This document shows positions 1 to 29,773 of a stretch of 29,773 nt of DNA, piece after piece (the stretch's first letter is position 1; every line of letters begins with the position of its first letter). The position numbers and the translations under genes were made by a program. Source of the DNA: a virus; the IMG/VR virus record IMGVR_UViG_3300044971_003252, positions 1-29,773 of that record. One strand, written 5' to 3'. A model generated the notes under the pieces. The model was not told where the DNA came from. It did not search any database and worked only from the letters and a program-made list of their open reading frames with translations.

Positions 1-677
1 AGGGGAAGCTCGTCCGCCACCAGGATCAGCTTGCCAGCCTTGAAACCGATCTTCGTCGAGGCGTCACCGTCGTTGCCTTTACCACCAGCGATGAGGGCAA
101 GGCCCGTAAGGTCGTCTGATTTGCCGTTCAAGGTGCCTGTGATTTTACCCGATGAGGAAACCAGTTTGCCGGGAAGGCCTCCCATTGGACCAAAGAAAGC
201 CTCTGCTTCCCCCCAGTATTTCTCAATCACGCCCCAGATACGCATCCTGGACTCTTGGAGCGATGTGGAGGTGACGAGCACCTTGGTATGCTCAGGGTCG
301 ATCAGGAAATTGGCAATCGCCCAGATGGCCCCGAACTGCGACTTGCCGCTGGATGCGTGGCCGGACACACCCAGGAACCGATGCCCCCTGACGTTGGCTA
401 GGATGCGCTCGGCATACGGGTTCCATGTGAATCTGTACCGCGTGTTCGGGTTGTCCCAGATGATTGAAACGAACAACTTGAAGTGCTCCTCCCAAGACAT
501 GAGCTTGTTCCCTGGGATGGAGGAATAATCCTCGTAGTTTCGGAGAATTTCCCTCTCAATGATGACATCCGGCTTGGCAGCAACAGGGTTGCCCTTCACG
601 TCCAGGATCGGGCGGAAGGTAAGGCCGTACTTGACCTTCTTGAACTTGTCAAAAAGCTGCTGTTGCCGGGGGTTCAT
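1..677 (-). CDS. Terminase large subunit, N-terminal part (runs off the left edge)
   Basis: Only the first 225 codons are present. The product is the ATPase/nuclease motor that packages phage DNA into the prohead. The visible part carries a Walker A-like GHASSGKS at about residues 106-113, preceded by an adenine-binding-type segment (FTWNPYAERILANVRGHRFLG), and a Walker B-like LILVADELP at about 217-225, where D-E would be the catalytic pair. The nuclease domain lies outside the window. The ATG at 677 is 3 bases downstream of the stop of the DUF3310 gene, so it is the last visible gene of a tightly packed leftward operon. No strong Shine-Dalgarno precedes it, so translation may be coupled. 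The assignment rests on the ATPase motifs and phage context. Confidence 0.85.
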   Translation of the reverse strand, partial: MNPRQQQLFDKFKKVKYGLTFRPILDVKGNPVAAKPDVIIEREILRNYEDYSSIPGNKLMSWEEHFKLFVSIIWDNPNTRYRFTWNPYAERILANVRGHRFLGVSGHASSGKSQFGAIWAIANFLIDPEHTKVLVTSTSLQESRMRIWGVIEKYWGEAEAFFGPMGGLPGKLVSSSGKITGTLNGKSDDLTGLALIAGGKGNDGDASTKIGFKAGKLILVADELP

Positions 678-679
678 GC

Positions 680-943
680 TCAATCAGGGCAGGACGGGTG
701 ACGAGTCTTGCCTTCTGGATACTCCAGGGCGAGCAGCAGTTCCAGTTCGTGAATCGCCTTGCGGATGTCCTCCGCGCCATTCTTTCGGCGGTGGCGGCAG
801 ATGCGCTTCACAACGCAGCCTTCAAGGAAGTTGAGCTTGTTGGCTGTGATGAACTCGACGGGCTGGATGGCGTTGTCCTTGTAGTGGCTGCCGCCTTCCT
901 GGCGGTTAAGGGGAGATGTATTCATGTGGTCAGAACGGTTCAT
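680..943 (-). CDS. DUF3310 family small phage protein
   Basis: The 87-residue product has the DUF3310 signature: HYKDNAIQPVEFI, then NFLEGCVVKRICRHRRKNG and AEDIRKAIHELELLL. Proteins of this family are common beside phage replication and nucleotide-metabolism genes; their biochemical role is not established. The start was chosen at 943 because AGGAAAGAGAAG lies directly upstream. An upstream ATG at 970 is possible but overlaps the HNH gene further. The gene overlaps the end of the preceding HNH gene by 14 bases and is followed almost at once by the terminase gene. Confidence 0.8.
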   Translation of the reverse strand: MNRSDHMNTSPLNRQEGGSHYKDNAIQPVEFITANKLNFLEGCVVKRICRHRRKNGAEDIRKAIHELELLLALEYPEGKTRHPSCPD

Positions 944-1214
944 TTTCTTCTCTTTCCTGAAACTTGGCAAACTCTATCTTCGACTTCTTCTTGTGGCACG
1001 GGCGGCACAGGAGCTGGAGGTTCCCCGCCTTGTGCTGTTTGCGGTAGAAAACCGTGCGGTGGACGAAGCCTACCGTATGGTGGTGGTGCCCCTGGGCTTC
1101 AATGCAGTCGAACTCAAGCTCCTTCTCGGTGCCGCATTGGACGCAGCAGCCACCCAGGGCGAACACAAGCTTGAACCGGGCGTTCTTGGCCCAGGTGTGG
1201 GGGTGCTGGGGCAT
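930..1214 (-). CDS. Small HNH endonuclease-like protein
   Basis: The 94-residue product has a compact HNH/zinc-finger arrangement: CVQCG, then an acidic ELEFDCIEAQGHHHH segment, then LLCRPCHKKKS, giving two Cys-x2-Cys pairs that should hold a structural zinc. Small HNH proteins next to terminase genes are known to assist terminase cutting in several phages, so that role is plausible given the position 250 bp upstream of the large terminase. It could equally be a free-standing nicking or homing enzyme. The ATG at 1214 follows GGAGGAGTGG in the methyltransferase 3' end; a longer start at 1235 would overlap that gene. Confidence 0.75.
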   Translation of the reverse strand: MPQHPHTWAKNARFKLVFALGGCCVQCGTEKELEFDCIEAQGHHHHTVGFVHRTVFYRKQHKAGNLQLLCRPCHKKKSKIEFAKFQEREENEPF

Positions 1215-1215
1215 G

Positions 1216-2106
1216 TCAGATCCACTCCTCCTCAAATCCAGTCTTCTTGGAAACAGTCGAGATATGCTCCGACAAACTCCGCTGCGACTTGCGGGACGAT
1301 GGCATTGCCAGCTCCGCGCAGGATGACCATTCTTGCGGGGGAAAACCCATCAACCAAAGGGAAAAAAGCGGGTTCAGTCGGGGCGCGGCGGGTTTTTCCA
1401 TCTCGGCACTGGATGGGTTTTGAGTCTGTCCAGCCAGCCACACCACTCTCCCCAAAAGTCCGTTTGTCTTGACCGTTCCCACTGAAGCTCCGTCCTTCCA
1501 ATCCCGAGTGGTGGCCGTCGGCCAGCCCGCCAGTTTGGCCGCTCCTGGCAGCTTCAGGAAAATCTCCCGTTTCCCGTCCTGCTGAGTTTTGCCGTAACAA
1601 TGGGTGCTGCCCGTGATGTCGTTCACAATCGGAGTTGGCCAGCACGTTAGCATTGCCGCCCCTGGCAAATCCTGGCGCTCTCCCTTGTAGCTGCGTCCCT
1701 GCGGGCCTTTCCAATCTCTCGCCTTTGCTGTGGGCCACCCAGTAGAGCCGCTGGCGGATGTGCGGAGCGCCGACGCCCGCAGCGCACAAATCGGCTCCTG
1801 CCCGTTGATAGGCCATTCCTTCCAGGTCAGCGAATACTCCGGCGAGCCAATCCCGGCCAGCCTTGCTCGCAACTTGCTCGCCAAACACGACTGGAGGCTT
1901 GCAGGCTCGGATGAGTTCGGCAAAGACGGGCCACAAGTGCCGTTCATCTTCAGTCCCTCGGCCTTTCCCCGCAACGCTGAATGGCTGGCATGGCAGGCTT
2001 GCACACCAGACTGGTCGGTCTTCAGGCCATCCGGCAAGTGTGAGGGCAAAGGCCCATCCTGAAATACCGTTAAAAAAGTGGCATTGAGTGTATTTTGTGA
2101 GTTCAT
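1216..2106 (-). other. Long alternative-frame ORF inside the cytosine methyltransferase gene
   Basis: A 296-codon frame lies within and slightly beyond the methyltransferase gene. It is not random-looking: it holds LTWKEW, three tryptophan repeats (GWPTAKARDWKG, CWPTPIVNDITG, GWPTATTRDWKDG) and LNPLFSLWLMGFPPQEW. From memory, WPTP/RDWKDG repeats followed by LNPxxSxWLMGxP occur in phage proteins annotated as methylase-associated, some probably being this same overlapping frame. It ends EEEWI-stop, like several real genes here. No good ribosome site was found for it. It could be a translated overlapping gene, a frameshift product, or a by-product of repeats in the main frame. Confidence 0.35.
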
Positions 2107-2224
2107 CGGGGTTTATGTCGGATACGGATTTACACACTACGTCTCCTGGAGGGATAAATCCCGCCTTTATCAACTCTTGTGTCCAAGCGCACACTTTCGG
2201 ATCTATGTCGTTGTAAAAATTCAT
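1232..2224 (-). CDS. DNA cytosine-C5 methyltransferase (Dcm-type, phage)
   Basis: The 330-residue protein should transfer methyl groups from SAM to cytosine C5, probably protecting phage DNA from host restriction. Seen motifs: a motif I-like HFFNGISGW (about 49-57), catalytic motif IV LPCQPFS with Cys79, motif VI-like VVFGEQVAS (about 112-120) where most enzymes have ENV, motif VIII RQRLYWVA (about 158-165) and motif X GNAIVPQVAAEF near residue 306. The region between VIII and X, where target recognition normally sits, is low in recognisable structure and is fully open in a second frame (see 1216-2106). The ATG overlaps the stop of the upstream homing endonuclease (ATGA) but lacks a convincing ribosome site, unlike most neighbours. 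Confidence 0.9.
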   Translation of the reverse strand: MNFYNDIDPKVCAWTQELIKAGFIPPGDVVCKSVSDINPDELTKYTQCHFFNGISGWAFALTLAGWPEDRPVWCASLPCQPFSVAGKGRGTEDERHLWPVFAELIRACKPPVVFGEQVASKAGRDWLAGVFADLEGMAYQRAGADLCAAGVGAPHIRQRLYWVAHSKGERLERPAGTQLQGRAPGFARGGNANVLANSDCERHHGQHPLLRQNSAGRETGDFPEAARSGQTGGLADGHHSGLEGRSFSGNGQDKRTFGESGVAGWTDSKPIQCRDGKTRRAPTEPAFFPLVDGFSPARMVILRGAGNAIVPQVAAEFVGAYLDCFQEDWI

Positions 2225-2658
2225 CGTATTGGCCTGAACCCAAAAGAGCCTGTGTATTGATTGCCGCCAAAGCCGTGACGTTTACCGTGTTCACTGGCTT
2301 CAATTAGCTCCAAATTTTCAAGATTGTTGTTTTCTTTATCTCCGTCCTTGTGATGGATTTGCATTCCTTTTGGGATTTCACCTTTTGAGGCTACCCAAAC
2401 ATCCTGATGGAGATATCTCCTGCCGCACCTAGTTTCGGCAAAGTAGCCGTTTGGCCTCCGCGAGTACTTTTTGTTTTTCCACACTATAAAAGGCAACGGC
2501 TTTCTTCTAGGACGAAGGGGGAGGCTTCTTTTTCTAAATCTTTCGTAAACTGTCTGGCGGCTAACTCCAAAAGCCTTGCCTACTTCGGCAAGAGACAAAC
2601 CCGCGCAATACAAGTAGTACATCTCTTTTGTTGTTTTTAAATCAGGTACGCAGCTCAT
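2221..2658 (-). CDS. HNH homing endonuclease with N-terminal helix-turn-helix
   Basis: The 145-residue product has an N-terminal HTH (LSLAEVGKAFGVSRQTVYERF), a YSRRPNGYF segment, a LHQDVWVASKGEIPKGM stretch and the HNH core IHHKDGDKENNNLENLELI ending in SEHGKRHG. This is the layout of free-standing phage HNH homing endonucleases. The gene is visibly more AT-rich than its neighbours and has its own consensus-like promoter, both signs of late arrival. It sits exactly between the SNF2 helicase and methyltransferase genes, and its TGA overlaps the methyltransferase ATG. The ATG at 2658 begins about 7 bases after the -10 box, so the transcript may be leaderless. Confidence 0.9.
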   Translation of the reverse strand: MSCVPDLKTTKEMYYLYCAGLSLAEVGKAFGVSRQTVYERFRKRSLPLRPRRKPLPFIVWKNKKYSRRPNGYFAETRCGRRYLHQDVWVASKGEIPKGMQIHHKDGDKENNNLENLELIEASEHGKRHGFGGNQYTGSFGFRPIR

Positions 2659-2665
2659 TAAAGGG

Positions 2666-2693
2666 TATATAATGAATGGCTTACAAATGTCAA
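2666..2693 (-). promoter_or_regulatory. Sigma70-like promoter of the homing endonuclease
   Basis: On the minus strand TTGACA (2693-2688), a 16-base spacer and TATATA (2671-2666) stand just before the ATG at 2658. It is the strongest consensus promoter in the leftward block and lies inside an otherwise coupled operon. Confidence 0.7.
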
Positions 2694-2705
2694 CCTTTTT
2701 ATACG

Positions 2706-4133
2706 CTATATCCACTCTTCCTCCTCGACAAACTCGATCTTCTTCCCGCTGTCACGACATGACTCAAGAAGCTGCAACGCCGTGAGCAGGCGGTCCTCCG
2801 TCGCCCTCTTCTCCTCCACCACCGTAGCCACGGCCTCATCGACCGTCCCGGGGCACATGAGCCTCCACACCTTGACGACGGCATCCTGTCCACGGCGTTC
2901 CAGCCGTCCGATTGTCTGCTCGTAGTCGTCACGGGAATAGGTCAGGGACATCCACACCAAGTTGTTTCCTCCTGCCTGGAGGTTGAGGCCGTGGGACATT
3001 GACTTGGGGTGGGCAACCAGCATGGGTATCCTGCCTGCGTTCCATTCATCCAGCATGTCCTTCTGGGCCTTCAACCCTTTGGCGTCCTGGAAGAACTTGG
3101 CCCTTGGAAACTTCTCCCGGATGCGTGCGAGTTCGTGCTTGAATGCAACGGCCACTAGAAGCGGGCTGTCCGCCTCCTTGGCGATGCGCTCCAACGCCTT
3201 GAGCTTCAGGTCGTGCAGTTCGTGATACTTCCCCTCCTCGTCATATACGCTGCCCGAGGTGAACTGGAGGAGCTTGGACACCAATGCCGCTGCGTTCGCC
3301 GCCGTGATGTCCTTGTCCTTGCGTATTTGCAGCACCAGCTCACGCTCAAACTCACGGTAACGCTGCGCGAGATCGTGGGGCAGCTGGATCTCAACGTCCT
3401 CCACAACCGTTTCAGGCAGGTTGAGCCAGTCCTTCGACCGCAGGGTGAGTGTGATGTCGGCAATGCGGTTCTCAATCTTCTCCTGCGACCCCGGCAGCTC
3501 CTTCCATTGGTAGCCCTGGTAGCCTGTTGGGCGGAAATAGGCTTGTTTGAACATGTCAAAGGCCCGACCGAGGCGCTGCCCTCCATCCACGAAACGCACC
3601 TGGGCGAACAGATCAAGAAGTGTGTTCGGAGCGGGTGTTCCGGTAAGGCCCCAAATCCTTGCGTGTTCTTCGTGCTTCACTTCGCGGCGATAGGCGTTGA
3701 CCCTTTTGGACGACGGGTTACGGATTTTTCCAATCTCGTCGATCACCACCGTATCGTAAGGGACATTCAGCCCCACGTCCTTCCTCCCCTTGATGAGCTT
3801 GAGCAGCACGGGGATGGACTCAAAGTTGACGACGTAGAGGTGCGCCTTCCCCTGGAGGAACGCACGCTTGCCCGCCTCGGTGCGCAGGTTCGCCACGCGC
3901 AGCCATTTGAAGTCGTCCCACCGCTGCACCTCCATCGGCCATGTCAGATTGGCAACGCGCATGGGGGCGACGATCAACGCCCCGCAGGACTCACCCGAGC
4001 CAATCAGCTTTGACAGGGCACGCAGCGTCGCCGCCGTCTTGCCAATGCCGACGCCGACAAAGCCGAGGGCGTGCGGATGGTTCAGCAGGTGCTCGGTGAG
4101 CATGTCCTGCGGGGTGGAGCCGGGGAACTTCAT
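2706..4133 (-). CDS. SNF2/DEAD-type helicase (superfamily 2 ATPase)
   Basis: The 475-residue protein has the two-lobe SF2 layout. Lobe 1: Walker A GVGIGKT (about 27-33), motif Ia-like LIVAPMRVANLTW, Walker B VIDEIGKI (about 130-137, DEIG replacing the usual DEAH/DESH), and motif III LTGTP (about 163-167). Lobe 2: SHGLNLQAG (motif V) and QTIGRLERRGQ (motif VI with its arginines). Phage relatives sit in replication modules with VRR-NUC and family A polymerase and are presumed DNA remodellers. The start at 4133 was preferred over a GTG at 4139 because it makes an ATGA overlap with the methyltransferase stop and follows AGGAGGAAGC. It ends EEEEWI, encoded by another GAGGAGGAAG run. Confidence 0.93.
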   Translation of the reverse strand: MKFPGSTPQDMLTEHLLNHPHALGFVGVGIGKTAATLRALSKLIGSGESCGALIVAPMRVANLTWPMEVQRWDDFKWLRVANLRTEAGKRAFLQGKAHLYVVNFESIPVLLKLIKGRKDVGLNVPYDTVVIDEIGKIRNPSSKRVNAYRREVKHEEHARIWGLTGTPAPNTLLDLFAQVRFVDGGQRLGRAFDMFKQAYFRPTGYQGYQWKELPGSQEKIENRIADITLTLRSKDWLNLPETVVEDVEIQLPHDLAQRYREFERELVLQIRKDKDITAANAAALVSKLLQFTSGSVYDEEGKYHELHDLKLKALERIAKEADSPLLVAVAFKHELARIREKFPRAKFFQDAKGLKAQKDMLDEWNAGRIPMLVAHPKSMSHGLNLQAGGNNLVWMSLTYSRDDYEQTIGRLERRGQDAVVKVWRLMCPGTVDEAVATVVEEKRATEDRLLTALQLLESCRDSGKKIEFVEEEEWI

Positions 4134-4906
4134 ATCCACGCTTCCTCCTGTGCTGGAACTCCGAGGAGTCGCTCCTGTGCAATTTTGAAGTACTTGTCAT
4201 CCCGCTCGATGCCGATGAAGCTCCTGTTGGTGTTCTTGGCTGCTACTCCTGTCGTGCCGCTGCCCATCGTGAAGTCGAGCACCGTGTCCCCCTCGTTGGT
4301 GTAGGTCTTGATGAGGTACTCCATCAGGGCGACGGGCTTCTGGGTGGGGTGTTTAGCGCCTGTCACCGAATCAAAATGCAATAGTTGCGTTGGATACCCA
4401 GTCCATTCTTGCAGGTATTCGTCTTTGTGAGAAGGCCTTTTCCCGAATGCACTCTCGTCGCCATGCCTTTCTTTTGTGTTTTTAGCAACTCTCGGGGAAT
4501 ACACGAGGCCTTGGGGGTTATACTCCATGCGGTCTTCGGATTTACCAGAATGGGCTATTTGCCCTTTAGAAAACACGCACACGTCCTCATAGTTCTTGAG
4601 GGGCATATTCTTTGCTTGAGCAAAGCCGCTGGGCCTTGATTTTACCCACACCCAGCAATATTTGAAAGCCTCAATCTGGCTCATCACCAGCGCCGAGGTG
4701 AAGGGCTGCGAAGCCGTGAACACCGCCGCACCGTTCGGCTTGAGCACTCGCCAGACCTGCTTCCACATGGGTTCAAACGGGATCACGCTGTCCCATTTGC
4801 AGGCGGTCGTGCCGTAAGGGGGATCTGTCAGAACGAGGTCAACGCTCCTGTCAGGGACGTTGAGGAACTGCTCAAGGCAGTCGCCGTGAAAGAGTTGAAC
4901 GCTCAT
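4130..4906 (-). CDS. DNA N4-cytosine/N6-adenine methyltransferase
   Basis: The 258-residue enzyme has catalytic motif IV TDPPYG near residue 28 and the SAM-binding motif DFTMGSGTTG near residue 218, i.e. the motif IV-before-I order of beta-class amino-methyltransferases, plus the typical GAKHPTQKPVALMEYLI segment. It should methylate exocyclic amines of adenine or cytosine, most likely for restriction avoidance alongside the C5 enzyme at 1232-2224. The ATG at 4906 overlaps the VRR-NUC stop (GGCGAATGGGTATGA). Its last codons (EEAWI-stop) contain AGGAGG serving the helicase gene. Confidence 0.93.
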   Translation of the reverse strand: MSVQLFHGDCLEQFLNVPDRSVDLVLTDPPYGTTACKWDSVIPFEPMWKQVWRVLKPNGAAVFTASQPFTSALVMSQIEAFKYCWVWVKSRPSGFAQAKNMPLKNYEDVCVFSKGQIAHSGKSEDRMEYNPQGLVYSPRVAKNTKERHGDESAFGKRPSHKDEYLQEWTGYPTQLLHFDSVTGAKHPTQKPVALMEYLIKTYTNEGDTVLDFTMGSGTTGVAAKNTNRSFIGIERDDKYFKIAQERLLGVPAQEEAWI

Positions 4907-5229
4907 ACCCATTCGCCTCGTTTGCCGTGAATCCTCAGAGTGAGCAGGTAGTCGATAAACTCCTCGGCCTTCTTCACGTCGTCGTGCCATTCGACGAGTG
5001 CTCCGTTCTGCCTCAGAGCGTCCATCTCACGGTATTGCAGGGGTGTCGGCTTGTTGCCGGGACGTTTGACCTCAAGGAATCCAATGACACCGTGAGGGGT
5101 GACAATGATGCGGTCAGGAACCGCCCGCTGGGCAGGCGAGGTGAACTTCCGCACGATGCAGCCCTTGCTCTTGGCGTAGGCGACGATCTTTTTCTCGATG
5201 TCCTTTTCGAGGACTTTGATCGCACTCAC
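4903..5229 (-). CDS. VRR-NUC domain nuclease
   Basis: The 108-residue protein is nearly all VRR-NUC domain, a PD-(D/E)XK-type nuclease fold: EKKIVAYAKSKGC at the start, then RAVPDRII (the acidic residue after P) and the E-x-K pair in FLEVKRPG, then TPLQYREMDALR. Stand-alone phage versions are thought to process branched DNA during replication or recombination. The start is GTG at 5229, in a GTGA overlap with the DUF3850 stop and behind CAGGAGGAGC. It lies between DUF3850 and the amino-methyltransferase in a coupled set. Confidence 0.92.
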   Translation of the reverse strand: MSAIKVLEKDIEKKIVAYAKSKGCIVRKFTSPAQRAVPDRIIVTPHGVIGFLEVKRPGNKPTPLQYREMDALRQNGALVEWHDDVKKAEEFIDYLLTLRIHGKRGEWV

Positions 5230-5567
5230 AGCGGCAGCTCCTCCTGGGTTGAATCACGGTGCGCAGGGTCTAGCAGGTCGAGGCCCAGGACAAACTGGTT
5301 GAACGGCTGGCGGAAGTTGGAGACGTAGGTCACCTCGACCTTCAGCTCGTTGCCCGTGTACCTGCCCTTGCTGCCGAGGCAGGCCGGGCAGCAGGTGTCG
5401 CCGATGTGATCCTCGCCCCTTCCTTTGCACGGCTCGCAGGGAATGAACTCCTGGAGGATCAGGATGTCCCCCTGTTCAAATCTGCCTCTGCGGATTTCAA
5501 AGGGCCTGTCTCCGGCACGGGTGGCACGGAACGGGGCGGGGTAGGTTTTCAGTTTGTGCGTGGTCAT
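5226..5567 (-). CDS. DUF3850 (PUA/ASCH-like) protein with a cysteine-rich insert
   Basis: The 113-residue protein begins HKLKTYPAPFRATRAGDRPFEIRR and continues GDILILQEF, the DUF3850 pattern related to the ASCH/PUA RNA-binding fold. Between the strands it has a zinc-knuckle-like insert, CEPCKGRG...CCPACLGSKG, with DnaJ-type CxxCxGxG spacing that ordinary DUF3850 proteins usually lack. The molecular function is unknown; RNA or modified-nucleotide binding is a guess from the fold. The start at 5567 has CAATACCC upstream instead of a Shine-Dalgarno. Its 3' end holds CAGGAGGAG, which serves the VRR-NUC gene. Confidence 0.8.
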   Translation of the reverse strand: MTTHKLKTYPAPFRATRAGDRPFEIRRGRFEQGDILILQEFIPCEPCKGRGEDHIGDTCCPACLGSKGRYTGNELKVEVTYVSNFRQPFNQFVLGLDLLDPAHRDSTQEELPL

Positions 5568-5576
5568 GGGTATTGG

Positions 5577-7694
5577 TTACTTCTTGTAGAATTTGACGAC
5601 ATCGCCCTCGGCCTTCAGCGGCATTCCTTCGGCCCAGGATGGAAGGTCGGTGAGCAGGGAGACGAACTCCTCAAGGCTCTGTCCTTTCTTCGGGTGGTAG
5701 TATGCCAGCGCCTCGTCATGGATCAAGGCGCAGATTTCATACCCTGCGCGTGAGGCGTTGATCGCGCCGTGGGCCATGAAGTCGGCACAGACGCCCTGGC
5801 AAAGGTTCTCCACCAGCACGCCGCCATGCGTGGCGACACGCCCCCAGTTCACCGTCTTGGGAAGCTGCCCGTAGAAGGTGAGGGCGTCCTTCATCTTGGC
5901 ATCGGGAGCCGTGCGCCGGATCACGGCCATCTGCTCAGGAGAAGGATTGAGCATCTTCTTCCACGTCACTTCAACGTCCTCCTTGCCATCAGGCAGCCTG
6001 ACCTTCTTCTCCACCTTCCAGGTGAGCATCTTCTCAATCTTCGGTTCGGGATAGGCGATTCGACGACCGCTGGGCATCACCATGAACAGGTAGTCCATTC
6101 CCGCCGTCTTGGCCGTGAAGAAGTGGCAGCGGACGCCGAACGAAATCTTCTTCATCGGATTGCGGACAGCCTGGATCGCAGCCTGCTCCGTCTCGTTCCA
6201 AAGCCTGACTATCTGAGGCGACGCTTCACGCCATGCCGACACGATGCCGGGAAGCTCCTCCTTGGTGAGTCCCTGCTTGAGAGCGCCCATCTTCTCCATC
6301 GCCCCTGGGCCGCCGCGATAGCCAAGCGCCAATTCGGCAACCTTACCTTTCTGTCTCAATGGGTGCGCTTTGCCGTTCTGCTTCTTGTAACGGTCAAATT
6401 CTTCAAGGGGCACGTTAAACATCTGACCAGCAGACGCCTCGTAAATACGACCATGCGTGTTGAACACGTCGAGACGCCACTTCTCGTTAGCCTGCCAAGC
6501 CAGGGCGCGAGCCTCAATCGCCGCGTAGTCGGCGTCCAGCATCGGCCCTCCTTCGACATCGTGGATGAAGTGACGGATGCAGGAGGACACGACCTCCAGG
6601 CTTGATCCATACATCAACTCCAGCCACGCCGGGTCAACGCCTTCCTGGATGGCGGCGTAGGCGTCCTCCGTCTCGTCAATCGTCGGGCGCTTGAAGTTCT
6701 GCGGCTGCACCAGCGACGCGCTCCATCGTCCTGTCCCCGCCCCGTGGAACGTGAGCGTTCCCCTCACACGGTTGTCGTGCGGTCCTGCGCAGGCCAGCAT
6801 GGCGGGAATCTTCTTGAGCGAGGCAAAGCTGATCCTCTTCTTGAGCAGCAGCGCCTTGCCGACTTCGCTGGACGGGTCGAAGTCCTCGTCCTCAATGACC
6901 TCCTCCAGCGTGCCGGATTGCAGGTTCTCGCGCTCGTAGCCACGCTCCTTGAGCCACGCGAGGAACTTGGCGTTCTGGTTGGGAGACAGTCCGGTGAGCC
7001 TCTCAAACTGCGCCGAGATGCGGGCGCTTTCCTTCTCCACGATGACCTGCGCCTTGCGCAGGGCGCCCAGGTTCACCGGGAAGCCACGGGAGTTGATTTC
7101 CAGGTCAAGCTGGAACGTCTGAAGAGGGAACCCCTTCAACTCAAAGTCCTTGAGCTTCTGGTGAATCTCCTGCTCCACACGCACGTCCTGGCGGCAGTAT
7201 TCACAGAACTGCTCAAAGGCTTCCATGTCCTCCTCCGGCTCGACCCACAAACCCGTCTTGCCGTTGGGGATGGAGAACTTGCGAATCAGACCGCCGCCGT
7301 TATCGTCTTTCTGGTTGGTCAGCTTGAGCGCCTCGGCCAGGCGCTTCAACGAGGATGGCAGCGCGGCACGCCTGCCCATGGCTGCGGTGCAGCGCCACTG
7401 GTGATGCCCGGGAGCCTTGAACCCCGTGGTCTTTTCAAAGAGTGCGTCGGTGATGGGCACCTCAAAGCCCGTGGCGTTGTGGGCGTAGATGATCGTCTCC
7501 GGCCTGCCCATCTCACGCATCAGCGCCTCGGCCTTCCTGTCGTGGTTCCAGGGCGTCCAGACAACGGGATCGCCGCGCTCCTCGGCAATGCCGATGCACA
7601 GGATTTCCGTGGAGGGGTCGAAGGCGTAGCGCCAGCCGCCCACTTTGGGCAGGTCGGCGAGCGACCGGGTTTCGTAATCGAGATGAAGGATCAT
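5577..7694 (-). CDS. DNA polymerase, family A (with 3'-5' exonuclease domain)
   Basis: The 705-residue replicative polymerase starts with the proofreading exonuclease domain: LDYETRS (Asp6, Glu8), YAHNATGFE near 70-78 and YCRQDV near 166-171 supply the metal-binding acids. The polymerase palm follows: TGRWSASLVQPQNFKRP, motif A DADYAAIEARALAW (about 387-400), motif B RQKGKVAELALGYRGG (about 447-462) and motif C LIHDEALAY near residue 665. There is no 5'-3' exonuclease domain, as usual for phage enzymes. The ATG at 7694 puts the first exonuclease motif at residue 6, a natural N-terminus, but it has no clear ribosome site. Upstream is a 440-bp non-coding stretch with a tRNA. Confidence 0.97.
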   Translation of the reverse strand: MILHLDYETRSLADLPKVGGWRYAFDPSTEILCIGIAEERGDPVVWTPWNHDRKAEALMREMGRPETIIYAHNATGFEVPITDALFEKTTGFKAPGHHQWRCTAAMGRRAALPSSLKRLAEALKLTNQKDDNGGGLIRKFSIPNGKTGLWVEPEEDMEAFEQFCEYCRQDVRVEQEIHQKLKDFELKGFPLQTFQLDLEINSRGFPVNLGALRKAQVIVEKESARISAQFERLTGLSPNQNAKFLAWLKERGYERENLQSGTLEEVIEDEDFDPSSEVGKALLLKKRISFASLKKIPAMLACAGPHDNRVRGTLTFHGAGTGRWSASLVQPQNFKRPTIDETEDAYAAIQEGVDPAWLELMYGSSLEVVSSCIRHFIHDVEGGPMLDADYAAIEARALAWQANEKWRLDVFNTHGRIYEASAGQMFNVPLEEFDRYKKQNGKAHPLRQKGKVAELALGYRGGPGAMEKMGALKQGLTKEELPGIVSAWREASPQIVRLWNETEQAAIQAVRNPMKKISFGVRCHFFTAKTAGMDYLFMVMPSGRRIAYPEPKIEKMLTWKVEKKVRLPDGKEDVEVTWKKMLNPSPEQMAVIRRTAPDAKMKDALTFYGQLPKTVNWGRVATHGGVLVENLCQGVCADFMAHGAINASRAGYEICALIHDEALAYYHPKKGQSLEEFVSLLTDLPSWAEGMPLKAEGDVVKFYKK

Positions 7695-7822
7695 GAGAAA
7701 GCATTAGCCCGGTATTTTCGCACCCGCCGGGGCGGTCGTTGGCCGTTGATGAGGGTGTTGGCCCACCCATAGAAAATGTTTCCCGCCCGCCTGCCAAAAT
7801 CCCTCGCAAGGATTTAGTGTTT

Positions 7823-7950
7823 GGTGAAAACGCAGACGGACGGGGAAAGGATGCCTGCCGCCGCGAAAGTCCCTCGGCTTGCACCGTGAAGGCATGTGCT
7901 CTTTCGCGCTTCGTCCGTGGTCGCTGGCAATGCGTGAGAACGGATTCGAG
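7823..7950 (-). ncRNA. Candidate structured RNA in the polymerase leader
   Basis: Complementary pairs are nested around one centre: ACGC/GCGT (outermost), ACGGAC/GTCCGT (about 7834-7839 with about 7913-7918), CGCGAAAG/CTTTCGCG (7862-7869 with 7901-7908, perfect 8 bp) and GCAC/GTGC (7881-7884 with 7896-7899). Together they could form a long interrupted hairpin. It is downstream of the tRNA and upstream of the polymerase start. It could be a leader structure, a processing signal or DNA-level symmetry. No known RNA family was recognised. Confidence 0.35.
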
Positions 7951-7975
7951 CAGCACAACTACGGCAGGAAAAGAT

Positions 7976-8048
7976 TGAGCGCGGATGGATTTGAACCACC
8001 ATCTTTCAGGCTTTTGAGGCCCTAGCGTTACCAGTTCGCCACGCGCTC
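7976..8048 (-). tRNA. tRNA with CAA anticodon (Leu-type anticodon, short variable loop)
   Basis: A 73-nt cloverleaf reads on the minus strand: acceptor GAGCGCG/CGCGCTC (7 perfect pairs), D-stem GCG/CGC with GG in its loop, anticodon loop CTCAAAA with anticodon CAA at 8016-8014, T-stem GGTGG/CCATC with the canonical loop TTCAAAT, and discriminator A. CCA is not encoded. CAA reads the leucine codon UUG and A73 fits leucine, but the variable region is only 6 nt (AAAGAT) instead of the long arm of bacterial tRNA-Leu. The anticodon stem has one mismatch (A-G) and a G-U pair. It may be charged unusually, decayed or serve another purpose. Confidence 0.85.
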
Positions 8049-8056
8049 AAATTGGA

Positions 8057-8126
8057 TTCCTGCCGCCGAGTCTTAAGCCTCGCTTGGGCGAGTTCGCGGC
8101 ACCCTCGTCTTGCGGAACGGCAGGAA
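8057..8126. repeat. 70-nt fold-back element next to the tRNA
   Basis: Perfect 9-bp outer arms TTCCTGCCG (8057-8065) and CGGCAGGAA (8118-8126) enclose a CTCGC-TTGG-GCGAG hairpin (8079-8092) and a GTTC/GAAC pairing, giving a possible three-way junction of tRNA size. It has no good T-loop or anticodon arm, so it is not called a tRNA. ACGGCAGGAAAA recurs on the other side of the tRNA at about 7961. Confidence 0.45.
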
Positions 8127-8134
8127 AGTCTTCC

Positions 8135-8362
8135 TTACTTACTCGCCGTCACCTCAATGGGCTTGAGGACGACGATCCCGGCTTCACGGATGTCGGCGGC
8201 GTCGGTCGGGCTCAGGACGCCACGGCGCTCAGCGTAGGTGATGGCGAGGTTGCCCAGGCGGGCGAGGCGTTCGTTCTCGTCGGCGGTCTTGCAGGCGACG
8301 AGTCCTGCGAGGAAGCCCTGGCAGAGAAGGGTGAGGAGGATGGGGCGGATGTAGGGTTTCAT
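8135..8362 (-). CDS. Small predicted lipoprotein
   Basis: The 75-residue protein starts MKPYIRPILL followed by a hydrophobic stretch ending in a lipobox, AGLVAC, so residue Cys24 would be lipid-modified after signal peptidase II cleavage. The mature part (KTADENERLARLGNLAI...) is short, charged and helical. Small phage lipoproteins can be outer-membrane spanins or superinfection factors. No inner-membrane spanin or endolysin is adjacent, so neither role is proven. It is the last gene before the tRNA region, with a 6-base gap to the gene upstream. Confidence 0.75.
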   Translation of the reverse strand: MKPYIRPILLTLLCQGFLAGLVACKTADENERLARLGNLAITYAERRGVLSPTDAADIREAGIVVLKPIEVTASK

Positions 8363-8368
8363 GGTGTG

Positions 8369-8641
8369 TTACTGGCAGGATTCACAGGCTTCTCCGAGGT
8401 CGCACGACGGCGTTCCGAGGGGTTCGTTGAGGTCGTCGTCCTCGACATAGATGGTGAGGTAGGTAACCGAAGTCGGAGGAGGTTCATCCATCTTCAGTTC
8501 AGGCATCGGCTCAACGCAGATAGCCGCAGAGTAGCCGATGTTGTTTTTGCGGAAAAGCTCGTCGAGAGCCTCTCGCACGTCGTTGAGCAGTCCGGTGGCA
8601 GACTGATTCAGATTGAGTGGGCGGGTGTTGTAGGACTTCAT
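8369..8641 (-). CDS. Hypothetical acidic phage protein
   Basis: The 90-residue protein was not recognised. It has a Leu/Asn-rich N-terminus (RPLNLNQSATGLLNDVREALDELF), a central hydrophobic strand region, a YLTIYVEDDD segment and an acidic cysteine-containing tail (CDLGEACESC). The ATG at 8641 follows a CACACTACCCCCACG leader without Shine-Dalgarno. It lies between the DUF6321-like gene and the lipoprotein gene. Confidence 0.65.
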   Translation of the reverse strand: MKSYNTRPLNLNQSATGLLNDVREALDELFRKNNIGYSAAICVEPMPELKMDEPPPTSVTYLTIYVEDDDLNEPLGTPSCDLGEACESCQ

Positions 8642-8683
8642 CGTGGGGGTAGTGTGGGGTGGTTGTGGTTCATGGGGATAAAT

Positions 8684-8929
8684 TCAGCAGGCCCAGCGTT
8701 TGCGTGCGGCCTTGCCACGTTCTCCATCCCAGGATTTCGACCTGCTACAAAAACTCGCCTTCCGCTTCTTGTCCGCCTCGGTCTTGGGGTGCGGTGCCGG
8801 TGGCTTGAGGTTGCTGCCAGTGGCGGCGTTGTATTTGGCACGGCCCTTGGCGGTAAGCCCGGCTCCCTTGGAGACAGGCAGCTTCTCGCCGCGACCGACC
8901 GATAGACTGGGGTTTTTCTTGGAGGGCAT
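8684..8929 (-). CDS. Small basic DUF6321-like protein
   Basis: The 81-residue protein is lysine/arginine-rich and has an unusually conserved-looking core: LSVGRGEKLPVSKGAGLTAK, GRAKYNAATGSNLK, CSRSKSWDG and a KAARKRW tail. From memory this resembles the family called DUF6321, small phage proteins of unknown role. Its charge suggests nucleic-acid binding, which is inference. The ATG at 8929 was preferred to a GTG at 8986; neither has a clear ribosome site. Confidence 0.65.
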   Translation of the reverse strand: MPSKKNPSLSVGRGEKLPVSKGAGLTAKGRAKYNAATGSNLKPPAPHPKTEADKKRKASFCSRSKSWDGERGKAARKRWAC

Positions 8930-9015
8930 AGTCTTGTTGGCGTTGTTGAGTTTGGTGCCGTCTCTCCGGCTGTCACGCCTCGTCACTATGGCAGCGTTGA
9001 CCAGATTCGCCAGTG

Positions 9016-9588
9016 TTAGATTTCCGAGCTGGACTCGTCATCGAACACGTCGTCGGCGCTGATGCCGCCACCGCCGAACGGATCGCCGTCACGGAGGAAC
9101 TGGATGGCGTCAATGCCTGCGAACAGGCCGTTGCCGCCCTTGTCCTTGTCCTTCACGCCGTAGAGCGTGATGACGGCGTTGACGTAGCAGCCGTTGTAGG
9201 GCTTGCCGTCCTCGGCTCCGAGGGGAGTGCGGTCGGCGTCAACGATCGGGAACTTCTTCCCGTTGGTGGCCTTCACGACCATCATGCCTTCGTAGCCATC
9301 GTAAGGCTCCCCGGTCTTTTCGCTGATGTTGTCATCGCCCTTGGCGATGCAGCAGCGTTTCGGATCGCGGTATTCCATCGGCTTGCCGAACTTCTCTGTC
9401 TCGACGGCCTTGCGGGCCTCGGCGAGGAGCTTGAGGTTGTTCTTCCCGTCAACCGTGTTCGGGTCGATCAGGAACGAGGCGCGGAACTTTTCAGGTCCGT
9501 TGGCGATGCTGGCGGTGGGTTTGAAGAGACTGGAGAAACTGAGGCGCACGTTGCGCAGTTTGACCTGTCCTGGTTTGAGCTGGCTCAT
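9016..9588 (-). CDS. DUF2815 single-stranded-DNA-binding-like protein
   Basis: The 190-residue protein matches the DUF2815 pattern: VKLRNVRLSFSSLFKP near the start, KFRASFLIDP, a central GYEGMMVVKATNGKKFP, ADRTPLGAEDGKPYNGCYV and GLFAGIDAIQFLRDG, then an acidic, serine-rich tail (DDVFDDESSSEI). DUF2815 proteins resemble phage SSBs of the T7 gp2.5 kind, with an OB-like fold and acidic C-terminal tip for partner docking. It probably coats ssDNA during replication together with DUF2800, PrimPol and polymerase. A clear promoter lies 60-90 bases upstream. The ATG follows an AACCAAACACCA leader. Confidence 0.88.
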   Translation of the reverse strand: MSQLKPGQVKLRNVRLSFSSLFKPTASIANGPEKFRASFLIDPNTVDGKNNLKLLAEARKAVETEKFGKPMEYRDPKRCCIAKGDDNISEKTGEPYDGYEGMMVVKATNGKKFPIVDADRTPLGAEDGKPYNGCYVNAVITLYGVKDKDKGGNGLFAGIDAIQFLRDGDPFGGGGISADDVFDDESSSEI

Positions 9589-9647
9589 TGTATGGGTGGT
9601 GTTTGGTTTACGCTAAGAGGAAAGACTTCTCTCCCCTGTTGCTGTTA

Positions 9648-9676
9648 TTTATACATTCGGTTTTCAGAAACGTCAA
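9648..9676 (-). promoter_or_regulatory. Promoter of the DUF2815 gene with TTTCTGAAAA spacer motif
   Basis: Minus strand: TTGACG (9676-9671), 17-base spacer and TATAAA (9653-9648). The spacer begins directly with TTTCTGAAAA (9670-9661), the same motif that abuts -35-like boxes at 12801 and 16490, suggesting an operator under common control. Confidence 0.75.
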
Positions 9677-9957
9677 GCGCGAAAATCGCCTTCGTGCCAT
9701 TCCAGGCAAAGTTTCTGCGTGCGGGGCTGCTCGGGCAGACCCAGGTTGCGCATCTGGCTGAGGAGGCGGGAGCCGATCAGGATGCAAGGCTTGTCGAAGT
9801 CAACCTTCCGGCTGACCGTATACCACGTCGCCGCGTCAACGGTTTCACGCGGACGCTCGGCCACGTTGCGCTCAGGGGCGCTGCGTGCCTGCTTCAATTT
9901 GTCACGGAAGGCCGCGACGAGGGACTCATGGGTTGGTTTCGGTTTCTTGGGTTTCAT
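9673..9957 (-). CDS. Hypothetical basic phage protein
   Basis: The 94-residue protein was not recognised. It begins with a lysine/proline-rich MKPKKPKPTHESL, then a helical segment (VAAFRDKLKQAR) and a hydrophobic KPCILIGSRLLSQM stretch before a WHEGDF end. The ATG at 9957 lies inside the end of the preceding cysteine-rich gene (32-base overlap). A longer reading from 10056 would overlap that gene completely and was not chosen. Confidence 0.6.
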   Translation of the reverse strand: MKPKKPKPTHESLVAAFRDKLKQARSAPERNVAERPRETVDAATWYTVSRKVDFDKPCILIGSRLLSQMRNLGLPEQPRTQKLCLEWHEGDFRA

Positions 9958-10135
9958 GGTTGGGCGAGTAGCATTTAAGTTCCTTGGGGTTTTCAAAACA
10001 AGAGATCGGCGGATTCGGTCCGCCCCACCAAGCCTGCGCTCTGCCGCGAACATCATCGGTCAAGGCGCGACCACAGGTGTTGAACTTCGAACACTCTCGG
10101 GCGGTGCAGAAGGTTTTGTCGTAGAAGGTGATCAT
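9926..10135 (-). CDS. Small cysteine-rich phage protein
   Basis: The 69-residue protein reads FYDKTFCTARECSKFNTCGRALT, then AWWGGPNPPISCFENPKELKCY. Several Cys residues spaced like a zinc-binding or iron-sulfur module precede a Trp-rich PPI segment. I recall similar small proteins in phage replication modules but no assigned role. It starts at 10135, 46 bases after the previous gene, and the gap contains the CAGTAAAAC dyad. Confidence 0.7.
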   Translation of the reverse strand: MITFYDKTFCTARECSKFNTCGRALTDDVRGRAQAWWGGPNPPISCFENPKELKCYSPNHETQETETNP

Positions 10136-10142
10136 GGCTGTT

Positions 10143-10181
10143 GTTTTACTGAATCACTTTGTTTTACTGGGCCAGTAAAAC
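10143..10181. repeat. GTTTTACTGG dyad plus third half-site
   Basis: Perfect 10-bp arms GTTTTACTGG (10161-10170) and CCAGTAAAAC (10172-10181) flank a single G. A third copy GTTTTACTG lies at 10143-10151. It fills the only gap between two minus-strand genes. No T-run follows on either strand, so an operator or RNA-binding site is more likely than a terminator. Confidence 0.6.
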
Positions 10182-10774
10182 TAGGGTTCGCCGATCCGGC
10201 ACTCCGCTGTATAAAGATGCTGGAGAGACTCAAAGCGCGGAAGCTCCGAACAGGGTTTCTGGAAGGCTTCATCAACGCTCAGGACTCGGTTGTTCGGCAC
10301 GGCGGCGAACCACCCCTGCTCGACCTGGAGGACATGAAGCTGCTTGTGCTGTTCAAAATCATCCGCCAGGGCGTTGCCCATGAAGTCAATCGTGAACAGG
10401 TAGCGGGACGCAAGGCGATCAGGGTATTCTTCAACCTTCCGCACGTTGAGAAGTTGCGCGTTGCCTCGCTTCCAGATGCCGAACTCATGCACGGTAAAGG
10501 TTGAAGAGAACGTGTCCCAGGGCTGGATCAATTCCGTGTCAGGCATCGGGCATGGCTTCCAGCAGAGCGCCTGGATCGGCAGGCAGAACATGGCTCCGGC
10601 AATGTCAGGTTCGTCGAACCGGACCTGGAACTGGAGGCTCGCCGCTTCCTGGCAGCGAATCCCCAGGATGTGCGCCTTGAGAAACTCCCCCTGCCCCCTT
10701 TCGTGGTTCTGGGTGAACTCTTTTCGGACAAGGCAGCGGATGATATGTGGCGTGTCGGCTAGAATGAAAGACAT
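10181..10774 (-). CDS. Conserved-looking phage protein of unknown function
   Basis: The 197-residue protein begins MSFILADTPHIIRCLVRKEF, continues ERGQGEFLKAHILGIRC and has SLQFQVRF, FCLPIQALCWKPCPMP and a long mixed C-terminal half. I recall related proteins in phage replication clusters but cannot assign a fold or role. The ATG at 10774 follows CCCAATACC, the Shine-Dalgarno-less start context also seen at 15466 and 20236. The stop lies in the GTTTTACTGG dyad. Confidence 0.75.
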   Translation of the reverse strand: MSFILADTPHIIRCLVRKEFTQNHERGQGEFLKAHILGIRCQEAASLQFQVRFDEPDIAGAMFCLPIQALCWKPCPMPDTELIQPWDTFSSTFTVHEFGIWKRGNAQLLNVRKVEEYPDRLASRYLFTIDFMGNALADDFEQHKQLHVLQVEQGWFAAVPNNRVLSVDEAFQKPCSELPRFESLQHLYTAECRIGEP

Positions 10775-10803
10775 GGTATTGGGCTTCTGAGTTCACTGGT
10801 TCG

Positions 10804-11982
10804 TCAAATCCATTCCTCCACGGTTTCGTCGTCAAAGGCGTCAGCCGCGCTCGTTGGTGAGTAGGCTGGCCGAGGATCGTCCTCGCCAGTCAGGACAGGC
10901 TTGCCTTCGGGCTTGATGACCAGCGCTTGAATCTGCTTCCATTGATCGGGGGTGAAGTCGAACTCAAACTCCTCCGCCTGCTTGGGCGTGATGATCTTCT
11001 CGCTGATGAAGGATTCCCGTGGCAGCACGGATGCCATGATCTCCTTGGCCTTCACGTCGTCACCCCACTTGCGATGTCCGCCCTTGGACAGCACGATCTT
11101 GGTGCCGGGCAGCGCCTTGCCTGCCGTAGCCATCTGAAGCGCATAGTTCTCGACCTGCCCCAGCCACTTGCTGATTTCATCCTTGCGTGCGATGACGCGA
11201 GCAAGCTGCTCTTCAGGTGTTGACTCGGGGCTTTCCAACTTTGGTGCCTCGCCTTTGATCATCGGTTCAAGGGGTGTGTCGTCCAGCAGCCATGACGCAC
11301 GGGCCGTGCAGAAGCTGTTGGCGGGGCAGAACTGGCACGTTTTTTCGCCGGGGCGGAACTCAAGGGTCAATGCCTTGGCCTGGATGTCCTGGGCAGGCCC
11401 GAGCACACGGTCGTCGGTGAACTGGATCAGTTCGCCCCAGGTGATCGACCAGCAGCTTTGACGGTCGCCTTGGCGCACACGGGGCTGGAAGATGTGAAGG
11501 TGAACAGGGGTGTCCAGGCGGGGTGACAGGCCGGACTGTTTCACCGCGCTGCGGGCGTAGATCGCCATTTGCAGGTTCTCAAAGGCGGAGACGGACACTC
11601 CCTGCCCGTATTTATAGTCGCAGATGTGGATGGTTTCAGCGATGCTGCACCAGTCAACGTAGCCGCTGCGACCCGGCATGTAGAACAGATCAACCTTCAT
11701 CTCCGACTGCCACGGCGTGCTGGGCTTGTCACGAAGGGCGTGACAATAGTCCACGAACGCCCTGCCATGCTTCTGCATTTCTGCATTGGCATAGGCTGGC
11801 AGGGATTCACCCATGAACAAGCACTCAACGACCTTGTGAGCCTGCGTTCCCTCCACCGAGAACTCGGTGTCCTGCGGAGGGATGCGGTGGGCGTTCTCCA
11901 GGACGTAATGCGGCTGGGCCGTGCATTCAGTCCAAGTGTGGGCCGCGCTGGCGTTGAGGTTGAGACGGGGAGCTTTCTTCAT
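10804..11982 (-). CDS. DUF2800 Cas4/RecB-like PD-(D/E)XK nuclease
   Basis: The 392-residue protein matches DUF2800: an N-terminal SAAHTWTECTAQPHY cysteine region, EGTQAHKVVECLF, then the nuclease core with GYVDWCSI and the D-x-K motif ICDYKYGQG, NLQMAIYARSA, and a C-terminal CQFCPANSFCTAR cysteine cluster that could complete a 4Fe-4S site as in Cas4/AddB. It probably acts as a 5'-3' exonuclease in replication or recombination. In many phages it is encoded next to DUF2815, as here. It ends with EEWI. Confidence 0.9.
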   Translation of the reverse strand: MKKAPRLNLNASAAHTWTECTAQPHYVLENAHRIPPQDTEFSVEGTQAHKVVECLFMGESLPAYANAEMQKHGRAFVDYCHALRDKPSTPWQSEMKVDLFYMPGRSGYVDWCSIAETIHICDYKYGQGVSVSAFENLQMAIYARSAVKQSGLSPRLDTPVHLHIFQPRVRQGDRQSCWSITWGELIQFTDDRVLGPAQDIQAKALTLEFRPGEKTCQFCPANSFCTARASWLLDDTPLEPMIKGEAPKLESPESTPEEQLARVIARKDEISKWLGQVENYALQMATAGKALPGTKIVLSKGGHRKWGDDVKAKEIMASVLPRESFISEKIITPKQAEEFEFDFTPDQWKQIQALVIKPEGKPVLTGEDDPRPAYSPTSAADAFDDETVEEWI

Positions 11983-12008
11983 GGCAGTCGGAGTGAGGGT
12001 TGAAGGGA

Positions 12009-12779
12009 TCAGACTTCCTCTTCCTTGGCGGAGGAGGCCAGCGCGGCCATCTCATCGGCAAGCTCGTCGAGCTTCTCGTTGAACTGGTAGAGCAGGGCCT
12101 GATCGGTCAGCTTGGAGATGGGCTGGTCCCAGCCAAGGGTGTTGGTGCGGAAGTCCACCAGCTTCTTGCGCATCTCGACCTTGAGAGGTTCCTCACCGGC
12201 GAACAGTTCGCTGGCCTTGCGGGCAAGGTCAACGCCCGTCAGTTCGGGAAGGGCAGGCTCGACTTCGGCCTCGACGGCGGGGGCAGGCTCGGCAGCGACG
12301 GGAGCAGGAGCTTCTTCGACGACGGGGGTGGGTTCAGCCTTGGCTGGGCGGCCACGCTTCTTGGCAGGAGCGGGAGCCTCGGGGGCGGCGGGAGCCTCGG
12401 TTTCACCGCCGGAGGTGGAGATGGTGGCGGTGACAGGTGGAGCAGTCACGAAGATGGAAGCGACTTCGGAGAGCTTGTTGATGGCGTCCGCGAGCTTCTC
12501 GAACTCGGGGACGTTGATGGTGATCTGGATCGGTGTCATGTTTGTTTTGGGTTTGGTGTTTGGTTTTTCCGTCAGGTTGAACGGGAAAGTCTGCTGCGGG
12601 CTGGCCGCGTTGAAGGCGTCAATGAACGCCTGTCCGTTGGTGTAGGCGACATGGAGGAGGAAGTCCTCGCTGGCGCTGTGCTTCTGCATGTCGAAGGCGT
12701 TCGACATGTCGCGCCAGCCCCAGACGTGCTGTGACAGGCACAGCTTGAAGTATTCGAGAGTAAAGTCTGAGGGGGTCAT
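12009..12779 (-). CDS. AT-hook, Ala/Pro-rich phage protein (possible fusion; internal start at 12539)
   Basis: The open frame encodes 256 residues. Residues 1-80 form a mixed domain (FTLEYFKLCLSQHVWGWRDM). From Met81 the protein reads MTPIQITINVPEFEKLADAINKL, then a long Ala/Pro/Glu linker with an AT-hook-like KKRGRPAK and a C-terminal helical domain (LARKASELFAG...FNEKLDELADEMAAL). Met81 (12539) is preceded by an A/C-rich leader containing AACCAAACACCA, the same 12 bases that precede the DUF2815 start. So two genes may have fused, or a shorter protein may also be made from 12539. A DNA-associated role is inferred from the AT-hook. Confidence 0.7.
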   Translation of the reverse strand: MTPSDFTLEYFKLCLSQHVWGWRDMSNAFDMQKHSASEDFLLHVAYTNGQAFIDAFNAASPQQTFPFNLTEKPNTKPKTNMTPIQITINVPEFEKLADAINKLSEVASIFVTAPPVTATISTSGGETEAPAAPEAPAPAKKRGRPAKAEPTPVVEEAPAPVAAEPAPAVEAEVEPALPELTGVDLARKASELFAGEEPLKVEMRKKLVDFRTNTLGWDQPISKLTDQALLYQFNEKLDELADEMAALASSAKEEEV

Positions 12780-12784
12780 CGGAG

Positions 12785-12816
12785 AATAAACCTTTATCTG
12801 TTTTCAGAAAATGCAA
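12785..12816 (-). promoter_or_regulatory. Promoter-like element with TTTCTGAAAA motif
   Basis: Minus strand: TTGCAT (12816-12811) followed at once by TTTCTGAAAACAGAT. The -10 is unclear: GATAAA is too close and TTTATT is 20 bases away. The block is almost identical to the one at 16478-16505, so the conserved part is the -35/operator half. Confidence 0.5.
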
Positions 12817-12823
12817 GGGTTTT

Positions 12824-15466
12824 TCAAACGAACTCGTCATCATCCGCGCTTTCCTGTTCGAGGCGCTTGCGGGCGACGTTGAACATCTCCTCGGTTGTGA
12901 GTCCTTCAAACCGACCCGCCTTGACCCAGAGGTATTGCTTGATGCCTCCGAGCATCGGGCGGCCTTGCAGCCTCACGAAGTTGGAATCACGCAGCATTCG
13001 GGTGATGTATTGCATGGATTCCCTCATGCCTTCGGCTTCGAGCGCCTCCTTGAGCGTGGACTGTGCGATCATGTCCTCGGCGACGAGCGGGTGGGCCGCC
13101 TCGCGCACCATGTCCCTGATCGTGGAGGAGAGCTGGTCAGCGCTGTCCTCGATCATTTCCTTCAGGTAGATGGTGCTCGGGGCACGGCCATCGGGTTCAA
13201 AGTCGTTGCTGATCTCCCAGTCCTCAAAGAACGCACGGAATCCGCCGGGATACTCGGCCAGGCCGTTGAACAGTTCGTCGAAGTAGGAATCACCCAGGGC
13301 GAGCACCTGCTCGGGAGTCTGGAGCGGCGACTTGATGACGAAGTAGCGCCGGGATGAGTCCGTAAGCGCCAGGGCGTCGTGGAAGTTCGTGAACATGATG
13401 TAGTTCGTCACGTTCCTCACCGTCCGTGCGTCCCTGTTCCTCTGCGTGATCGTGATGCGGTCGTCCGTGATCGCCTCCTTCAGGCGGTTCATGATGTCGT
13501 GCCGGTTGTGCCCGTGGACACGCACCTCGCCGACCACGATCGCCTGCGACCCGTAGCCCCAGTCGTTCCACTGGCTGCGAATGGCGTCGTTGTTGACGTG
13601 CTTCACGTTGTCCTCTCCCAGCACGACGGCGAGCAGCTTGGCGAAGAAGGTCTTGCCGCAGCCCTCGGCACCCTGGATGATGATCGACCACCTGATCTTG
13701 CGACCTGGGAACTGTACCATGTAGGCGATGAAGTCGATGAGCACCCTGCGGTATTCCTCCTCCTTGACGAGGTTCTTGAGGTGCTTGTCCAGCAGCGCCT
13801 TGGCCTTCTGCTTCTGGCTGCTGTCCGCCTTGCAGTAAGTGCGGCGGTAGGTGTTCACCCTGCGACCGCCCTCAACGTCCTCGGAATAGACGCTCTTCGG
13901 GTTGGCCGGGTCGTAGTCGTAGTCATCACAGACGAGGCACTTCACGTCGTTGAGCAGGTATCGGCTCGGCAGGTAGATCGGATTGACCAGCTCGGCTGGC
14001 GTTGCGTCCTTGCCTGCGGCAATAAGCTGCTCTGCCGTCGGCAGAAGGTAACGGCTGTAAGCGTTGTCGAGGGCGTTGGAGGAGAGGCGCTGATGGCTCG
14101 TCGGCTTGAAGAACATCTCATCGGCGGTGATGTAAGACCACCCCCTCGCCCAGGCTGGAATCTCCTTCTCGCTGGAGGCGTCCTTAGCCCGTTCGCGCCT
14201 GTCCCGAGTTCGCTTCAAATCCTTCTTCAAAGCCACAGCGGAAGCGCTTTCTCCGAAACTGCCCTTCAATTTCGTGCGGATGAGGGAGAGCAGCATGTCC
14301 TCCTCGACGGCGGTCAGCATCGGCAGCGCTGCGATCTTCTCCAGGGCGATGTGGGTCAGATCGTGCGTGCTCCTGGCCTCCTCTTCAATCCACTTCTGGA
14401 CGCTGTTGTAGCACACCTCCTTCACAGGTCCTGCGTTCCACCCGGCGTCCGACGCCATCTTGATGAGCGTGCGAAGGGTGACGGGGGCTTTCCCCTTCGG
14501 GGAAGGCTTGATGGCGTTCCACTGGCGCACGGTGTCATCCGCTCCTGCGTACTTGTCCGATCCCGCCCTGGAACTCCAAACGTCAAAGGCCATGTAAGCA
14601 TGTTCAGCTTCGCCCGTGTGCCCGAACTGATGCTTCAGGGCGCAGGCGACATCAAGCCACTGGTGGTAGGAGCATGAAGGGTTGAGATGGTTGAGCATCT
14701 CGGTTGCATGAGCAACGGTGACTCCCTCCAGGGGCATCCGCAGGAACTCCAGGCCGTCGTCCTCGCCGGAGCCGTGAAAGCCATCGGCAATCCTGACGCC
14801 GCTTTTTGTCACCAGCTCCTTGTCCGTGCCCTTTGCCTCCTCGGGCACGTCTGCCACATCCTTCATGGTGTAGGGGCGTCCGCCGAGGTGGGTGTCCTTG
14901 AGCGGGTGGAACAGGTCAGGGTCCTGATCCGAGAACCTGCTGGGCAGGATCATCGGCTGGTTTGGAATCAATGACTCCTTGGTGACGTTGCGGATGCCCA
15001 GGAGCAAGGCGACGTGCCTGACGGCGGCAGGGTAGGAGTCCCACTCAATCGCCTCGGCGTCCACAACGAGGCGCAGGCGGGGTGCCTTCTCGGTCGAGGA
15101 GGCGGTGGTGTAAAAGGCATAGTTCCACGTCCCCAGGGCACGACGGACATTGGCAGGGCGACGCAGCAGCGGCTCGGCATCGCGGGCGTCGTCAATGTCA
15201 AGGAAGAGCAGGTTGCAGAAGCCCGTGGCCTTCTCCTTGAGGCGGGGCGTCGTGTCACGCTGGAAGGCGCAGGCGGTCAGGTAGGGGCTGTCCTTGGCGT
15301 CCAGCTTCTCCTGACGGGTGGGCAGCAGTTGGTAATCGCTGCTGGCGATGGGAAGGGGGAAGGCCGTCTCAAGGTGCTTCTTGACCAGCTCGTCAAACGA
15401 GCGGGCGGAGGAAGCGGTGACCAGGGATGACTTTACCGATTTTCCGAAAAAGTATCGGGCGGGCAT
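12824..15466 (-). CDS. Primase-helicase: PrimPol-like primase, PriCT domain and SF3/D5-type ATPase
   Basis: The 880-residue protein is the likely replication initiator. An archaeo-eukaryotic-primase-like N-terminus has LFLDIDD (about 88-93) and PRLRLVV (about 129-135). A PriCT-like domain spans about 250-345 (LNPSCSYHQWLDVACALK, then KYAGADDTVRQWNAI). The C-terminal DUF5906/VapE-type ATPase has Walker A GAEGCGKT (about 599-606), Walker B-like AIVVGEV (about 642-648), TNYIMFTNF sensor and an arginine pair in TDSSRRYFV (about 702-710). It should synthesise primers and unwind DNA for the family A polymerase. The ATG follows ACAATACC, with no Shine-Dalgarno. The next gene upstream is an XRE regulator. 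Confidence 0.93.
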   Translation of the reverse strand: MPARYFFGKSVKSSLVTASSARSFDELVKKHLETAFPLPIASSDYQLLPTRQEKLDAKDSPYLTACAFQRDTTPRLKEKATGFCNLLFLDIDDARDAEPLLRRPANVRRALGTWNYAFYTTASSTEKAPRLRLVVDAEAIEWDSYPAAVRHVALLLGIRNVTKESLIPNQPMILPSRFSDQDPDLFHPLKDTHLGGRPYTMKDVADVPEEAKGTDKELVTKSGVRIADGFHGSGEDDGLEFLRMPLEGVTVAHATEMLNHLNPSCSYHQWLDVACALKHQFGHTGEAEHAYMAFDVWSSRAGSDKYAGADDTVRQWNAIKPSPKGKAPVTLRTLIKMASDAGWNAGPVKEVCYNSVQKWIEEEARSTHDLTHIALEKIAALPMLTAVEEDMLLSLIRTKLKGSFGESASAVALKKDLKRTRDRRERAKDASSEKEIPAWARGWSYITADEMFFKPTSHQRLSSNALDNAYSRYLLPTAEQLIAAGKDATPAELVNPIYLPSRYLLNDVKCLVCDDYDYDPANPKSVYSEDVEGGRRVNTYRRTYCKADSSQKQKAKALLDKHLKNLVKEEEYRRVLIDFIAYMVQFPGRKIRWSIIIQGAEGCGKTFFAKLLAVVLGEDNVKHVNNDAIRSQWNDWGYGSQAIVVGEVRVHGHNRHDIMNRLKEAITDDRITITQRNRDARTVRNVTNYIMFTNFHDALALTDSSRRYFVIKSPLQTPEQVLALGDSYFDELFNGLAEYPGGFRAFFEDWEISNDFEPDGRAPSTIYLKEMIEDSADQLSSTIRDMVREAAHPLVAEDMIAQSTLKEALEAEGMRESMQYITRMLRDSNFVRLQGRPMLGGIKQYLWVKAGRFEGLTTEEMFNVARKRLEQESADDDEFV

Positions 15467-15488
15467 GGTATTGTATTGTCAATGGTCA

Positions 15489-15716
15489 TCATTTGCCCGT
15501 GAGGAGGTGGTCAGCCGGAACGTCCAGCGCTTCCGCGATGGCGTAGAGGGTGGCCGTGTTGGGGAAGCGCAGCCCGCGCTCGATCTCGGAGATGGAACCA
15601 ATGCCCACCTCCGCCCTGGAGGCTAACGCCTCCAAGGTCATGCTCTTGTCGATGCGCGTCTGCCTGATCCGGTTTCCCAGAAGGATGCGCTGCCTGAAAT
15701 TGGTCTTTTTTCCCAT
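15489..15716 (-). CDS. XRE-family helix-turn-helix regulator
   Basis: The 75-residue protein is a single Cro/CI-type HTH domain: LGNRIRQTRIDKSMTLEALA, SRAEVGIGSISEIERG and PNTATLYAIAEALDV. It would bind a short DNA dyad. It lies immediately upstream of the primase-helicase and below its own promoter, which carries a TTTCAGAA variant of the motif seen at other promoters, so it is a candidate for the protein reading that motif (inference). The ATG at 15716 was preferred over an in-frame start at 15776, which would lie upstream of the promoter. Confidence 0.88.
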   Translation of the reverse strand: MGKKTNFRQRILLGNRIRQTRIDKSMTLEALASRAEVGIGSISEIERGLRFPNTATLYAIAEALDVPADHLLTGK

Positions 15717-15731
15717 GATGATTGTTTCCGT

Positions 15732-15760
15732 ATTCTGAAAGGTAAAGGGTGCGGGGTCAA
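15732..15760 (-). promoter_or_regulatory. Promoter of the XRE regulator
   Basis: Minus strand: TTGACC (15760-15755), 17-base spacer and CAGAAT (15737-15732). TTTCAGAATACGGAAA covers the -10, a dyad-like TTTC...GAAA arrangement compatible with autorepression. The -35 overlaps the stop of the upstream gene. Confidence 0.55.
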
Positions 15761-16113
15761 GGGTTTTTATGTTCACCGATATTCAGATGAATCAAAACGG
15801 CCTGAAACCTCTCTGAAGCCGAGGCAGAGATAGCTTTGGCTACGCCCCCTCCACAGACTTTCTTCAGTACTCCTACATAACCAGACCAACACCCTGTGTG
15901 CTGCATCCACAGTTCTATTTCTCTTGTGGCGTTCAAGTCTAAGTCAAAGTTGGGGATCGGTGTTAACTCACTGGTGACTCCCCAATGATTTGCAAAGGGT
16001 GTATCCGCCCCTGGACGTATACCCGTGGGGGGAACGCAGGGGTTCGGGTCCAGGTAGATACTCGTCCACCCAATTTCTTTAGCCAAAGCGGCTATTTTCT
16101 CTCGTTGTGTCAT
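15757..16113 (-). CDS. Phage_ABA_S-like small protein
   Basis: The 118-residue protein has an N-terminal helix (TQREKIAALAKEIGW), a proline-rich middle and IPNFDLDLNATREIELWM near the centre, resembling the L/IPxYxxDLNAxxE motif of the phage ABA-sandwich domain, ending with SASERFQAVLIHLN. The family is frequent in phages and of unknown role. The ATG at 16113 overlaps the upstream stop (ATGA) and follows GAGGAGGAG. The end overlaps the XRE promoter. Confidence 0.65.
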   Translation of the reverse strand: MTQREKIAALAKEIGWTSIYLDPNPCVPPTGIRPGADTPFANHWGVTSELTPIPNFDLDLNATREIELWMQHTGCWSGYVGVLKKVCGGGVAKAISASASERFQAVLIHLNIGEHKNP

Positions 16114-16469
16114 ACGAAGCACTCCTCCTCGGACGGTTTGTTGTTGGACACGGCAGGCACCTGGACGACGCAGACCATGCGTGCCCCGGCCCTGTCAACG
16201 AGGGACACAGACCAGCCCTGCTCGGTGCAGGCTCGGATCGCCTCGGCAACCTTGTCAGCAGCCAGGACGACGGTGCGGAACGGGCCGTTGTCGTCCGAAC
16301 CAAGGGTGGTCGGCAGCACGCGGCGCTTCATCGCGGTGACAATGCGCTCGGCGTCCTGGCCGTAGGTGACGTAGCCGTCGGAGTCGGAAAGGATCGCCAC
16401 GTCAGCGCCACGGGCGGCGAGGCGGATGGAGTCGTGACGGCGTTGGAAGTATTGGAGGGCGGGGTTCAT
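16110..16469 (-). CDS. Small protein resembling the MutS N-terminal domain
   Basis: The 119-residue protein reads MNPALQYFQRRHDSIRL, then VAILSDSDGYVTYGQDAERI, VVLAADKVAEAIRACTEQGWSVSLVD. The order (TPxLxQY-like start, FxxxGDFYExFGxDA-like middle, then a lysine/isoleucine helix and GYxVAxxEQ-like strand) recalls the mismatch-recognition domain I of MutS, but the Phe-x-Glu mismatch-reading motif is not intact. It could be a derived DNA-binding adaptor or an unrelated alpha/beta protein. It starts 10 bases after a promoter-like element and ends with EEECFV over a strong ribosome site for the next gene. Confidence 0.6.
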   Translation of the reverse strand: MNPALQYFQRRHDSIRLAARGADVAILSDSDGYVTYGQDAERIVTAMKRRVLPTTLGSDDNGPFRTVVLAADKVAEAIRACTEQGWSVSLVDRAGARMVCVVQVPAVSNNKPSEEECFV

Positions 16470-16477
16470 TTGCGGGT

Positions 16478-16505
16478 AGGTTTAATCTGTTTTCAGAAAG
16501 TGCAA
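16478..16505 (-). promoter_or_regulatory. Promoter-like element with TTTCTGAAAA motif
   Basis: Minus strand: TTGCAC (16505-16500) directly followed by TTTCTGAAAACAGATTAAAC. The arrangement matches the element at 12785-12816 almost base for base. The -10 is not obvious; TTAAAC is the nearest AT-rich hexamer. Confidence 0.5.
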
Positions 16506-16513
16506 GGCCAAAG

Positions 16514-16840
16514 TCAATCGGGGATGGATTCAAGGTGGAGGCGGTGGGCTTCGCGCCTGCGGTTCTCACGGTCGATGAAGTTGAACAGCACCTGCCACTC
16601 GTCGGCGGAGAGCGAGCTGTTCTCGTTGTAGATGACGTTGGTGAGCCTGTGCTTGTTGAAGCCACGGGCGGAACTGAGCTTCTTCAACCCGACCCTGGAC
16701 TCGCGCATGGTGGAGGAGAGCATGGAGCGCAGGACGGCGTAGCGCCTAGCACGCATCTTCTTCGCCTTGGCGATGCAGTTGTCGAGCTTGCGAAGCTCGG
16801 AGATGATCTGTTCGGGGGTGGCTGTTGCGGGTGTGGTCAT
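16514..16840 (-). CDS. Hypothetical basic helical protein
   Basis: The 108-residue protein is basic and mostly helical: EQIISELRKLDNCIAKAKKM, RESRVGLKKLSSARGFNKHRL, then LSADEWQVLFNFIDRENRRR. The RGFNKHRLTNVIYNENSSLSADEW part resembles a small XRE-like DNA-binding helix pair, but this is weak. The ATG at 16840 has no Shine-Dalgarno and follows CTACCCCTACC. It is the last gene before the promoter at 16505. Confidence 0.65.
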   Translation of the reverse strand: MTTPATATPEQIISELRKLDNCIAKAKKMRARRYAVLRSMLSSTMRESRVGLKKLSSARGFNKHRLTNVIYNENSSLSADEWQVLFNFIDRENRRREAHRLHLESIPD

Positions 16841-16998
16841 GGTAGGGGTAGGTGTCGTTCAGAAGCGCTTGTTCAACCTCGCCTGTGCCCTCGTATTCAA
16901 GGGGCTTGTCGGGGAATTGTTCGGGATCGGTTTCAGGGCTTGGTCGGCGGGGCATCGTGGAGGAAGGGTTCGAGTTTGGTGAGGGCGGGGTTGGACAT
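16746..16998 (-). CDS. Uncertain short ORFs between 16,840 and 17,008
   Basis: Two overlapping frames fill this gap: a 21-codon frame from ATG 16998 (MSNPALTKLEPFLHDAPPTKP) and a 69-codon frame from ATG 16955 (MPRRPSPETDPEQFPDKPLEYEG...) that runs 95 bases into the next gene. Neither has a ribosome site. They may be one gene split by a frameshift near 16,940, or non-coding. The span given covers both. Confidence 0.25.
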
Positions 16999-17008
16999 GG
17001 GGGTGGTA

Positions 17009-17425
17009 TCAGTGGCTGTTGGTTGTGGTGAGGTTGTGCCATTCTTTGCAGATGGATTCGAGGGTTTCGTCAGCGGTAATAACTTCGTCGGGAACGCACC
17101 CTATTTTATCTGCTGGAGAAATAGTTTCCAGCCCCTCAATCGCCAGCAGCAGGCATTTGCACGCGGCAGGTGACATGGTGCGGGCGTAGGCGATGAAGGC
17201 GGCGGTTGCTAGGGCTTCTTCTGGGTCTTTGCCTCGTATGCCGCCGTCATCATTGTCATCATCCCTCAAACCAAAAAGGACAACGGTCTTTTTCTCGTCA
17301 AAAGTGCTGATGCCTGGGCGCTCGTTTGAGGATTGCTGATCAACTTTCCAAGGCCCAGGAGTCGCCGCCTCGGCCTCCGCGATGTGCGCTTTGAGCGCGG
17401 ATTTGATTTGTTCGATGGTGGTCAT
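17009..17425 (-). CDS. Ead/Ea22-like phage accessory protein
   Basis: The 138-residue protein has the TPGPW motif (EAATPGPWKVDQ) and ALATAAFIAYARTMSPAACKCLLLAIEGLE, the pattern of the Ead/Ea22-like family found in many temperate and lytic phages. The function is unknown; some relatives sit in early accessory operons. The ATG at 17425 overlaps the upstream stop (CAACAATGA). A less GC-rich middle (GISTFDEKKTVVLFGLRDDDND) suggests a patchwork origin. Confidence 0.7.
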   Translation of the reverse strand: MTTIEQIKSALKAHIAEAEAATPGPWKVDQQSSNERPGISTFDEKKTVVLFGLRDDDNDDGGIRGKDPEEALATAAFIAYARTMSPAACKCLLLAIEGLETISPADKIGCVPDEVITADETLESICKEWHNLTTTNSH

Positions 17426-17799
17426 TGTTGTGGTGGGTAGATGTCGATGAAGTGGGTGTCGCTAGAGCATTTAAGTCGAGAAGTAGTCCAGCCAAATTTT
17501 GGGCTGTATTGACCATATATGCGCACGGCCCCATCCGGCACAGGCCCGGCCTCGGCAATGGGGCGCAGACGGAGGGCAGCGCGTTCAGCCAAAACATCCG
17601 ACAGTCGGCGGTTGGTGTCGTAATTTCTGCGCTCAACGTCAGCAATTTTTGACTCCAACTCTTTCGCCCTGGCCTCGGCGGCGATGGCGCGGCGTTCGAG
17701 GCGGCGAGCAAAGTCGGCTTTGACCATATATCCGCCAAATCTTTGTGTTTGGTTGGCTTCTTCAAGGTCGGTTTCTGGCGTTGGTGTTTCGGGTGTCAT
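17422..17799 (-). CDS. Coiled-coil accessory protein
   Basis: The 125-residue protein has a long predicted helix/coiled coil (ADFARRLERRAIAAEARAK...DVERRNYDTNRRLSDVLAERAALRL) followed by a short Pro/Tyr-rich C-terminal domain (YGQYSPKFGW). No family was recognised. The ATG at 17799 overlaps the upstream stop (ACACCATGA), which argues against a longer start at 17919. Confidence 0.65.
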   Translation of the reverse strand: MTPETPTPETDLEEANQTQRFGGYMVKADFARRLERRAIAAEARAKELESKIADVERRNYDTNRRLSDVLAERAALRLRPIAEAGPVPDGAVRIYGQYSPKFGWTTSRLKCSSDTHFIDIYPPQQ

Positions 17800-18083
17800 G
17801 GTGTGTTTCCTTTCTTGTGGTTCTCGTAGGAGGCTAGGGCTTGTTGCACAGCTCCTCTGGCAACTGAGACGTTGTTCATGTGTGCTCCATGACCAACATC
17901 CTCGATGAGTGACAGGCATTCGTCAGAGGCTTCCAAAGCCTCCGCCATCCTGTCAGCCAGTGCTGTCATGGCGGCGAGTTCGGTTTCAAGCTTTCTAGCA
18001 AACTCCGCCGACACGGGATCAGGCGGGTAGGACTTAGTTTTCTTGAGCCTTCGGCGCTCGGCATCAGTGCGAGGTGTTTTCAC
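17796..18083 (-). CDS. Small helical accessory protein
   Basis: The 95-residue protein begins with a basic TPRTDAERRRLKKTKSYPPDPVSAEFARKLE, then alternating helices (LADRMAEALEASDECLSLIED). The SAEFARKLE element resembles ADFARRLE in the next gene, hinting at related N-terminal parts. The start is GTG at 18083 in a GTGA overlap with the upstream stop. It ends GNTP followed by ATGA. Confidence 0.65.
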   Translation of the reverse strand: MKTPRTDAERRRLKKTKSYPPDPVSAEFARKLETELAAMTALADRMAEALEASDECLSLIEDVGHGAHMNNVSVARGAVQQALASYENHKKGNTP

Positions 18084-18358
18084 TTTGCACCTCCTTCCAG
18101 CGCGGCGATGAGGGCGTCGGCAATAGTGAGTGCTCCGGCAGCAATACCTTCAACAGTTGATTGGCATGTCGGGTCAGCGAGCATACCGAACATAGCTTCT
18201 TTTGCCAGCCGTTCGCGCCGTGCCTTGGCGATCATCTCGTCAAGCCAGGGCGTGCCGGAGCAGGGCTGGCCTGTGACAAGGGCGGCGTGCTCGATGGCTG
18301 AAAGCGATGCGTGCAGCCGATAGGGCGGAGTTGGTCTTGTTTGGTCGTTTTCTTTCAT
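18080..18358 (-). CDS. Hypothetical accessory protein
   Basis: The 92-residue protein has a polar N-terminus, PCSGTPWLDEMIAKARRERLAKEAMFGML in the middle and an alanine/isoleucine-rich C-terminus (AAGALTIADALIAALEGG). No family was recognised. The ATG at 18358 overlaps the upstream stop (ACACCATGA). It is in the same coupled string as its neighbours. Confidence 0.65.
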   Translation of the reverse strand: MKENDQTRPTPPYRLHASLSAIEHAALVTGQPCSGTPWLDEMIAKARRERLAKEAMFGMLADPTCQSTVEGIAAGALTIADALIAALEGGAK

Positions 18359-18549
18359 GGTGTTGGTTCCTTCCAGGTGAATGTTGTGTTTCCGAACTCG
18401 TCGCTGACCCAGGTGGCGAATCCGCGCTGGACGGCTTCGGCTTGCAATGTTCGCCCTTCTTCACCTCCTTTATAAAAGGCTGCTGCAAGCATAACTGCCA
18501 AGACAAAAAATACACAAGCGGCGATTAGCTTTTCGTCTCCTTGTCTCAC
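18355..18549 (-). CDS. Small single-span membrane protein
   Basis: The 64-residue protein has one strong transmembrane helix (LIAACVFFVLAVMLAAAFY) after a short charged N-terminus, then a soluble tail ending TTFTWKEPTP. The start is GTG at 18549, overlapping the upstream stop (AAGTGA) behind AAAGGAGGTGG. Size and topology would fit an accessory holin-like or superinfection protein, but no lysis gene is near. Confidence 0.65.
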   Translation of the reverse strand: MRQGDEKLIAACVFFVLAVMLAAAFYKGGEEGRTLQAEAVQRGFATWVSDEFGNTTFTWKEPTP

Positions 18550-18737
18550 TTCGCCACCTCCTTTCCAGGCTTGCTGCAATCTCCAAAGAAGCTACAAGCC
18601 ATAAGGCTAATGGCTGACCCAATGATAATTCCTGCGCACCAACCAAAATTAAGCGCTTCGTTTTCCTCACCAAGGGCGCTAACAAAGTTTATGGCGGATA
18701 CACCGCATACAAATAGGAAAATTTGATGTTTCTTCAT
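18546..18737 (-). CDS. Small two-span membrane protein
   Basis: The 63-residue protein has two hydrophobic stretches (HQIFLFVCGVSAINFVSAL and WCAGIIIGSAISLMACSFF) and the tail GDCSKPGKEVAK. The tail shares 17 nearly identical bases with the end of the next gene upstream. The ATG at 18737 follows CAACTGAACAACACC. The role is unknown; the topology resembles small holins. Confidence 0.65.
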   Translation of the reverse strand: MKKHQIFLFVCGVSAINFVSALGEENEALNFGWCAGIIIGSAISLMACSFFGDCSKPGKEVAK

Positions 18738-18756
18738 GGTGTTGTTCAGTTGTTGG

Positions 18757-19329
18757 TTACTTCCCAGGCTTGCTGCATGACCTCCATGCGTTTGCGTCCC
18801 AGCGTCCGGTGTCGGGGATGGAGGTGTTGATTTTTGCCGCATCTTGAAGAAGCTCAAAACTGAACTTTTGAATCAACGGATTGTTTGGCTCAGTTTCAGG
18901 AAAACCTACTCCGTCAGACGATACGCATAGGGGCGTGATCCACAAAGCCTTCGCCCCAAAAGTGAACACACTCCCCGGCGGGCAGTCCTCCGGCCCCAGC
19001 GGCACCTGGGCGGCAGGCTCGGCCTCGGCAATGGACGGGCTTTCGCGGCGTGGCAGGGCGGCGAGGAAACGCTTAATCTCGGACACAAAAGGCATGGTAT
19101 GGTTAGCTGATCGCCAAGCGTCGGCAATTTCCATGTCTGTATATTCACCGCCGCCAGCCAGGAAGGGCGCGAGGGCCGGGTTGCTGATGGCGTGCTGGAT
19201 GACGGCGCGGCGGTCTTTAGCTTGATTTTTCCAATCGTCAAAAATGTTTGAAGTAGTGAGCACAATTTTAGAGGATGGGAGAAACGCCTCATCAGCGACT
19301 TGTTGGAGTGTGTCTTGTGGGATGTTCAT
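18757..19329 (-). CDS. Hypothetical accessory protein
   Basis: The 190-residue protein is of unknown family. It has an N-terminal helical part (QDTLQQVADEAFLPSSK), a KDRRAVIQHAISNPALAPF region, an acidic-proline linker (ESPSIAEAEPAAQVPLGPEDC) and a short C-terminal domain ending RSCSKPGK. PGSVFTFGAKALWITPL looks like a beta region. The ATG at 19329 follows GAATGCT, a variant of the AAGCT[A/C]TGA junction motif. Confidence 0.65.
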   Translation of the reverse strand: MNIPQDTLQQVADEAFLPSSKIVLTTSNIFDDWKNQAKDRRAVIQHAISNPALAPFLAGGGEYTDMEIADAWRSANHTMPFVSEIKRFLAALPRRESPSIAEAEPAAQVPLGPEDCPPGSVFTFGAKALWITPLCVSSDGVGFPETEPNNPLIQKFSFELLQDAAKINTSIPDTGRWDANAWRSCSKPGK

Positions 19330-19366
19330 AGCATTCACTTTTCGGTTCGGGGTTGCGTGGGGTGGT

Positions 19367-19729
19367 TCAGACAAAGCTGTCGGGTTGCGGAGGGGAGGGA
19401 CGGGGGCGCTTGCGCTTCGGCCCGCGCTTCTTTTTGAGCTTCAGCTTCTTCAGCCGGTGATACTTGGCCGTGAGGGCGGTGCAGCCAATGACTGCGGCGT
19501 TCTCAGCGTCCGTCAGTGACGGGTCGAACAGCGTCCAGTCGTAAACTCCTGGGCGTCCGCTGCGGGGCAGGTGCGCCGTCCTGGGGCGCTTCTTGTCGCG
19601 TCGGAACTCATGCACAATCCGCCAGGGTATGCCTGTGAGATGGGCGATGGACTCCGTGCGGTTCATCTTCCAGATTTCGTCAGGGATGTCGGCCAGACGT
19701 GCGTGCTGGGATTTGCGGAGGGGGGTCAT
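19367..19729 (-). CDS. Basic DNA-binding-like protein
   Basis: The 120-residue protein has a possible HTH (ESIAHLTGIPWRIVHEFRRD), a second one (DAENAAVIGCTALTAKYHRL) and a very basic tail (KKLKLKKKRGPKRKRPRPS). It probably binds nucleic acid; no family was assigned. The ATG at 19729 overlaps the upstream stop (ACACCATGA), which argues against a start at 19891. Confidence 0.7.
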   Translation of the reverse strand: MTPLRKSQHARLADIPDEIWKMNRTESIAHLTGIPWRIVHEFRRDKKRPRTAHLPRSGRPGVYDWTLFDPSLTDAENAAVIGCTALTAKYHRLKKLKLKKKRGPKRKRPRPSPPQPDSFV

Positions 19730-19911
19730 GGTGTGATAAAGCGCTTGTCGGCGGGGATTCCTATAAGTGTTTTGCGGAGTAAGGACTTGCGCCCTCTGGC
19801 GACAATGTTTTTGGCCCTTCTTTCGCGGAGGTGTTCTGCAAGTTCGACGTGTCCAGCAGCAAAAAGCTCGGATGTTGTCATCTTGTTCCAATGGCTTCTT
19901 GGTCTTTTCAT
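19726..19911 (-). CDS. Small basic protein
   Basis: The 61-residue protein is basic and helical (SELFAAGHVELAEHLRERRAKN, RGRKSLLRKTL) with no recognised family. The ATG at 19911 follows AAAGCTCTGAACACCC, a copy of the junction motif; Met11 at 19881 is an alternative start. It is coupled by ATGA to the next gene. Confidence 0.6.
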   Translation of the reverse strand: MKRPRSHWNKMTTSELFAAGHVELAEHLRERRAKNIVARGRKSLLRKTLIGIPADKRFITP

Positions 19912-19933
19912 GGGTGTTCAGAGCTTTGACATT

Positions 19934-20236
19934 TCATTTCCAAGTCGGGCGGACTCCCCTCGCCAGCGGGAAACGACGGCGGAGGACACGGGGGCGGGGA
20001 AGGGGCTTTTTGGCTGGGGTGATCTCGGTGCCGTCGGGGTTGACGGGGTACCAGCCTGCACGCTCAACAAGGGCCCACGCCCAACAACACGCTTCGTCAT
20101 GCGCATTGTCGTATTTCTCCTCTCCTGACCTTTCTTCGATAGTGAGGATGCGAACGTGCTGCTCAGGTTCACAGGGGCATTTGCCGTCAGCAGGCCAGGG
20201 ATACCAAGGAAGGCCGCAGGATGTGAAGGTGTTCAT
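19934..20236 (-). CDS. Hypothetical cysteine- and tryptophan-rich protein
   Basis: The 100-residue protein has CGLPWYPWPADGKCPCEPEQHV at the start, then a DEACCWAWALVERAGWYPV core and a basic Arg-rich tail. The spacing of Cys residues could hold a metal. No family was recognised. It starts at ATG 20236 in the context AGAATACC and has its own promoter 18 bases upstream. Confidence 0.65.
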   Translation of the reverse strand: MNTFTSCGLPWYPWPADGKCPCEPEQHVRILTIEERSGEEKYDNAHDEACCWAWALVERAGWYPVNPDGTEITPAKKPLPRPRVLRRRFPLARGVRPTWK

Positions 20237-20253
20237 GGTATTCTATTTTCAGA

Positions 20254-20282
20254 AATATAGGTGACGTGATTCACTGTGTCAA
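20254..20282 (-). promoter_or_regulatory. Internal promoter with downstream TTTCTGAAAA motif
   Basis: Minus strand: TTGACA (20282-20277), 17-base spacer and TATATT (20259-20254). TTTCTGAAAA (20255-20246) begins at the end of the -10, so here the motif covers the start point instead of the spacer. The promoter splits the accessory operon in two. Confidence 0.7.
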
Positions 20283-20289
20283 GGGCGAC

Positions 20290-20529
20290 TCAGAGCTTCG
20301 GGTTTTCGGCGGCGGGTTGCGAGGGGGCCAGGGGCGTGAGTGGACGGGTTGCAGAAGGGCGGGTGGACGCCTGGTAACGGGCGTGGGCAGAGAGGGCATT
20401 GTGCGCCTCCTCAATCATCTCAACGTCCAGGGCGAAGTTGGGAAGCAGGAGGTGGGCGTTGAGGAGACGCCGGACGGCGGATGCCAGAGCGTCGGCGACG
20501 TCGGCGGGGACGGGCGGGGGAGGGGTCAT
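20290..20529 (-). CDS. Hypothetical Ala/Pro-rich protein
   Basis: The 79-residue protein has a helical middle (VADALASAVRRLLNAHLLLPNFALDVEMIEEAHNALS) between Pro-rich ends. Its last residues (SQPAAENPKL) are encoded by bases that look like the shared junction module (CGCAACCCG...AAGCTCTGA), so the frame seems to run through a former leader. The ATG at 20529 follows GAAGCTCTGAACGACC. Confidence 0.55.
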   Translation of the reverse strand: MTPPPPVPADVADALASAVRRLLNAHLLLPNFALDVEMIEEAHNALSAHARYQASTRPSATRPLTPLAPSQPAAENPKL

Positions 20530-20594
20530 GGTCGTTCAGAGCTTCAGGTTAATGTTGGCGGGTTGCTTGTGCTGGGTGGAGATGGAAGGGCGGG
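20530..20594 (-). repeat. Junction module copy 1
   Basis: After the stop in CTGTAACCCG, the minus strand reads CCACCCAGCACAAGCAACCCG, a short variable part and GAAGCTCTGA, then the ATG. It is a clear copy of the intergenic module shared by five or more junctions. Confidence 0.6.
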
Positions 20595-20813
20595 TTACAG
20601 GGGAGGCGGAGGAGGCGGCAGGGTTTTAGCCCGTTCGCACTCGGCAAAGGCAATTAGAGAAAGTATGGTTCCTGCCCGTTGCCTGCCAGGTCCGAACGGG
20701 TCGAGATATGCCACGGCGTCAATCCTGCCTTCCTCGTCAAAGTAGAAGCTGGCAATCCTGCCGTTGTCACGGGCTTGCTTTTGGAGTTTGAGGAGTTCGT
20801 TTCGGTCGGTCAT
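20595..20813 (-). CDS. Hypothetical accessory protein with polyproline tail
   Basis: The 72-residue protein starts RNELLKLQKQARDNGRIASFYFDEEGRIDAVAYL, a compact helix-beta pattern, and ends in PPPPPPL. No family was recognised. The ATG at 20813 follows ACCGACAGCT, another AGCTATGA junction. The final Leu-stop (CTGTAA) is shared with several neighbours. Confidence 0.6.
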   Translation of the reverse strand: MTDRNELLKLQKQARDNGRIASFYFDEEGRIDAVAYLDPFGPGRQRAGTILSLIAFAECERAKTLPPPPPPL

Positions 20814-20830
20814 AGCTGTCGGTTTTCGTT

Positions 20831-21112
20831 TCAGGGTTTCTTGTGCTTGTTGTCGGTGATGGCGTTGACGGGCTGCGGATGAGTGTGCTCGATGTACCCG
20901 TCCTTTTCACTGTTGCGAAGGGCCAGGATGCAGCCAAGCATGGCATTCATGGCCCCATTGGTCATGGCGATGTCGGTGAAGGTCTTGCCGTTGTCCCTGC
21001 TTGTGGACAGAAGCCAGTTTCCTTTCTTGTCGCGGAACACTTCGATCCTTGCGCGGGATTTTTTCTTCACCAGAACGGCGCAGGTGACGGGTTTGACGAA
21101 TTTCTTGCTCAT
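20831..21112 (-). CDS. Hypothetical basic protein
   Basis: The 93-residue protein has MSKKFVKPVTCAVLVKKKSRARIEVF, a beta-rich NWLLSTSRDNGKTFTDI segment and AMNAMLGCILALRNSE. It is possibly a small beta-barrel; no family was recognised. The ATG at 21112 lies in CAAAGCTATGAGC. Its C-terminal HKKP-stop is encoded by CACAAGAAACCCTGA, resembling the ACAAGCAACCC core of the junction module. Confidence 0.65.
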   Translation of the reverse strand: MSKKFVKPVTCAVLVKKKSRARIEVFRDKKGNWLLSTSRDNGKTFTDIAMTNGAMNAMLGCILALRNSEKDGYIEHTHPQPVNAITDNKHKKP

Positions 21113-21167
21113 AGCTTTGGGATTTGTGGTGCGGGTTGCGTTGTCTGGGATCAATGGGTTGGACGGG
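21113..21167 (-). repeat. Junction module copy 2
   Basis: Minus strand: TAACCCGTCCAACCCATTGA, CAACGCAACCCG, then CCCAAAGCTATGA. It aligns with copies 1 and 3 at both ends, with variable middle bases. Confidence 0.6.
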
Positions 21168-21383
21168 TTATCGAAGGGCGTCAGGATCAGACACGGTTTT
21201 GCCCTCCAGGTAAAGGTTCAGCGTGTCAATCTGAGCCTGGAGCCTGTCGATTCGCCGTTGCAACTCCGCCTTGGTCTTGTCGATGCCTTCGAGAGGAAAC
21301 ATCAGGTTCCTTGCTGGCGTCTTGATGTGGAGGTATCCATTGCTGGAAAAATGCTTGTTCGGGTTTTCTTGTGCCGTGGTCAT
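21168..21383 (-). CDS. Small coiled-coil protein
   Basis: The 71-residue protein has a short polar N-terminus and a coiled-coil C-terminal half (KTKAELQRRIDRLQAQIDTLNLYLEG). It may form dimers or a tether; no family was recognised. The ATG at 21383 is in GTCAAAGCTATGACC, the best-preserved junction start. Confidence 0.65.
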   Translation of the reverse strand: MTTAQENPNKHFSSNGYLHIKTPARNLMFPLEGIDKTKAELQRRIDRLQAQIDTLNLYLEGKTVSDPDALR

Positions 21384-21438
21384 AGCTTTGACTTTCTGAT
21401 TTTGGGTTGCTTGTGCTGGGTTCAATGGGGTGGACGGG
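21384..21438 (-). repeat. Junction module copy 3 (type copy)
   Basis: Minus strand after CTGTAA: CCCGTCCACCCCATTGA, CCCAGCACAAGCAACCC, a short variable part, CAAAGCTATGA. Its parts can be matched in copies 1, 2, 4 and 5. Confidence 0.65.
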
Positions 21439-21666
21439 TTACAGGAGGGGGCGGAGGTAGCGCAGGCCGGACAGGGCGATGCTGCGGACGGGGAACCCAT
21501 GGCAGACCACGGGAGTGATGAACGCCCCCTGCGGCATGTCGGCCTGGGTGCAATGATCCGTCGAGCGGATCATCTCACCTTCAGGAAGGACTAGGAACCG
21601 GCGGCCGGTGCGGTTGCACGTCTCGAGCTGGGGAGGGGGAGGGGCGGGGAGGATGGACGGAGGCAT
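21439..21666 (-). CDS. Hypothetical accessory protein
   Basis: The 75-residue protein has a Pro-rich N-terminus (SILPAPPPPQLE), then CNRTGRRFLVLPEGEMIRS and GAFITPVVCHGFPVRSIALSGLRYL. No family was recognised. The start at 21666 is four codons after the CTG of AAAGCTCTGA, in frame with it, so an ancestral ATG there may have become CTG. It ends LL-stop in CTGTAACCC. Confidence 0.6.
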   Translation of the reverse strand: MPPSILPAPPPPQLETCNRTGRRFLVLPEGEMIRSTDHCTQADMPQGAFITPVVCHGFPVRSIALSGLRYLRPLL

Positions 21667-21733
21667 GGGGGCGCTCAGAGCTTTGGGGTATTGGTGTCGG
21701 GTTGCGTGGGAAGGGTGAATGTGGGGCGGCGGG
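21667..21733 (-). repeat. Junction module copy 4
   Basis: Minus strand: CTGTAACCCGCC, then CCCACGCAACCCG, then CCCCAAAGCTCTGA. The start-codon A of other copies is replaced by C here, and the next gene starts 12 bases further on. Confidence 0.55.
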
Positions 21734-21913
21734 TTACAGGATGGAAAGAACCTGACGAGCGGATAGGCCGCGCCAGAAAGTCGAGTGGTCGGCACTACCG
21801 GGGAAGCGCTCAATTTCTTGAGCCGCCTGCCGACGAAGGGCTGCCTTGCGGCTTTTACTCAGGGCGCGAAACTGCTTTTCAAGGGTGGCGATGTATTCTT
21901 GAACGGTGTTCAT
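21734..21913 (-). CDS. Short helical accessory protein (59 aa)
   Basis: This short gene reads MNTVQEYIATLEKQFRALS, KSRKAALRRQAAQEIERF and ends SARQVLSIL. It is basic and helical, of unknown family. The ATG at 21913 is in GAAGCTATGAACACC and the stop in CTGTAACCC, so both ends carry the junction module and support a real gene despite its length. A different short protein cannot be excluded. Confidence 0.65.
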   Translation of the reverse strand: MNTVQEYIATLEKQFRALSKSRKAALRRQAAQEIERFPGSADHSTFWRGLSARQVLSIL

Positions 21914-21971
21914 AGCTTCAGGATTTCGTTTCAGGGTTGCGTTGTCTGGTTATGGGTGGGATTGTCGGTTA
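21914..21971 (-). repeat. Junction module copy 5
   Basis: Minus strand: CTGTAACCGACAATCCCACCC, CAACGCAACCC, then CCTGAAGCTATGA. The CTGTAA is out of frame with the upstream gene, whose stop is 25 bases earlier, suggesting a frameshift shortened that gene. Confidence 0.55.
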
Positions 21972-21993
21972 CAGGATGGAGGTATGGACGGGA

Positions 21994-22230
21994 TCAATCG
22001 CGCATCCACCACGCGGGGCGCCGGCGCTGGATGGCGGCCAGCCTTTCGCGCTCGTATGCGGCGCGCTCGTCGGCGGCCTGGGCGCGTCTCCTCTCAAGGG
22101 TTGAGAAGAGACGAGCGAGAGGGGCGGCGGTCACGTCGTCGGCGGTGTCCTGGGGCGGCGGGTCCGGCGGACGCTTGAACGGGGGGCCGGAGTCGGGGCG
22201 GAGGGGGAGAGAAGGCGGAAGGGGTGGCAT
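21994..22230 (-). CDS. Pro-rich/basic helical protein
   Basis: The 78-residue protein has a proline-rich first third (LPPSLPLRPDSGPPFKRPPDPPPQ) and a strongly basic helix (RLFSTLERRRAQAADERAAYERERLAAIQRRR). No family was recognised. It starts at ATG 22230 without a ribosome site. The junction module follows 25 bases after its stop. Confidence 0.55.
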   Translation of the reverse strand: MPPLPPSLPLRPDSGPPFKRPPDPPPQDTADDVTAAPLARLFSTLERRRAQAADERAAYERERLAAIQRRRPAWWMRD

Positions 22231-22243
22231 GGGGTGGCGTGGG

Positions 22244-22816
22244 TTAGGCGTTGCAAAACAGGGTGGATTCCATCTCTTCAGCCTCGGCGTGTTCTTCGGC
22301 TTCACGTTGTGCTTGCTCCTCTTTCTCGCGTGCCTCGCGTGCCTCGCGTTCATCGTCGGCGGCATCCTCGGCGAGCGAATCGGCGGCATGGGCGGCCTCG
22401 TCGGCGGTCTCATAAATGTCACACTCAACAAAAGATGCCATCCCCTCTCCCATCGTCCAGCCCGCCAGGAATCCGCGCCCCTTGGGGAGGGTGAACACGA
22501 GACCCCTGATTTTCTCATCGCGGTAGTCGTCCGTGAACCATCCCGTGTGACGGATGCGGACACCTTCCACCTCATCACAAAACTGCCAGCGGAGGCGGAA
22601 AGGCGCGGAGGAATCGTCCAGATAGAATCCCGTTCCTTTCCCGGCGTGTTCGGGGCGGGGGGCGTGATAGCAAGGTCCGCAGACGGGTTGCTTGTGCTGT
22701 CGGACACGACGCGCCTTGTCTCCACGGGGGAGGGTGGCAACCCAACGCGGCCAGGAGAAGCCAGCGAACGAGAAAGATGGGGCAGGAAGGGAGAAATGCG
22801 AGGTCAAAGGTTTCAT
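22244..22816 (-). CDS. Hypothetical accessory protein with acidic coiled-coil tail
   Basis: The 190-residue protein has an N-terminal cysteine-containing region (VCGPCYHAP), a beta-rich centre (GTGFYLDDSSAPFRLRW, GLVFTLPKGRGFLAGWTMGEGMASFVE) and a long acidic helix (AADDEREAREAREKEEQAQREAEE) near the end. The central part looks like a real globular domain, so the gene is convincing, but no family was recognised. The ATG at 22816 follows AACCTATGAAAC. Confidence 0.7.
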   Translation of the reverse strand: MKPLTSHFSLPAPSFSFAGFSWPRWVATLPRGDKARRVRQHKQPVCGPCYHAPRPEHAGKGTGFYLDDSSAPFRLRWQFCDEVEGVRIRHTGWFTDDYRDEKIRGLVFTLPKGRGFLAGWTMGEGMASFVECDIYETADEAAHAADSLAEDAADDEREAREAREKEEQAQREAEEHAEAEEMESTLFCNA

Positions 22817-22840
22817 AGGTTTAAGGGGTGGCGGGGTGAA

Positions 22841-23011
22841 TCAATGCGTGATGATGAACCAAACGAGACCGGCAACGGCCCCCCAGATGATCACGACTTC
22901 AAGCGCCTTACGGCGTCGGTAGTCGGCACGGCGGAGGTTAGGGAGGGGGCGAGGGCTGAGGTTGAGCATCTGGACGCGGGATTGGCGGAGGGTATCGGAG
23001 TGGCGTTTCAT
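22841..23011 (-). CDS. Short membrane protein (56 aa)
   Basis: The short protein has a basic N-terminal half (KRHSDTLRQSRVQMLNL...NLRRADYRRRKA) and one C-terminal transmembrane helix (LEVVIIWGAVAGLVWFIIT). Positive-inside orientation would leave the basic half in the cytoplasm. The ATG at 23011 follows CCGCAACCCGCCCACCC, a reduced copy of the junction leader, which supports the call. Confidence 0.65.
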   Translation of the reverse strand: MKRHSDTLRQSRVQMLNLSPRPLPNLRRADYRRRKALEVVIIWGAVAGLVWFIITH

Positions 23012-23037
23012 GGGTGGGCGGGTTGCGGGGTGGGGGT

Positions 23038-23403
23038 TTAGGCGTGCGCTTTAGCGAGTATCGCGTTTATTGGGTGTTCGATGTTCAAACCGTACGGGGG
23101 TGTGGTAGGCCAAGCGGGCAACTTGTCTGCATGGCGGTCGTGGTGCCTGAAAACATAGGTTGCCAGGGTGGTTTCGGTCTCCATGCCATCTTTCGCCGCC
23201 ACAGTCATGTAGCCAGACACCCTCCGCCCGTTAACCCTGACGGAAGCAGGGACGGAAAACCACGTGTCTGCCGTTTCAGCCAGTTCGGCGGCGCGAATGA
23301 CGCCATCCGAACAAAGCAGACGATGCCCGTTGCGAGGGTGAAGCCCCCAGGGCTGCGAGCGGGTGATGTGCGTTTTTCCAAGTGTGCGCTTTTGCGTGTT
23401 CAT
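23038..23403 (-). CDS. Hypothetical accessory protein
   Basis: The 121-residue protein has a short GHRLLCSDGVIRAAELAETADTWFSVPASVRVNGRRVSGYMTVAA core that looks beta-rich, followed by ATYVFRHHDRHADKLPAW. No family was recognised. The ATG at 23403 follows five tandem 9-bp repeats ending CGCAACCC. Confidence 0.65.
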   Translation of the reverse strand: MNTQKRTLGKTHITRSQPWGLHPRNGHRLLCSDGVIRAAELAETADTWFSVPASVRVNGRRVSGYMTVAAKDGMETETTLATYVFRHHDRHADKLPAWPTTPPYGLNIEHPINAILAKAHA

Positions 23404-23448
23404 GGGTTGCGAGGGTTGCGAGGGTTGCGAGGGTTGCGAGGGTTGCGG
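23404..23448 (-). repeat. Tandem 9-bp repeat in a leader (5 copies)
   Basis: On the plus strand GGGTTGCGA is repeated, on the minus strand CGCAACCCT, filling the whole gap between two genes. It is an expansion of the CGCAACCC core found once in neighbouring leaders, most likely by polymerase slippage. Confidence 0.8.
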
Positions 23449-23451
23449 GGG

Positions 23452-23688
23452 TTACAGGTTAGGACGAATCAGGCGCATGTACTCGACGTCCAAGGTGGAC
23501 ATGAGGCGGCGGTACCTTTCCGCGTCCTGGGGAGTACATCCGCGCTTTTTAGACCGCGCGTTGAAATCTTTGAAGGCGGCGCGGTTTTGGCGCGCCCAAT
23601 CTTTGAAGCTGGAAAAACCACGGGCGGCGCGGGAGCGGGAGGCAAATTCCTTGTCGTCGGCAAAGGGGATTTCATTCAGGTTGCTCAT
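23452..23688 (-). CDS. Small basic protein
   Basis: The 78-residue protein is basic (SRSRAARGFSSFKDWARQNRAAFKDFNARSKKRG) with a helical C-terminus (DAERYRRLMSTLDVEYMRLI). No family was recognised. The ATG at 23688 follows CTAAAACACT. It ends NL-stop in CTGTAACCC, as other module-bounded genes do. Confidence 0.65.
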   Translation of the reverse strand: MSNLNEIPFADDKEFASRSRAARGFSSFKDWARQNRAAFKDFNARSKKRGCTPQDAERYRRLMSTLDVEYMRLIRPNL

Positions 23689-23708
23689 AGTGTTTTAGGG
23701 ATGGATGA

Positions 23709-24149
23709 TTACGCGTGCGCAATGTGAAGCAAGGCTTCCGGGTGGCCCAACTCCGCCGCAATGGCGTGCATGGCCTCGCAAACGGCGGACTCTCCCACGC
23801 CGTTGATCGAGCGGGACAACGTGAAGCCAGCGTTGCGGATGGCCTCCCCGGCGGCGGCGGACATTTTGCAATAGCCGTAGCCCCCGGCGGATCCGCTGCC
23901 GGAAGTGTGGACTCCTTCCTGGATTTGAGGGGTATCAAACGGGTGGCGCGTGCCCGGGACGTGGACCCAAAGACAGGCATAACAAACCGTGCCGGGCCAA
24001 TAGAGGCGCAGGGTGGCGACGGCGTGAGTCTCGTTCGGACGGTACTCGGACGGGATGACAAGGGCAAACTCCTTATAGAATCCTCCCTTTTCCTTGCGGT
24101 GGCTGGAGTTGAACTTGGTTTTTGCGGCGGGGTTGTAGGTGGCTTTCAT
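23709..24149 (-). CDS. Hypothetical accessory protein
   Basis: The 146-residue protein has KGGFYKEFALVIPSEYRPNETHAVATLRLYWPGTVCYACLWVHVPG, a beta-rich domain, then a glycine-rich SGSGSAGGYGYCKMSAAAGEAIRNAGFTLSRSINGVGE and a helical end. The whole is well-formed and resembles phage proteins of about this size, but no role is known to me. The ATG at 24149 follows AAGCAACCCGCCCCACCC. Confidence 0.7.
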   Translation of the reverse strand: MKATYNPAAKTKFNSSHRKEKGGFYKEFALVIPSEYRPNETHAVATLRLYWPGTVCYACLWVHVPGTRHPFDTPQIQEGVHTSGSGSAGGYGYCKMSAAAGEAIRNAGFTLSRSINGVGESAVCEAMHAIAAELGHPEALLHIAHA

Positions 24150-24184
24150 GGGTGGGGCGGGTTGCTTGTGGGATGTGGATGGAA

Positions 24185-24388
24185 TCAACGGGTGGAGACG
24201 GTGCGGACGGAATCGGCGAGCATGGAGAGGGACAGGCTCAAAAGCTGGCCGTGTGTTTGGCGGACGAACGCGGGGGACTCGGGGTCATGGGCGACCCGGG
24301 CAAACATGCCGATGGCCGAGGGGGAGGCGAGGCGTGACCAATGGCCAGCCGGGGCGGCTGGGGCGGGGAGACGGGAGGCGGAGTACAT
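24185..24388 (-). CDS. First gene of the leftward operon, hypothetical
   Basis: The 67-residue protein (SASRLPAPAAPAGHWSRL...SLSLSMLADSVRTVSTR) is of low complexity at its start. It is the first open frame after the divergent hub, behind 7-bp leader repeats and a candidate promoter. Its ATG at 24388 has no ribosome site. Moderate confidence only. Confidence 0.5.
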   Translation of the reverse strand: MYSASRLPAPAAPAGHWSRLASPSAIGMFARVAHDPESPAFVRQTHGQLLSLSLSMLADSVRTVSTR

Positions 24389-24392
24389 ATAT

Positions 24393-24439
24393 GGTGGAGG
24401 GTGGAGGGTGGAGGGTGTGGGGTGTGGGGTGTGGGGTGG
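24393..24439 (-). repeat. 7-bp leader repeats
   Basis: Three GGTGGAG-type and three GGTGTGG-type heptamers occur in tandem between promoter and first gene. The RNA would be C-rich (CCTCCAC, CCACACC) and unstructured. Confidence 0.7.
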
Positions 24440-24472
24440 TTAGTGCTGTGACCGTTTTGCGGTCATGTGGCA

Positions 24473-24501
24473 AGATTAAAGCATATCGTGGAATAAATCA
24501 A
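24473..24501 (-). promoter_or_regulatory. Candidate promoter of the leftward operon
   Basis: Minus strand: TTGATT (24501-24496), 17-base spacer and TAATCT (24478-24473); TTTAAT shifted by two bases is an alternative -10. The GACCG/CGGTC dyad (24446-24463) lies just downstream near the expected start point and could be an operator. Confidence 0.5.
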
Positions 24502-24583
24502 CAACACATTTTACTTTTTTATTTTGAGCCGGGCTTTTCGCACATCTCACAATATGCCTGCGGGGGACGGCGGTAGGATCAAT

Positions 24584-24690
24584 GGACAAAATCGAGCGGT
24601 TTTTGGCAGCTCAATCAACCTTGCGGACAAAAACGAGCGGTTTTTGGCAGATCAATCAACCTTGCGGACAAAAACGATCGGTTTTTGTCC
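24584..24690. repeat. Iteron-like dyads with 41-bp period
   Basis: Copies start at 24584, 24625 and 24666. Each has CAAAAAC/GTTTTTG-type arms around GAKCG (first copy with one change), followed in copies 1 and 2 by GGCAG-CTCAATCAACCTTGC. Copy 3 has extended perfect 10-bp arms GGACAAAAAC/GTTTTTGTCC. Four turns of DNA separate the dyads, so bound dimers would sit on one face. Confidence 0.75.
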
Positions 24691-24836
24691 GTGACTCGGT
24701 TTCATGGCCTGATTTCAATCTGCTGCCATTTGAGCAAAGACTTTAGTTTTCTTTTGGCATTGATCCTGCTTTACCTGTTCAAATGATCAATTTTAACCCT
24801 TAAAACCGGGGTTTTATGCTGAAGGGTGACAAAAAG

Positions 24837-25024
24837 GGTGACAAAATCAGGTTTTAGAGGGAGGAAGTGACGCGCAGAAAAAATTGTTATACAGTATAAC
24901 GTGATACGGATGTGATACAGTGTAACGGATGGGTATTATTGTATCACGTTATACTGTATAACAAATATTTGTGAGGCTAGGACAGGATATGGAAAACGGG
25001 TTTTAACCGTGATTTTTGTCACCT
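24837..25024. repeat. Nested inverted repeat with 24-bp perfect inner arms
   Basis: Inner arms 24884-24907 and 24941-24964 are perfect 24-bp complements; each contains the 15-bp palindrome GTTATAC-A/T-GTATAAC (24886-24900, 24948-24962). The 33-base loop holds GTGATACAGTGTAACGGAT, a degenerate third copy. Outer arms GGTGACAAAA-TCA (24837 on) and its complement ending TTTTTGTCACC (25024) are partly matched. GTTATAC recurs at the start of the next gene (25426-25432). Confidence 0.85.
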
Positions 25025-25054
25025 TGGCAGAATTGACGGTTGAGAGAGCGCTTT

Positions 25055-25082
25055 GTGATACGGATTACGGATTACGGATTAC
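25055..25082 (+). repeat. GTGATACGGAT copy and GGATTAC heptamers
   Basis: GTGATACGGAT (25055-25065) repeats the sequence at 24901-24911 in the inverted repeat. It runs into three head-to-tail GGATTAC units (25062-25082). Confidence 0.7.
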
Positions 25083-25100
25083 AGGGTTGACGTGATGCTA

Positions 25101-25388
25101 CATTGAAGTGGAGCAGCATTGAAGTGGAGCAGCATTGAAGTGGAGCAGCGTTGAGGTAGAGCAGCGTTGAGGTAGAGCAGCGTTGAGGTAGAGCAGCGTT
25201 GAGGTAGAGCAGCATTGAAGTGGAGCAGCGTTGAGGTAGAGCAGCGTTGAGGTAGAGCAGCGTTGAGGTAGAGCAGCGTTGAGGTGGAGCAGCGTTGAGG
25301 TAGAGCAGCGTTGAGGTAGAGCAGCGTTGAGGTGGAGCAGCGTTGAGGTAGAGCAGCGTTGAGGTAGAGCAGCGTTGAGGTAGAGCAG
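25101..25388 (+). repeat. 18 tandem copies of a 16-bp repeat
   Basis: Two main unit types occur: CATTGAAGTGGAGCAG (copies 1-3 and 8) and CGTTGAGGTAGAGCAG (most others; copies 12 and 15 have GGTGGAG). The two types differ at three positions. No spacers, so it is not a CRISPR. The array ends 54 bases before the ribbon-helix-helix gene, the place expected for a site bound by its product. Confidence 0.95.
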
Positions 25389-25442
25389 ACATCCCCTGCT
25401 AGACGCTGTTGACGAGGTGCGTTTTTGTTATACGCTCAAAGC

Positions 25443-25886
25443 ATGGCTAGAACCAAATCCATATTGACGAAAGTGCCCATGAATCCCTGGCGGGCTGATC
25501 CTGCGATGGCTGAAGCCGTTGACGCGTTGCAAGCTAAGACGGGCCGCACGTATACATCCTTGATGGAGCAGGCTGTGACTTTGCTGCTGTCTCAACGGGG
25601 GGTTGAGTTGAGCGGAGGCACTCTTGCTGGTGATGATCCTGCGGCGATTGAGGAAGCACGGGCTAAAGCGGCGGAGGAGAAGCGATTGAGAGAGGAAGCC
25701 GCGAAAGCTGAAGCAGCCAGGAAAGCGAAAGAGGATATTTTCCGAATCCGTAAAGCCTGGAATGACAACTTCAGGGCAAGGGGCGAGGTTCCCAAGAATG
25801 GTTTTGCGGCTGAGAACGAGGAAGAAGAGGAAGCGGAGCGGCGGGCGATTGAGGCTGAGAAAGCAGCACGGGAGGCTTTTGTATGA
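25443..25886 (+). CDS. Ribbon-helix-helix/coiled-coil protein
   Basis: The 147-residue protein begins MARTKSILTKVPMNPWRAD, compatible with a ribbon strand, followed by two helices (AMAEAVDALQAKTG, TYTSLMEQAVTLLLSQRG) as in Arc/CopG/ParR proteins. The rest is a highly charged coiled coil (EEARAKAAEEKRLREEAAK...). It probably binds DNA as a dimer; the adjacent 16-bp repeats and GTTATAC sequences are candidate sites. It could be an autoregulator, a partition adaptor or a terminase accessory. The ATG at 25443 was preferred over a TTG at 25425. It overlaps the next gene by ATGA behind GGAGG. Confidence 0.7.
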   Translation: MARTKSILTKVPMNPWRADPAMAEAVDALQAKTGRTYTSLMEQAVTLLLSQRGVELSGGTLAGDDPAAIEEARAKAAEEKRLREEAAKAEAARKAKEDIFRIRKAWNDNFRARGEVPKNGFAAENEEEEEAERRAIEAEKAAREAFV

Positions 25887-26389
25887 GCGGCATCCCCGTC
25901 CTCAGTCCTGAAGATTGGCAGCGGCTGCGCGGGCTGTCTATTAAAGGTGTCCCCGATTCAACCCTAGCCGAACAGTTCAGCGTCCGCATTGGGACAATCA
26001 TTCAAAGACGCCGGAATGACCAGGAATGGCTTACGCTTTGGAGGGCTGGAGCGCCTCGCCCTGGTCGGCCAAACCAGCAAATTGAAAAAGTGCGGACGTC
26101 CAGCCATGATATAGTGACCGCCTCCCTTGAGGAGCTTTCCGCAGAAAACCCGTTGTTAGTAGCATCTTACGCGCATTCCAAGATCAAGGAAGCCGTCCAG
26201 ACTGACAGCCTCCCCACCCCTTCCTCTTGGGGAGAGCTGAAAACAGCCTCCGAAATATTCCGCAAAGCCGTCGGCCTGGACAAGGATCAAGCCCCCGTCC
26301 AGATAAACCTATGGTCAACCAATCAGGACGGTCTTGCTTCCGGTCCCGTCGTCGATGTGACGCCGAGCGAGCCGGAAGGGTGGGTGTAG
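25883..26389 (+). CDS. Small-terminase-like HTH protein
   Basis: The 168-residue protein has an N-terminal HTH (LRGLSIKGVPDSTLAEQFSVRIGTIIQRRRNDQEW), a helical middle (DIVTASLEELSAENPLLVASYAHSKIKEA) and SWGELKTASEIFRKAVGLDKD, a layout seen in phage small terminase subunits, which recognise the packaging site. The oddity is its place: rightward, while the large subunit lies 25 kb away on the other strand. A repressor or other HTH protein is an alternative. It starts in ATGA overlap with the previous gene and ends EGWV-stop. Confidence 0.5.
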   Translation: MSGIPVLSPEDWQRLRGLSIKGVPDSTLAEQFSVRIGTIIQRRRNDQEWLTLWRAGAPRPGRPNQQIEKVRTSSHDIVTASLEELSAENPLLVASYAHSKIKEAVQTDSLPTPSSWGELKTASEIFRKAVGLDKDQAPVQINLWSTNQDGLASGPVVDVTPSEPEGWV

Positions 26390-26678
26390 TCTCAAGAAGG
26401 CTTATCTACCGACAACTTTTTGACCGTTTTTAGAAGGACATGAACGCCGGAAACAAGCTCCCGTTGATAATCAACACCTTATGACGGAAAGAGGGAAAGT
26501 CCCTGCTTTCCATTACGCTTATTGTATCAGGTCGCGTATTTACATTGTAAAGAATCGGAATGCGGGATCGGCCCGGAGGCTGAGAGGCACTAGCACACAG
26601 CGCCAGGACCTGCGGAGGGGGCGCGGGTGCCTGGGCCTGGGTGCCTCCAGCCACCCCCACCACGCGGGTCCCCTCCCC

Positions 26679-26722
26679 ACCCCCGAGCGGCGCAGCGCAT
26701 ACGCGGGGGTAGGCAAGAAAAA
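26679..26722 (+). terminator. Possible terminator of the rightward two-gene operon
   Basis: Perfect 7-bp arms ACCCCCG (26679-26685) and CGGGGGT (26704-26710) flank an 18-base GC-rich loop. An A6T5 run begins about 8 bases later. The spacing to the T-run is longer than ideal, so the call is tentative. Confidence 0.35.
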
Positions 26723-26771
26723 ATTTTTCCTTCAAAATACCTCCCTACTAAAATCCGCTTTCGTTTTTCGA

Positions 26772-26789
26772 CTTTCTGAAAGATATATC
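26772..26789 (+). promoter_or_regulatory. TTTCTGAAA palindrome and -10-like box before the AP2/HNH-type gene
   Basis: The perfect palindrome CTTTCTGAAAG (26772-26782) is followed by TATATC (26784-26789), 7 bases before the ATG at 26797. No good -35 is present. It links this rightward gene to the motif seen at leftward promoters. Confidence 0.4.
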
Positions 26790-26796
26790 ATCCCGT

Positions 26797-27780
26797 ATGA
26801 ATGGCCGTCCACGTCTCAATCTAGTCAATCAGCGCTTCGGCAAGCTGACCGTCATCTCGAAATACCCTGAAACCAAAGGAGTCAAATACCCCTTCTGGAA
26901 CTGCCTATGTGATTGTGGCAGAACGGTTTGCAGAGTTACCGCACCCAATCTCCGCAAGGGCGTCATCACCTCATGCAAGCACTGCGCCCCTCCGCCGCCC
27001 GTCCCTAAAGGCAAACTTCCACCCTGCACCGCCGAGGGGAGGGAACTGAAGCTGATCCCCAAGTTCACCCCCTTCGGCCTTCCATTGAAGAGCAAGCGCA
27101 GGGATCTGACGGGCAAGACCTTCGGCAGGTGGAAGGTGCTCGGGGTGTCCGCTCACGATTCGGATAAGTGGGTGTCCCAGTGCCTTTGTGGCAAGATGGG
27201 TCTGGTGTCTCAGGCGTCCCTTGAGAGAGGGTTGAGCCGTTCATGCGGTTGCGCCAGGAACGCGTTGTACAAGATGGTCAAGGGCACCATCGTCAAAACG
27301 CCTGAGAACCCTCTCTTTGAGAGAAGGGACAGAAACCCCGTTTTCCTTGCCTGGAGGAGGATGAAGTCCAAGTGTTACGATCCCCGTCACTCAAGCTACC
27401 ACGTTTACGGTGGCCTGGGTGTCAGGGTGCATCAGGCATGGAAGGACAACTTTGAGGAGTTTGCCAGCCACGTCGGACCCAGACCGGAGAAGGGATATAC
27501 GATCCAGCGGATTGACAACACCCTCGGTTTTGTCCCAGGAAATGTCCGCTGGGCACCGGGGAAGCAGCACCCCGACAACGAGGTCAGCAACCCCATCGTC
27601 ACCTACCAGGGGAACAAGACCCGGCTGAAGGAACTGGCAGACCACCTTGGCATACCTCGCGGCCTTCTTCGCTACTACACGATCACCAACCCCCACCCCC
27701 TTGATCAGGCGATCGAGCTGTGTCGCAACGCCGCTCCGGTGCTGTCATCCGCGACCGAACCCCAAAACAACTGGGTTTAA
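26797..27780 (+). CDS. AP2/HNH-type endonuclease-like protein with two zinc-ribbon repeats
   Basis: The 327-residue protein has two related N-terminal modules: RFGKLTVISKY...CLCDCGRTVCRVTAPNLRKGVITSCKHC (about 13-64) and TFGRWKVLGVS...CLCGKMGLVSQASLERGLSRSCGC (about 108-153), the Cys-rich DNA-binding repeats found in phage AP2-domain endonucleases. The C-terminal domain (FLAWRRMKSKCYDPRHSSY, YGGLGVRVHQAW, IQRIDNTLGFVPGNVRWA) is the widespread phage YGGxGI...RIDN...NCRWA family, suspected of homing or nicking activity. It is probably a mobile gene; it disrupts the spacing of the rightward cluster. It ends NNWV-stop. Confidence 0.8.
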   Translation: MNGRPRLNLVNQRFGKLTVISKYPETKGVKYPFWNCLCDCGRTVCRVTAPNLRKGVITSCKHCAPPPPVPKGKLPPCTAEGRELKLIPKFTPFGLPLKSKRRDLTGKTFGRWKVLGVSAHDSDKWVSQCLCGKMGLVSQASLERGLSRSCGCARNALYKMVKGTIVKTPENPLFERRDRNPVFLAWRRMKSKCYDPRHSSYHVYGGLGVRVHQAWKDNFEEFASHVGPRPEKGYTIQRIDNTLGFVPGNVRWAPGKQHPDNEVSNPIVTYQGNKTRLKELADHLGIPRGLLRYYTITNPHPLDQAIELCRNAAPVLSSATEPQNNWV

Positions 27781-27817
27781 ATCCGGTTTTAATCTTCCAA
27801 TCTACACTCTCACATCA

Positions 27818-27867
27818 TTCCACAATCAGAATTGTTCCTTGACGCGGGCTAACCCTTCTCGCACAAT
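27818..27867 (+). promoter_or_regulatory. Promoter of the phosphoesterase gene with upstream element
   Basis: TTGACG (27839-27844), 17-base spacer and CACAAT (27862-27867) precede the ATG at 27877. Upstream is TTCCACAATCAGAA (27818-27831), identical to bases 29112-29125 before the promoter at 29134. Confidence 0.65.
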
Positions 27868-27876
27868 CCCGTCCGC

Positions 27877-28857
27877 ATGACCAAGAAACAACTCGCCATG
27901 GACGTCATCGAGCAGTTCCCAGACCTGCCGAACAGGACGATTGCTCGAAAGCTGATGGCGGAGCACCCCACGGTGTTTCTTACCGAGGATTCCGCCCGCC
28001 TTGTCGTGCGCGACATTCGAGGAGCCAAGGGACAACGTGATCGTCACAATGCCGTGCCCAGTATGAAACGCCCTCTTGGATGGCAGCAGAACGTGATGCC
28101 CAGGGCCATCTCCCAGGATCGTCCTGATCTGGTCATCAAGGGTGCGCACCGGACGCTGATCCTGTCGGACATCCACATCCCGTATCACGACGAAACGGCC
28201 CTCAACGCAGCCATTGAGTACGGCAGGAAGAACAAGCCTGACATCATCATCCTGAATGGTGACATCGGGGACTTCTACGCGGTGAGCCGTCACGACAAGG
28301 ACCCGCGTCGCAGCCTCGCCGAGGAGCTTGACGCCATCCGTCAGTTCCTGTTCTGGCTGCGCAAACAGTTTCCAAAAACCCGCATCCTGTTCAAGATCGG
28401 GAATCATGAGGACAGGATGGAGCGGTTCCTGGTCAAGAATGCGCCCGTGCTCCTCGGCACCAGCGACTTTGAAGTGTCAACGCTGCTCAAGTTCGACGAA
28501 CTCAAGATTGAGTGCGTCGGCAGCCTGAACCTCATTCGCCTTGGCAAGCTGTGCATCTACCACGGGCATGAGCTGCCGCAGGGGATGTCGAGTCCGGTGA
28601 ATCCGGCCAGGGGCATGTGGATGCGGGTGCAGGAGACTCTTCTGGCAGGGCACTGGCACCGGGTGTCGGATCACACGGAGAAAACGGGGATTTCAGGAAA
28701 GGTGAGTTCCTGCTGGTCAACCGGGTGCCTGTGCGATCTGAAGCCGGATTACGCAAGGGTCAATCGCTGGAGCCACGGATTTGCCTTTGTCACCACCGAC
28801 AATAATGGCGAGTTTGAAGTCAGGAACCACAGGATTCTCAACGGCAAGGTTTACTGA
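27877..28857 (+). CDS. Calcineurin-like metallophosphoesterase
   Basis: The 326-residue protein has an N-terminal helical domain of about 85 residues (KKQLAMDVIEQFPDLPNRTIARKLM, HTH-like) and a metallophosphoesterase domain with all five motifs: LSDIHIPYH (D-x-H), NGDIGDF (GD), GNHED (GNHE), YHGHE and GHWHR (GHxH). It should hydrolyse phosphodiesters or phosphomonoesters with two metal ions; the substrate is unknown. Phage relatives are often near replication genes and may act on nucleic acid ends or cyclic nucleotides. The metal ligands appear complete. Confidence 0.93.
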   Translation: MTKKQLAMDVIEQFPDLPNRTIARKLMAEHPTVFLTEDSARLVVRDIRGAKGQRDRHNAVPSMKRPLGWQQNVMPRAISQDRPDLVIKGAHRTLILSDIHIPYHDETALNAAIEYGRKNKPDIIILNGDIGDFYAVSRHDKDPRRSLAEELDAIRQFLFWLRKQFPKTRILFKIGNHEDRMERFLVKNAPVLLGTSDFEVSTLLKFDELKIECVGSLNLIRLGKLCIYHGHELPQGMSSPVNPARGMWMRVQETLLAGHWHRVSDHTEKTGISGKVSSCWSTGCLCDLKPDYARVNRWSHGFAFVTTDNNGEFEVRNHRILNGKVY

Positions 28858-28859
28858 AC

Positions 28860-29105
28860 ATGCCACGCCTGCCCAAGGTCGAACGTCGAAAGCTCGGCAA
28901 GCACCGGGCTGACGGTCGATGGCTCGGACCGGGGCAGATTGAGATTGACCCACGTCTCACCCCCGCCCGTGAGCTTGAGGTGCTGCTGCATGAGTTCTTC
29001 CACGACAGGCACCAGCATTGGACGGAGCAGAAGGTGACGGAGGAAGCTCTTATCACCCAGAAGTTCCTCTGGAAGCACGGTTACAGGAAGAAGGAAAGAT
29101 CTTGA
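28860..29105 (+). CDS. Small HExxH metalloprotein
   Basis: The 81-residue protein has the zinc-protease signature LLHEFFHD (about 42-49) followed by a helical segment with WTEQKVTEEALITQKFLWKHGY, in which a glutamate could be the third ligand. It resembles minimal SprT/ImmA-like zincins of phages. Whether it cuts protein is unknown. It starts two bases after the phosphoesterase stop, so the two are co-transcribed. Confidence 0.8.
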   Translation: MPRLPKVERRKLGKHRADGRWLGPGQIEIDPRLTPARELEVLLHEFFHDRHQHWTEQKVTEEALITQKFLWKHGYRKKERS

Positions 29106-29111
29106 AACTCC

Positions 29112-29162
29112 TTCCACAATCAGAAAATACACCTTGACTTCGGTCCACTCCCTTCCACATTG
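29112..29162 (+). promoter_or_regulatory. Promoter with TTCCACAATCAGAA upstream element
   Basis: TTCCACAATCAGAA (29112-29125) precedes TTGACT (29134-29139) and a weak -10 (ACATTG, 29157-29162). TTCCACATTGTCAG at 29153-29166 is a second, imperfect copy covering the -10. Confidence 0.55.
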
Positions 29163-29197
29163 TCAGCCCATACCAACACCCAGCAATACCCACCCGC

Positions 29198-29773
29198 ATG
29201 AAGCACAACTACACTGACGACGAACTGCTCGAAGCATTTGAGAAATCTGAACCCTTGAAACTCGGTGTTTACAAGGGTCTCCGCGCCTTCCTTGACGCCC
29301 TTCCCGAGCGCTTGCAGGCCCAGCCCGGCCCATGGCCCGGCCAGCAGGAGGCGATAGATGCGGCGTTTCAGCAGATAGACGAGTTTTATTTAGACTACAA
29401 ATCATCACACGATGATTGGGAGCACGAAGCCCCTGCCCGCCTCGCCATCGCCCAGGCCTACGACAAGGCCAGGCCGCAGGCCGCTGAGATTGCCAGCCTC
29501 AAGGCCGAGCGTGAAAAATGGGAGGCGGATGCTTTGCGATACTGCAAAAACGCCGACTTTTGGCGGTCTGAGCACGACAAAGCCCAGGCCGAACTCGCCG
29601 CCCTGCGCCAGCCCCTCCTGGCCGACGATGGCCGAAGCCTAGAAGCTGTGTTTGTTGACGCCTTCAATGCCCATTGGCAGGCAAATCAGAAGCCAGGTGG
29701 CCGTATGGCCGGGATACAGGCCGTCGCCGCCGTGGTGCTGGCCCAGGCCGTCCGGCGCATGGAGGCCGTGCCG
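29198..29773 (+). CDS. Coiled-coil accessory protein (runs off the right edge)
   Basis: The first 192 codons are visible. An N-terminal part (NYTDDELLEAFEKSEPLKLGVYKGLRAFLDALPERL) leads to a short QPGPWPGQQEAIDAAF region, then a long coiled coil (AEIASLKAEREKWEADALRYCK...AELAALRQPL) and an alanine-rich helix at the edge. The style resembles the coiled-coil accessory genes at 17.4-18.1 kb on the other strand. No family was recognised. Confidence 0.65.
   Translation, partial: MKHNYTDDELLEAFEKSEPLKLGVYKGLRAFLDALPERLQAQPGPWPGQQEAIDAAFQQIDEFYLDYKSSHDDWEHEAPARLAIAQAYDKARPQAAEIASLKAEREKWEADALRYCKNADFWRSEHDKAQAELAALRQPLLADDGRSLEAVFVDAFNAHWQANQKPGGRMAGIQAVAAVVLAQAVRRMEAVP

Follow-up and report, generated by a model that had tools for sequence, protein, structure and literature searches.

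The window analysed here, an IMG/VR viral fragment of 29,773 bases without end repeats, contains between two divergent gene blocks a repeat-rich kilobase (24389-25442) that is probably a divergent early/late transcription control region operating with phage-encoded regulators. This reading is favoured by the location of the kilobase in the gap between the blocks, by its enrichment in the half-site GTKATAC and by dyad spacings of 62 and 41 bp. Further support may come from a pair of the same dyads, with the same 62-bp spacing, near the late/early junction of other phages and from the retention of an XRE gene in the closest relative.

Gene layout and flanking proteins

The left end of the window is occupied by a partial large-terminase gene (terL), whose full-length version in a relative scores as terminase large subunit (phrog_2). 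The genes of the leftward block code for a polymerase A, a gp2.5-like single-strand binding protein, an exonuclease, a primase-helicase and an XRE regulator, and this block is best read as an early/replication operon with terL at its far end. To the right of 25,442 all genes are rightward, namely a probable ribbon-helix-helix gene, a 168-aa orphan, an HNH endonuclease and a phosphoesterase, and structural genes presumably follow the phosphoesterase in the same operon. The AT skew switches sign at the kilobase between the divergent blocks, an operon-wise switch that is due to gene orientation. The flanking genes and the XRE gene are the following:

15489-15776, minus strand: XRE-type HTH protein, before the primase gene in the leftward operon
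23709-24188, minus strand: leftward gene near the region, phrog_7028, unknown function
25443-25886, plus strand: probable ribbon-helix-helix protein with a charged helical C-terminus (sub-threshold profile match)
25883-26389, plus strand: 168-aa orphan, small-terminase-like in layout only

The ribbon-helix-helix gene proposed in the earlier note is backed by a match to Pfam RHH_1, but this match is sub-threshold (15.3 bits for a cut-off of 20.5). Antitox_RHH is also below its cut-off, the structure model contains two helices after a low-confidence start, and the only match recovered was to a tail fibre (36% identity over 47 aa, E 0.7). The protein is a candidate binder of the 16-bp array or of the heptads described below. 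The adjacent gene at 25883 had been called small-terminase-like, and its product matched small terminases neither by family or sequence nor by fold; a low-confidence model (pLDDT 56) of it predicts helices followed by C-terminal strands. The XRE protein is the only HTH_3 protein of the window above the cut-off and has a 67% identical copy in the relative G001. Its gene is located 9 kb from the putative operators, and no repressor gene lies directly beside them.

Several other features of the window were recorded. A tRNA-Leu (CAA) is encoded at 7975-8049, inside the leftward operon. Several minus-strand proteins (1216-2224, 2706-5229, 10804-11982) carry EEWI or a similar WI/WV tail at the C-terminus; where the stop codon overlaps the next ATG, as in some of them, the tail resembles the Shine-Dalgarno sequence of the next gene read in frame. 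The metallophosphoesterase at 27877-28857 has relatives of 64-71% identity in about 30 viral contigs with differing neighbouring genes, and the gene is apparently exchanged widely.

The closest relative, G001 (31,556 bp), overlaps the window from the XRE gene through the primase and polymerase genes to terL, carries convergent, presumably structural genes beyond terL, and ends short of the repeat region. A second relative, L087 (11.6 kb, 90% polymerase identity), starts just before the polymerase gene, so that the region is not covered. Searches with the primase and polymerase led to these two, neither of which spans the repeat region, and searches with the ribbon-helix-helix, 25883, 23709 and array sequences returned no relatives. 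All 80 loci kept from a phosphoesterase search have other gene neighbourhoods, and a distant blastn search of the region against phages and plasmids gave nothing useful. A 30-bp coding repeat of 5.3 copies was observed in a gene downstream of terL in L086 (14075-14232) and L087 (10380-10540).

Repeat content of the kilobase

The five repeat types that the earlier note placed in the kilobase are all found there, at the positions it gave. Repeated 9-mers cover 0.49 (direct) and 0.15 (inverted) of the kilobase, values matched by none of 500 dinucleotide shuffles, whether the array was included or excluded. The kilobase is the densest part of the window in direct repeats; a comparable direct-repeat content was reached in 13 of the 4506 frames of other fetched phage DNA, and the one repeat-rich example inspected among these was coding. 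The kilobase is indeed gene-free, as had been claimed: no open reading frame of at least 60 aa lies wholly within it, apart from a minus-strand frame through the array (25072-25392), which was judged to be a by-product of the stop-free repeat. The repeats are thus non-coding, real and far beyond chance. They comprise:

24393-24439, minus strand: C-rich 7-bp repeats CCACCCT / CCACACC (leftward mRNA), directly before ATG 24388
24446-24464, no strand assigned: short palindrome TGACCG-TTTTG-CGGTCA of the presumed leftward leader, read directly
24584-24687, no strand assigned: three near-palindromes CAAAAACGANCGGTTTTTG (24587, 24628, 24669), 2.5 copies of a 41-bp unit, putative operator type B
24822-24845, plus strand: two copies of AAGGGTGACAAA
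24884-24964, no strand assigned: putative operator cluster A, with dyads GTTATACAGTATAAC, GTGATACAGTGTAAC and GTTATACTGTATAAC
24886-24900: dyad GTTATACAGTATAAC
24912-24926: weaker dyad GTGATACAGTGTAAC
24948-24962: dyad GTTATACTGTATAAC
25055-25082, plus strand: GTGATAC half-site, then three GGATTAC heptads (3.4 copies at 25059-25082)
25103-25390, plus strand: 18 head-to-tail 16-bp units TTGAGGTAGAGCAGCG (17.9 copies at 25103-25388)
25424-25433, plus strand: isolated putative operator half-site TTTGTTATAC, some 10 bp upstream of the ribbon-helix-helix start codon

The description of these repeats as five systems did not hold, as three of the five share one half-site and the heptamer leader represents a class found before many leftward genes. 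This leader is present at 24393-24439 as described, but is not specific to the region. Minus-strand copies of the motif GCAACCC number 19 in the window, against two on the plus strand; most of the copies stand before genes of the 19-24 kb block, and a 9-bp C-rich unit is repeated five times (5.6 copies) directly before ATG 23403. Because GCAACCC-type leaders precede many leftward genes, the 24393-24439 leader is a member of this C-rich class rather than a component of the intergenic region. In the minus-strand genes of 16000-24400, C-rich leaders abut many start codons without an obvious Shine-Dalgarno sequence. The palindrome at 24446-24464 is a candidate hairpin or operator, and the AAGGGTGACAAA pair has a companion in an inverted GGTGACAAAA copy at 25014-25023.

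Operator-like dyads and the 16-bp array

The three dyads of cluster A (24886, 24912, 24948) and the nested inverted repeat belong to a single putative operator cluster built on the 7-bp half-site GTKATAC. The arms of the inverted repeat lie at 24875-24907 and 24941-24973, of which 24 bp are perfect (24884-24907 and 24941-24964), making it the longest short-spaced inverted repeat of the window; as single-stranded DNA it folds strongly (z -8.2). The outer dyads (24886 and 24948) are perfect over 15 bp, are placed 62 bp apart from start to start, about six helical turns, and enclose an AT-rich TATTAT core, while the successive site spacings are 26 and 36 bp. Two or more similar putative dyad operators are therefore found between the divergent operons. 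The half-site itself occurs 13 times in the 29.8-kb window and nine of these copies fall in the kilobase, where 0.19 are expected from simulations with local composition; none of 3000 Markov simulations gave more than three copies. Outside the inverted repeat it is found at 25055, where it heads the GGATTAC heptads, and at 25427.

Rfam matches on the inverted repeat were eukaryotic microRNA models below their gathering scores and were attributed to the hairpin shape. A likeness to the HigA3 operator was set aside, being confined to a GTTATAC half within a palindrome that was not shifted in that study; LexA was also considered as an explanation of the dyads and not adopted. The exact 15-mers of the dyads were not found in the literature searched.

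The 41-bp-spaced dyads, about four helical turns apart, are most likely a second operator type, distinct from cluster A, and were absent from all other fetched loci. The 16-bp array is a site type separate from operators A and B. Its units vary only by A/G at three positions, with the exception of the last, degenerate unit (the 18th), and this pattern would suggest homogenisation by recombination or slippage. A linked AAGTGG type was seen in units 1-3 and 8. The array ends about 53 bp before the ribbon-helix-helix start codon, so that an iteron array of 18 x 16 bp stands upstream of that gene. A two-unit pattern of the 16-bp sequence had no match in other viral contigs. An apparent likeness to AGCAGTTGAG runs beside the dyads of L091 and L095 was rejected, as it was not significant relative to the rest of that genome.

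The putative operator pair in another phage family

The window carries GTTATACNGTATAAC twice at 62 bp from start to start. When 2.9 million viral contigs were scanned for pairs of TTATACNGTATAA dyads separated by 20-50 bp, seven contigs were retrieved, two from an AT-rich lineage with a 47-bp element and five from one otherwise different family. In these five (L090, L091 and L094-L096, corresponding to G003-G007), GTTATACNGTATAAC pairs are spaced by exactly 62 bp, in two different places; the pair pattern was built to include the spacing of the window itself, and the chance of one exact agreement is about 1 in 31. A closely similar pair pattern had no match in 84,980 prokaryote genomes.

The family otherwise differs from the window. 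Its terL proteins share 42-47% identity with those of the Pelagibacter phages HTVC027P and HTVC023P and of the Planktothrix phage Pag-Yong1, and significant protein likeness to the window is limited to generic enzymes (polymerase, helicase, HNH) and to a single short, weak match. The exact GTTATACNGTATAAC was seen neither in the first 50 kb of HTVC027P, where one site has two mismatches, nor in Pag-Yong1, where no such site was seen either. The nine exact sites of G003 all fall in a stretch of about 8 kb next to the terL-led block, on the early-gene side, and in L096 one pair is located between a divergent gene and a gene in the small-terminase position next to terL. The scarcity of near-misses of the 15-mer in this family speaks for what would be strong selection on its sequence. 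Similarity of the flanks beyond the dyads is borderline and not significant (27 of 500 shuffles).

Each contig of this family has 5-10 copies of the exact 15-bp palindrome GTTATACNGTATAAC and hardly any near-misses; in L091, L094, L095, L096, L102 and L105 (G003-G007) the copies apparently precede early-block genes.

The missing prokaryote match and the comparable junctions together suggest a phage-borne operator with a phage-encoded regulator. The XRE protein as binder of operator A and its GTKATAC half-sites is a guess, because its gene is 9 kb away and because no HTH_3 protein was found in the G003-G007 family. Proteins of HTH_17/HTH_7 type are encoded in the G003 family. The switch function mentioned in the earlier note fits these data, given operator-like dyads with a common half-site between divergent operons and the same pair near a late/early junction elsewhere. 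A broader proposal, that otherwise different phage lineages share a cassette made of a GTTATACNGTATAAC pair at a fixed 62 bp, located at the early/late junction and served by a phage-encoded regulator, and that in the window this cassette sits among a second operator set and an array of 18 iterons in a composite control centre, is tentative and rather doubtful at this stage.

Possible alternative functions of the region

Origin, partition and packaging roles had also been proposed for the kilobase and are not supported by the present data, which cover two fragments, the window and G001. A replication origin, at which the primase-helicase or another initiator would melt an AT-rich stretch accompanied by iterons and the large inverted repeat, and where transcription across the G-rich array could also form an R-loop, is unlikely. 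Iterons and an AT-rich stretch are both found (24471-25102 has 39-47% GC for 58% in the window), the 24-bp inverted repeat folds strongly as a single strand and the cumulative GC skew of the window peaks near 26 kb. However, the DnaA box TTATNCACA is absent from the window, although a phage initiator would not need one, and the skew is limited to that part of the leftward block which lies near the region. Since the skew is local and is close to zero both in the distal 8 kb of the window (-0.03) and in the shared part of G001, whose operons have values of 0.03 and -0.01, there is no replichore signature. A packaging site (pac or cos), formed by the 16-bp array and recognised by a small terminase encoded at 25883, is still less probable. 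In many phages the packaging site is located in or before terS, and the array does precede, by about 0.5 kb, a gene whose layout resembles that of a small terminase; however, the 25883 protein lacks a confirmed homologue, terL sits at the distal end of the leftward operon, and the array adjoins the ribbon-helix-helix gene rather than terS.

Least credible is a partition centromere of a plasmid-like prophage, in which the ribbon-helix-helix protein would act on the iteron array as in type II parR/parC or type Ib systems. The N-terminal ribbon-helix-helix, the helical C-terminus and the upstream 18-unit array fit the anatomy described in PMC5016525, but the period is 16 bp and not 7 or 10-11 bp, no motor gene is adjacent, and ParA was found neither in the window nor in G001. 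A ParM search was uninformative, its control being empty, and no integrase was seen in the window or G001, both fragments. For the array alone, a selectively neutral minisatellite generated by replication slippage beside an ordinary promoter is possible, though on the doubtful side, and would be compatible with a control-region explanation of the dyads. The near-identical head-to-tail units without spacers, their A/G changes at three positions and the lack of matches in other viral contigs point this way; on the other hand, the 16-bp phase is perfect, without indels across 18 copies, and the array sits directly before a probable DNA-binding protein gene. On its own, the kilobase does not decide where this phage group has its origin or packaging site.

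Proposed control model and comparison with known systems

For the preferred reading of a divergent control region, we infer protein-site pairing, looping, promoters and direction of regulation as follows. A phage-encoded regulator, possibly the XRE protein, would bind the GTKATAC half-sites. With spacings of about six (62 bp) and four (41 bp) helical turns, dimers bound to the dyads would line up on the same face of the helix, so that looping or cooperative occlusion would be possible; two dimers on the 62-bp-spaced dyads could in this way cover the AT-rich core or exclude it in a loop, and this core would be a natural promoter position. The 24912 dyad and the half-sites at 25055 and 25427 may spread or tune control toward the ribbon-helix-helix gene, and a second regulator would occupy the three 41-bp-spaced dyads beside the leftward operon. 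Ribbon-helix-helix proteins commonly repress themselves, and the one encoded here may do so by binding, upstream of its gene, the 16-bp array, the heptads or both. Against this reading stand the sub-threshold ribbon-helix-helix match, the fact that no relative spanning the region was found, and the promoter consensus: the divergent promoters claimed earlier were not borne out, a sigma-70 scan being at chance level (2 found, 1.2 expected).

The putative 62-bp operator pair common to two otherwise dissimilar phage groups is the most interesting by-product of this analysis. If it is a shared cassette, it would provide a sequence handle on the early/late switches of uncultured phages with hardly any proteins in common. 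The dense and distinct site types also make the kilobase a compact test case for several regulators acting on one intergenic region.

Compared with the G003-G007 family, the window shares the GTTATACNGTATAAC pairs 62 bp apart near a terL-led late/early junction. In that family, however, the 15-mer is also dispersed and its central base is C/G, whereas it is A/T in the window; the 41-bp dyads were not found there, and the heptads and 16-bp array were not recognised. With lambda cosB and SPP1 pac the region shares repeats close to a possible terS gene, but here terL is far away and terS only putative. Ribbon-helix-helix proteins with iterons are known from type II parR/parC and type Ib omega/parS (PMC5016525, PMC9499535), which resemble the region in having an iteron array upstream of the gene of a ribbon-helix-helix candidate, but here the unit is 16 bp, the ribbon-helix-helix match sub-threshold and no motor protein was found. 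As in lambdoid-type operator regions, three dyads of about 15 bp lie between divergent operons and an XRE protein is encoded in the genome; the XRE gene is, however, 9 kb away, inside an operon, and the spacing is 26 and 36 bp (62 bp for the outer pair) instead of about 24 bp.
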